Source: Gonapodya prolifera JEL478
Taxonomy: Eukaryota; Monoblepharomycota; Monoblepharidomycetes; Monoblepharidales; Gonapodyaceae
Length of the DNA stretch: 64,000 bases
Assembly (NCBI GenBank): GCA_001574975.1
Contig: KQ965847.1
Coordinates: forward strand, 62,001 to 126,000
Reading direction: 5' to 3'
The position numbers were made by a program, and so were the translations under genes. Each line of letters begins with the position of its first letter. Position 1 is the stretch's first letter. Of the stretch, positions 1-64,000 are shown piece after piece. The notes beneath the pieces were generated by a model. That model was not told the DNA's origin. It made no database searches and worked only from the letters and a program-made list of their open reading frames with translations.

Positions 1-1
1 C

Positions 2-1637
2 GCCATATCTACTTTCGAACCCATTTTTGAAGGCGGGGACCCGTACCTTCAGCCACCCGGCTCTTCTTGGGACTTTTCCTACCCATCACCCTCCGCCACA
101 ACCGGCTCATTGTCCAGCCCGAGGGAACCAAGTCCCGTGCACCTCGTGTCGCCAGATCCAGCCGACGGGATTCACCCACTCTTCGCATATGACTTGTCTG
201 ATCACCTGACGGAAACCTCGGCCCACCTCACCAGTTCCGAGGGGGCTTCGTCAAGAGCAAGCTCGCGTCGCGGAGGCGGAGGCGGCAAAGTCCTCCCCGG
301 CGCCGCGCGCCACCACCTGACGGCCGTCGCGGCGCTCATCAAGGAATCCAGCCCGCACCACTCAGCCTCCACGGGGACGACGTCCTCGCTCACTTCGTCG
401 ACCCTTTCGTCATTGTCGTCGTTCGAGCTGCAGCCCCTGCACTGCCCGCACCGAACTTGTAACCACGTGTTCTACTGTGAGCCTCAGGGTGTGCTCAGGG
501 ACCCCGATTCGGCGACGCTGGTGTATGCTACATCACCGGACGTGCTCATTGCGGATAAGGATTGTCCGTTGGTGACGCATGTAATCGAGGACCATGAGGC
601 AGATATTGTGTTCGAGTGAGTTGCTGGTCCGTGTTCAATCCTCCGAGGAAACTGACGTACGTCCGCCTGTACTCGCGCCGATTTCGTACAGCGACCCTCA
701 CCTGAAAACCAAAACCGGACGTCCCGAAAAGGTGTGGCACTGCCCGTACGTTGGGTGCAACTACAAGAGCAAGAAGTCCAACGTTGCGGCACACATGCTG
801 AGTGGGCGAACAGGACATCATAGCAAGAAGCACTTCTTTTGTCAGGTGGGTTCAAAACATTTTAGGGCGAAGGAAGATGTTGATTGATGAGATCGTTTCC
901 TTCCTCGTTCTATCGACTGGGTCATAGCCCTGTTTGGAGATCCACAAGGTCCACACCTTCTTGTACAACTACCAATCCGTCGTGCAGCACTTTGAAGATG
1001 TGCACAACCAAAGAGTGACCAAGCGAAGCGGCGGTCGTGTCAGCAATGCGTCCAAGAGGGAAGATACCATCAAGCGTACCAGCGCACCACCTGCAGGATC
1101 TGTCATGGACGGCGCAAATGGTGCAGAGGTTGGCGATATTGATTCCCGGGAGAAGGGGCCCGAAGGAGGAGGTGCTGTGAGGAAGGGTGGTCCTGGAAGT
1201 GAGTTTCCGTGTTATTTTTTGTTGTTGTACCCCAACAAACCTCAGTCCAACAACTGGTTTTCGACTCAGCTCACCCGTTCCAGCTGGCGCGACAGATTGG
1301 TCACCCCTATGCGCCTCCCGCGTCGAAGGGGGTGAAGTCCGGTGGACCCAAGACGAGGATGAGGGGTGAGGAAGCGTACGAGCCAGAGCTTGCAAGCGAC
1401 GGGGAGGAGGTGGCTGAGGAAGAAGATCGCGGAGAGGAAGAAGAAACAAAGATCGAGGATCATGGTGATCAGCATGATAATGGGAAGGGGAAAGCGTCGA
1501 CTGCGGCGTCTCTATCTGTGCAGGACAAGGTCGACAAAGAGGACCGCAGCCCACCCAAATTAGATTCGAGTGTTGATGAACTGGCTAGTCGCATAGAGGG
1601 CTTGTCAGTCAGCAGCGAGGCAAAAGTGGAAGAGTAG
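2..1637 (+). CDS. Zinc-finger-like protein, 5' end outside the window
   Basis: Four exons keep phase throughout: 2-615, 692-845, 928-1198 and 1270-1637 (TAG stop), giving at least 468 residues. The first frame is open from base 2 with no ATG, so the true start lies upstream of the window. Cys/His spacing suggests three C2H2-like fingers: LHCPHRTCNH followed by THVIEDH (exon 1), WHCPYVGCNY followed by AAHMLSGRTGHH (exon 2), and FFCQPCLEIH followed by QHFEDVH across the exon 2/3 junction. The spacing is not the classical CX2-4CX12HX3-4H, so zinc binding is inferred. The N-terminus is Ser/Pro-rich and the C-terminus is highly acidic (runs of E and D). A nuclear DNA- or RNA-binding role is plausible, but I recognise no named family. 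The intron 3 acceptor could instead be at 1245. Confidence 0.62.
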
Positions 1638-1838
1638 CGGCACTTGTTTTGATTTTGAATTGGATATTTTCGATGGGTGCGGGCTTCTCGTTGTCAGATG
1701 TGGTCGATGAGTATTATTTGAATGACAAAATTGCATCGAGAAATTAAACCATGAGTCATAACCATCTTGAAATGAAGCAGCCATTTGAAGATAGCAGGTA
1801 GAGATAACATGTATGCAATAAAGTACATGAGGTATTGG

Positions 1839-3866
1839 TCATGGGGTAGATTGTTGAACCCGTGCTTTAGCAAGCAGTACGACAACCTCTTTCACCGTTC
1901 CGTTGTCCTCGCCAGCACTGTGAATTTCAGTGCACACCACGCATTCATTCTTGTAACCCTGGGGAGCCCCCTTTCCCTTCCCGCTCCACACCGACAAGAG
2001 GTGCTCTCCGTTACAAATTTTCTCTGAGCCTGAAAGCAACGCCTTTGTCTTGCGCTCCTGCAACACGATCTTGAAGTCTACCTCACCCTGTCTATTCTTC
2101 CACTGGCTTACCCCTCGGGTTGCGAGAAGAGAAAAGCATGAGTGTAGGATTTGGAGCATTGTGAGCGATGTCGTTCCGGCCCTCCAAGTATGCCGTCCCC
2201 AATTGTTACGAAGGCCAAAGCGGAAGCTAGCTGACACCTCGGGTACTGTATCAGACTGGAGGCGAAGCTTGGTGTTAATTTCCGCCGCCATGGAGTTGTT
2301 CACACTGAAGAGGGATTCATCTTCCTCCTCATTTTGATCCTCTTTGTCCTTTTCCTCGCCCTCCTCTTCCTCGAGGTCGACACAATGCTGAATATTTATT
2401 CTCGTTTCATTGTTCCAATCCCCCGCCCGGATTCGCCATCTTCGCGCCACACGCGCGATTGTCACCAAGTGACGCGCCCTCAAATCCTGGGGCTCCACTC
2501 CGCGAGAAACACTTTTCAAGGTGGAAAAGCTCTGAGATACACTCGTAGGCTTCAATCGTCTCTTCGTTAACGGGTCTGGTTCAGTCGCAATGCCCTCAAA
2601 TTGACTTTCTTCGACAGGCACCTCATCATCGTCTTCGGGCACTGCAGATGCCAGTGAAGCCTTCCCGGTGAATTTTTGCATAGTTGAAACGTTTAATGTC
2701 TGAGACGGTTGATCAATCGACCGGACCATATTGCAGATTTTGGCTGTTTGTCGAGAGTCGATCGCCACACCAGTTGCAACAGTTGATCCATTTGATCTGC
2801 TTGGGACAAGAAGGGCAGGCGACAGCCGTCTCTTACTTGTGTCCCCGCTCTTATTTAAATCGCTCCCTGTTTGTTTGAAAGGGGCCTTGTGAACTTGTTG
2901 GCCCGTTGGCAGTGCGTCGTCTCCATTGTTCTGGTCCGGGTCGAATATATGAACGTCGTCTTCCTCGAACAACTTTCGTCGTTTTCGGGGGGGTGGTGGT
3001 TGTGGCGAGCTAACTGCGGTCTTCGTCCCGTCCATTGTATCCACTGCAGCGGAGGATGGCCTCTTCAAGTTCCCGCCATCATGATTTCCGCTCAAGGAGA
3101 TGGAGTCGTCTTCCGTTGTATTTGGGTCACCGGTAAGCTGGGTGATTCGAGTACCGGATGCGGAAGCGATGCTCGACACCCCCCGCCCAACAGCGCGCTC
3201 CTCCTCCGTCGGCGCAGCACCACTCCTTATTCCAAGTTGGGGCTGTCGAGTCTTCGGTGGTGGAAGAGGGTGAGTGGGTGGAGCATCGAGATGGTGTTGG
3301 GATCGTCCGCGGTTCGGAAAGTAGAATGACGGTTGTGGAACACCTTGAGGGAAGTACGTTTTGTTGGTCAGAGAAATGCCGACATAGTTCACGTCTGGAA
3401 AGGCATACGGTCAAAGTAAGTCTCTCAAGGTGAAGACGATGAATGTCTGTAGCAGTACAAACCACGTCTCAAATGCCTCTCGAACCTTTGGGCAAGGACG
3501 GGGCCGCCGACTTGTTTCGAGAGCGAAAGTCGCAAATCGTCGTCCCAGCTGTAATAACCATACTAGTGTCATCGAATCGGACCTCACGTTTGAGTGCAGT
3601 TGACGAAAGGCTTACTAGGACGAATTTACGAACTCGAACAGCTCTCGAGCGGTGGTAATCAGAGCTCCGAGTTTCCAATTGTGGTGGACATAAAGATAAA
3701 GTGATTTGGTGGTCTCGAAGGCTGGATGATGGGGGGAGAAGGAAGGGACGATTCTGTTCGAAGATTGTGGTCAGCGAATGGCGGCAGAGATTCACGATGA
3801 CTCTTACTCGAAGAGAAGAAGCTCAGCCTCAGTCGGTGAGAACCCTGGCGAGGATCCGCCGGCCAT
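1839..3866 (-). CDS. Unknown 611-residue protein with a repeated C-terminal domain
   Basis: Exons 3866-3808, 3753-3616, 3548-3466 and 3394-1839 splice in phase to 611 residues from ATG (MAGGSSPGFSPTEAELLLFE) to TGA. Residues ~10-115 look folded and include a hydrophobic/aromatic stretch (SLYLYVHHNWKLGALITTAR) and YWDDDLRLSLSKQ. Residues ~125-420 are polar, Pro/Ser-rich and probably disordered, with an acidic run (EEEEGEEKDKEDQNEEEDE). The last ~130 residues form a compact domain with RFGLRNNWG, RGVSQWKNRQGEVDFKI, EKICNGEH and CVVCTEIH. The same domain occurs, broken, at 5500-5949 on the other strand. I do not recognise the family; chromatin or telomere roles would be guesses. The exon model rests on phase closure and canonical sites; only intron 3 (GTGGTT donor) is weak. 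Confidence 0.6.
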
Positions 3867-4075
3867 TCAGTGGTGTTTATGGATAACTGTTGGAAGGACC
3901 CCACTCGCTCAAAAGAACAACACCGAGGTCAAATAGATTTTCATAATACCACCACCAGCTCATAAACTTTGAGTGTAATCGAGTATCCAACGGATATCAC
4001 CTAATTGTGCACAATTCTTATAGTTGTATATCGTCTTGTAGCCCCATCGCCGGTCCACCGATCGTGCCGAGATTC

Positions 4076-4828
4076 CTAGCGATAAATCGGCGGGGCACCT
4101 CCTTGGAGAAGGGGCTCATGTTCTCCCGCCTCTGCGTCGCGAACAATCTTTCGAATCTGTAAAACCAACAGAACGGATATGACCGTCACAGTGCACAGAG
4201 TAGACACCAGTGGGCCCCAAACGTATTCCAACTTGAGAGTAGCATCCGGGACCAGCGCGGCCTGTTGCAGTGCGAGCGTAAGAATTTGTTAGATGGGCAC
4301 GACGGCTTCTGATTGATCCCCGCTTATATCACACCTCGAATGCAGCATGAAACGTAATGAGCAAATCAAGTAGAGCCGTCGCAAGTATGAAAATCGTGCC
4401 GAGGCTCTAAGTTTCGTTTTGATAGGAGGTATTCAGCATGAGGCTGACAGTTCGACAACCTCGTCGCGCAGAACTGGGTCTTCCACACTCACTAACACAT
4501 CAAGCACTTTCGCATATGCCACTGGGTGTCCCTTGAGGAACTGCTTGTCACCATTTCCGACCGGTAGGTTGATAAAGTCAATCGGTATCCGCTTCAACGA
4601 CAACACGATCGCCAGAATCACCACCGCTGTACCAAACGATATACCGACAAAGATACCCAGAAGTGTTTCTTTCGACGACCAGCTGTCGGGCTTCCCGGCG
4701 GTGTCCCAGTGGATGGGGACCCGGTCCGGGAGTTTGGGGTAGAAGCTCAACGCATCGGCAAAAATCAGCGACAGCAGAGCGGTGATAAGCAGCAATGGCA
4801 GCGATCGAAGAAATGCCGCCATGTTAGG
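4076..4828 (-). CDS. DUF1648-like membrane protein
   Basis: Three exons (4828-4493, 4406-4335, 4261-4076) splice in phase to 197 residues. The N-terminus MPNMAAFLRSLPLLLITALL is a membrane helix. It is followed by LPDRVPIHWDTAGKPDSW, the conserved loop of the DUF1648/SdpI-like family (P-x-HW-x-x-G-x-P-D). A second helix is FVGISFGTAVVILAIVLSL, a third comes from exon 2 (GTIFILATALLDLLITFHAA), and a fourth covers VSTLCTVTVISVLLVL. The C-terminal tail (EAGEHEPLLQGGAPPIYR) is polar and carries an acidic EPLL signal that often directs proteins to vacuolar or endosomal membranes. The biochemical function of eukaryotic members is unknown. The ATG at 4828 is chosen because the frame upstream has no ATG. 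Family assignment is from the loop motif only. Confidence 0.65.
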
Positions 4829-4963
4829 CATCGGCGCGAATGTTTGAGGAACGTCTCCCACCCCGAGATTAATTGTCCACGCGACATTCACTTCTACCGA
4901 CGAACGCAATAGATAACAAATTGGTAATGAGTGTTTTGAGCGAAAAGGGTAATTTCTAATGCA

Positions 4964-5332
4964 TCATTTGGATCCTTCGAAATCTTCCGTGCTTTCCTTA
5001 AAGACCAGCAAGTCTACTTCTACGCTCTCGCGCATCCGAACGTTCGGTGGAGCGGTCGGGTTGGTGAAGGCACCGTGGGGAACATGTCTCAACAGACAAA
5101 CACAAGCATTCCGACGGGTGGAGTGGGGAGGGATGAGTCTTGTTCTTGTGGGCGCGCGCTGGTGTGGACGTGGACGTCGAAGTCGGCTTGGGCTTGGAGT
5201 TATTGCGCCTGTGGATTTGGGTGTGGGGCAAGAGGGGCTTACAAGGAGCTTGAGCAAGGGCTTGGTGGCCTTGGCGTCGGTGTCGAGGTTGACTTGGTTT
5301 GGCGTATAAGATGAACCGGGTCGGGCTTTCAT
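4964..5332 (-). CDS. Possible small basic protein, hypothetical
   Basis: This is an ATG-started open frame of 122 codons (MKARPGSSYTPNQVNLDTDA...). The ends look more protein-like (NLDTDAKATKPLLKLL; ESVEVDLLVFKESTEDFEGS) than the Arg/Pro/Thr-rich middle. The middle could be an unspliced intron with a GTAAGC donor after KLL, but no convincing acceptor is visible. An overlapping plus-strand frame (4959-5309) also has an ATG. Nothing in the product is recognisable, and GC-rich DNA gives many chance open frames, so this is a weak call. Confidence 0.2.
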   Translation of the reverse strand: MKARPGSSYTPNQVNLDTDAKATKPLLKLLVSPSCPTPKSTGAITPSPSRLRRPRPHQRAPTRTRLIPPHSTRRNACVCLLRHVPHGAFTNPTAPPNVRMRESVEVDLLVFKESTEDFEGSK

Positions 5333-5499
5333 GCGCGTGCGCGATTCGTCTGTCGTGGGGGACGGGGGTTGGGTAGCCGGCAGAGTCCGCGTCCAACGTC
5401 TGATCCACGGGCAAGTCCAACAGCCAACTCCGTCCCCATGGCACCGGCCGGCTCAATCATTCACGGTCACGTCTGGTCGCAGGACCGTAATTATTCAGC

Positions 5500-5949
5500 A
5501 AGAGTCAAGACGTGAGAGCAAGACTTGAGAAAGAGTTTGTCGTTGGGTCCACTTTTGGCAGAAATTTTGCACACTGCCTTCGAGTTCCACTTTGGTCTGT
5601 GGGAGAACTGGGATGGCATGCATTCCGCCCTTGCCGACCCACACTGTTTCAGGCAGTGCACTGCGCAAAAGACGTTTTGCGAGAGCGAGGGGTTCGCCAG
5701 TGGACACTCAACCATGGTGTCGTGGACTTCAAGGTGGTTGTGAAGGAGCGCGAGGTCAATAACCGATTGGCTGCCGCTGAGGATGTGTGTAACGGGGAGG
5801 ATATTATGCAGAAATGGAAGGACTCTGGAAACAAAGTGATGAAGTTGAACTGCGACGTGTGCACTGCCGTGATGCAAGTGGCGAAAACAAATTACAAAGC
5901 GGTCAAGGCACTTGTTGAGTGGATGGTGACAACCCAGGTTCAACAGTAG
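5500..5949 (+). pseudogene. Broken copy of the C-terminal domain of the 1839-3866 gene
   Basis: On the strand opposite to the parent, this stretch encodes the same domain as the C-terminus of the 1839-3866 gene. One frame gives LLAEILHTAFEFHFGLWENW (parent: AAEINTKLRL...FRFGLRNNWG). A second frame gives RGVRQWTLNHGVVDFKVVV, EDVCNGEDIM, CDVCTAVMQVA and a terminal QVQQ (parent: RGVSQWKNRQGEVDFKIVL, EKICNGEH, CVVCTEIH, RVQQ). The frame changes between about 5615 and 5645, and no upstream exons of the parent were found nearby. It therefore looks like an inverted duplicate that has lost its N-terminal part and its reading frame. Similarity at protein level is moderate, so the duplication is not recent. 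A short unrecognised intron could hide the frame change, but none with good sites is visible. Confidence 0.6.
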
Positions 5950-6134
5950 GGGATTTGATTCAGCTCCACAGACACTATGAATTCCTTTTAGAAGTGCAGC
6001 AGCTGTAGCGTCTAGGCGAGCTTGTTAGATTCATTGGATTTCCCTGTAAAACAGGTGGTCCGCTTGAACCACAACGTCGCGGACTGTGCACTTTTCGATC
6101 TCCGCAATCTTCCGGCCCATGATCTCACCCCCAT

Positions 6135-7048
6135 TTAAACACAATCTCTCAGGCATATCATCTTCCTCGTGCGCTCCCTCCCTTCCAGGTCCCCTAAAAT
6201 CTTCAGGACACGAAGATTTTTAAAAGCGGTGAGTGATTCGTATGCAGTTCCACTGAAGGGAAGAGATGAGCCAAGGTATTTTTCGAGTATCAAGGTCCGC
6301 AACGAATCCCGACATGTGACGAGACTCGGAAGTGAGACCATGACCATTGGGAAATAGAACGCAATTTGAAGATAGTAGAGGCCATTCATCTCTCGCAGAC
6401 TCACGTCCACGTAATCCGCATCCGCATCTTCCGAAACCATCACGTTCAGAAAGTGAATCCTGTTCGGTTGACGTATCGAAGAGGCAATACAAGGGAGCCA
6501 GTTTGTGGCCCTTATGACCATCGCCCTCAACGATGGGGAGACATCCTTGAAGAATTATGACGCCTCCTGAGTGTGAGTGTTGCTCAATGAGTGGCCCTCA
6601 GGGATGTGGATGTTACGAGGCCGAACAAGTCCCTTGAGGTCCTCACTGAGGCTCTGTCGCTTCGCAGAAATCTGGGCGCTTCTCCTCGGTTTTTCAGATC
6701 CACCCTCACTGAAGCCCAGCTCGCGACAAATGCAGGACCGTGCCAGGCTTTGCTATCGCAGTTGAGCCTTGATTTTGACAAAATGCACCTCAAACGTGTG
6801 TCTACCGCAAAAAGGGGTGATACTCACCTGACGAGCATGTACGATAAGGGTTTCTGTGTTACGTTGCGCTCGCCGACAAAGTCCAGGCCGCGCTCCAGGA
6901 TCTCGGGCACCTCCAGGCATCTGATGACGGGCGAACGTGGCTGGGAGATGCATCCGTCGTCGAGACGGAAATGCGTGCGGGATTCCATTCGAATGCGATT
7001 GCTCGTATAACGCCGGCAAAAAGAATGAAGTTCTACCGGCTCTTTCAT
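6135..7048 (-). CDS. F-box-like protein
   Basis: Exons 7048-6828, 6767-6617 and 6545-6135 close in phase to about 260 residues. Residues ~30-75 resemble a fungal F-box: a Leu/Val-Pro-Glu-Ile-Leu core (CLEVPEILERGLDFVGE) just before the first intron. The rest (WHGPAFVASWASVRVDL; DSLRTLILEKYLG; AFKNLRVLKILGDLEG) looks like the leucine-rich, LRR-like tail found in many fungal F-box proteins. F-box proteins link substrates to SCF ubiquitin ligases through Skp1. The substrate is unknown, and fungi carry large divergent families. The first donor (GTGAGT) is good; the second donor (GTAACA) and its acceptor (CAAG) are less certain. A start at a second in-frame Met about 20 residues downstream is also possible. 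Confidence 0.5.
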
Positions 7049-7143
7049 TCTCTCGATCTCAACTGTAACATAGGTGATTTAAATATATACTACATTTACA
7101 CTACGTCACTGTACAAGACCCTATTCCGTGTTAGCCAAAAACG

Positions 7144-9100
7144 TTAGCGGGATTTTCGGTCAAGCGTGGTTGGAGACGCGGAATTGACGGTGGAGGCCCG
7201 ACGAGATGAGTCCAGTTCGGCCGATACCATTGGTGATGGAGAGCGTTGAACAAGAGACTTATTTTCTGGAGTTTGCAAAAGTGTAGTGTGTTGTCACCAA
7301 CAAGGGTCAGAGAAACATGTTTAGCAACAGCAATCGGCGGCGGGGAATCCACCACTTACGCTTTACGGCCTCAGTAAAGACCTTGATCATAGTCAAGAAG
7401 TTATCATGAGTTGCGTGTACTTCGCTCACCACAGAAATGCGCGAAGCCGGGTTCCCGTTCCGAAAGTCGGAGAAATCGAACTTGGTGGCTTTTTACATCA
7501 TTACCAGTATCTCCTGCAGTGGTTTTGTTATGAAGACCCAAGAGAATATGAGAGTTGCGATGGCAAGGAATATGACGATGGTGATGGCTGGGGATCAGTT
7601 TCACGGAGATGATGTTAAAAATGACAAGAAGAGATTGTGACATATTGAATTCAGAACAAAGTAGCGCACCAGAAAGCATCACGAAGAGGGTCGATTTGTG
7701 TCCGTCCGCTTCCAAAAGAGCTTTGAGCTGGAGTGTATCGCCGACATAATCCGTGATGGGTCTTTCGATAAAAAAGACAAGTTTGAGACTTATGGCAGTC
7801 CTCTTCACGTCTTTTGTTGGTGCACTCACGCTCCCAAAACGAGCACAAACTGGTACCCCTACATCTTCAACGTCGTGACGCTGAATACGGTGCCTGAGAG
7901 TGTAAGCATGCAGAGATTCGAGGTACAGATGTACAAGTGGGACTGCAGCAAAAGCATAACAAAGCCGTCTAGCCACATCTGCGAAGACGTACATCTCGTA
8001 TTGCTGTATAGTCTCCTCCAAAGCCGGACATTGCAATAACTTCCGCTTTCGTCGACACCAGATAAAACACCGAGTTTTGCGAGTTTTGCGTTGCTGTCTT
8101 CTTCACCGCGTCCAAATAGTCGTTAATGAATTCGATGAGTACCATCATAGTGAGTGTTCTAACGGTGTTGTTCCCGCTGTCATATACGCCCGTGAACATC
8201 TTTTCCACCACGGCGGAACTAATGACTTCAGGGCTCATGAGCAGAATCTGCCCTCGTGGTATCTTAGAGACCTCGAGTGGAGACACCAGTGGAATAGGAT
8301 AGGTGAAGTTGGCCGTGATGTCTCCAAGGCGCAAGAACACGGGATCGATTGCGGAGATGATCAAGTTGCCTCGAGTGGACGTTGTGTTGAGGCAAAACTT
8401 TGAGCACGTTATGTTTGTCGTCCATAAGCTTAATGTCCGTGGGTTTCCTCCCGAGAGGGGGCCCATTTCGGTTCCGCCGTACGCAAAGCCGTTGAAAGGA
8501 TTGTGCTGCATGATTGACAACAAGGACCCACGTTCGATAGCTACGCCCACCGCCAAGCCATCGGTAACCAGCTTTTAACATCACGAGGATGGTGTAGTGA
8601 TGTGGGAAAGTTCAAGTACGTATTTATTATGTGATCGCTTCAATAAAAGGGCGAGGTCTGCTCACATTTCTGTAGTAGGACGATATCCGCTCCGATATGT
8701 ACCTGCTGGCTTCCTCTTGTCTTGATGATGCAAGTGCGAAGATGCTCTGCGTGGCTTCAAGTCCGTCAGAGCCCAAATGACGGGGACGAAAGTTTGAGCT
8801 CCCAATTAGTCTGCAGCCATGCATTGTACAGTTGGACCAAACATACCTTGATCAGACGACCTGGTAATGCTATTATTGTTGGTCGTGACTCCCATCGCCA
8901 CAGTGATGGGCGCCACAGCGACAGTGCTAGATCGGACGGCTGGTGGGATCAATTAGCGACATCAACACCCATGACGAATGAGCGGAAGATTGGAAGCGCG
9001 TAGGAACTCACTTTGTAAGAACGAGAGCGACGATCACCATCCACAGACTAAACCATCCAACATTAACCCTAGTTGCCTGCGCAGCATCGACTTTGGCCAT
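7144..9100 (-). pseudogene. Receptor-like sensor gene (extracellular domain, TM, HAMP-like linker), degenerate and lacking an output domain
   Basis: The start is ATG at 9100 (MAKVDAAQATRVNVGWFSLW, then a membrane helix MVIVALVLT). Exon 1 (9100-9012), exon 2 (8926-8847) and an exon containing SRYISERISSYYRN splice in phase. Then come an extracellular Cache/CHASE-like sensor (VAIERGSLLSIMQH, NPFNGFAYGG, DYLDAVKKTATQN, KAEVIAMSG), a second helix (ITIVIFLAIATLIFSWVF) and a HAMP-like linker (KATKFDFSDF, NNFLTMIKVF-like). A short Ser-rich tail ends at TAA 7144. This is the front half of receptor adenylate/guanylate cyclases or kinases of zoosporic fungi, but no catalytic domain follows. An in-frame TAA lies at 7493-7495, just after the second helix, where Glu is expected. 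The region between the sensor and the second helix does not resolve into one frame. It is probably a decaying or truncated paralogue. Family assignment is inferred from layout. Confidence 0.5.
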
Positions 9101-10747
9101 CGCGAGCGTTGATTCGGGAGAGATGGATGTCCGATCTTTGTCTTTCCATGACTCTGCGCTGGTGCTGCGCTGGGCTGTGTGCTAAATACTGAAGCACTGC
9201 GATCGGCGAGGTAGAAAGGCAGCCACCACCCCCACATCTACATCTCTGCCGACTGCTGTACCCACGACTATGGTCGCTACTCTTCTGAATAATGATGGCA
9301 ATCATCTTCCTCAGGTAAGTATGTCAGTGTGTCGAACCGGTCCCACCGCTGTCTGTTCCTTTTCGCTTCGTTTCACGAATGCTGGCGGAGACGGAGGAGA
9401 CAGACGTACCACGCCCCCCAGTCAACGGAAGGGCTCACGCGTCTCAGAAGAGTTCCCGGCCTCTGCCGGTGCATCACCAAATTCCCTGATGCTCAACGAT
9501 AAGTGGTGTGTGCGTGTGCAGCGCTGGCGTGCCGCCTCACGTGAGATGAAGTTTTGAATGTCAGCCGATCGCGAGAAACGACCCGAAATATTGTTCTTCC
9601 CCTAACTTCCCCAACTTGCGGAGAGAGTAAACTCATTACTTGCGGGGGAAAATTATGTGAGGGCCGAGGGTTGTCCAAACAATGCGAAGACCATCCCACA
9701 CGTGGTCTTAGTCCACCGCCTCCGCGGTGCGAGCGAGTGATATAACAGGGCGAAAGAGGTGGACTTGCGATGGACTTGTGCAATATAGCAACGAATAAAA
9801 CCAAACACCCGATCTTATCAACTGGCGCCCAACATTGGAAGATTCGTGAAGGGAACGGGCGTACCTCACTGGGATGATGGTTGTGATTCAACGGGCTGTA
9901 AAGTAACCATGGCGTTTAAAGTTCAGAGCGACAGTGGAAGGGAAGGACGAAGGGTCCAAGTGTCATTCTTCGGCCGGGCGGAAGTTTGGGCGGTCACACC
10001 ATTCAGTCTGTCGAACTACAGAACCAACTCGCACACGACCACATAATGCAGGAACGCTCGCACGACGGTTTCCAAAGCCTCCAATGAACCAAACGACCAA
10101 AATAAACTTTTGTGCCCAAAACCATATTACAAAAAAGGGATATGCTGCGCGCGTACGAAGAAGCGTGCGCCACCAAATGACGACAGGGACAGAGAGCCAA
10201 ACAAACAAACAAAAAGGGGTTGTGTGGATGTTTTTTTCCGGGTGTTGTGCTTTTTTCCTTCCCCGTCCAACTTCCGCCTCCCGCCCAAACCCGTCACAGC
10301 CCCCGTCCCCATCCCAACCACCCCGGCCCCACCACGTAAACCGACCCACTCCGCTCCGCCAACGCCCCGCGGTTCCTTTAAAAAAATGTGGGATCGGAAG
10401 GGTGTGGAAGGGAGCCTCAGGCAACCGAGCACCTCCTCATCACGACATCTCGCGTGTGCGGATCCTGAGCCGAAGTGCCGACGTCCGAGTTTGCAGGAAA
10501 AAACGGAGACGGGGTGGAGTGCGGCTGGCGGGAGGGGGATGGCGAGGGGATGGCTGTGGGAGGCGGATAGGTGCGCGAGGAGTGCGAAGCATCGAGGAAA
10601 GGAAGTAAACCCCAGGGCAGGTTCCGCCTTCCGCCTTCCGCCCCTCCCGCCGCCCCGCGGACTTCGCCTTCCCCGCTTTCGTTTTTGAGCATGACCCGCA
10701 CACGCCTGCCGCCCCGCGGGACCTCGGGCTCCACCCTCCCCAGGGCC
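9101..10747. other. Intergenic region, no gene recognised
   Basis: Several overlapping open frames occur here (for example 9934-10608 plus and 9963-10424 minus), but they are Arg/Pro/Gly-rich, mutually exclusive and show no motif. The stretch from about 10200 is increasingly GC-rich with homopolymer runs. It lies 3' of the Zn2Cys6 gene and upstream of the receptor-like gene, so promoter elements of the latter probably sit near 9100-9500. Confidence 0.5.
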
Positions 10748-12165
10748 TTACCCCCACCCGGACCCCGACCCGGTTCCCTCGCGGCCCCTTCGCGGACCAA
10801 GATTTTGATGGATGTGCCAGGATGGTGCGGAGGTGGGGTGTTGGAGGACAGTCGGGGGAGGTGGAGGAGCTGGACCGGGGGGAGGAGCTGGAGCTGGAGC
10901 GAGGGATGACGGGCGATGCGAACGAATGTGCGGGTGCGGGTGCGTGGGTATTGATGCGTGGTGCGGCGTGGAAGGAAAGGGAAGGACGTCGGTTGTTGAA
11001 TGCGGAGAAGGGAGGTGTGAGCGGGGGAGCAAGGAGGGTGCTGGCGCGTGGTCGTGCGAGACTCCCGGATGCATTTGGTGGGGCAAGGAACTCGTAGGAA
11101 CCATCGGTGCGGGGTATGTCTGGCTGAACGTCGTGTACGTTTCCTGCTTGACTTGCACGCCATGCCCTTGCCACGTGGGCAAGGGCTCGTGCGACGTGGG
11201 GAAGTACGTGAGCGGGAGCGGGACTGGAGTGGGAGCAGGGTGTGTTGGCGACGTGGAAGATGAAGAGTTGGTGCGGGTGCGTTGGTGTTGGTGTGGGTGG
11301 GGGTATTCGAGTGAGGACGAGGACGTGAAAGCGGAGGCGGAAGCGGAAGCGGAGGAGGACCACGCGTCGCGGATTGGGTCGTATCGAGGAGTCTTGTAGA
11401 ATTGGAGCAAGAGGTAAAGTTGACTTGTGAAGAGGGTTAAGGCAGGGAGGGGCCGCCTTACCTGAGGTGGTGACGTTTGTACGAGGATGGGACCTAGGGC
11501 GGACGCAGTTGTCACCATGAGCGAAGGAGGAAGGAAAAAGGGAGTGACGTACCGTCGTGCTCGGATTGTGGGGTGGGGAAGGGTGAGGGAGAGTGGCGAG
11601 GAGCTGCGTGTGGGAGGTGAAGGTGAGTTGAAGTGACAGGGGAAGGAAGAGGGAGACGTACCGTCGGAGGATGTAGACGGGGAGCGTGCAGCAAGAGCAG
11701 GAGAAGGAGCAGGAACAGACCACGTGGAGTGTGGTGCGACGTTGACACCTGGACAACAAAACCGTTTGACACGACCGTCAGCACACACATGCAATCGGCC
11801 CCACACCACGGCACACGCACCATCAATATCACCTGCAGCAGCCCCAGAAGCCGCCCCCGCCGCTTTCGCCGCACGCTTCCCCGCCTTGGGCCCCTTCTTG
11901 AGTTTGCCGCCGGAAACGAACCGGGACCGCGTGCAGACCAGGTTTCGCTGGATGCACCGGTCGCAGGGATCACCCCCGACGCAGGACTGGAGGTGCGTTC
12001 GTGGTGTGGAAAGGTGTGCGTGTGGGTGGGTGGTTGGTGGGTGGAGTGATAGCACAACGGAGCGAAGACGGGAAAACCAACCCGCTTGACGCGATGGCAG
12101 AGATCGCAGGCAAACTCCGTCGCGTCGTTGTGCGCGCTGCTCGGGATCATCCGGCCGCTGATCAT
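10748..12165 (-). CDS. Zn(II)2Cys6 transcription factor
   Basis: The start is ATG at 12165 (MISGRMIPSSAHNDATEF). The binuclear cluster is split by one intron: ACDLCHRVKR in exon 1 joins SCVGGDPCDRCIQRNLVC in exon 2 (acceptor just 5' of TCCTGC near 11986). This gives CX2CX6CX5CX2CX6C, the fungal GAL4-type DNA-binding domain that coordinates two zinc ions. A basic stretch follows (KLKKGPKAGKRAAKAAG), probably part of DNA binding or a nuclear localisation signal. The remaining ~300 residues are Ser/Pro/Thr/His-rich and look disordered. At least two more introns are likely (GTGCGT and GTACGT donors near 11835, 11670 and 11550). No fungal_trans middle-homology domain is visible, so it is a short member. 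The stop is TAA at 10748. Exact downstream exons are uncertain in this low-complexity DNA. Confidence 0.68.
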
Positions 12166-13962
12166 CCCCCGCGTGTTTTGGTGGCGGAGTGTGTCGTTTT
12201 TTGTCGGGTGGGAGCCAGGCCAGTGGGCGGAAAACGACTTGCACACTCACCCCCCACGCCAACACGCAGGGGACTCACGGTACACCCGCGCTCATCACTC
12301 GTCCTCGTCTCGTCGAAGCGGATTATTGATGGCGCGAGAGGGCGCGAGGAAGAGGGAGGGCGAGAATGTGCGGCGAAGGTGCGAGGCAGGGGTGGCGCAA
12401 ACTGGGGTTCTGTTGGGGACCCGTGCAAAAAGGTACGGTACCGGTGGGATCGTAAGGGAAGGAAGAAAAATGCGAGATGAGTGGGTGTGTGGGTGTGTGG
12501 AGAGAGAGCGGGGAGAGTTGGTGGTTGTTGGTTGGGTCGGTGATGAGGTAGCGCATGCATCTGCCTGTATTGCGGAAGAGAAATGGTGCCGCCGCCGTAC
12601 AGCGAATCACTCCCACCAGTTATTCAATTCATTCGGCGAGTTTAACGACGGATCCGTGGGAAATTAGACAAGAGACCTTATATTTCAGTGACCAAGTCTA
12701 CTGTCATTATCACAAATGGCCTTTCCTTTTTCTCAGGTTGAGACGAGCCAAGAGTTGAAATGATGGAGGGCGTGAAAGTGGGTGGTGGGATGAGGAGTTG
12801 GAATTGTAATTTTTGATTCGACACGGGTAAGGGGAGGGAGGAGGTTCATAATCTCGCGCGGGAACTGGCTGCACTGTGTGCCGCGTCATCGCAGAACGCT
12901 TATGCATTGCTTCTACTACTGTCTGCCTTTGTCTACGGCATCCGTACTCTATTCTGCCTCTCCCAATCTTCGCCTTCCGTCTCCTGCACCCTCTTGCAAG
13001 CCCACACTCAGTCCCCCAAACTTCCCCAAACCCAGTTTTACTCCCCTTCTCCACTCGCACTCGTGGCATAGATATGTGGATATCAAATAAATTCTTACCA
13101 AGAATACATAACAATGACGCTATCTTTACCGCCGATTCGATTTCACTTGCCTCCTGATTGGCCACGGAGAATCCCACACCCTTACATCTTTCTCCACCAC
13201 TTTCTCCCGCCGTTCTTCTCCCCCCGTCCTACCTTACGCCCTTCTTAATCCCCTCTCGCGCCGTCTCTCTCACTCGCTCGCCCACCGCACAAACGCTTAA
13301 TCAACTCCGCCAAATCTCCTATCAACCCCCGATCCTCAGGCGCGGCAGGGCAAGGCCAACACATCCTGGCCTCCTGCGTTCCTGCTTCCTGTAAACACAC
13401 TGCAGCCCTTCACGCGGCTCATCGCCTCTCTGCTGGTACGTTCCCCCGTCTCCTTTGTGCCCCCTCTCACGGGGCCAGGCCCACTCCCGCGCGCACACAT
13501 CGCGCCCGCTGCACCCGGCGACACGCAGATCGGGACGCGCACGGACACGCACACGCAACAGGGCGGACGCGTGGATGCACCCGATCTGCGCGGCGGCGCG
13601 TGGGGGACGCAATCGGCCCGTGTGTATGTGTGCGCGGACGGGAGTGCGATGCGCGGACAAGCCCTTGGACTTGGACTCGGAGAGGGAGCAGTGAATCCGC
13701 AGACAGAGGATGGCCGAGGCCACGCGTAGAGCGTGGTACAGAGTGGGGAGAGAGGGCAGTGCGGACGAGGTCACGTGCATGTGTGCGGTAGTGCAATGCA
13801 AGTGGATCGGTGGCCGGAGGATTGAGAGGACGGAGGAAGCCGACGCTGCATTCTTGACGAAACATATTCTGACACTGACGCGCTCATTCCTTCACAGCTC
13901 CGTTCACTCGTTGTCCCACCCTGAACCGTCGATCCACCTTCCCAGTACCGGCCACACACCCA
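12166..13962. other. Divergent intergenic region between two regulator genes
   Basis: This 1.8 kb separates the divergently transcribed Zn2Cys6 (-) and C2H2 (+) genes. It holds only low-complexity open frames (Pro/Arg/His-rich) with no motif support. Pyrimidine-rich tracts between 13160 and 13350 and just before the ATG at 13963 are typical of fungal promoters and leaders. A shared bidirectional promoter is possible but cannot be shown from sequence. Confidence 0.45.
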
Positions 13963-16147
13963 ATGTACAGCACCGTATCAACCCACGCCCCGCCCTTCCC
14001 ATCCTTCCCCTCCTCCTTCCCATCCTCCGTGTCCTCACATTCCTCCTTCCATACACCTTCGTCCCACCAACCCAACACCTACGCAGACGCTGCGTCCCGC
14101 CTGCACCCTGTGCCAGACCTCGACTTCAACCGATCCTGGACGTCCCTCCCGGTGCCCTTCTCCGAGGACGGTCGACCCTCTGGAACGAACATGAGCAGCC
14201 GCGCGGCGGGAGCGGGAGCGGGAGCATACTTCCCCGGCCCGCCCTCCTCGGCCGCATCGCAAGACGCGGGCGGAAACTTGGTCTGGTCGGCGCATCCGTT
14301 CGCGAACCATTCTGGTGCGGGTGGAGCGCCGTATGGTGCGTACGTGTACCCTGACACTTCGTACGGGACGCAAGCGCAGACGGGCGCGGGGCAGGGTCAA
14401 GGCGGACGAGGAGGATTCGGAGGTTCGTTCGGACAGTACGGTAACTCCACTGGGCAGCGGTACGAATCCACAGGCACAGACGTCGGAGGTACGTACACAC
14501 ACCCCGTTCTTCTTCCCTTCCCCACATTCACACCACCGTCCCCCATCATCCGCAGGCATGGCCTCCTTCGCACCCGCCCCAACCTCCTCATCCGCCCCCT
14601 CCTCAAAATCAACATCAACCCCGCGCCACGCATACTTCCCCACCACGACCGCACCTTCGTCTTACCCACCCAACACCAATGCCTCCCACCCCCCACACGC
14701 ACACTCCGCCGCGTCAGGGTTCCCCCCCACGTCGGCAGGCGCACAGTCACCCCTGGCGCACGCGCAAGGTGGAGCCGGGGCGCCGTACCATCCTGTAAAG
14801 GGCGAGGTCGGGGACGTTCAGGGTCTTGACGGCGCCGTCGGCGGGGAGTACGCGGCCTATGGTGGCGCGGGTGTTGGGTCACCGCCCAAATTCGCTTCGA
14901 GCGTGGGCGTGGGGGCGGTCGAGTACGAGTACGCCGCGGCAGATGCGGGACAGGCGCATCGAGGCGGCGGTGCCGTTCCCTCACGAAGGATTCGTGACGG
15001 CGGGGGCGGGGGCGGGGGCGGTGGTGCGGCAGGTAACGGGGGGCATGGAGCAGTAGGAGCAATAGGGGCAGCAGGTGCAGGAGGGACAAGGAAAGAGTTC
15101 CTGTGTGATATCTGCGGCAAGGCGTTCCAGACGGGCGGGTACCTTGCGAGGCATAAGAAGGTGGGCTGTTTGTGCTTGGTTTGCGTGTGGTGTTCGGTCC
15201 CGACCACGTTGTGGCATCGTATTGACCCACTCCCCCACTCTGCACCTCACCCTACCAACAAACACAACCACACCCACATCCACGCGTCTCAAGGTCCACA
15301 CGGCAGACCGCCCGCATACATGTCCGATCCCGGGGTGTCCAAGCAGATTCAATCGGCATGATAACAGTGCGTTGTTCTACTTTCGTTTTTTTTGTTTTTT
15401 TTTGGTGTTGTGTAAATCTCACCGCGGCTTACTCTGTGCGCCTCGCCTCGACATTGTCACTCCTGGCGCGTCCCACCAACACTCCCTGCAATCGCCCCAA
15501 CCACCCCAACCAACCCACCCAAACCCATCTCCACGCATCACTCCACACCCACCACAGTGCTCCAACACTGGCGCTCACACGCGCGCCGGGTCGGCGACAT
15601 ACCTGGCATACCGCGCCCGCCCGCTCCCCGGATGGTGGTCGACCTGGCCGGGCTTACGTCGACTGCGCGCGCGAATATGAATATGAACGTGAATGGGAAT
15701 TTGAGACCGGATATGATTGTCGTGGAGCATGCGGCGGTCGGGAGACGGATGCATGCGGCTGGTGGGGTGGGAGCGGGAGCGGGGAGAGGGGGTGCAGGAC
15801 AGGGTGGAGGGGGAGCCTATTATGGCGGCGAGTATGGAGCGGCGACGACACAACAGCAGCAGCAGCAGCGACAAGAGTTTGAACAGGCGCAGTACGCACA
15901 GGCGCAGGGAGACTTCGGTTACCTCAACGTGCCCACCTACACGGGCCCGCCGACATATCCCGGCACCACCAACGGCACGACCGACACGGCACGCGTGGGT
16001 GGAAGTCCCGTCCCGCCCAGCGAGTGGAGCGGGAGCGGTTATTCGGGAAGTTCGGGCACGGCGCAAAGTGGAGGGCTCGTGAGGACCATCTCGGCCGCGT
16101 CGGGTGGGAGTGCAAGCGAGGGCGGGCAGATGTATGGAGGAAATTAA
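13963..16147 (+). CDS. C2H2 zinc-finger transcription factor (two C-terminal fingers)
   Basis: Exons 13963-14488, 14556-15160, 15294-15366 and 15558-16147 splice in phase to about 597 residues. The long N-terminus is Ser/Pro/Gly/Ala-rich with a run of nine Gly (near 15001-15030). Two classical fingers follow, both interrupted by introns: FLCDICGKAFQTGGYLARH, then the linker KKVHTADRPH, then CPIPGCPSRFNRHDNMLQH ending WRSH. The second finger resembles the RxDNLxQH helix of Msn2/Usv1/Com2-type stress regulators that read AGGGG-like sites, so a similar G-rich target is plausible. The C-terminal ~190 residues are Gly/Gln-rich, with a CAG-type Gln tract near 15853-15870. Introns fall exactly after the first finger and inside the second, and phase closure makes the model robust. 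Confidence 0.85.
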
Positions 16148-16444
16148 TGGAGCGGGAAGGAATGGGAAGGGGCGGCGTTCGTAATGGGGTGATGTGTGGA
16201 GGAGGGAAACAAGGACCCCCGCGTTTTGCATGATATATACCATGTGTAGATATGCATGTTATCTTTTTATGTTGGAGTGTAAAGTGCAACGTACTGACGT
16301 AATTGAAAAACAAACTTCTGATCGTTAAATGCCGCGATGCGGGCCGTGGTTTCGAAAACTTCGGAACTGAACCCGAATCGCTTGGTCAACCGCCAAGTTA
16401 CATAAAGTGTTTTCTCGCCTGCCCGCCCGCCCACCGCCGCAAGT

Positions 16445-18091
16445 ATGGCAGCTTTCCTTGGCCCCCTCGGCGCAGCATACGCAGCTCTGGGCTCGACATG
16501 GCAGAACGTAGCCGGGACAACATACACGTCCATCGAAGGAACGCTCGGGAAGGACTTGGCGGGAGCGCTGACGCACGTGCTGTTGAGTCAGGCTACGTTT
16601 TATGTGGGTTGATGCGGGTGATGAGGGCTGGAAATGGGTCCGATCGATGTGTTTTTAAAGTCACTGTGCCGGTTGGAGATACGACGGTACTTTGGATTAT
16701 GGTGGAACCCTTTTGCTAACGCATGCCTTTGCCTTGCGATAGTGTTTCTTCTGGCCTATGGTAAGCTTCCGTTGGCAGTCCCCGACCTAAAGATCCGGAT
16801 CACCCGTTTTTGACTCAACACCTTTGGGGCTCGAATCGACCCATTGCACAACCACCAGTACCTCTTTTTCCGCTGGGCCGACAACACGGGATTCCTCGCC
16901 CGGTACAAAATGCACCCGAACAAGTGGGAGCCCCAGACCCTCAACGATAAAGTGTGGGACGGGCTCACCAGCGCGCAGGCACCTTTCCGCGCCATGGGGA
17001 GGTCGTTTTTCGTGTACTGGTTTTTCTTCTGGGGAAGGATGGAGTGAGTTGCCGGGTCCGGGGGTGTCCGGGGCGGCGCGGATGAAATGGTTGTACTCTC
17101 CTGTGATCCATGTTGCTCAACCCCTGACTCCCCTCTTCAAAGTCACCTCGCCGTGCCTTCGTTCACGACAATGCTTCTGAATCAGTGTATGGCGTACACG
17201 ATCAACGATTTCTTCTTCTATATTCTCCACCGAGCGGAGTGAGTTCGCTTTGAATTTGGGGTGAAAGGAGATCTTGGCGGAAGGAGCTCACAATACAATT
17301 CCTCTTTTCTTCAGGCATGAAGTGCCGTACTTGTATAAGTACTGGCACAAGGTGAGACTCTGGACTTCTTTACCTCACCCTCCACGTTCTGATGAATCCC
17401 ACCCACGGCTAACCGAACACCCAGCGCCACCACGAATTCAAAGTGTCCAACGTGGGTGCCACGTCGTGGAACTACTGGCAAGAGTCGTTCGGGATCATGG
17501 TGTGCGGGAACCTTTCGGTGAGTAATTTACCAGCCCTACTTGCGATATTGTCAACGTCGAACATACGTATTGAGAAATTCTATGCCTTTAGTCAATCCTT
17601 GTCGGGATGTCCCTCTTTGAGTACCAGATCTGGATACTCAACGGAGTTCTTAACGACGCAGTGAGTGTAAATGTGTGTTCGACCAAACTGAGAGATTCGA
17701 TTTAACTTTCATCGTCCCACTATTTTCTCCTCCAACCATCCTCCATCCAGCATGTCCACTGTGGATACAATCTTCCCTGGGACTTGATGAACCTCGTCAA
17801 CCCTCCCGAATGGCACGACTTCCACCACGTAAGTCCATGTTTCCTCCGTTTCTCCTTCCCATTCCCTCCCTTCTCACCCATTCCCTTCTCTCGCCTCAAC
17901 AGTACAAGAACGTCGGCAACTACTCCACCGGCTTCCCCTTCTGGGACGTCCTCTTCGGGACCGACCGACACTACCGCGAGTACCTCGCGCGTAACGAGGA
18001 GCTGGCCAAGAAGGGCTTGGGCGAAGAGGAACCAAACAGGGATGAGCCGATCGACATGGACTATGATGTCGTCAAGGGGAAGTCCGAGTAG
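16445..18091 (+). CDS. C-4 methylsterol oxidase-like (fatty acid hydroxylase superfamily)
   Basis: Nine exons close exactly in phase: 16445-16603, 16743-16760, 16859-17043, 17143-17238, 17315-17351, 17425-17517, 17592-17660, 17751-17828 and 17903-18091, giving 307 residues, the usual length of Erg25/SC4MOL. The three di-iron histidine boxes are present: HRAEH (built across a splice), HKRHHEF (also across a splice) and HDFHHYKNVGNYS. HCGYNLPWDL precedes the third box, as in ERG25. Hydrophobic segments include FFVYWFFFWGRM and ILVGMSLFEYQIWIL. The enzyme would oxidise the C-4 methyl groups of sterol intermediates in the ER using O2 and cytochrome b5. No retrieval-type KKXX end is present; the tail is acidic (PIDMDYDVVKGKSE). 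A relative of other substrate range in the same superfamily is the main alternative. Exon 2 is only 18 bases long. Confidence 0.85.
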
Positions 18092-19440
18092 GAGATGCGT
18101 GGCGGAGATTCAGTTGCAGAGGTGGTCGGTGTTCGATTGGTATCAGTGCTATGAGATGGTTGAGTCATTTCTGTATTTTTGATGTTTATAGAGAGGATTG
18201 AGCAATCACATGCAACCATCAAGTCGCAAGCCCCAGTCGTACAACTGTTGAGTATACCTATTGAAACAGCTGTTCCAACGTCGAGACGTCACTCGTCAAC
18301 TAACGTGATTTCATGTAAGCGCTTTTGAGAGAAGCGAAACCAACGGCATCAAATTTTGTGGAATTATTATATTGCTGTGGCCCCTGTGCTCTTCAAAAGG
18401 CCACCCGCCCGCCCCCGAAACAGTTTACAACCAACGGCTTGACCTTCAAGTTTCTGTGGAAGGGGTCTTCCATCACTCTCGCTCAACCGCTACGGTGAGT
18501 TTCAAGCCGGCCTGTCGTCAAATCATGGCGATGCTTGACTCTAATGACGTTGCGACCCACCTTCCCGCCTTCCCGCCTTCCCCGATTCCCTCCTTGCCCC
18601 CTTCCCGCCTTCCCCAGGACCCGTGCAGTGACGCCATTTGGATGGCCCTACGCGCTAAAGGACCGAAGCCAGAGTCAATGGTCGCCTATCTGGGCACGAA
18701 CCTGTCTGGAAGGTCTGCCAGCAGCTCCCGCCCACCACGTTGAGGTGTGGAGATATCTGTGCTGCACACGGTCTTATCTGGTTTATCTAGATCCTCATGA
18801 CGTTTTACCGGCCGCGCTGCAACCGATGACTCATGCCCCGGCTTGGTCGGGTCCTGGTGAGTCGCTCGCGTTGTCTGTTTTGGGATGCCTGGCGAGCGGC
18901 GTCCACGACGCGCATCCTGGAAACACTCGGAGGTCTTTGGCCTTCCGTTGGCTGACGGCTCACCAACTGTACTTGCTTTGAGATGTCGCCGACATTGATT
19001 AAATGTCTACTGGTCTACGTTATACCCCATTGCTGTAATATCATGACACATGCTGTAAAATATATTCAGTCTCTTCTATTCAAAAGTTTGTTTTTGCCTT
19101 TATTGTCTTCACGTCTCAGCGCAGCAAGGGTGAGAAGGTTTCGAGGAAGTGTACTCTGTCGCGGAATGCGGTGTTCATGAAGGCAGAGATACAGCAGATT
19201 AGCCGCTTTGCAGTGGGATCCCGAAGACGTACATCGCCATCATGAGCTGCTCAGAGTGACGATGCTATCGTGCTACAAGAGCAAGGAAAGGACCTGACCT
19301 GTCGTCCACTGGTGCAAAAAGTCTTACACGCGGGAGTCAGGACCAAGTACCAACTTTCATACGCAGCCACACCTACTATGAAGACGTAGAGTGCTTCGCT
19401 TCAAAGGAGGCATTGAACCCTCCTCTGCCAAATGTTCCTG
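18092..19440. other. Intergenic region, nothing recognised
   Basis: Open frames at 18372-18743 and 18535-18981 are Pro/Ser-rich, overlap each other and show no domain. A short pyrimidine-rich tandem (TTCCCGCC-type repeats, 18560-18615) accounts for part of them. The right end borders the duplicated MFS region. Confidence 0.4.
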
Positions 19441-21430
19441 ACTTCCTGTTGCTAATCAGACTTGTAAACACATATTTTCGAGCTCAACGGTATCCATGTA
19501 ACAGTCTGTTGGCGATAAGAAAAACCCTTGCATGCTGCTTGTTGATGTTTCGGAGAACTGGATTCCTTTTACATTTGATACAAAGCAAAACCTGTCGATC
19601 CAAAATCCATTCCGAATGCTATTCGCTCCCTTTCTTGTATCTTCAAACACCACGTCGTATAGCTTTGCTGCTTTCTTTGTGTGATCCAAGATACGAGTTC
19701 GCCTGTCCTTCCGCACTACCAGCGCCATTTTGTGAACGCAAGTTCGTTCCGGACCCCCTCTTGTGGCACAGGTGTGGAACTAGAGTAACTGCGTGTTCAA
19801 GAGTCCTGACGGTTGAACATGCTTCTGGTTGAGATTAGAGTATACAAGGGGTCGCCGAGTAAGCGCATTATATGGCAATTCACCGCCACAAAGTCCCGGC
19901 ACCTGAGGGACCAGTTCAACATGGCCCTCCTCCCAGCATCATGAATAATACTAGACTCAACAGGCCTACGACCATCTCCACGCGTGGGGCACTCCCTAGT
20001 GTACGTCCCGCCGTGCACAAAAGTAGTGCCACCGCGGGTGATGCGCGGGAAATGGGCGCTTCCGGAGAAGGAGCTGGAAAAGCGAGGAAAAGATGTGGAC
20101 GGAACCGGAAGGATTGTGTTTTTGCGGCGCTAGTGCTGAGGATGGTGGGATGGTGGCAGTGCAGAATTGTGGTCGGTGGAGTTGTTAAGCGTTGTGCCAC
20201 CCTTTCGGCGGTGGCTGGCATTGGAGAATAAAACTTGTAGGGTGACACCCTTTACTGTAAGTGCTCGAACATCGATTCAAACATGAAGAACTTTATTGGT
20301 AGTGCAGTTACGTATACCAAAAACCGCAACTACGATGCAATCTCTATATCTTGACGTTTGATGATTCCATGCAACGAGCTCACCCCGCCACACTCATCTC
20401 GATACCCTTTGGCAACTTGCTCTTTTTCGCAAAAAGAGACGCGATGAAGTACATGCTGGCGAGGGGAACTGCGAGGAGATAAAGGTAAGACAGCCCGTTG
20501 ACGTAGGACGAAATGACCCCGCCAAGTTCGTCGGTGGGGCGGAGCAGAGCGGAGGGCTGAAGGGCTGTTCTTGACGTAGGCGAGGCTAGCGTGTGGTGCC
20601 AACTCGGCGAGAGCGGATGTGTGCTTGTTGGCGAAAACCTGAGAGCTGCACAAAAGACGGTACGAGGTCGATCGTCACCTTGGTGGCCTTGATAAAGCGG
20701 GCGTTTGTCGATGGGGACGATGTCGCTGAATGTAGATGGGGGACGGAGGGTGTGGCGTATGATGTTGGCATCACGCGGGCGTTCATATACATGGGGCGGG
20801 ATGCCGTCGCCGGCGCCGGCGCCAGGAGAAGACTTACGAGATGATGACGATCACGAGAGACATGATGCCGCCTCCGCCCAGGCCCGCCACTGCACCAAGT
20901 GAGCAAAGAGCAGAATCAGTATTCTGTTTCGCACCGAAACTTGCATGATTTGCCAAGCCCCCGCCCCCCTGCACTCGCCTGCGGCGGACAGCTTCGGCGA
21001 GGAACACGGTCAGGCTTGAGAAGCGTGCACGATGGAAGATCAGTGGCGTCAGGGAGGTGCGCGGCGTCGGCGGCAACCGGCACGGCGGGACACAGACACT
21101 CACGCGAGGCTAAGGCGGAAGAGTTTCCCGGAGATAAAAAGGAAGACGGGNGGGAAGAGAGAGAAGAGGGCGAGGGCGCGGGTGGGACGAGCAAGCAAGC
21201 TCAGGTGCGCAAAGTGGGCACGCACGCGCCCGACAAACAGCAGGGCGAATCCGACGTTGGTATACCAGATCGTGCGCGCGTCTGCGTCTGTGGCGTCGCC
21301 TGCGTGTGCGTGTGCGGATGGCGCGTGCACCGAGTCCGCGCTGCGCTTGCCGCTGTCCCGTGCGCGACCGAGTTCGAGCTGCGCCGTGGCTGCGGCTTCC
21401 GCGTCCGCGAGCGTGTGCTGCGACATTGTG
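19441..21430 (-). repeat. Duplicated segment, copy A (MFS remnant plus 3' flank)
   Basis: The DNA from about 19441 to 21430 matches the segment from about 22030 to 25460 in the same orientation. Shared landmarks are a 3' flank with AGACTTGTAAA, TTTCGGAGAAC and TGTCCTTCCGCACTA (near 19457, 19550 and 19705 versus 22054, 22132 and 22310), the AACTACGATGCAATCT box before the last exon (20327 versus 22859), and the MFS exons. Identity is high in the last exon and moderate in the flank. Copy A lacks the central exons present in copy B. This is a tandem duplication followed by decay rather than a transposition, since no terminal repeats are seen. Confidence 0.65.
20380..21426 (-). pseudogene. MFS drug-transporter remnant, copy A
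   Basis: ATG at 21426 opens MSQHTLADAEAAATAQLELG and reaches WYTNVGFALLFVG, the beginning of the first transmembrane segment. Further fragments on the same strand are SLTVFLAEAV (~21035-20985), [18 protein letters not shown] (~20888-20840) and SDIVPIDKRPLYQG (~20730-20680). These run almost directly into the last exon (VFANKHTSALAEL, LAYVKNSPSALRSAPP, ~20640). The whole middle (about eight transmembrane segments) is missing and the last exon soon loses frame. The DHA2-type signature after TM1 (AALDQTI in copy B) is also lost. There is one ambiguous base, n at 21151, inside the first intron region. It cannot encode a working transporter. Confidence 0.65.
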
Positions 21431-22908
21431 CGGATGCGTGTGCCTCGCCCTCGGAGTATTTATGCGCGCCCCGTCCCCGTTTAAACATCTTCTGCCTCGA
21501 AGATCCTGATGTCGCATGCGCGTCACGCAACATCCCGCACGCGCCACTCCACAGTAACCGCCACCCGCTGCTTGTGCACGCCTCTCGCTCTCGCTCTCGC
21601 ACCGCAGCTCTTCTCCGTCCGCGCGCCGGCCGGGAGTCGCCTCTGGGCTGAGTCGGCCCCTGTCGGACCTTTGTGGGGCGTTCAGGGAGCCGTCCTTGTA
21701 CCTTGAGACGCCCACAGCTGCACAGCAGTCGCAGCGGAGCAATCGCACTCCGTCTCGGCCACGTGTTCGACGTCTTGTGCAGACGAACCTCGCGGACATC
21801 CCATCCTCACTTGCAGCACCTGCATCAAAGTCACATCAAGGTCGTCTGTTATTTACTACGAATTAGTGCACTGTATACTGTTGCAAACTCGCATCTCGCA
21901 GCGGAAGTCCGTTGCACGAAGAAGAAAAAAAGTTGCCGTCACTTTCGTAAGAGGACCTCATCTCGGTACGCTATTTGCAATCCCTTCTCGGTGAATTAAA
22001 GGGTGAATTCTCTCAGTGATGTTCATGTCAAAGCTCAGTTTGAAACTGCTAAGCAGACTTGTAAAAAGATATTTCCGATTTCAACGGTATCTGACAGTCT
22101 TTGGACACGAGAAAAAATCCTTGTAAACTCATTTTTGGGATTTCGGAGAACAGGATGCATTTATGTGATACGAAGCGACCCCGATCGATCCAAATTCCAA
22201 ACTCTGTATTGCGTTCGTATCACTTTCTTGCACCTTCAAAAACACCACATTGCTTAGTCTTGCCGCTTTTTTTTTTGTGCAACCCGGGATGCATAAGTAC
22301 TGCATGTGTCCTTCCGCACTACTATCCACATTTTGTGAGCGCACCAGTCCGTTCCGCACGTCGCGTTGTGGCGCAGGTATGGAAAGAGAGCAGTTGCACG
22401 CTCAACAAATTTGACAACTCATTTTGTTTGGCTCAGATCGGATATACAAGGGGTGACGGGGTGACGTGGGGAGAGTTAAACATGCACGTAGACATGACTT
22501 GTGAGAGCTTACGTGGGTGTTTGGTTGAAACAATCCTGTCTGGAAACGCATCGCGCCTTCTTCTAGTTGTAGATGGCGAGCTCAATGGGAATGAAAAGTG
22601 AACGAGTGTGGAAGGATCAAGGAAAGGACGACCACGAAGTGATGCGTGCAGCGATCATGCATAATGTAACCGGAAGTTGCGGTGAATCACTTGGAAATAG
22701 CATTGCGAGGTGTGAATAGAACATATACTCGAGACCCTTCAGTGACTTGACACTGTGCTATCGCCCCGTTTTTCATCAAAGTTGATCGTAATATTTCCAC
22801 AGAAGTATCACTCAAACACAAAGAACTTTATCGAAAATGCAATGAACCCAAAAATACAACTACGATGCAATCTGTCCCCTTGTTTGATTGGTCCCTGACG
22901 CATACATC

Positions 22909-25457
22909 TCATCCGGAAACACCCATCTCGATTCCCTTTGGCAGCTTGCTCTTATTCACAAAGAGCGACGTGACGAAGTACATGCTCGCGAACGGAACTG
23001 CGAGGAGGTAGGTGTACGTCAGGCCGATGACGTAGGATGAAATCACCCCGCCGAGTTCGTCGGTGGGGATGAGGTACGGCGGGGCAGAGCGGAGGGCTGA
23101 AGGGTTGTTCTTGACGTAGGCGAGGTTGGCGAGTGTTTCCAATTCAGTGAGAGCGGATGTGAGCTTGTTGGCGAACACCTGAGAGGAGGGTGGAGATGAC
23201 GGCATGAGCGTGAGACGGGGGGACGAATTCGGAGTTCGGACTCACAAATGAGCAGATGGCAACTCCGAGAACGGCTCCAATCTGCTGCCAGAGGCGGTTA
23301 CCAGCTACAAGTGAGAGAGATCAAGGCATCAGCATGACGTGATAGCCCAATACTTTTGCTCAGGTGTCGTCACTCACAGAAAGGTGATCCGAAGGTGCGG
23401 AGGCCTGAGCAGCGACTGTAACGGTCTGGATACTGAGACCAAGACCAACCCCCAACGGTTAACGATGAGATTCCGCCCTTCAAATGCCCATCACCCAAAC
23501 AAATACACCAACCTGCACCCGCAACAATCAAATACCCCACTTTCTGCGCCGTCGTCGAGTCCTGCGTAAGCGTGTACATCAATGCACCTCCCGCAATCTC
23601 CAGCGCCGCCGCGACCATGAGCAGCGGCTGGTAGTATCCGGTTGCTGAAATGAAGACACCCGAGAGGATAGAAAATACCACGACGGACAGGATCAGGGGC
23701 AGCGAGTCAATCCCTGCCTGAGTCGGTGTGTCGCCGTTGACGGCTTGGGAGAAAGTTGGCGTGTAGGAGAGGAGGGAGAGGAAGGACATGCCGTTGAAGA
23801 AGGAGCATATGAAGACGGAGGTGACACAGCGGTTTTTTTGAAGCTGAGTTGCGGAGGGGGCGGTAGAAGAGGCCGGGAGTTGGTACGGACACAACGATTT
23901 TCGTGTATGGGATGCTGGACGGGGCGCTCAGACTTACAGGGAAAGGGGCATCACTTTCCAAGAAAGTCTACGCGTTTGAGCTGTTTCATGGCGTCTCCGG
24001 AGGCGACCTAGGGGATAATGGCACGCAATGGGATGGGATCGCAGATGAGAAAACGTGCATTTAGAGGGTGACGAGTTACCGGTGACGACAGAGTGAAACT
24101 GAAACTCACGGGCAGCTCGAGTGAGATCAAGACAGCGTCAAGAGTAGCCCCACCGAGAGGAAGGTTGATGTAGCTGCAAGGACAAGCACGGCGGGGGTCA
24201 ATGTGTACATACGAACCATGGCCGACCGTACCACCGCGGTCGCGCCTGAACCAACACTCACAAACACCACCGCCAGCTCACGTGGTCCGTGAACGCGCCT
24301 CTCATGAGCGGGCCTGCTACGGATGCGAGGCCGTACAACGCTGAAGCGAGGTGACGTGAGAAGAGCGGGTAGGGGATAAGAGAGGGACGCGACTCACCAC
24401 CAATGACTCCTTGGTAGAGAGGGCATCTATCGATGGGAACGATGTCGCTGGAGGAGTTTGGGTGAGTGTTAAAGATTACGGTTGTGCAGATGGGCAATGT
24501 GGGAATCGAACCAAGCACGTCACGAGATGATGACAATCACGAGGGACAGAATGCCGCCTCCGCCTAGGCCCGCCACTGTACCACGATCACACGATCACAC
24601 GAACGAGAGTGCGCCATTGACATTTTTGCAACGAACGTCGAACCTCTACATGCGTGCTTTTGCACGTCCATGCAACCACCACTCACCAGCCCGTCCAACA
24701 ATCAACATCGTCATACTGGTCGCGGCCCCGCACCCCGCGCTCCCGAGCTCGAAAATGCCGATCGCGACCATGATGACGACCTTGCGCCAAATATGTCTGT
24801 GGCCTTGCAGTAGGACGGGATGAAGGCCGTGCCGGTGAGCAGGTAGGCGGTGAAGATCCAGGAGGTGTCGCTGAAGGTTTGGAAGTCAGTGATGATTGAT
24901 GCTGCAAAAGGAAGGGGCCGTTGGACGACGTGAGCGGTTACCCTTCACAACCAGACAGCAGGAATCGTACGCAGAGCTACGGCCAAAATAGTTTGGTCGA
25001 GTGCGGCGAGGAATACGGACAGGCTTTAGAATAATTTGGATGAGTGGCGTTAGGCGAGTCGTTGGCGTGCAACCAAGGGGGACACTCACGCGAGTCTGAG
25101 ACGGTGTTTGTCTCCAGAACATGCAATGCAATCCAGAACGCAGAGGCAGAAACGAAGAAACCAGTGAGTGAACGTCAGTATTGATCGGATTCTTGAACCC
25201 CCAAACCCCAGCCCTCCCATCCACGACAACCCCAAGCCAGCGCCGTAACCACTCGCCCGACGAAAAGCAACGCGAACCCTACGGGCGTGTACTCAATCTT
25301 GTCCTTTCCTTTCCCGTCCGCACCGACTCCGCTCTCTTCGATATCGACGTTGCCGTCCGCCGCCGCCGCTGGGTTGAGTGTCTTGCCTTCCTCCTGTGTG
25401 TCCCCCTTGACGAGATCGCGTGCCGCCGCGGACGAGAATAGTGTTCGTTGCTGACAT
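22909..25457 (-). pseudogene. MFS drug:H+ antiporter (14-TM, DHA2-like), probably damaged, copy B
   Basis: In order on the minus strand: EYTPVGFALLFVG; LSVFLAALDQTILAVALRT (DHA2 motif after TM1); [95 protein letters not shown] (GPL-GGAFTDH motif C region); YINLPLGGATLDAVLISLEL; DAMKQLKRVDFLGK; VTSVFICSFFNGMSFLSLLS; QAGIDSLPLILSVVVFSILS; VAAALEIAGGALMYTLT; QTVTVAAQASAPSDHLS; NRLWQQIGAVLGVAICSF; and the last exon to TGA 22909. Such proteins export drugs or metals in exchange for protons at the plasma membrane. Faults: one base appears to be missing after KATDIF (~24790), the ~70 residues normally between FLGK and the NR-VTSV helix are absent (~23950-23850), and the N-terminal ATG (25457) is out of frame with the conserved exon. 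It is probably a pseudogene, although an assembly error at single sites is possible. Confidence 0.6.
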
Positions 25458-26264
25458 TGAATGGATTGTAGGTACAATGGATGCAGAATGCGTGTTTCAT
25501 TTGGGGTTTTTATGAAGATCACCCAGTGCTGCGCCACACGTAAACGGGTATTAGCCAGACACTTTTCGATCGACGCAGGACACTGGAGGCTGGAGTTCTG
25601 GAACCGCGCGTAAACAAAATTCACTCCGTAGACTTAGGGTGGGCTCCGATTTTGTTTCTCTCTCGCGGCGGAGGCGATACTCTGACGCAGTCTCGCAGTC
25701 GTGCCCACCCCGTCACGTGGCCATGTACGTGCCACACCGCCATCATAATGCCAACCACGACCACTTGTGTCCGCTCAGACGCTCTCAGATCTGAATGCGA
25801 CTTTTATCTATCCTGTGCCACGTCCTGCGACCCTCTGCGTCCGCCAGGTTTCTCTCATCTAACAAAATCCGGCATTTCGTACCTAACCTTTCCACCAGTG
25901 CGAGGCGATACCATACTCTCAGAAAAGGCGTGCTTCCAGAAGTCCCGCCAGCAACGAGGACAGTGCACACACCTGCTCTTTCGCTCGGGGTCACCGCCAG
26001 GGTCGGTCACCGCCATTGACAAATGTGACAAAAGGCAAGTGACCTCGACCACACTCTCTTTAGCCTTTTTCCCCGCTCTTCCTGTCAGTCCAGCCCCACG
26101 AGCGTGCGGCTTTCAAAACATCCTATGCGATATAGTAACCTCTGAATCAACAGCTGATGATATTACATTTTCAAGGGATCGCGATAGGGTCGCCATTCGT
26201 CCCTGTCCACAACTCGCCGAGCATTTATGCTATCAGCTCCACACCCCCGCACACTCCATGATCT
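25458..26264. other. Divergent intergenic region upstream of the GT71 gene
   Basis: This 0.8 kb separates the minus-strand MFS remnant and the plus-strand mannosyltransferase. A long plus frame (25652-26425) overlaps the true gene start in another frame and has no motif, so I treat it as a shadow. It presumably holds both promoters. Confidence 0.4.
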
Positions 26265-28450
26265 ATGGGCCTCGCGCGCACCCAGACCGTGCACAAGACG
26301 CTCGTGCTGGCTGTGGCGCTGCTGGCAATCGTCGCCTGGCTGCGTCTGCACTACGCCCGCCTCACTCCGCAGCACAGTGCACTCCACGTCCACCCAGACG
26401 ACGCGACCGGCGTGCAATACTTTGACGTCACAGAAATCCGCGCCAACTTTACCCTCGATGACTTGGAATCCGCGCTTGCCCGCAAGAGGGAGCTGTTGGC
26501 ACAATACCCCGCAGACGACTTCTCCACGTTTGGCCGCCGCGTGCGGGCATATGTCAAGATGCACTCCATGCTGCTCGCGCTTGACGACCCCGCCTTCCTC
26601 CGCCGCATCACATCGTGTTCTTCACCGCTCGCCGGTTGCCTCTACACCAACACCGACACCGACAATAGCGACACATCTCCCTACGCCCGCCTCCTCATCG
26701 ACGAATTCCGCACCTTTCTAACCACCTACGAGCACTCGCTGTTCCCCTTCCTCTCCCGCTCCGGCGGCGACTTCCCCTCTGCCGCCCACCTGTACCGCAC
26801 TTTCACACACTCCCCTCGCACGCGCGGGATCGCCATCGCTGTCGGAAACGCACAAGTCCGCATGGCCATGGTCGCGATCCGGTCCGTCCGTGCAAGTGGG
26901 TGCACGCTCCCGATCGAAATCATGTACGGAGGGGACGACGATCTCTCACCCGACAACCGGGACAAACTCCTCTCATTTGCCTCGGGCTCCGAAGGGGGCG
27001 GGGATGGGTACGACGTAGTCACCCGCGACGTGCTCTCCCTCATGGACAATTCCCGTGTGGGCGCGTGGGGGTGGGCGCTCAAACCCTTCGCCGTGCTGTT
27101 CGCCAGCTTCTCCGAGGTCCTGTTCATGGATTCGGATGTACTGTGGTTCGCGAACCCCGATGAAGTGTTTGCGGATGCCGTGTTTGTGGAGACGGGGACG
27201 CTGTTTTTTACTGATCGGGTGAGTCTACGAGGTCTGGAGTGCGACGCACGGAAGACCGAGCCCCGAGCCCTAAGCGGCGCAGGGCGCTGACCGAGGCCAT
27301 CACACGAAGTGTGCATCGATGCCTTAGCGTCGAGGCAATCTGCCCGTAGCGAGAGCACTGGACGGTCGACCGAAGAGTCCGCCGGAGGCGAATGATCCAG
27401 CCGCAAAACGGAACAGTAACTACACGTATGGATTGGATGGATTGGATGGATTGGATGGATTGGATGGATTGGATGTCCAGTTCTCGCGTGACTCGTCGGC
27501 TGATCTGTACATGCCCACCTCTTCCCCTTCCCCCGCAGCGCACACTCTTCGGGATAAGCGACGCATCCTACACCTTCGCCACTTCCCTCCTGTCCTCTTC
27601 CCTCCGTCCCGTCCCTGCCTCTCTTCGCTCCAACAACGCCATCCTTGCACGCACGTCGACGCACCAGCAAGAGTCGGGCGTGCTGGCCGTCGACAAGACC
27701 CGCCTCACGTCGCTGTACGGCCTCCTCGCTGCGTGCAAGCTCAACTCCTTCCCCGAACGCGATGAGGTGTATAAGCTGGTTTTTGGTGACAAGGAGACGT
27801 TTTGGCTCGGGTGGGAAGCCGCGGGGGCGTCGTACGCGAACAGAGCGTACGGGTGGAGCCCTTGGAGCGCCGCGCAGGTTGGGTACGCTGTGCGAGGCGA
27901 TCAGGATCCGGAAGCGGTCGTCATACACAACAACTGGACAGCCATCGCCCCACCCGCGAAATTTTGGGGTGTCGATTTGAAGCAGGTGCAGGTGCAGAAA
28001 CAGGCCCGCCGCCTCTGCTCCGCCCAAATGGCGCACCTCGACGCCTCGGGCACGCGGCTCCTGTGGCTCAACGGCGGTCCCCTCCGTGACAAATTCCTGG
28101 GGCGCCCCGACAATTACTCCTCCCCCGTGGTGTCGCCCACCCACTGGGCCGTGGAGCACCACTCCCGGTGGGAGATGTTTTCGCACAGCATCGCATGTTT
28201 GTACCTCAAGCCCGGGTCGGGTCCCGACGTGCTTGATGGCGGGACGTTTGTGGATGGGACGGGCACGTATGCAGAGGATGTGAGGAGCGAGCATGGGGAT
28301 GGGCATAGCAAGGGCGCGAAAGCGATCCAGTATGTGGGGAATGAGGACGGGGGTGTGGGAGGCGCGATTGCGCATAGGTTGTCGGTGGAGGAAGTGAAGC
28401 TGTTCAAGGAGCTCGAAGGGTGGTGGGCGGAGACGGAGAAGGCGCGGTGA
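26265..28450 (+). CDS. Alpha-1,3-mannosyltransferase, GT71 (MNN1 family)
   Basis: Two exons, 26265-27218 and 27539-28450, splice in phase 0 to 621 residues. This is a type II Golgi membrane layout: a short cytosolic MGLARTQTVHK, one membrane anchor (TLVLAVALLAIVAWL), then a luminal domain. The Mannosyl_trans3 (PF11051) core is clear: RGIAIAVGNAQVRMAMVAIR, LPIEIMYGGDDDLS, WGWALKPFAVLFASFSEV, LFMDSDVLWFANPDEVF with the metal-binding D-x-D, then ETGTLFFTDR, and in exon 2 ESGVLAVDKTR. Mnn1-family enzymes cap N- and O-linked glycans with alpha-1,3-mannose from GDP-mannose. The intron (27219-27538, 320 bases) is far longer than its neighbours and contains a 9-bp minisatellite. It is first of four glycosyltransferase genes in an 8-kb run. 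Confidence 0.88.
27431..27475. repeat. 9-bp minisatellite (GATTGGATG x5) in the GT71 intron
   Basis: Five perfect tandem copies of GATTGGATG fill 27431-27475. They sit inside the long intron of the GT71 gene. The frame of exon 2 is open through the repeat and would read (MDW)n, but splicing to the CCCCCGCAG acceptor at 27538 removes it. Perfect copies imply recent expansion or ongoing length variation. Confidence 0.9.
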
Positions 28451-28924
28451 TGGGACTGGTGGACAGATGACAGGGCACGTATGCATGATTTGAGGACTGG
28501 TAGACTGCGCGTTGATGGGACGGATTGGCAATGCACGTATTTACAGCTCCAAGGATGGTGGGCGGTGTGCGCGGTGATGGGACAGGTGGACACTGACGTA
28601 TAACTGCACATTCTTGATTGAAGTTCCCTTTATTTTTTTATTTCATTATTCTCCGTTTCTTTTGCGATAGAACACACGTAAATACAACACTTTACTAGAC
28701 ACAAAACTTGCCATCAAACCTCACCCCACCAAAGATAAAGCAACGAAACGGAAGCTCATCACGTTTCAGGAACACCTTGAGGCAAGCACCATTTGAAATT
28801 TGCTTCTTCTAACGTTGTACATATCTTCGTTTGTGCGAGCTAAGTGTTGATCAAAAGTGCAATCGAAATGTGCCTTACTTGAAACGCGGATCAAAGCTAT
28901 TCATGCCAACTGGTGAGGTCCACA
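28451..28924. other. Convergent 3' intergenic region
   Basis: This stretch lies between the stop of the GT71 gene and the stop of the minus-strand GT1-like gene, so it holds two terminators/poly(A) regions. An AT-rich core (28620-28700) is consistent with that. An imperfect duplicated phrase (GATGGGAC.GG.GGACA, near 28449 and 28576) is visible. No coding sequence is supported. Confidence 0.4.
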
Positions 28925-30808
28925 CTACCACACATGCCCCAGCCCTTCTCCGAACCAATGCCCCGCCTCGCCCCTCCTCACCATCCTCGCCCACTCCACC
29001 AAGCGATCACCTTTAGCATCACACGTCGCCACCTTGCGCACCTCCACAAACGCCCTCACCCTCCGCTTCGCCACCTCCTGCGGGTCGGACGCGAGACTCG
29101 TCAGCGTCCGAGCAATGTACTCCGCGCTAGCGTCAGGCGGGAACACGACGGCGGACCCGGTCAGTGGGTCCGGAATGAGGGAAGGATGAGCGTCCGTCGC
29201 TACAATGCAACCGGACAGTGCCGCGGCGAGGAGGAGAGAGGGACGGTACCAAACGATGGAGGCAGGGAAGAGGCAGACGAGGGTTGTGCGGAACGAGTCC
29301 GCGAGGTTGTACGTTGGTTGCAAAATGTGGTGCACGAGAGGATCTTCGGGGTCGATGGTACCGGGAGCGAGTTCGAGGAGGCTGGATGAAGGGTATGGGA
29401 GCGAAGCAGGCTGTAATAATGCTGGTTTTGAAAGATATTCTCAATCGGGAGTGTCAATCGGTGCAACTCACCTTGTAAGAGAAGATTTCTCCGGTCAGCA
29501 AGCCCTTCTCAAACGCAGCGGCGACACCTCTCTCGAAAGGTGAGCTGAGCTGTTTGCCAGAGCTCTGTCTGAACAGCATCGCTGACCTTGTCGGTAAGCG
29601 GCCCACCGGAAGGGGAAACCTATGGATGACCAAACCATTCGGCATGAGTCTGCGTCATTTTTTTTACTCCACAAGTAACTCACATCACTTGTGTATCCAA
29701 ACATTCTGGATCGTGTGCCCACAGCCGTCCCAAATCATCCACGCCACGCTCCACAAGCGAGTCCCAGTTCCATTCGATAAACAGCTCCCGAGCTGAAGAG
29801 AAGGAGAGAACGGACGAGAAATTTGTGTGGCGGACGGTGGACGTGACGCAGGGCTGGTCGACTTGCGATGGGACGGACACATCCATTTCCGAAGCTGATG
29901 TCCGTGTAGAATGGGACAAAATCCCACATCCGCCCGCAGCCTGCACCTGTACTACTGCATCACCCACCGCCTCCTCTAAAGGAATCCCAACGGCATAAAT
30001 AATGTCCACAAATGAGCTTGGACTCTCCCATGGTCCGATTTTCGCATCCAATGTGAGACCTTCACTATCGTGCTTGGCCCCGAAACCATCAACCTTCCCT
30101 CGTTCTAAATTTTCTCTCAACGAGGCGTGGGAATCGTACTGTGGAAACCCAGGACCCCACAATCTAATGTCAAGGTAGGGATGTCGTGCAGTTGCGAGGA
30201 GTTCTTGGACGGAGAAAGTTCCCGAACCGGCGGGACAGATTGACCGCGAGGACAAGGAGGAGATGAAGAAGGGGTTTGCGTCGCATCCTGATGCGCCCGA
30301 GTAGAGGTCCCAAGAGGTGTAGTAGAGTACCCGAAGCTTCCGCTCCGGGGTTGAGCGTCCAGGCCAGATTTTGAAGCCCGGAACCGACTGATTGATGTGA
30401 AGTCTGCTATCTTCGCGCCTGGAGGCGGGCTGAAACAGCTCTTCGGGAAGAGGGAAGTGGCGATGGTCGAAAGGACAAGGCGGATGATCACGAGGATCGC
30501 CCCAACAAGCTATGGCGCTTTCAGGAAACGCTGGGTCGTGCAGAGACGCACTATATTGTTTGCTGGGATTTGAGAACTGCGAATAGGGTTCATTGATTGC
30601 CAGGTAGCGAAGCGACAATGACACAATCACGAACCAGCCTCGATTCCTCGTCCAACCTCGGTAGAACGACCAGGACCCCGAACGATGCTGCTGCGAGCAG
30701 AGTGACGGCAAGCATAGAGTGGCCCAGGCGGACCATTGTGGGGCAAGAAGCCCAATCGTTCGTGCGGGTAAGGCTTGGCGGGTGAACTTTGGCTGAAACC
30801 CTTTTCAT
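28925..30808 (-). CDS. GT1-like glycosyltransferase, type II membrane protein, paralogue A
   Basis: The start is ATG at 30808 (MKRVSAKVHPPSLTRTND), with an anchor HSMLAVTLLAAASFGVLVVL. Luminal blocks follow: AIACWGDPRDHPPCPFD, LRVLYYTSWDLYSGASGCD, ARHPYLDIRLWGPGFPQYD. After a phase-2 intron at ~29679 comes FPLPVGRLPTRSAMLF...FEKGLLTGEIFSYK, and after another intron SSSLLELAPGTIDPEDPL, LSGCIVATDAHPSLIPDP and ...GEAGHWFGEGLGHVW (stop 28925). Intron positions and phases match the paralogue at 32159-34151. The C-terminal S-G-C-(I/V)-V-A-(T/S)-D block followed by a Pro residue resembles the nucleotide-sugar-binding end of GT-B (GT1/GT4-like) enzymes. Donor and acceptor sugars are unknown. The first intron uses an unusual GTTCGT donor. 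The gene is tandem with the GT32 gene, 79 bases downstream of its stop. Confidence 0.72.
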
Positions 30809-30886
30809 GCAGGTGAAGAAACTGTGACTTCGGGGTAACAACACAAATACTAGTACTGTTTACTGTTGACTTGGAAGATTATATAT

Positions 30887-31949
30887 TTATTGTTTCCCGA
30901 GCGACTTCTCATTTACTCCATCCCAGGTTGCACTCCAGTATGTCATTACGAATGCATCACTTTCCGAAAGCTTCAGTCGTTCATTACACATAGTCTCATT
31001 GAAGCCATCGTACTTGGCATGGCATGCTGCGATGCCTTTGTCGTCGGGGTGATCAAAGAATGCCCGCCAATCCAGGGGGTAAACGATCGGTGTGGGAAGG
31101 ATCTGCAAGACGTGCTGTCCAGGAGATGGTAATGGAAACGTCCTTCCCCCAATAGAAATTGAGGTCGAGGGGCTTGGCGACCTCGACCAGGCTTTGAAAT
31201 CTTGGACTGCATTGAACAAGGCCATTGGACCCGTTTGCTCCTCTGGTCGGACCAAGGCGAGCTTGGAGACCTCTACATCAAATATCCGCTTCAAAACAAA
31301 GAGCCACAGAGGATGGCCAGGAGTCGACGCCATCCAGGCGTTGGGCAACCTGTGTTGCGAGCGCCAAGGTCGTGAAAACCTTTGACGAGTAATCGTGCCG
31401 CATTGAAACTCACCCGTGCCCAAAATCCTCATCGTTCCCCATTCTCCCCAGATATGCTTGTCCAAAGACCCCGGGAGAAGCTTTTGAATACCTCTTCCAC
31501 AGCGAGTCGAGCGGTTTCAATGAAACCGTGTCGAGGTCCGCGTACATTCCCCCCAGGGCATACATGTAGACATATCTGACACTGTCGGCTCGGTAAATTT
31601 CCCTGTCGAATGCGTCGTAGACTGGTAGGAATGAGGGGAAGTGCTGCGCGACCAGGAGTCTGTTGCTTGCATCTGTCGACAAGAGGTAGCCGTAGGAAGG
31701 ATTTCGCAGCCGCCACGATTCCGACCACCGCTGAAACTTTTGAGGGAGAGATGAAGTTTTCCAGCTCTGAATGATGAGAGGTGGTGGTGCGAGTTCGTCA
31801 CGGCTGTCGACTGCAATTTGGTTCTCTGATACGATGCCTCGTCGATTCGGGAGAGTACTGCGGAACCCTGTAAACTCCAGCAACCCAAGTACTATGAGCC
31901 CGGCAGCTATCAGGTAGAATGCCTTTGAGAATCGACCAGGCGAGGACAT
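30887..31949 (-). CDS. GT32 (OCH1/alpha-1,6-mannosyltransferase-like) glycosyltransferase
   Basis: Exons 31949-31414 and 31349-30887 splice in phase to 332 residues. The N-terminal anchor AFYLIAAGLIVLGLLEF follows a short basic MSSPGRFSK (type II Golgi protein). The Gly_transf_sug domain is present: PPLIIQSWKTSSLPQKF, then SVRYVYMYALGGMYADLD with the D-x-D metal/nucleotide-sugar motif, then PNAWMASTPGHPLW in exon 2 and a tail with YWSATWDG. GT32 members add alpha-1,6-mannose (Och1) or sugars to inositol sphingolipids (Sur1/Csg1); the sequence alone does not decide which. It lies head-to-head with the plus-strand GT1-like gene (210 bases between starts) and upstream of the minus-strand paralogue, so the three may share control. 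Confidence 0.85.
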
Positions 31950-32158
31950 GGCGCGATCGCTGAAAACATAATTATTGAAAACGTAGTAAAGGCAGAACTT
32001 TCCTTCACGCTCTTACTTGTGCTGTCCCTGTGCCAAAGTCGATCGCCTCGTCTCCGCTTACTGTATTGCAACGACGGTATCGTGCGGAAATTTCGTTTCG
32101 TGGCTAAACTGGGCTTTTTGAGCCGATTTCACCCTCGCTTTCTTTCCCCCAGCCGGCG

Positions 32159-34151
32159 ATGGATGCGGAAAAGGTGGAATTGCTCAAAGCAGGTGCTCCT
32201 CCCAACGTGTGGAGCTCGTTTGGGAAAGTACCGCGCTTCCGAGACCTGGCTCGGTCCTTGATTGGGATCGCCTCGACCATCGCTGGCACCTTTGCGTCCA
32301 TTCCTCAGCTCATCTCCCGCGGAATACAGCGAAGGCCAAGGTATCAGCGGTGGCTTCTGTCGCTTTTGTGTACAATCGCCCTCGTGATGGGCGGACAACG
32401 CCTTCTTGTCGACCCAACATCTGAAACCGATTTTGGGACATTTTCCTTGACTCGACCACTTTGGAAATCGACTAAAGACGGCTTAAATGGGATCAGCGTC
32501 TACGATCTGGTTGTCTCCGAGGTCGCAGGCTGTTGGGGAAATCCTCTGATAGTGGGGTCCTGCCCGTTCGACTACACATACGACTCCATCCCTCATGAGC
32601 TGTTCCTTCCCGCCGGGCGAACTTCTTCCGGACGGAGGAAAGTCGTCGCACCTCCGGGATACCAACCGCCTGAACCCTGGGGCCGGCCACCCCGGGCAAT
32701 TCGCATCCTCTACTTCACGAGCTGGTCGGACTACGTGAGCCGACACGACCGGTTCTTCTACCACGAAGTGTACGAGGCAGCTCGCCACCCGGGGCTGACG
32801 GTGTTCATGTGGGGACCGGGATTTCCAGGGTACGACCCGAATTATTCCATTAAGGACAATATGATGCGACTTCCCGGGGTCGACACCTCTCGCCCCATCG
32901 ACATTCTGTACACTAGCACGTGGGGGTTGTATGAGCACTTGCCGAACGATACGATCCAGGTTCATGGGTTTGGGGATTGCCACGGGGAGTGGAACCAGGA
33001 CCCTTCATGCGTTGAGCAGACGGCGACGTACGCACCGAATGCGGATGTGGTTGCGGGTCGGTACGCGATGGAGCTGGTCGACCTGTTTAGGCCGAGCAAG
33101 TTGGCGAAGATTGGGGTGAAGGAGGCCAAACTGTGGATCCACCAACCTGATTGTGCGGATCCCGCCATGTTGTGAGTTCAATGCGTTCTGTCTTCGAGGC
33201 GGTCGCTTGCCGACAGAGCTGACATCTCAAACCCCCGTCTTCCCAACGAACTAATTACACGAAGGTATCCGCTTCCGTGGTCCACACGCAGAACGCACCA
33301 AGTCCAGGTTTTTGGAAACACGTATTACGATTTCTATCCGGTGCGCTCCAAGATTGCAATAGCGATTGAGAGAGGATGGATTAAGGGGGAGATCTTCCGT
33401 CACCAAGTGAGTTAGAGTTAGGGTCTCTTGGTGCTTGGCGTCAGCATATTCATTTTCACCTCTTTTCCACAAGGGGTATGCAATGTCAACAGCGCACAAC
33501 TCCTCCCTCCTCGATCTTCCATACGGTACCGTCGACCCCTCGGATCCCCTTCTGTCGCTCGTTAACGATCTCTATTCAGCATACACCCAAGCCATGAGGT
33601 CCACACAAATCTGCGTCTTCGACAGCTCCGTTATCCGCAAGGCCATTCGAAAATTCCACGAGGCCATGCTGTCTGGCTGTGTGGTCGCCTCGGACGTGCC
33701 TCACGAGATGCAGAACGAGGTGTTTCGGGGCGTTATAATCCAACTTGATGCCGAGTGGTCCGTGGAGCGCATTCAGGAGGAGTTCGATTGGTACCTGGAG
33801 CGTCCAAAGCTGCTTCGCTCCATGGCGGCAGAAGCGTTCAAGAGGGCAAGGGCGGAACTCACGTGCACGAGGAAGGTGGACAGGTTGTTGCAAAGCGCTG
33901 CCCGGGCGAGGAGGGGCGATGTTGGGTATTGGTTCCCGTACGGCCTGGTGGCGGGGTGCAGAAGGTATGGTGGGTACGGAAGCCCGAGGAGTGAGGTGTG
34001 TGCGAACTTGCGACTGCCCGAAGTCGCGGATATGAGGGAGAAGAAGTTGAGGGAGGAGATTGAGAAGAAACTTCAGTCGGAGCTGTCAAAGGTGCTGGAA
34101 ACGGAGAACGGACTAGGAAACGAAACCGTGTCCGAGAGAAAGGTAGCATAG
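32159..34151 (+). CDS. GT1-like glycosyltransferase, type II membrane protein, paralogue B
   Basis: Exons 32159-33171, 33265-33406 and 33474-34151 close in phase to 610 residues. An anchor lies at about residues 65-80 (LLSLLCTIALVMGG), preceded by a ~60-residue cytosolic tail that is much longer than in paralogue A. Shared luminal blocks are EVAGCWGNPLIVGSCPFDY, IRILYFTSWSDY, ARHPGLTVFMWGPGFPGYD, YPLPWSTRRTHQVQVFGN, SSLLDLPYGTVDPSDPL, MLSGCVVASDVPHEMQNEV and GDVGYWFPYGLVAGCRR. The first two introns occupy the same positions and phases as in paralogue A, proving a gene duplication; the copies now face opposite ways around the GT32 gene. Paralogue B has an extra Lys/Glu-rich tail (EKKLREEIEKKLQSELSKV). 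GT-B fold assignment is by resemblance of the C-terminal block; the reaction is unknown. Confidence 0.75.
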
Positions 34152-34318
34152 TACCTGGTTCGAATCGACGGAGGAGGACTTGCATATCACTTGCTTCGGT
34201 ATTTATTGCACTGTATTATTTTAATCGATCTTCGACGTGCGCACTGGTACATTAAGGCGGAACCTGCCATCATCTCGGTGGATGGGTGCGGCTGATCCGG
34301 CTGAACTGCGCGCACCCC

Positions 34319-37300
34319 ATGCTCTGGTTCTTCAGCTGGCTGCTGCCCCTCTTTCCGTCGCGCACTTTCCTTGTCTTCCTGATCGTATGCGGTGGAGTCC
34401 TTGCTGCGCTGTGGGAGCTGTCGCGCTTCCTGAATGACTTGCTGGAGAGGGGTGTTGGCTGGAGAATATTAAGCTGCACGTACGTGATGTGCGCTGAGCC
34501 AATCTCTGTCTGTCGATGTCGATTCTTATTCACGCTCCGTGTTGGGGAAATGCCCGACGAATCCACTCTGTCCGACGTCTCCGTTTTTGGATGTATTGCG
34601 AAACCTCACCAGGCGCGATGGCCAATTCCGTCTTTTACGACGCTCAAACGGTCTTCATGTATCACTGTCCTTGAGCATCGCTTTTCCGGCGTTCAGATCC
34701 TGGGTCTTGGAAAAGCTTCGTGTTTCCTCAACACGTGGTCCCGACTTCTCCCAATGGTTACTGGTGGAAATCGCTGATGTAATCGTCACCTTGAGCGAAC
34801 AGACGAGCTCGCCACCACACCTCGAAAGGGAAACAGGTGGACGCGGTGCCCCTCCTGACGTCGAGCTAGAAGAGCCAGCTTCAGAGTCGAACCCTCGGCG
34901 AAGGAGTGCTTTAGCGCACGCCGTCGCTCTCTTTGCTCATTTCTACTTCGGCTCTGCAGTACTTCGGTTACGAAATGTCAAAGTGGACGTCCTCCTGACG
35001 TCTGACGTTGGATGGACATGGATACTCGACATGGCCACGTTTGAGCTTACAACAAAGACTTCAACGCGGGGAACACATTGTCATCGGCGGGAAGTCGTTG
35101 CTTCCGTAAAGTTGAATTCTTTATCTTGCAACACCGGATTACCGTCTCTCTCCCGCACGGCCGACGGTGGCACAGAGCCTCCGGCGGGACTATCAGTTTC
35201 ACAAGGCTTCGAGATCGAAGTCGCTGCCACGCCACGCTCTGAGTTTCCATATGCCGAAAATGTCAGCGTCCGCATCGATCTTCCCAAGGTTGCTGGAAAC
35301 GTGGCACATCTGCTCTTACTTTCGGACCGACTCCGTCGACCGCCTTTGCCAAATTTCGAGAGCTCCGACGCCCCACCGCCACGTGCAGATTCAAAAATCA
35401 ACCTTGTTCCCATTACTGACGTCCTGAAAGCGTTGACGGCATTGAGACCCCGGGTGGCATGCTCTCTCCATGACGTATCCGTTGCCCTTCCAGCGTTTGG
35501 GGTATCGACCGCTGCCTTACCGGCTCAGGCTTACGTGAGCATTTCCATGGCAAAGATCGACCTTGCTGTGGACCTCGGTCGCATGTCTGGATATGGGAAT
35601 GGGGTCGGGGGTGACTCTCGATTGACACTCGGCGGTCTGGTCCTTGCGCTTGCGGGGACCTCTTTAAGCGCCGTCAGGTTCGCCGAAATCCGCGAAACTT
35701 GGGTTTCAATCAAGGTGGACGCTCTGGAAAGGTCGATTGAGCTGGCCAGTGGGGGGAACGCATCTGTTGTCGAGGCGTTGGACTGCATTGTGGACACGTC
35801 TGTCCTCGGACCAAAGATCGAATTGAACTCTCAGGTGTTCGGGCACCTTGATCGTATTCGAGCAAGTTACGCGAAGAGACTTGAGCGGTCGACCCGGGGT
35901 CCGACAAAGACGAATTCCGACAACGCAATGTTGGGAGCGCTTCCTTCCGCCACCAAATGCAGCCTCCACGTAACCATCGACACCTTTGTCGTTTCCAACG
36001 TTGTCACTGCTGAGTTCGCCGTGCAGACCACCGGCACTCCAAGTGCGCATGCAAAACCGACTACGCGCCCGGTTCCTCTTCGCATCCAATTCGGTCCAGC
36101 CACAGCGCACGTGCACGTCACGAATGTCGAGCCCTCAAATACACCCAAATGGCTCTCTGGCTGGACCAGGTGGTTCGCTCTGGACGGACCCGCCATCCTT
36201 TCGCCCCAATCTGCCTTGCCGGGGGAAGGGGATACAGTTGAGGGGTTATGGGGAACCGCGACGATAACCTTGTCAGCACTGGAAGTAACGACGGATGGTT
36301 TGGCGCGAAGCAGCGGGCCGGAACTTGTCATATCGGGTTTGGAGTGTGCAGTGGGACGTCAATATCGGACATGGAAGGCGGCTCCTCAATCTGAATCTAT
36401 TCGTGGATTGGAACTGCTGAGCACGTGGGTCGACTTTACCATGGACCAAATTGCGGTCTCTTGCCCGTCGCCAGGCCAATTCGAGCGGCTTTCGGCCGCG
36501 ATCGCCTCCGTCCTCGGACCTCGTTCTCCCCGCTCCACACCAGATCCAGCCGACGACGAAAAGATCGCCATGACGTACCGTCTCCTCTTCCGCAGGGCTC
36601 TGGTTATCGTGGCAGATGAGTCAGGGCTCAATCGGGTGTGGGCGGAACTGGCGGGATTCACTTGGGTGAGCGGATCGAGACGCCATGAACCAGGGCGGAC
36701 TTTCAGCGGTGGAAGTCTAGGAGGAGCACCCTATACGGTTGAGAAGTGGGTCGGTGTGGATGAAGTTTACTTTGGGACAAGCAGTGAAGAACCCGCCAAC
36801 AACGACGTCCCACGAGTGAACTTGTCAGAGTTCACCACATTCGCCCGCGTAACGGAACCGTTCATGGTGGAGTGGAGGTGGGACAGCTCAGCACATGTCA
36901 CCATTGGCAGTGTTGCCCAGCACCGTGCACAATTGGAACTGTTTATTTCGGTAACCACCTTTTATGCATTTGTCGCACCTTGCTTGACGTTTGCCAAGGG
37001 CATGAAACATATCATTCGGAGAGAACTTCCACTTGATGGTGTGCTGCACAGTGATTCGCGACACTCGGACGTCACAAGTCAAGTAACTGTTTCCACACCA
37101 AAGTCCCCGTCTTCCCTTGATATTCAGCTGCCCTTCGTCTCGGTGAACGTGCTCCTTCCCGAACGGGAGCATCTGCGATTGGAGATTACGTCATTGCATC
37201 TCGCACGCCAAAGAGTCGAGGCAGATGTTATCGCACTGCTACTGCCGCAATCTGACATCGAGTTGGAAGAAGAGCAACTCGTCAAAATTTCGGGATTCTC

Positions 37301-40300
37301 CTTGAGTATGCCAGAAAGTCATATTGATTTGCAGATTGTGGCCGTTGTTCTCACCATTCCACATGACTATCACGTGAGTTAAACATTGCTTCACGAGTAC
37401 GCATGTCCCGTCGAGGTTTACGTTCGTTTTTAAAAAGTTATCCAAGACTGAAGAGAGTTTAGTGAACTTCCAAAAAGCACTCAAGATCTTGTGGAAACAA
37501 GATTTTATGGGCCTTCCACCGGAACCTGAAGGAGACGAAATCATCACTGTGCCAGACATTCGAATTGTGATGGGACACTTCATCTTTCGCATATTAGACT
37601 CACCATTTGAAGCGAAACTCGGAAGGAATTTTGTTGTTGGTCTCTCAGAACAAGTGAGTGCAATTTGTTTGAATTTTTTGTGTGAACAAGACTTCCAGTC
37701 AATTGTTCGACGTAAAAGTCTGAAAGGTTAAAACGCGAAGAATTACTTCATGACAAGGTCAGAAAATTTAAACTTAACGGGACAGATGAGGATAAGACTT
37801 TCCAGGTGCTTGCCCACTGGAACTCGCAATCGTGGATAGCGAAGATGCAACCTCAGCACCCAGCACCTGCTCTTTTGTCTTACGAGTCGTATAACGTTCG
37901 TATCGACTTGCGTCCTCCAGTTTTTAAGGACAACGCGAGCATTCCTGAAGTGATAGCCCAAATGGACGGGAACATGGTGAGTGACAAAATATACGTGGAA
38001 TATGGTGTGGTTATATATTGCTTCATTGTCAGCCTCTCGATACGCGATGGGATATAATTGTTCCATTAGATTTGAGATTTTCCCAGAAGGCTGCAAGGCT
38101 GTGGTTTCGAGACTATCCTCCCCTTCTTGATAAGCCATTTGAAGATGGCTGCGGGATCGTCATCAATTCAACTGTATGTGAAACTTTTCAAAGTCCGAAG
38201 CATTTCATTGATTCCTTTTTGCTCTAGCTTATTGCTGCTGAGCAACTCGCCAGTGGTTTCTCAATAAGATGGCCAGAGCTCTCCTTATATCCTGCAAAGC
38301 AAAAGATTCTGAAACTAAGGCGGACAGTGGGAGCGATGAAGTTCTTTCATTCTACAACCATATCTGTTGGTGGTTCTGCCAGAATTATATTTGGTCCAAG
38401 GTGTGTTTGATTCGCACAGTCCTATAAACGTTTCCACCCACCAACATGAGTGCTTTTCGAAGCTTTGAACCCGCACTTGCAGATGCAGTCAGAATTCTAG
38501 ACCTCATTACTCCTGAACGAATGGATCCTTCCCCACCACTTGCATATTGGGATAAGTTGAGGCTGATGTTACACGGCCAAGTTCGTTTCACAAAACTTGG
38601 TGGTGGGGAGTGGCGTCTCAAGCTCACACAAGGGTGGGTGTTTTCGGCTTTATCCTTCTCTGTTGCACCCTTTTACTCTCTAAAAGCACAGGCTCTCACC
38701 TTATGGCTTCACCTTTGGACGGGGTGCAGATCACGACGGTGTGGAAGTTGTATTTCGCCAATCATCACGTGTCTTCATCGGAGGACCCCATCTTGCAGAA
38801 GAGTTTGGACTCGATCCCACAAGCATTGGGAACAACTTTGAGACAAAGTTTTTGTGCATTGAGAGTGAAGAGATAGAGGTTCGTTACGTGTTGTGGGTAG
38901 TACCGTTTGACAGTTAACAATCTACCACTGTCTTTGAAATCAACAGGCTGGTATTGCCATGAAGAATGCTGGCCCTGCCATAAGATTTCTTCGACTTGAA
39001 GGAGGATTACGTTGGACATTCTTGATGGGCTTCAGCGCAACTGTGCCTCATTTCCACGTGGTACAACGCCACACAGGCACAGTACCCGTATTTGATCGTA
39101 ATTCGTGGGACAGTTTTGCTCCTTTTCGTGCTGGTAACATTGCAGTCGCTACCATGTTGAGAGAAAGCCACTCAGAAAGTTCCACGCGGACAAATTTACT
39201 AAGTCTCAGCTTTGCAGTCAGTCATTATGTATTGCGACGAGTGGTTCCTTCCTTTACGTCGGAGTTGAATAATCTCAAGATTCACCAAGGAGATGTTTTT
39301 GGCATTGCCAAAATATTCAAGACAAAAATACAGCAGTTTATGTCTCACATAAATGTTTCAGGCTTGTTTTCGCCACTGCTTATTGGGTGAGTTCTGCTCA
39401 AAAGTTGATTAACCTAGCTGTCGTAAAGGTCCACTTTGTTAGCTTCATTCACCACATGGAAAATGAAAGCTCCTCCGAGAAGAGTGGTCTTGGTCTGCGC
39501 ATTAGAGCAAATGCAACTAAGTTTAGCTGCACCATAGCACGAAATGTGAACAGAGAATGGGAACTCCCTGAAGCAGATGTTGTAGGTACTCCGATTCAGA
39601 ACTATTCTTTCCACATTCCAAAGAATCGCTCTATTCTTCTTCGCTGTTTAAGGATCTTGAAGAATTTGAAGCCAGGACTGTTAATCTTTTTGATTCACTT
39701 CCTCCAGATTATGAAGAGGATTCGGATGTTGACAAATGGACAGACGTCACAGTTGACGGAATATACAGTGGAATAACCCTTGAGGCATTCGCATGGTCAC
39801 CAAGGATTGTCTTCCATGCCGATTTAGATGCCGCTCCGTCACATCCACAGCAGAATTTACACAATGTTCAACTTGTCGAGAAACGGCTGTTTGAGATTCA
39901 AAAGGAGATTGATCTTTTATCAGATAAGGGCCTAGAACAAAGCAAAACGCTCCAAGGTATGCAATTACTCACCATATCCAGTTCTTTTCTCAACTCTTGT
40001 TGCATTATCACAAACAGATCTTTTAAGACATCGTGACCTCGTGAAAACTCATTTGCGATCGCTCGCGCAGCAAACTTTGATCAGAGCTCCACGCGGTCTG
40101 CCACGAGACTCTAAGAGTGGATCTCGTGGGGTGTTGTTTAACAAGCGCTTTCTTGTGCATGTAAGTGCTCTTGGATGGAACACATCACGAATAGTGATAA
40201 CATTGAATGCTTGCACCACCAAGGAGCTGAGGTTATTTGTCAATACTCACGTGAGGGATGCCATCATTAAGTGGTCGGAAGTTGTTTGGCAGGATGCATC

Positions 40301-43007
40301 AGTCAATTTCTGTGAGGACCGGCATCGCGATATCTTTTTGTTTTTCGAAGTATTTCACGCTTGATTGACGTAGATCTTTCGAATGCCGCCCTAAAGCTTG
40401 TAAGACAACTAACCAAACCCACCTCTTCAACTGAGACAGCTGATGAGCACGATAGAGCTCAAAAGTTTGCCACGACCACATTTACCAGGAAGGATGCAGA
40501 TGAATTGCTGGCAAAGCTCATCCGAGAACGTGAAACAAACCTAATTGTGGACTGCGATACACCCGAACCTAGATCGACACCTGCAATAACTGAAAGAATA
40601 TCACCGACCTCAATATCTCCGAATACTGCAACATATGTTCCCTCCACAGATTCGAATTCACCTTCATACATAGCACCAAACCACAAAGCTACTGGAAAGC
40701 TTTTGGTTCAATTGACGCACACACAACTGCAATTGATGGTCTGTCCCCGGATGTGGCTGCTGTAAGCCGAAAGCTTCGTTTAATTTTGGTTTTCAATAGG
40801 CACCTTTTAACGAGATGGATATGTCACCTGGAGGAAGCCTATTCATTACTGCAGACCATATGACTTTGAAGACCGTGGACATATCAGAGCAAAGTGCTAA
40901 CGCCACTTTTGGTGAAAAGGTTGACAGCAAAATGTCTCTTGTCAAAAGGTGCCTTACATTTTAAGGATGCATTGATCCGGCGTTTTGCTAGCTTTTCTGT
41001 TTCAGCCAATTTGTGGGAACAATCTTGAATGGCCAATCATTTGTTTGGCGTCCACCTTCTGATCCATTGGCACTGCGTCGTGCACATCCACCTGTACTTT
41101 GGATCCCTCTTGAAGTTCTTCTTGATACCTCACCAGAAGCGCCAACTAGAGGAACAATACAGAGAGTTGGAGATCGTGTTTCCCTGGAAGTTGCGATTGA
41201 TCAATATAATCCACTTTACGTCCCATCGAAACAAAATGCGACCCAGCTTCCACAACAACAGACTGGAACAGTGTGGCGTTTTATGTTTCCAGATATCAGA
41301 TTGTGAGTGAATGCGTCAAATTTTAAACAGTTTATTGTGACTAGTTACTTTTTGACTTACAACGCCCATCAGATCGGCAACTTCTGAAGCATTTAGCACA
41401 ATATTTGATGTCTCCAGTAAGCTTATCGCAAATGCTGAGCTTAGCGAAAAACGTCGAGAAGACAAAATGAGGGAGTGGGTGCTATTGTTACAACGAATGG
41501 AAATGTTGGGAATTCTTCCAAGCATGTGAGTAATTGATGGTCAACATGCATTATGAAGTCTCACTCATTTGAACAAAGCACAAATGACATTGAGGCTCTT
41601 CAAGCTCAAATTTTTGAAAATGAGCACAGATTGCAAAATGTGCTCCAGGAACAACCAACGTCTTCTGAGATCTCTGAACTTAAATCAACTATTTCAAAGA
41701 GCAAAGCTGACCTATATTATGTTCTTAGTGCTCTCAAGTCTATGCGAGAGCGCAAAAAGACCAGCACTGCAACTTTAGAAATCATTTGCACCATTGACTC
41801 ATTGAACTGGGTGATGTTAGCAGAGAGTGGTGCACCATTTGCAGATGCTCGGTTGAATGGTACAAAGCTCCTCTTTGTAAGTTCTTGGCTGCATGGTAGC
41901 CTTAGGCGTCTGTATTGACATTTTATTGTCTTTGCTTTGGGGAATCAAAAAGGTCCAGAATGAGGATGGAAGTACAATTTTAAATCTTGAAGTGGATGAC
42001 ATCTCCCTTGAAAATGTCACGACAAGTCACGCACACTTTCGCAATGCAGTTTCTAGACTGGAAATCGGCGGTGCGAGAGATCAAAGGAAACAGAAAATGG
42101 TTCGAGTTCATAGACGTTCTCTTGCCCCAGTTGGAGGCATTTCGGTAGTTGAACATTTTGAAGTGGATCTTTATCCTTTCAAACTCAAAGTGTGTTTGCT
42201 TGCTTTTCTGAAATGTTGTCTTCGCAGTATTCACGAGTTCTGTATTTCGTCAGGTTACATTGGACCTTGCAAGGAGGATACGAGACTATGTTTTCCCTGT
42301 CAGAAAACCAAACTCCTCAAAGTCTTCATCAAATGTGGATTTAACTATGAAGGAAAGTGTGTGGACTGATGGTGGCACGGAGATAGATCAAATGAAAAAG
42401 TATGTGCTGTTTCCTACCGTGTGCATTTGCTTTAACGTTCACGCTGATGGTATATTTTTATCCGCAACCCATGGTCCAAATTCTTTGTAGTCGTTCAACT
42501 CAAACCATGACTTTCATTTACGTCAAAGTTCCTGGATCCCAGCATGAGCTCTCGTACAAAGTCTGTACCCAAACTGTATTGTGTTTACCTGCAAACTGAA
42601 TTTCACATGTCTCATCTTGTTACAAAGGGTGACAAGACACAGAACTTGCTTGAAGTGGACAGATTTTTGCTGGTCCTTCCAACATTAGAATACCGAAACA
42701 AAATGTGGTCATATTTCGACTTTTTCATGCAGCTTCGACGAGGTAGGTGCATTGCAATTTTGCGACATCACTTTCTCTGACACTTCGCGGATGGAAAGAA
42801 ATACTGAATATTGTCACAACAAATGCAGGAAGCTTCATCAAGAATCAACTGAAGCGCATCCCTGGAAATGTTCTGGAATCAGAGGAGAATTACTTACTAA
42901 AAGAAGATCAATTGCATGATGAAAACATTAATTCAGCCATGACTCCAACCATGCGTGAGGCTATGAACCGCCAGTTGCTTTTTGGAAAACTCCTTCATGC
43001 AAGGTAG
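34319..43007 (+). CDS. FMP27: FMP27/BLTP2 (Hobbit)-type bridge-like lipid transfer protein
   Basis: The gene starts with a membrane anchor (MLWFFSWLLPLFPSRTFLVF). After a short intron comes a 2.8-kb exon (to 37373) rich in alternating beta-strand-like segments, as expected for a chorein/RBG groove. Diagnostic blocks follow: GFTWVSGSRRHE (~36655), EWRWDSSAHVTIGS (~36870), the FMP27 GFWDK-type motif LAYWDKLRLMLHGQVRF (~38540), GGLRWTFLMGF (~39000), a coiled coil (DIEALQAQIFENEHRLQ, ~41590), FIYVKVPGSQHELSYK (~42515) and LLVLPTLEYRNKMWSYFDF (~42665). The last exon ends SFIKNQLKRIPGNVL...LLFGKLLHAR with TAG at 43007. The 3' 5.6 kb carries a dozen or more short introns, and I give no exact list. 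These proteins sit at ER-plasma membrane contacts and move lipid in bulk. Oddity: the 5' third is GC-rich and almost intronless, while the 3' part is AT-rich and intron-dense. Confidence 0.82.
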
Positions 43008-44175
43008 CAGTAGCAAGACTTTTGTAGTGTATTGTAAAATAGTGTGTACCATGTGATTGTTTTGAGACAATGCCATCTCTATTGCAACTTGTCCTGGTCA
43101 TTTATTCTTCAGGTATAAAATATGTGGCTGATGTGTTGGAATACAAACAAATATGCTTACTTTTTCAAAATGCATCTGTCAAAGCTACTATTAGCCTACT
43201 CTGCACATTTGTTATTTTACCAAAAGTTAAGAAGAGTTATTTAATTAATACTTTTTTGCAGCATTTAACATTTTAGCTGACACTGAGCAATATGCACTGG
43301 TTGGTTATGAGTGAGTGAGAAGACTCACACAAAACACACATTTATTGTCTCTGTAGATGGTGTTTTTGCATGGGCATTGGTAGGTCCAAATCAGAGTTTG
43401 GAAATTTTTTTGCAGCACTTGACATTTGGTAAGGATCTTGATCAGAGAATTGATGACACTGTGCTTTGTGCACCAGTTGCTTATGAATGAGTGAGAAGAC
43501 TCATATTAATGACTTAAATTCATTGGTGCAGTGAGTTTTCTTGCATAATTGATAATGCAAGAAAACAAGCGCAAAATTTCCATGTTAGTATATCTTTAAT
43601 TGCATTGTTGCAACAGTTGTCAGAGCACATGAGTTCATGTAGAAGCCCTGATCAATTTGGCAAGTTTGAAGGTATGTGAGCCACTGAGCAGACTCACCAA
43701 ATCCAACAATGCCAGTTCATCAAAAACAATATATTAAATTGATTATTCACTCTGTGACAATTTCAAAGCAGTTAGCAGTTGGAGGAATTGGTTTAAGCCT
43801 GACCATCTGTTTGTACAAGGAAATCCTTGGTATCTGCAGAGTCTTACACGCACCAGTTATTGATATACTATTTACTGTTACTGTTGACCTCATATTTAGA
43901 AGCTGTTCTCTTAACATATAGCATTTGTTGCACTGGTACAATTCTTGTGATATGTATTCCTTGTTATTCAAGGCACACAGATGTCCAATAACATGGTTTG
44001 AAAAATCAAATGGACATACGTCCATTGTTTGCAGATCCACATCAGTCAAATTGAGGAATCTATGAAGTTTCCTTTAAGATCAATTGTTATAATGTGAATC
44101 ACAGTATTTTGTAATATAATGGATTTTCAGGAAAGGGTGAAACCAAAGGGGTACCATAATGAAGGTGGCTCCAGT
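43008..44175. repeat. AT-rich DNA with diverged tandem units
   Basis: Two to three imperfect units follow the FMP27 gene. Each contains TTTTGCAGCA(C/T)TT, then CACTG...TGCAC(T/C)GTTG..TATGA.TGAGTGAGAAGACTCA (43255-43335 and 43408-43507; a weaker third near 43610-43700 ends GAGCAGACTCACC). Spacing is about 155-170 bases. No coding sequence is supported; the short open frames here match nothing. Origin is unknown: decayed satellite or local duplications. Confidence 0.4.
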
Positions 44176-44415
44176 TGCTACACAACCTAGGTGAGCTGCA
44201 CGAGCCTGTAAACTGCAGGAACGTGTATATATGATCAGATGTACATAGCAAGACGTAATGTGCATAGAACTCACCTGCAGGAACGTGATGCCAAACTTAG
44301 GGCACGTCCTGCAGGTGTGCACATCTAAACCCGCGGCCACAGTAGTGGCACAGCAGCTAATACCCAACACTCATACTACACTATATACTCCATGTTAGTG
44401 GATGTCAGTGTGACA
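44176..44415 (-). mobile_element. Solo-LTR-like repeat, copy 1
   Basis: A 240-bp repeat is bounded by TG...CA (TGCTACACAACC at one end, GGATGTCAGTGTGACA at the other). It is flanked by a perfect 5-bp duplication CCAGT (44171-44175 and 44416-44420). TG...CA ends with a 5-bp target duplication are the hallmark of a solo LTR of an LTR retrotransposon; no internal region is present. It differs from copy 2 (inverted, 49952-50189) at about four positions, so both insertions look young. Family (Gypsy or Copia) cannot be told from the LTR alone. A 5-bp-TSD MITE is the alternative. Confidence 0.65.
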
Positions 44416-46300
44416 CCAGTGTGTTTGTCAAGCCATGGTGTTTCTTGTTTTTCACTCTGATTGTGCTGCAACTGACCCCACAAGCAATGGCTGCTAACCC
44501 TTACCGTCAGGGTGCCACAAGCATACAAAATAGCAGAAACAGTTCCCCCTTAAAAACAGGACATTGTCACCTCCTGAGGTAAATTGGATATACAACAAGT
44601 TCTTAGCAAAAATAGCAGAATATCTTTTGAAGTTTTGAGTCAATTTTTGAAACTCATATAATTTATTTTATTCCAAAATTTGGGGGAAAGTTACAAAAAG
44701 TTTCAGAGAACCAATCCCAATAGAGCATGTGCGCCACCTGCTGTTATGGGTAAAAAAAAAGTACCAGTACGTTTTACAGGTCAATAACCAGCAAAACCAT
44801 GTGTGCACTATTTGAAACGTATAAGTAAAGTTCCCCAGTGCTAAATCATCTTTTTGGCAATCAACTGCGCCCAATTCCTACGCCATTGCCTTGATTATCA
44901 TGTGTCAATCCAATCTGCACAGTACGGCTGCGTAAAATTGGGAATGGGCTTGGATCACAAAATCCATTATCCCTGCCCAACCACATGTGATCACACCAGA
45001 TTGCGCAGAAAAGACAGAGTATTATAAGGATTGAGTGTCAAAATGGGAGAATTCCAAGAAGAATGGGGGCAACCAGCATTGGGCATATGGAAAAAGAGAG
45101 CAACTGCCACCCAAAATGCATGAGGAGGAATTTCAAGGTGGTATTGATGACGTTTGAAATGTAGGAGTGGGGTAGTGTTACTGCTTTGGGAGCAGATCTT
45201 TACTACAGGTAGCTGGATTCCACTTGTGGAGAATTTGAAAAACAAAAGTAGAAGGTGTGGTCCCATACAAAATATTCACACTCACACGTTTTCACCTGTT
45301 TTTACGAGTAGAGCACAACCCCTAATAAAACAAAAATTATTACACAAGTTCCTCAATACGTTTCTCCTCCAACTTTCTGTAGCAACTCAGTTTAGGAGTT
45401 GCCAGTGAACAATGCATTGCATATTGGTCACACCACTCAAAACCATGTAAACTGCAATTCAGAAAATGGAAGTAACCAGCTGGAACATTAGGTCATTATT
45501 GCAGCTACTCTTTTTCTGATTCTGAGGAGCAAGGAAGAAAATGAATGAAGAAGGAAAAAGCAACATTATACAAGGAAATAAAGTAGTCATTGAACAATTT
45601 AATTTTCATTTTGCAGCTAATCACTTCTTTTCAGAAATGTCAAAAATGTGATTGAATATATGAAAAAATATCATTGAATATGAAGAAGATGGAAGTGATT
45701 GTGTGGGTTAGATAACTAACTGATTCTGCAGTTTTCTCCATTCCAGTGTTAGATACATTACTTGTGTAGTGCTGCACCCATGTCAGTCTGTATCATTTTA
45801 CCCTTGAAAACTTAGAAAAGTGCCAACAATTTTCTCCAAACTTAACAATTGCTGAGAAGTGTAAAACAGTATCTGACCACTGGCTCCACATAAAAAATTC
45901 AATGTAGGGCCAATATTTTGCACTAGAGCATTGTTTGAGTTTTGGATGAATTCTTTTGTCCCCATTCTTGTCCTTGTTGTCAATGAGATGGCTTGAACAG
46001 CTTTGATTTCACATTCTCAACAAAAAGTGAAGGTGTGGCTGTGAGTTTTCCATGGTGCATATTTAGTCAACAAGAGCAAAATACCAAATTTAAATTAATT
46101 TCCATCTTCATTTACCAAAAACATCCCAAATACATAAATATATCAAATTATCTTGGTCTTGGTAGTTTAATTTAGTTTACTGGTTCCATGTCACCATTGC
46201 TTGTCCAATTGAAAGTCAATGAATGTGTAGTTTCTACAATGTGATACCCTAGTCTCTGTAAAAAGGTCTGCCATGACAGTGCAGTGCTGATGGTACCTAA
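44416..46300. other. AT-rich intergenic DNA, nothing recognised
   Basis: Between LTR-like copy 1 and the Harbinger element there are about 1.9 kb of AT-rich sequence. Only short chance open frames occur (for example 44991-45266 minus and 45154-45408 plus), without motifs. No further repeats with matching ends were seen. Confidence 0.4.
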
Positions 46301-46314
46301 GGGCCCTTTTGGTA
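46301..46314 (+). repeat. Left terminal inverted repeat of the Harbinger element
   Basis: GGGCCCTTTTGGTA, identical to the complement of 49697-49710. It is preceded by CCTAA, whose TAA is the presumed target duplication. Confidence 0.88.
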
Positions 46315-46589
46315 GTGCACTTTTTTGCTCTTAATTCTTGAATAAAGAGTTTATTGAGGCACGCAATCCCTAATAAAGAGAAATTATGATATGTGCTCTT
46401 GGTTCAAATCGCCTGTAATTTTTTGCAATTTAACTCCTCATTATTTCTCTTAATTTGAATAAAGAGAAAGAGGACCTTTTGGTTCGCTTTATCACTTCTT
46501 TATTGACCCCTTTTAAACTCCCAATAATGCATTATTGAATAAGGAGGTGTGGACCTCTTTTTCACCTCTTAATCCCCCATATATCATCA

Positions 46590-48011
46590 ATGCCCACTAA
46601 CAACAACGCAAACGCTACACCGGTTTCCACAGTATCCAACGTGGCAAAGAGGCAATTGGCTGCCCCCTGTGCGTCATGGAATGAGGATCGGGATGATATG
46701 CTTTTCAAAGCAATCATCCAGCAGATTCAGATTGGGAAGAGGGCGCAGGGGGGACTGAAGCCTGCAGCATGGAGGGCAATTGCAGACAGCTTCAACAATG
46801 CCTGTGGGACAGCATTCACTGTTACCCAAATCAAGAATCGGTACCAGCAAATCCAAGTTGACTTCAAGATTATAAAACGCCTCAAGAAGCTCAGCGGGTG
46901 GTCATGGAACAACAATACGTGCATGCTGGAGGTAGATGATGATGTATGGGACGCTGAACTTGCGGTGAGTTGAAATCAATACTGTATGTCTCAGACATAC
47001 CGTTGCTTATTGGTACAATGCTCACTCCAATGCTATAGGCTATCAAGGCAAAGGTGGAGGAGGGCATGTTGGACCCAGAGTACAAGCGTGCGGTGGCAAT
47101 TCAGAATAGTGGCTTCCCGCTATGGCACAAGACATATGAAGTTTTTGATGGACAACTTGTGGAGGGTACCTACGCTGTCACCATTAGTTCGCAAATGGTG
47201 ATGACAGGTGTGCAGGGGAAAAAAACAACAGGATCCAAAAGACGTGGACAGAATACAGGGGACGGGGATTCCGACGTTGATGACATGCAGGGTGAGTGTT
47301 CCTGACTGCGTACTTTGTCCCAGTCAACAACATTGTCATATTTCTGCTCCAGTTGATGACACAGAGTCCAGTGTGGGTCGCTCCGCCTCCGATGCACAGT
47401 TGATAACCCCACTATGCCAGACTCCAAGCGTTACAAGTGACCAATCGCGGACATGGACATTGCGGAAGCATTCAAGGAGTAGCACTGGATCATTGGCGGA
47501 CTCCGTGAACCAACTGAATGGACTTGGAGAGAACCTTTTGGCTCACCAACTTCAACTTAGCACCACCAAACAGAATTGGACTACAACGCCTCTGGAAGAG
47601 GCGTTGGATATTGCACAGGATGACGGGATGCATGAGGACGACCTGATGGAGGTGACCCGCCTGTTTTGGGATCCTGTGATTGCGGCAACATATGTTGCTT
47701 TGAAATCCCCATCCTGTCACAGGCGGTTCTTCAACATGGAACGCACCAACAGCAGGCGTGGTATCATGGGAATAGAGGCAGCACCTGGACAAGAATTGGG
47801 AATGAGCAGGATGGACAGTCCTCTGAGTATGGTAGGTTTCAGAAGTGCAATGATGTCTGGTAGGCAGGTGGGGACCATTGGGACAGGCCACTTAGGCAGG
47901 ATCATGGCAAACTCTCTGGGAAATGCCGCGGAGCAAGTGGGGTCAGGACAGATGGAATTCGGCCATCTAATGGGTGATGGGCAGATGTGGAATGGACATA
48001 GTCCCATCTAG
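46590..48011 (+). CDS. Harbinger-associated Myb/SANT-like DNA-binding protein
   Basis: Exons 46590-46964, 47039-47291 and 47353-48011 splice in phase to 428 residues. Residues ~28-110 form the Myb_DNA-bind_3 (SANT-like) domain: WNEDRDDMLFKAIIQQ, KPAAWRAIADSFNN, FTVTQIKNRYQQIQ, KKLSGWSWNNNT. This is followed by KNSGFPLWHKTYEVF-type sequence (here IQNSGFPLWHKTYEVFDGQ) that closes such domains in transposon proteins. The rest is Gly/Ser/Met-rich. In characterised PIF/Harbinger elements this protein binds the transposon ends and brings the transposase to the nucleus, and both are needed for movement. It lies inside the element, so it is a transposon gene, not a host gene. Confidence 0.82.
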
Positions 48012-48133
48012 GGTGAATTATTTGTACGCCCACTTTATAAGTAGCATTAATACAATAATACTCTTATTCATAAACTGATTTGTGATGTTTCCAATGTCCG
48101 AGCATGTCCCTCTGGACAACTTCTCCATTACTT

Positions 48134-49457
48134 TCACTTTGCCTGTCGCAATTGACGCCTTGTTAGTTCTTCCTCATACTGTACCCACATAGCATCCGCA
48201 ATACCATTGCGAATTGCACTTGGAGCCTTGTCTGCCGTCATATCTTCCATAACAAAATCCACCCCTGCAACCATCCTGTCCTGTCCTTGCCCCATGGCTG
48301 CCATTCTCTGAAAGTCCTCCCACTCCTGTACAATCCAATCATCCATAGAATCGCCCTCCAGAAGGATGAAATTGTGTAGCACCACAGTAGCAATGAAAAT
48401 ATCACGCTGGGTGACAACACTGTACTCCATTGTGGTGCGTAGGGCAGCAAAGCATTGCTCTAGAATGCCGAAAGCGCGCTTGATGACATTTTGGAGGGAG
48501 GAATGTTGCAAGTTGAATAGTTCCTGGGCGTTCTGGGGCCTGGAATGCAATATGGACACCAATCTATCAATTAGAAAGGAATTGCCAGTCAAATACAACT
48601 CACCTTAGTCCAAAAAGTCCCCATTCCTTCAGATGGTACCGTACTGTCTTGTATGGTGTTAGAACTAACCGTGAGAGTGCATAGCCAGCATCCCCAAGGT
48701 ATAATTGGCCCCCAGGTATAGAAAATCCCTTTGCTATAGCATCTTGGAAGATGGGATTGTCGTGGGCAGACCCTTCCCATCCGGCCAGTACAAAGGTGAA
48801 CAACATTGAGAAGTTCACCACAGCCAGAATGTTCTGGGACAGCCCTCCAGACCTATCCCTACAAGGTGCTTGCTCTGAGTATGGAATCCACACAGGTACA
48901 TGCGTTCCATCAATTGCTCCAAGTGCTCCATTGAAAAATGGGGAGAATCGGAGATTGTCAGTGATTTGTGAGGCAATTGGCGCATTTGCAGATGGCTGGA
49001 CAATGTAAGAAGGTGCCAGACTGACAATGGTGTTTAATACGGCATGGAAGTACTTGGAAACTGTCCATGATGAGTGTTGGAAACAATCCTGAATTGTCGG
49101 CTGGGTTGCACCTGTCCGCGTGATTGTCAAGAACATGAATACCTGTTCTTCCACATAGACATTCTGCAAATCCTTGAGCAATCCCCTCTCCCATAGCAAA
49201 TCGACCAGCCAATGGAAGATTGGCAGTTCCATTCCAAGCAATGCCCACGCCCACTGAGAGTTGCCACTCAACACCTCGTCAACATACGCCGCACCTTGAA
49301 GCAACGAGTCCATCACCCGATTGCAAGCGGCAAATGAACGGCGCTGGCTTGCAGCAGCAACTGCTGCAATTGCAACAAATGAAAGTCCCATCCACACTAG
49401 TGCGCTGTCCGTCACACCATAATCTTCGTCTGATGAATCCCAAAATCCATTGGCCAT
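48134..49457 (-). CDS. PIF/Harbinger transposase (DDE_Tnp_4 family)
   Basis: Exons 49457-48604 and 48539-48134 splice in phase (GTGAGT donor, TTCCAG acceptor) to 419 residues. The helix-turn-helix region precedes QVFMFLTITRTGATQ and HSSWTVSKYFHAVLNTIV. The catalytic core has the first Asp in GALGAIDGTHVPVWIP, the second in GWEGSAHDNPIFQDAI, then YLGDAGYALSRLVLTPYK and RPQNAQELFNLQHSSLQNVI. The third acidic residue is expected in N-V-I-E-R-A-F-G, but the codon at 48481-48479 is AAG (Lys), giving NVIKRAFG. If the alignment holds, cleavage activity should be lost although the frame is intact. The C-terminus is HNFILLEGDSMDDW...EEELTRRQLRQAK. It is transcribed towards the Myb-like gene; the stops are about 120 bases apart. 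Confidence 0.87.
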
Positions 49458-49696
49458 ACTTTAGACAAGGCGTTCTTGCTGCTCCTGTGGTGGAGGACGA
49501 AGTAGAGGATGGGTCAATTGCAGAAGTATATGAAGCTCTTTAATAATAATGCGCCTCTTTATTATAATTTCCCAATAATGCAAGTCTCTTGGTAGCGGGC
49601 TCTTTAATCCCAATAAATTCTCTTTAATTCTAAGTCAATTTATTGGCCAAGGCATTTAAAGAGTTTTTGGGAATAAACCTCTTAAATTTTAAGAGT

Positions 49697-49710
49697 TACC
49701 AAAAGGGCCC
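49697..49710 (-). repeat. Right terminal inverted repeat of the Harbinger element
   Basis: TACCAAAAGGGCCC, exact complement of 46301-46314, followed by TGA. Confidence 0.88.
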
Positions 49711-49951
49711 TGAATTGTCCAGATTGTTCTTTTCCCTTAATACCCTTGAAATAAGCTCACATTGGTAGCTTTTTCCTTTAACCCCTTCACTCATTGGATT
49801 TGAACAGAGTTTCCCAGTCATCAAGGATTATGTATGCATTACAACTAGTATTTTAACTGTAAAAATTTTTCATAGTGTCTTAGCAGTGGTACAGTTTCTT
49901 GAAAGAAATGTCCTCTGTTCAAGTCCTTGGAGACCTACATATCATACCTTC

Positions 49952-50189
49952 TGTCACACTGACATCCACTAACGTGGAGTATATAGTGTAGTATGAGTGT
50001 TGGGTATTAGCTGCTGTGCCACTACTGTGGCCGCGGGTTTAGATGTGCACACCTGCAGGACGTGCCCTAAGTTTGGCATCACGTTCCTGCAGGTGAGTTC
50101 TGCACATTACGTCTTGCTATGTACATCTGATCATAAATACACGTTCCTGCAGTTTACAGGCTCGTGCAGCTCACCTAGGTTGTGTAGCA
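49952..50189 (+). mobile_element. Solo-LTR-like repeat, copy 2
   Basis: A 238-bp copy, inverted relative to copies 1 and 3, with the same TG...CA ends. It is flanked by a perfect 5-bp duplication CCTTC (49947-49951 and 50190-50194). It is nearly identical to copy 1, with two substitutions and one 2-bp length difference by eye. Together with copy 1 it forms a 5.5-kb inverted pair around the Harbinger element. Different target duplications show the two are independent insertions. Likely young; family undetermined. Confidence 0.65.
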
Positions 50190-50194
50190 CCTTC

Positions 50195-50635
50195 ACTGAT
50201 GTGCCTTTTTTTTCCAATTTTCAAGAAAACTTCTCTCAAACAGTTCTTCAATGTTTATTTGTAGACTAATCATGCCATTTTATGAACTTGTGTGAGTTCC
50301 TGAGGTCAGATAATTACAAGTTGCTGCAAAAATTATAATCCCCCATATGTTCATTCAAATATGCATATCAATTCCCTATGCTAAACGTAACACCAAGCAA
50401 TTAGTTAGTTAGGTACCGGGTACTCACATTTCTAGAAATAAGTCCAATGTGCTGTGCTCCCTCATGTCTGCCCATGACGCTCTTGTAATGATGCTCATGG
50501 AACCCACCAACACCTTTCCATGCCTTGATTTTAGGAAAATATTATTCAACTACAATGAGCAGTCGTTCTTTGATGCCATCATTCTGAAAAATGGCCTAGT
50601 TCACAATTCATTGACAGGTTTACGCCATACTGTCT
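50195..50635. other. AT-rich spacer between LTR-like copies
   Basis: There are about 440 bases without a recognisable gene or repeat. The short open frame at 50449-50694 runs into the repeat and has no motif. Confidence 0.35.
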
Positions 50636-50875
50636 TGCTACACAACCTAGGTGAGCTGCACGAGCCTGTAATCTGCAGGAACGTGTATGTGTGATCAAAT
50701 ATACATAACAAGTCGTAATGTGCATGGAACTCACCTGCAGGAACGTGATGCCAAACTTAGGGCACGTCCTGCAGGTGTGCACATCTAAACCCGCGGCCAC
50801 AGTAGTGGCACAGCAGCTAATACCCAACACTCATACTACTCTATATATTCCACGTTCGTGGATGTCAGTGTGACA
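50636..50875 (-). mobile_element. Solo-LTR-like repeat, copy 3
   Basis: A 240-bp copy in the same orientation as copy 1, with TG...CA ends and about 95% identity to copies 1 and 2 by eye. It is an older insertion. Flanks TGTCT (left) and TGCGT (right) agree at only three of five positions, so the target duplication is eroded or one flank was exchanged. Confidence 0.6.
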
Positions 50876-51527
50876 TGCGTAGTTACATTGTCATTCCAAT
50901 GACTGAACACACAGGTGCTGCAAAACCTGGGTATGAGTTGTTTCATTTGGTAAAATGGACCATTCTTGCAACCTGCACACATGTACAAAGAAAGAATGCA
51001 CTGTTCAAAACCTTACAGAGAAACTCATGATTGCCATTGTTCTCAGCCAGTAAACTCTCTGAGTGAAGTGCTGTGAGCTGTGAAAGTTTTGCGGCTAAAG
51101 TGAATCATCCATTTTGTACTGGGGAAATGCTCAGTATCCTAAAAGCAACAAACACCTTCCAAGCACAAAATGGACATCATCAACAATTAAAGAATTCAAG
51201 CAAAATAAGTCAAGCAATCATTCCATATTTCACCTGTTGCCTGCCGGCAAGTCAAACAGTCACCTCTGAGATTTGTTCCGGTTGATTATTCCCATTTCAC
51301 AGGAGGTTGCCGATTAGACGACGATCTCACTACGGATTAGGGGTTTTCCTATGATTGGTAAGATCCTACAAACAAATATGTAATTCGATTTCGCTGCATA
51401 CTTTTCGCTTGCACTGGCAAGACCGTCGTGCCAAAGGATTTATTACCTCTTCCGCGTGCTTCCCGTGCCCCGGACTCGCGCAGGCGTCGTTCTCTCTCCT
51501 CTGCATTCTGTCTCGCATCGCCGTTTC
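50876..51527. other. AT-to-GC transition upstream of PUS3
   Basis: No gene is visible. Composition changes from AT-rich to GC-rich at about 51300-51450. The promoter and leader of the PUS3 gene must lie here. Confidence 0.4.
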
Positions 51528-53419
51528 ATGTCCATCGATATCTCCACCCTTTCCCGCGATGAATTGATCGTTCAACTTAGGAGCCTTGTGAAACAAGTCG
51601 ATGAGCTGAAAGCAGCCTCTGGAGCTGGAGGTCTCGGACTGGAAAGCGCTCTGTCGAGTGCAAAGAGGACCAACGGGACTGAAAACGTTCTGAAGGAGCG
51701 GGAGCAAAAGCGGAGGAAAGTGAGCGAGATGGCGCAACAACCAGATACTGAAATGGAACTCGCAAGCGATCCTGCCGCCATTGAGTCCCAAAGCGGAGCA
51801 AGCAATGTGCCCTCACCAGTGCGAATGAAGGAGCGGCGCGAGTTCAATTTCTCCCGCCACACTCGCCGCCCCGTTGCGCTCAAACTTTCCTACATCGGAC
51901 ATGACCTGCACGGGTTCGCGATGCAGCCTAACACGGCAGCTGGGACAGCTGGCGACCGGTCTGGTGCACCCCGGCTGGTTTCCGCTCATGGGAACTCCGC
52001 CCAGCTGGATACTGTCGAGTCTGCACTCTTCGCGGCGTTAATTACAGCCAAACTTCTCGATGAAAAGGAGGAAAGGAGGAAGTGGGCGTATGGGCGGTGT
52101 GGCCGGACGGACAAGGGAGTGTCGGCTTTTGGGCAGGTGAGGGTGGGCCAGTAAACGAATTTACCGGGCGGAGCGCAAACTTGAAAGTCATTCTGTGCAC
52201 TCGCCATGCCATTTGCAGGTTATTTCTATCCGCTTACGCTCAGCCCTTCCTGCCGGCGCCGCCCCCCACGTCGTCCCGTGGGATGATGAGTCCCACCTCG
52301 CCACAACGTTCTTTCCATCGGCGCCGGACGAAGACGATGATGAAAGTGATCAAGCTGCGGCGGTTCCGGTTGTACCAACAGACGCCGAGTGCAACAACAC
52401 ATCGGACCCCGGAACTGCCTCACCCACCCAGGATGTGAACGCATCCGAACTCGACTACCCCCATCTCCTGAACCGGCTTCTTCCACCCACAATCCGCATT
52501 CTAGGGTGGAGTCCCGTACCTCCGACGTTTAACGCGCGGTTCAGCTGCCGATCGCGGCTGTACCACTACTACGTCCCCCACACTCCGGACTTGGACGTTG
52601 CCGCAATGCAGCAGGCGGCCGAGGCGTTTGGGGCCGGGGTGGACAGGGATTTTAGAAACTTTTGTGTCCCGGACAAGTCCCTCAAGAAGGCGGGCAAGGA
52701 GGTGCGATACACGCGTACATGTCTCGGGGTCAAGGTCCAGCAGGATCCTGCTCCCCCAGCCCCGGCCCACGCCCACCCCTCGTCACCCCTCGCCCCCCTC
52801 CCGCTCCTGACCATCTCGGTCCACGCCACGTCTTTCTTGTATCACCAAGTACGCTGTATCGTTGCCGTTCTGCTCCTTGTGGGACGCGGGCTCGAATCGC
52901 CAACCCTGGTCGAGCGCTTACTGGACCCGGCCGAGTTCCACCGCGGCCGTCCCAACTTTATTATTGCACCAGCAGAGGGGCTCGTCCTGGTCGGGGCCGG
53001 GTATGATGGGTGGGGGATCACGTGGAGAGCGGGTGCAGACGCCGAGAGGAATGTCGCGAGAGGTGTATGGGAAGGATGGCGCGAGGGGGCGGTCAGGACG
53101 GCCGTGTGGGGCGGGCTGGCAAGGGAAGTGGGAGCCGGGCGGGTGGTCACAACCGTTGTCGGTGGGGTTGGTGGGGTTGATGTGGGTGTGGCGGGTGGGG
53201 ACCAAGCGTGGGGACCAGGCGAAGCGGGAAGGGTGGGGTTCGGGGCGTGGAGGGAGGGAGGGCATGGGGAGGGCGCGAAGGGGGCGGCGGGAACAGGTAA
53301 AGGAAAGAAGGGGAAGGCTTATGTTGGTGGTAAGTGCGAAGTGCGGGGGGTTGAAGGTGGTGAGGTTGACTGGATTTCTTTGACCCACAGTACTTGACCG
53401 ACAACGGATCCCATATTAG
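51528..53419 (+). CDS. DEG1: tRNA pseudouridine(38/39) synthase
   Basis: Exons 51528-52136, 52219-53329 and 53391-53419 splice in phase to 582 residues. The TruA-family catalytic motif CGRTDKGVSA (nucleophilic Asp) ends exon 1. It is preceded by RRPVALKLSYIGHDLHGF, with a longer insertion (GTAGDRSGAPRLVSAHGN) than usual. Later blocks are NARFSCRSRLYHYYV (F-S-R-Y substrate pocket), DRDFRNFCVPDKS and TSFLYHQVRCIVAVLLLVG, all typical of Pus3/Deg1, which modifies U38 and U39 of the tRNA anticodon arm. The N-terminal ~90 residues contain a basic, Lys/Glu-rich segment (LKEREQKRRKVSEM). The C-terminus after GAGYDGWGITW is an unusual ~110-residue Gly-rich tail ending in a tiny third exon (VLDRQRIPY). 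A Pus1-type enzyme is unlikely because the NFC and YHQVR blocks fit Pus3. Confidence 0.87.
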
Positions 53420-54246
53420 AAGCACTCGAATTTTTGTCGACGCGGAAAGTGAGCTTTTTCGTAATTTCCGACGGGGTGAAACATTCACGAGAGTGCGAGA
53501 ATCAGTGGACACGTAGATACCAAGCCGGTACAAGTCCACATACGTCGAAAGATAACTCCGTATCTGAACATATACCGTAAAAATCGATAATTCATGAGTT
53601 TGTTCAGTTTACCACACCACACCAACCTGCATTCCACACCCAAGATGCGCTGGACCCGGATTCTCCTCAAAGAAGTGAATATTCCTTTTTATCTACCCTT
53701 CCCCGAGTGAAAGATGAAAGGATGCCCTCGCGTAAGCGACCGAGGAGAAGGTCCACAAACCACGACCTCCAATCGCGGTATGACACGCGGAGGGGGCGGG
53801 CCGGGAAGGAGCGGAAAAGGCGCTACGCGGTGTAGAGTGGGTGCTTATTGAGGCGAGGGAACAGAGGTGCCGCTTGACGAGGCGTGTTTATCGGTGCGGA
53901 GGCTCAGTGTGATGTGGTGTCAACGATGGAGCGATGGGCGCTCGGCACGGTCTTCGGACGGAAGGATTCGGCTTGTTCGGGAGTTTGAGTGGTTTTTGTG
54001 GCTCTTTTGGGTGGATACTTACGTGTCGTCTTCTATGTGCGAAACACGTTCCATTACCTTGGACGACAACCACCGAAACCGGCACTCTGCCCGCCAATGC
54101 GCCCTTATACTCTGCTCCACAATCTTCTTTAATGCTCTTCTCGCCAATCCCTCCCTACCCTCCACTCGCTGATATCCACCCGTTGATATCGCCACCGTCC
54201 TCCTGAACAACCCACCCCCTCGACACCGACACCCCACCGAACAAAG
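53420..54246. other. Intergenic region plus unresolved first exon of the NDUFA5 gene
   Basis: The frame of the NDUFA5 exon has no ATG upstream to a stop at 54184, so a small first exon with the ATG must lie somewhere in this 0.8 kb. I could not place it with confidence. Open frames at 53867-54172 and on the minus strand show no motif. Confidence 0.4.
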
Positions 54247-54597
54247 ACGACTGGCCTGACTGGTTTGGCCGTCCACCCGAACCCTCGACCGGCGCTCATC
54301 TCGCTGTACCAAAAAACCTTGTCTGAACTGTCTTCCATTCCCGAGACGGCACTGTACCGGCAATCCGTCTCGGCCATCACATCCCACCGTCTCCGAATCG
54401 TAGAATCATCTGAAGACGTGAGCAAGATCGAGCACGAGATCGCCGCGGGACAGGTGGAGGAGCTGATCCAGCAGGCGCAGGACGAGCTGGGGTTGTTGGA
54501 GAAGGTTAAGGGGTGGAAGCCGTGGGAGGCGCTCGAAGTGCCTGAGCCCGAGAAGCAGTGGGAGTACACGTTTTCGGAGAACAAGGGTAGCAGGTGA
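54247..54597 (+). CDS. NDUFA5: NADH:ubiquinone oxidoreductase subunit NDUFA5 (main exon)
   Basis: The exon encodes TTGLTGLAVHPNPRPALISL, then LSELSSIPETALYRQSVSAI, ESSEDVSKIEHEIAAGQVEE and KVKGWKPWEALEVPEPEKQW, ending SENKGSR. This matches the ETC_C1_NDUFA5 family along its length: human NDUFA5 starts with KKTTGLVGLAV and has the LEEIPKNAAYRKY and KLEDQLQGGQLEEVI blocks. It is an accessory subunit on the matrix-facing arm of complex I in the mitochondrial inner membrane. About 116 codons are visible, against ~116-125 residues in family members, so only a few N-terminal residues (usually M-x-KKTTG) are missing and lie in an unplaced 5' exon. The acceptor is near 54246, or the exon may begin a little upstream. 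Confidence 0.85.
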   Translation, partial: TTGLTGLAVHPNPRPALISLYQKTLSELSSIPETALYRQSVSAITSHRLRIVESSEDVSKIEHEIAAGQVEELIQQAQDELGLLEKVKGWKPWEALEVPEPEKQWEYTFSENKGSR

Positions 54598-54856
54598 TAA
54601 GGGTGGAGTGCGGTGTACGGTCTGAGGTGTTGGGTTCATGGGGTGTGGGTGTGGGTGTGACATTGCGGGCAGAGGGTAGTGAGAGGAGAGATTTGATAAA
54701 GTGACTCCTGTTTGCAATACATGTCATGGCTGTCGGGGGAAGAAAGAAGTGTGTAGATTTGCTGTGACAGTCGTATTGCCGCCCCATATAACCACAGCAC
54801 ACCACAACATTCCAGTGAAAACGCCTCGACGCAAAAGCAGCAGACACTGCCCACTG

Positions 54857-57800
54857 ATGCTGCACAACGGCGAGTCGCAGGTGGTCCGTGCGCGCGGCGG
54901 CGGATCGCAGGTGGACTCCGAATCAGCCAGCGCCATTGCGAAGACGGCGACACGACGGCCGACGGCCGATGGATGCGCGAAACTCGGCGACAACGATGCA
55001 CACCCGACAGTGCAAGTGCTGGAAATATACAGATGTGAGGTGCAATGTGGGCTGGACCTTGTCCGGTGGAAGAGCCTGACACCGTCACGTCATCGCCCAC
55101 GCAGACACCGTCGACGTGCCATACTTCGCCACGCTCACTGCAAACGCACTCGCACACGTGGTACCGCTGCGCCACACCCAGACCCCGCTGTCGCAGATGG
55201 ACGCGTTCAACGACTCGCACGTCGCCTTCGATCTCAGAGTCGGCGACGGCGTGTTCAAGGTGCGTGACACTCGCTCTACACTCTCCACCGTCCTGAGCTC
55301 GCTATTGACTGTCCTATGCGTACAAACCACGCCTGGCCCACACTCCCAGACCAAACTCCACTTGCACAACTCACTCAACCCCCTCGTCCTCTCGGGCCTC
55401 ATCCGAAAATACGCTCTCCTTTCCATCTTAAAGACGTCGAAACTCACAGCCGAAACACACGAAGGCGCTCCCTCGTTCTATGTTGTCACAGCACTCAAAG
55501 TCATCAACCACCTCAATGAACCCTATGTCGACGTGGACGGGTGCCTGCGTGAACATGGCGAGGCCGCTCCAGAAGGCGTAAGTTCCTATCGCATGTGCCA
55601 CCCAACAAGGCGCCTTACAACCCCCCACCCCCACACACTCCACCCGTAAGATGCACCACCGCCTCGCGACACCCCTCATCATCCGCACCTCCAACCCCCT
55701 CCTATCCTCGCGCGGTTGCTCCTCAGACCCATTTATTGACACTCTGCTCAACCCTCCGCATAAATCATGGCTTGCTGTCACCCGAGCCTCGCTCATTGCT
55801 GACGCAACCACAACATGGACACCCGACGCAGATATAGCACCGTCAGTCACCCTCCGGGACGACAAGGACACGTTTCAATTCACACACATACCCCTCGCCC
55901 GTCTCTGTGTCACATGGGACATACAAGGTGGTGGGGCTGTGCACGGCCCCGTAACGATCGGCCGCGTCCTCTCGTGCTCCCAACTGGCCTCCTTCGCCAA
56001 CACCTCCGACGGCGGACAAAAGTTTCCCTACCTGTTTAGTTTCACCATCTGGGACCCCTCGCTTGGATCGCTAGCTCCCTCTAGTAGCTCACCTACCGCT
56101 CCTTTCATTCATTGTGCTGCTGGTGGCACCCCCCCGTCGGTTACCGTCACGTGCTGGAACGCCCTGGCTTGCCGCGTGCACGCCTTGATCCGCCCGGGGG
56201 ACGTCGTGTGCGTCGGCGGGAACTACCGCGCCAAGAAGAGGGCGCCCTCCGCAGTGCTGCAGGGAGCCGGCGCCGACGCGGCCGTGTCGGGAAAGAGCAC
56301 ACAGCCCAGATGGGAGCTTTCCCTGAATGATTATAACCCGCGCGCTTGGATCCGGATCGTGCGTGGTGAGATGTGTCTGGTTCAAGAGGTTGACTCGCAT
56401 TACATCAGCTAACCCCATTCATCCCGGCAACCCGCACCGACCCTCGTCCCCGCATAACAGACCCATCAACTCTTCCACTCCCTATCCCCTTCCTCCCCAC
56501 CTACTCACCCCCGCCTTCGTCGCTTACACTCGCATCCTCACTCCCACCACACATGTCCCTCTCACTCCATCTGCGCCCCGCGTGGGTCTCACCACCTGAA
56601 CGCATTCTGTCTCCCGAGGGCCGCATCGACGAGACGGTTTGGGTCGCTGGGCCTTCTACGTCTCACGCCGGTGACGAGGCATGGATCAGGCTTCGAGTCT
56701 CGGCTCGGGCTCAACCGGGGTTCGTAAGAAGCGCGGACGTGGCGGCGAGGGAGGGAAAGACCGTCAAAGCGGGCAACGTGCTCGTCAACATTCCCCACGT
56801 GCGCGCACGTTGGGCGGGTGAGCAGGTAGCGATGGATGTTGGATGGGTCGTGGCGGGGCCAGGGAGTGTAACGGAATGGGTAGATCCGGAGGGGGAGCTG
56901 CGGGCTGGAGGAGTGGAGGGGGTGGAACGCTCGCTTGGTGAGTGCCGATCGAGCATGGCTATGTTATGACCAGATCCACTCACCAAACTTGCACCTTTCG
57001 CACCCCGCCCCCCGCCAAAGTTGGATCCTACATCGACCCCTCGCTTCCCTTCCCCAACTATTCGTCCTTCCGCACCTCGCTTGCCCAGGCCGCCACGCAA
57101 GACCCGCTCGGCGAGGACGGCGATCCTGGGGCGGACAGTATTGTTGGGGTCGGGTGAGTGGGCGTGGACGATTGCACTTGCCGGACACTTGACGTCTGAC
57201 GTATGACGCCTGACAACTCGCACCGAACCACCACCCCACACCCCCGCTCCAACCAGCATGCTCACTTCGATCCTCCCTGGCCTTGTCCTTCACGAACGCC
57301 GCCGCGTCGTGGTCCAAGCGACGCTTGCCAGGGTGGACTTGAGCGGGTTGGCGGAACGCATCTGTGAAGGGGTGGATCGATTGAGGTCGAGTCGTCGAGA
57401 CGGCGAGGCAAGCGGATCGAGGACGGAGCACGATCAGCCGATAGTGCGAGATCGATTTTCGGTGTCGCCGGCGCGGTCTGGTGGGTTTGACTCTGCGATG
57501 TGTCCACGTATGAGGTGGACGCTAAACACGCGCTACGTGTTTGAAAGCGACCGCGCCTCTCAGTCCCTCCACTCCCCAACGCCCCTCCACGACTGATGTG
57601 ATAACAGTCCCCTTGTCCGATTTTACGGACGTCCCGGGTCAGCGTTTCTCCCCGCTTCAGTCCTCACCTGCTCGATCGACCAGCCCGTCTCCTCCAGTCC
57701 GACGTGACCCTTCATCGCGAGGTGGGCCTTCAACTAACCACGGAACGAGATCGGGGGGCGGAGATCGGTCAGGTCGAGCGTCGGGGTCGGGCATGGATGC

Positions 57801-58622
57801 GGACGAGGATGAGTTTGTTGATGCGATTGAGGGTGTTAGGTGAGCCCGCGTTTTGGTGGGTGGCTTGAACTTGAACACCGAAGCTGAAGAAAGTTGTAGC
57901 TCGGGGTCGTCGTCGAGGCCTCGACCAGTGCCGGCGACTCAAGCAGGCGAAGAGAACGCGGTAGTGATGTGCAAGTATGTCCCGAGGGTGATGTCATATC
58001 ACGTTTTCCCGCGTCCAGCAGATGCACGGGTACGTTTTTTAAATAATATTTTGTCGGCATTTTCGTTGTGGTGTTCAGTCTCAATTCCAACAATATTCCT
58101 CCACAGGAACTCTCGACTGAACAAGCGCCAGTAGTGTTTACCCTCGTATCCATTGCGCAACCTCACATACGACTCCAAGCCCTCGTGGGGGCCAACATGA
58201 AGTATTTTGAGACTAAGAACGGGACGCCTCTGGCCCTCGCGGGGGACATCACGATCCTTTGGTCGCTCCTTGTAGTGCTACGGGGAGTCATGGAACCTCA
58301 CGAGTGGCGCCGGTGTTTGGTGATGGTCCAGAAAATGCGTACCTATGTCGAAACCGACGCGTCGAGGAGTTCCGTGCCAGCGCATTCTGTGATGACTGAT
58401 CTGGTTGGAACGGTCACTGGCAAGGTTATGGAAACGGTAGAGAGGGTTGCATCGTCGAAAGTAATGTGCGTCGTGGACTTTGTGCGGGATGATGCGGAAC
58501 CGGACCAGTTTGGAACTGAGTATCGTTTGGGCAATGATGCGCAAGTGTTGGGTCGCATGAGTGGATCAGACAGGGTACGATGCATGGTTTCACAGATCTA
58601 TCGTGTGGAGGTATTGGATTAA
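54857..58622 (+). CDS. RADX-like RPA-related single-stranded-DNA-binding protein
   Basis: The first four exons close in phase: 54857-55034, 55105-55259, 55350-55577 and 55651-~56365. Later exons are near 56560-56937, 56995-57155, 57258-57540, 57600-57840 and 58107-58622. Landmarks match human RADX (recalled): TVQVLEIYRY (human TVLAVQRY); AFDLRVGDGVFK-TKLHLHNSLNPLV ([24 protein letters not shown]); PLARLCVTWD (SLSHLEMTWN); SVTVTCWNALACRVHALIRP (SVIMWNALCPEWYKSLRV); VGSYIDPSLPFPNYSSF (IGGYYPYPPVPETFSKYSS); LHERRRVVVQA (REQKRIAIQG); LALAGDITIL (AVAGDIIKA). The order is the same throughout. RADX carries OB folds, binds ssDNA at stalled forks and limits RAD51. A Ser/Pro-rich linker (57600-57840) ends in an acidic DADEDEFVDAIEG. 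Alternative: another RPA1-like OB protein. The stop lies 165 bases from that of the convergent homeobox gene. Confidence 0.65.
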
Positions 58623-58786
58623 GGAGCGATACGAAGAGGGTTTTTTTTTGTCAAAAATATGGTAAATTGATCACACATGCAGGGAGAAATTATGATACAT
58701 TATATAGCCATTCAAGAGGCCACGATTCACTGGAATACTTTGTAGATCCACGAGTTGACGACCAAGATTAGTATCAACATGCCACT

Positions 58787-61700
58787 TTACCACAAGGGTG
58801 GCATAGAAGCCGACGTCGCCGCGGATTGACTGATCAAGGATGGATGCCCGTATCCATTCACGCCTGGGTATCCCATTTGAGATGAGTACGATGAAGAGCT
58901 GTGGACTCCTGTCGTCAATCCGGGAAACCTCGGAGGTGGTGAAGGTGCACGCGCTGATCCCGACAACGGCCTCGGAGGCAGTGAGGCATACGTATAAGGG
59001 TTAGAGGAAGATCGGATATAGCCATTTTCCTGAAGTCTATCGTTGTAGTCCATAACAGACGTCATTCCGCTTTGTTGCTCAAATGAGTGAGTCCGGGCAT
59101 CTGGAATGTAGTCGCTCATTGGTTGCGACTCGAACGCCGGAGCAACTAAGGGGCCGACATTCCTCAACGTGGCGCTTATTCTATCGTATGGATGTCCCAC
59201 GGTGTGGTGAAGGGTAGTACGGCCGTTTCTCACAGGGCCAAAGGACGTCATAGGGTCTGCGGTGTCAGAATAGTTCGTGTTTCCTGGTACTGGCGCTCGC
59301 ATAGATCCAGATACGTTGTGAGTATAATCCACAGAAGGTTGAGAAGGTTGAGAAGGTTGAGCAAATGTGTTTGGCCTGTGCGGACCAGGCTGGGTGTTAT
59401 GGAGAATTGCTTGCGACCCAGGGCGTGGGTACTCGTTTTGAGAAGCTAATGCTGGTGGTGTAGGTGGCGCAGTTTGCATTTGCAATGCATTCGGTGTAAC
59501 GCTTGGAAGGGTGTTCTGCACCAACTGCGGGCCAAAAGTTGGAGTCGCATCCAGTCTGTGTTGCAGAGAAGCAGCTGGTTGCCTGGATGTCACATATTGA
59601 GGTTCTGGCGGCACTGTCGCAGCAAGCATTGACGCTCCTGCAGAGAGTGTGCGGAAATGGTCTGCCGGTGCTGAAATCAATCTCGAGTCTCTGTATACGC
59701 CAGAGTCGATCGATGTCGCTCCTCCAGCAAAAGTGGATGGCCGACCTGATTCCGATGGGATACTCGTACCTCCTTCAACAAGGCTACTCGAGCTGGGCCT
59801 ATATAGTGATGGGAACCAGTTTGAAGTTGAAGCAGTCGGAGCGGTCCCACCAGTCGGGAACTCGAACTGAGGTGATCGGGGAAGATCTTGCGCAGAGGAA
59901 GCCATTTGCGCAGAAGACCCCAAGTACGCTCCTGTGTGGTCGTTTGCTGAGACATGTCGATAGCGATTGGAGGGATCAGAGGAGCTGTTGGAGTGGAAAC
60001 CGTTGTTGGGAATGTCGTTGGCGTTGTTGATATCGATTGATAGAGAGGAATGCGATGTCACTGAGGGATTCGTTATATGGCTGTTCAATGCAGAGGGTTG
60101 TGTAAGTACACAATTAAATTTCAATGACTCGAGGAGCCAAAAATCGCACCTTGCTTGGTGAACGGCAGGATAGTGACGATCGAACGAGCCTTCGGCCAGG
60201 TTCTGGGCGCCAACGGACGTGATACGGTTCGAGAACGATTCAGGTAGGGTTTCCATCATGCGAGTTGGCATTGCATGTCCAGACTCGGCAGGATATGCTC
60301 GATTCATTTGCTGACTGAAGCCGGCAACACTACTGAACGGTCCAGCTTTGAATTCATCTTGGGCCAGTGTAATGGGTAGTTGAGTAGAAGGTACACCACT
60401 AATTGTGGGAGCAGAACCTGGGCGTGTGATGTTATGCTGCCCGTGGTCCTGCACAGGTATTCTGCCGATCTCGTCCCCTGCTGTATTCCGCAATCCGTTT
60501 TGGCTTCTCCAGTATAATTCAGTAGGAATTTCTATCCCGGTCACTGAAGTAGAGACTGCTGGCTCTGTGATTAGTGATGATACTGGTCCTCTATTTATGG
60601 CAGTACCACTGGTCGAAGTCTAAGGAGATGGGCCGGGGGACACCACACAGCGTTACATCACGTTACAGCGTTCCTTGGAAGTGGATTAAACACGTACCAA
60701 ACTGTATAGACCAGATATCTTTGAGTCCTGTGTTTGTCGAGAAGTGATCTTCTCCGTCAGAGACGTTGCTTGATCGGGTCGAGATGCTTGTTCCCCAACC
60801 GACCTGGATTCCCAGCCACCACTCTGGGGTCCTATCGCTTGTCTAATAGAGCTTTGCGCCCCGGCTGACAAAGGCGGTATCACAGCAGAGTTGACGCGTA
60901 GATTTTGAAGGGTTTCGGCGCCCAGTTGACGGTATCCCGCAGGAACAGACGGGGGCGCCAGAGAAACACCTAAGCCCCTGGATGGAGGAGCCGTTTCGGG
61001 AAGAGTCGTGCGAGCAACAGGTCCGGCGTGCTGATCCCTCATCGGCCATGATTCACGAAGTTCTTGGTTGTTGGGATTAAATCGAGGTTCCGGGACTCCG
61101 GGCGACGGGTCGCGTAGATTTTGGACAGAGCGGGTGATGATGTTCGGTGAGGGGCCGCTTCTGACGTTGGGTACTGGGGCTCCTGGTGCGGAGTCACCCA
61201 TTCCCAGTGTACCGCTTGACCTTCTGTCGACGATAAGCTCATTCTCGGAGACTCCACTCCAAGCAGGGAGGGTGATTTGGTTCTCTGACGTGGGAGGTAG
61301 AGGCGGTAGTGCATTTGTTCCAATGCCGTCGCGCGTTTCTGCGTCGGGTGATGCAGACGGCCCGCTAGTTGATCGGCGCTCTTCGGCAACTCGAATGTGT
61401 TCTGCCACGTGCTGATGCCAAAATTGAAGTCGCTGTGAAACGAAACATGAGCATTTCATGAGAAGGCAGGAAAAAAGGGTTCTGATTTCACTCACGTCGC
61501 TCGGAAGATTGTTCAGGTTCGTCATTCCGTTCTTTTTACGCTGGTTTTGAAACCACGAGTTGACTTGCTTGTAGGTGAGACCTGTCGCTCGAGCAAGCTC
61601 TTCCTTTTCAGGCTGAGAGGGAAAGGGGTTCACTGAGAAGAAGTCTGCGAGAACGATGACCTGGGAGTGTTCTTTGCGAGTCGCTCGTGCTGTTTACAGT

Positions 61701-62165
61701 GAAGTTATGAGCGAGAAGTAGAGACAGGGTTCAGGGTAAGTCGAACCTTGGCCTTCGTCTCTGCGACGGCGAGCGCTGAACCACCTACGAAGATCATCAG
61801 TGGACTCGTTTGGAGAAGTAGTAAGCGAGACCATCTCACCTTCCAATGTTCTGGGGGCTAACGTGAAGCTCCAGAGCAAGCTGCATTTTGACGGCGGATG
61901 CAGGGGTGGGATTTTGAAGGTACTGCACTTCAAGAGCTTCCTCTTCAGTCAAGAAGAGAGAGGTGTTAGTTGAAAGCACCCCAAGTTCAATCACTGCATG
62001 AAAATGCGCACCTTCGGTCGGCCCTGTTTTATCAGTGTGAGAGTGAGAGCGTCCGTTCGTCCGAGAGGTACAATTCGCAGTGCTAGAACACGTTGTGCAA
62101 ACTTCATCAGCGAATCAGGCTCACCAATAGACCTCCAATTATGCAGTGCATTGCTAGATGCCATG
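58787..62165 (-). CDS. Double-homeodomain transcription factor
   Basis: The start is ATG at 62165 (MASSNALHNWRSI). Homeodomain 1 is encoded by a GRPK exon, 61940-61840 and 61784-61747: EALEVQYLQNPTPASAVKMQ, LALELHVSPQNIGR, WFSARRRRDEGQ. The intron falls just before the Trp, as in many homeobox genes. Homeodomain 2 starts at once in exon 61689-61496: RKEHSQVIVLADFF, NPFPSQPEKEELARATGLTY, KQVNSWFQNQRKKN. Domain 2 has the canonical W-F-x-N-x-R. Domain 1 has Ala instead of invariant Asn51. The C-terminal ~900 residues are Ser/Pro/Gln/Thr-rich, likely an activation region, with a QPSQPSQPS repeat (~59340). Two introns (~61495-61433 and ~60149-60081) are multiples of three without stops, so retention would keep the frame. 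The donor after EGQ is an unusual GTTCGA. Fungal relatives with one homeodomain regulate mating or development. Confidence 0.75.
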
Positions 62166-62760
62166 GTCGACGGTCGGCTCGCACCCTTCCGTCGGAAGCG
62201 ACCAGAAAGCAGCTCGACTGCTCAGGATGAATGAATTCGATTCTGCAGGAATAGAGTTTACCATTAGAACGGCGCAATTTCGAAAGCAGTCAATGACCTC
62301 TCTTCATCACCGGGTTGGCAAGGATAGAGAACTACGGTGGGCCCTCACGTACCGCGACAACACTATCGAGCAAGGCTCGGTCCGACAAGAGCCTCAATCA
62401 GTCACAGAAGACGTCTCGGCGGAAGCTCCTTATCGCGCTGAGTGTCGTCCAACCGGAACTCTCGAAGGGGTGTCCGCACTGTTTGATGTTGACGGCGGCA
62501 AGTCGAACTCGTTCCGCGGAGCCTCCAATCACAGGCCAGGCGAATCCAGCGATGTTCAGTTGATGTTAGTGTGCAGACGACGCACGTGGAAGTGGGATAT
62601 TGCTCTTTCGAGACGGCGGAATGTCCGAGCGCTCCACGGTCTATGGTGGGCGGGGACAACACCACAGAGGTGCTTTGAGGTCCAGGTTACCTTTTTTTTG
62701 TTTCACCACCCGAGTTCAAAATACATATTTGCCATTCGCCAGCGACGATGTCTCTCATAA
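62158..62760 (+). CDS. Doubtful open frame upstream of the homeobox gene
   Basis: An ATG-started frame of 200 codons overlaps the first codons of the divergent homeobox gene by eight bases. The product (MPWSTVGSHPSVGSDQKAAR...) is Arg/Ser-rich and shows no domain, signal or repeat. An embedded poly-T at ~62692 falls inside it. It is more likely a chance frame in the shared upstream region. I list it because it is the longest uninterrupted frame in this 1.1-kb gap. Confidence 0.12.
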   Translation: MPWSTVGSHPSVGSDQKAARLLRMNEFDSAGIEFTIRTAQFRKQSMTSLHHRVGKDRELRWALTYRDNTIEQGSVRQEPQSVTEDVSAEAPYRAECRPTGTLEGVSALFDVDGGKSNSFRGASNHRPGESSDVQLMLVCRRRTWKWDIALSRRRNVRALHGLWWAGTTPQRCFEVQVTFFLFHHPSSKYIFAIRQRRCLS

Positions 62761-63294
62761 GTGCCTTCTCTCGTATTAGGCTCTCGTGAAGAGTATTTTC
62801 GGTGCATCTCCCACTCAAATTCGCCATACAAAGGGCCTATAACGTAACGAAAGGGTCAACGGGACACCTCAGATTCATAAGAAAAGACTAACTAAGACTG
62901 CGCTGCATCAAGGTAGCAGATATGCGCGTAAGAGTTGAAATAACTTGGAGGACGCTTCCATGATCGAGGACTTCGGGTGCGCCACACTTGAATTAGATCA
63001 CGCGGAGGTGAGCTGCTCACTCCGTTGCACGCCGGTCGCGGAATTACTTCCAAGAATTCAGAAATTGATAATAACATCACAGTTTTGGTTTGGGGAGGGG
63101 TCGGTCCAACTTTGGTGGCTTGCCGAATAAGGAAATATTGCCTCACCTGGGATTTGCTGACCGTTGACACAATACGCTCGATCCCCCGCAAGAAAACCGC
63201 AATAAGTGGGTTACAAAGGGGTAAGGCGGAGGTGCTTCGGGTTACGATCGCGAAGACACCTTGACAAAAGACGCAGGAAAACGTTTATTCATGA
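62166..63294. other. Intergenic region between homeobox and deoxyhypusine synthase genes
   Basis: Apart from the doubtful frame at 62158-62760, I see only short open frames (for example 62892-63191 minus). The 5' region of the homeobox gene and the 3' end of the deoxyhypusine synthase gene meet here. Confidence 0.35.
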
Positions 63295-64000
63295 TCAATG
63301 AGAGCGCGGCGACTTCTCTTTACTATTTTCCCAATGTCTCTTCGCCCATGTAGCACCAACTAGTATAGGAAACGCCAGACTCGCTTCACACCACACCTTG
63401 ACTGCCTCGACCCCACTCCTCACTTTCCCCCAGCTCACTGCCTCGTCGGGGCTTGCACCTGCATCGCTCCCGTCGTGATGCATGGCGGTATTCATGAGGA
63501 CACAATGTTCGGCGCCGTTCCGCATCATGCAGGCGTTGAGCGTGTGGTGTTTCGCAACGCCGCCTCCCAAAATCACACAGCCGACCCGATGCGACCATAC
63601 CGATAGCTCGTTAATCGCACGCACGTCACGTACAAGGTCCACCGTGAGGGGGGGCGAGTGTTTGTAGGAGTGGAGATAGAGCATGTCACCGAGACTGCCG
63701 TCTGTTAGTGCTGGGCAGAAGACTGGGATGTTGTTCTTTGTTGGAAAAGGACGTACATTGATACATTGTTGAGCCAGGATGGTGTGAGAGAATGAATGCC
63801 CCGTGACATACCTTCCATGCCCAATAATAAACGGAGTTGGGATCATTGATCTCCCGACCTAACCGGTTTATGAGCTTTGACGGAGTCCACACTACACCCT
63901 ATTCAATTTCATCCGCGGAGTCCAGTATGGGGTACAGAAATACGACAGTTAGTTACCCTTTTGAAACACAACTGCTCGCCGAGAACAAGGGACTCACATC
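63295..64000 (-). CDS. DYS1: Deoxyhypusine synthase, 5' end outside the window
   Basis: The visible C-terminal half is unmistakable: [20 protein letters not shown], then YYWAWK, an intron (~63840-63755), [60 protein letters not shown] and [13 protein letters not shown]. The Lys in SWGK is the catalytic residue that carries the aminobutyl group from spermidine to eIF5A. LTDGSLGD and [10 protein letters not shown] are NAD-binding loops. The cytosolic enzyme makes the first step of hypusine synthesis. N-T-A-M-H-H-D replaces the usual N-T-A-Q-E-F-D, a local divergence. At the edge, GGTGTAGTGTGG (coding GVVWTPSK) is preceded by a TAG that I read as the acceptor of another intron, whose GTGAGT donor lies at ~63996. 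The sequence [12 protein letters not shown] just before that TAG resembles exon sequence, so the boundary is uncertain. Confidence 0.88.

What the first reader, a model, noticed from the sequence alone, without database searches (positions are those of the whole stretch)
54857..58622. RADX-like fork-protection protein in a fungus
The spliced product follows the order of human RADX blocks from the N-terminus (TVQVLEIYRY; AFDLRVGDGVFK) through the central OB region (SVTVTCWNAL) to PFPNYSSF, HERRRVVVQA and the C-terminal AGD block. RADX is known mainly from animals, where it competes with RAD51 on ssDNA at stalled forks. A fungal copy would mean the system is older than usually described and was lost in yeasts. 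The comparison with human RADX is from memory, so homology is inferred.
Basis: partly seen in the sequence, partly recalled or inferred. Interest (0 to 1): 0.75.

Follow-up and report, generated by a model that had tools for sequence, protein, structure and literature searches.

The report
RADX-like repair protein in flagellated fungus
A fungus that seems to carry flagellum genes has a single gene for a very divergent relative of RADX, an animal protein that restrains the DNA-repair recombinase RAD51 at stalled replication forks, which suggests that this safeguard may be older than animals.

The parts
54857..58622 (+). RADX-like gene, 10 exons (54857-55034, 55105-55259, 55350-55577, 55651-56365, 56461-56937, 57021-57153, 57257-57507, 57608-57839, 57900-58029, 58107-58622), 1004 aa
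   Evidence: gene model with GT-AG introns and one open frame; single copy; exon 7 donor ambiguous (57508 or 57481)
55004..55532 (+). OB1 region, residues 50-172 (exons 1-3); core match residues 100-150 to human RADX 94-144
   Evidence: Pfam RADX rank 1, E 0.017; only PDB sequence listed is RADX 8u5y_B, E 1.4; 0 of 2000 shuffles
55885..56477 (+). OB2 region, residues 266-431 (exons 4-5), with the VTCWNAL and YRAKK motifs; match to human RADX about 218-349
   Evidence: 0 of 2000 shuffles; BLASTP one-target E 0.006; R292, W356, K382, E409 equal RADX R240, W279, K304, E327
56547..57067 (+). expected OB3 position, residues 455-600 (exons 5-6); not supported by sequence
   Evidence: Z -0.6 against RADX OB3
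57047..57365 (+). linker with PFPNYSSF and HERRRVVVQA, residues 594-665 (exons 6-7)
   Evidence: weak: 16 of 2000 shuffles for residues 600-665, 46 of 2000 for 580-665
58107..58622 (+). last exon, residues 834-1004, at the position of RADX domain 5; AGDI and a near-terminal IY seen by eye

Best explanation
The gene encodes a divergent RADX homologue in an early-branching, probably zoosporic fungus: a single-chain protein with an RPA1-like series of OB folds. Most likely it binds single-stranded DNA through OB1-OB2 and, by analogy with human RADX, self-associates and restrains RAD51 filaments at stalled forks. Shown here: the gene, its copy number, an OB1-OB2 resemblance to RADX that RPA1 does not share, four kept OB2 residues out of those changed in a human DNA-binding mutant, and the presence in the genome of RAD51-type genes, a BRCA2-type OB domain and a separate RPA1. 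Inferred: ssDNA binding, oligomerisation, RAD51 antagonism and a role at forks.
Confidence: 0.7

Rival explanations
1. An RPA1-like paralogue or MEIOB/SPIDR-like OB protein of fungi that shares only the common ancestry of RPA-type OB folds with RADX, and works as an alternative ssDNA-binding protein rather than as a RAD51 restrainer.
Against: RADX outscores Rep-A_N at the same place and is the only PDB sequence listed; human RPA1 is at chance for the whole protein and for OB1 and OB2 alone; no CxxC and widely spaced cysteines in the C-terminal half, so no RPA1-type zinc ribbon; OB1 and OB2 follow the RADX order.
Confidence: 0.2
2. A sub-case of homology that differs from the best explanation in one step: a RADX homologue that kept only the ssDNA-binding OB1-OB2 core and lost or replaced the RAD51 surface and the oligomerisation domain, so that it protects ssDNA without acting on RAD51.
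For: OB1-OB2 conserved, OB3 and domain 5 at chance.
Against: A two-sequence comparison is weak; fast divergence with a kept fold would look the same. AGDI and a near-terminal IY are in place by eye.
Confidence: 0.25
3. Chance resemblance: an unrelated fungal protein whose short blocks the reader matched to RADX from memory.
For: The AGD block is at chance and PFPNYSSF nearly so; the whole protein has no PDB hit.
Against: OB1 ranks RADX first in two libraries searched without reference to the hypothesis, and OB2 then matches collinearly.
Confidence: 0.07

Closest known systems
RADX (human, PF17659, PDB 8u5y/8u61)
   Same: Single chain of similar length (1004 against 855 aa); OB1 and OB2 in the same order; RADX R240, W279, K304 and E327 kept; no CxxC
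   Different: About 30 percent identity in the aligned OB1 and OB2 pieces only; OB3, disordered part and domain 5 not recognisable; below the Pfam cut-off
RPA1 / RPA70 (PF04057, PF16900, PF08646)
   Same: RPA-type OB folds; Rep-A_N is second best for OB1
   Different: No zinc-ribbon cysteines; pairwise score at chance; this genome has its own RPA1, whose core is closest in PDB to 4gnx_C (4gnx being Ustilago RPA is recalled)
BRCA2 OB domains (PF09103)
   Same: Human RADX OB1 weakly matches BRCA-2_OB1 (E 0.0004, below cut-off)
   Different: The window protein does not list it at E <= 1; a BRCA2-type OB1 lies elsewhere in the genome

Membership tests
RADX | Pfam PF17659 score over the curated cut-off | tested here: not met
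   9.5 bits whole protein, 13.5 bits OB1 fragment, cut-off 33.4
RADX | Best match is RADX rather than another OB family | tested here: met
   among OB families for the whole protein and for OB1; not for the OB2 fragment alone, which listed only a generic OB-fold family
RADX | OB1 and OB2 in RADX order | tested here: met
RADX | OB3 with RAD51-binding surface | tested here: inconclusive
   Z -0.6 by sequence; no usable structure
RADX | C-terminal oligomerisation domain 5 | tested here: inconclusive
RADX | OB2 DNA-binding residues | tested here: inconclusive
   4 of 9 aligned residues of the OB2m mutant kept: R240, W279, K304, E327 (list of ten from PMC7430644; the tenth, A73, lies in OB1)
RADX | Binds ssDNA and antagonises RAD51 | not testable with these tools
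   needs purified protein
RPA1 | Zinc ribbon in the C-terminal OB fold | tested here: not met
   no CxxC; the six cysteines after residue 374 lie 38 or more residues apart (positions). Note: PMC11377751 (passage) names RADX among proteins with such a ribbon; human RADX has no CxxC either
RPA1 | Sequence match to RPA1 | tested here: not met
   whole protein Z -0.4 human RPA1 (recalled letters) and 0.1 own RPA1 core at standard gaps, 0.4 and 2.8 at lenient gaps; OB1 and OB2 segments Z -0.7 to 1.0

The most novel reading that the evidence does not exclude
RADX was present in the common ancestor of animals and fungi, persists as a fast-evolving single-copy gene in flagellated fungi that keep BRCA2-type and RAD51-type genes, and was lost in yeasts; its conserved heart is the OB1-OB2 ssDNA grip, while the RAD51 surface is either very divergent or an animal addition.
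Probability: 0.45. Interest if true: 0.65.

Novelty: new member of a known kind. Interest (0 to 1): 0.5.

Why it matters
If confirmed, RAD51 restraint by RADX would be a device shared by animals and fungi rather than an animal one, and a small fungus would let its ancestral role be tested. It also suggests that the Pfam model misses distant members, so the family's known spread may be too narrow.

Tried and rejected
Tried without result: relatives of the protein or of the fungus-human OB pairs in genome contigs and viral contigs: no locus confirmed; both collections are a poor place for eukaryotes, and no other was open to search. NCBIfam: none. Pfam RADX against the whole own genome exon by exon: none, with a silent control, so uninformative. 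Structures of exon 4 and exon 10 without an alignment: mean pLDDT 34.5 and 47.4, too poor for a fold search, which was not run. Two-sequence profiles of fungal plus human OB2 or OB1 against PDB: RADX itself, and for OB2 weaker Replication factor A chains. HARP (SMARCAL1) and HROB not found in the genome exon by exon; not proof of absence. DUF6533 not found, with a silent control.

Rejected: RPA1 as identity. The CMV_UL34 match of the last exon (30 residues; E 0.16 whole protein, 0.017 as fragment; below cut-off) is taken as chance, without a separate test.

Full report
The observation. The interval 54857-58622 on the + strand holds a ten-exon gene whose joined exons give 1004 aa. All nine introns are GT-AG and 60-103 bases long. 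Exon GC by codon position is 0.64/0.52/0.66, and none of 2000 base-shuffles left all ten exons open. Seven of nine introns would shift the frame if kept and intron 8 carries an in-frame stop; intron 2 does neither, so its removal rests on its splice signals and on the RADX alignment alone. The donor of intron 7 could be 57508 or 57481. A search of the own genome (47,557,447 bases, 207 contigs) with the protein gave 11 matches: 10 at this locus and one other of 39 residues (E 0.023), so a single-copy gene.

The organism. The window lies in G000, contig C117. 63 stretches match the binuclear cluster Zn_clus, which is mainly fungal (recalled), and pieces of a radial-spoke gene follow one another on contig C3. 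The RPA1 core is closest in PDB to 4gnx_C (424.6 bits, against 337.7 for the full-length human chain); that 4gnx is Ustilago RPA is recalled. This fits a flagellated, chytrid-like fungus; species and phylum were not established.

Is it RADX? Library rankings first. Whole protein in Pfam-A: RADX E 0.27, 9.5 bits, cut-off 33.4, at residues 97-148 against model 90-141; the only other family at E <= 1 is the viral regulator CMV_UL34 at 0.16. OB1 segment alone: RADX E 0.017, then Rep-A_N E 0.14. OB2 segment alone: generic OB fold E 0.31. OB3 plus linker: nothing. Last exon: CMV_UL34, 30 residues, E 0.017. PDB, 177,635 sequences, E <= 10: whole protein nothing; OB1 alone one sequence, human RADX, E 1.4; OB2 alone four sequences, among them an SSB but not RADX; OB3 plus linker nothing. 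HMMER's speed filters drop many weak matches, so these lists are not complete.

Functional residues. PMC7430644 (passages) lists ten residues changed in an OB2 mutant. Of the nine inside the OB2 alignment, R240, W279, K304 and E327 are kept and R248, K252, K255, K256 and R310 are not. PMC8902620 (passages) places the RAD51 surface in OB3, self-association in domain 5 (744-855), and names KIY 847-849; the fungal protein has QIY six residues before its end, seen by eye only.

Setting. Upstream lies an open frame with a full NDUFA5 domain (54187-54597) and beyond it a tRNA pseudouridine synthase domain (52141-53397); downstream, on the other strand, a homeodomain frame (60686-61693). Nothing there bears on function. 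The genome has RAD51-family matches on four contigs, a BRCA2-type OB1 and RPA1, so likely partners exist. HARP and HROB were not found exon by exon.

How it works. By homology, OB1-OB2 would grip ssDNA; human RADX condenses ssDNA and antagonises RAD51 loading (PMC7430644, passages) and is proposed to cap RAD51 filaments (PMC12810152, passage). For the fungal protein only the OB1-OB2 grip has sequence support; the rest is inferred.

What is known. Searches of the open-licence library: RADX with fungi (17 papers), with RAD51 and orthologs (15), with OB-fold and others (11), with filament (85, 20 listed), CXorf57 (48, 15 listed), RADX with metazoa (11), with chytrid (0), with yeast, ortholog and invertebrate (0), and the phrase RPA-related protein RADX (1). 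The listed titles and abstract starts show no fungal RADX. These papers were not read through; I saw passages of PMC7430644, PMC8902620, PMC12810152 and PMC11377751. The table in PMC12810152 appears to give no yeast counterpart for RADX (passage). Two main RADX papers asked for are not held. That RADX is described mainly from animals is recalled, and public protein databases, which may already hold fungal members, could not be searched.

Verdict. A divergent RADX homologue is the best reading; the curated Pfam cut-off is not met, so it is filed as RADX-like. Age and loss in yeasts stay open.

Noticed in passing
54187-54597 +: Open frame with a full complex I NDUFA5 domain (PF04716, E 1.5e-30).
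   Followed up: partly
52141-53397 +: tRNA pseudouridine synthase domain (PF01416); the frame before it, 51384-52154, matched no Pfam family and may belong to the same gene.
   Followed up: partly
60686-61693 -: Homeodomain frame (PF00046); the neighbouring 610-aa frame 58787-60619 on the same strand matches no Pfam family and may belong to the same gene.
   Followed up: partly
48600-49460 -: DDE_Tnp_4 transposase-like open frame inside an AT-richer stretch, GC 0.41-0.48 at 36001-52000.
   Followed up: no
26262-28450 +: Putative mannosyltransferase (PF11051) in two neighbouring open frames.
   Followed up: no
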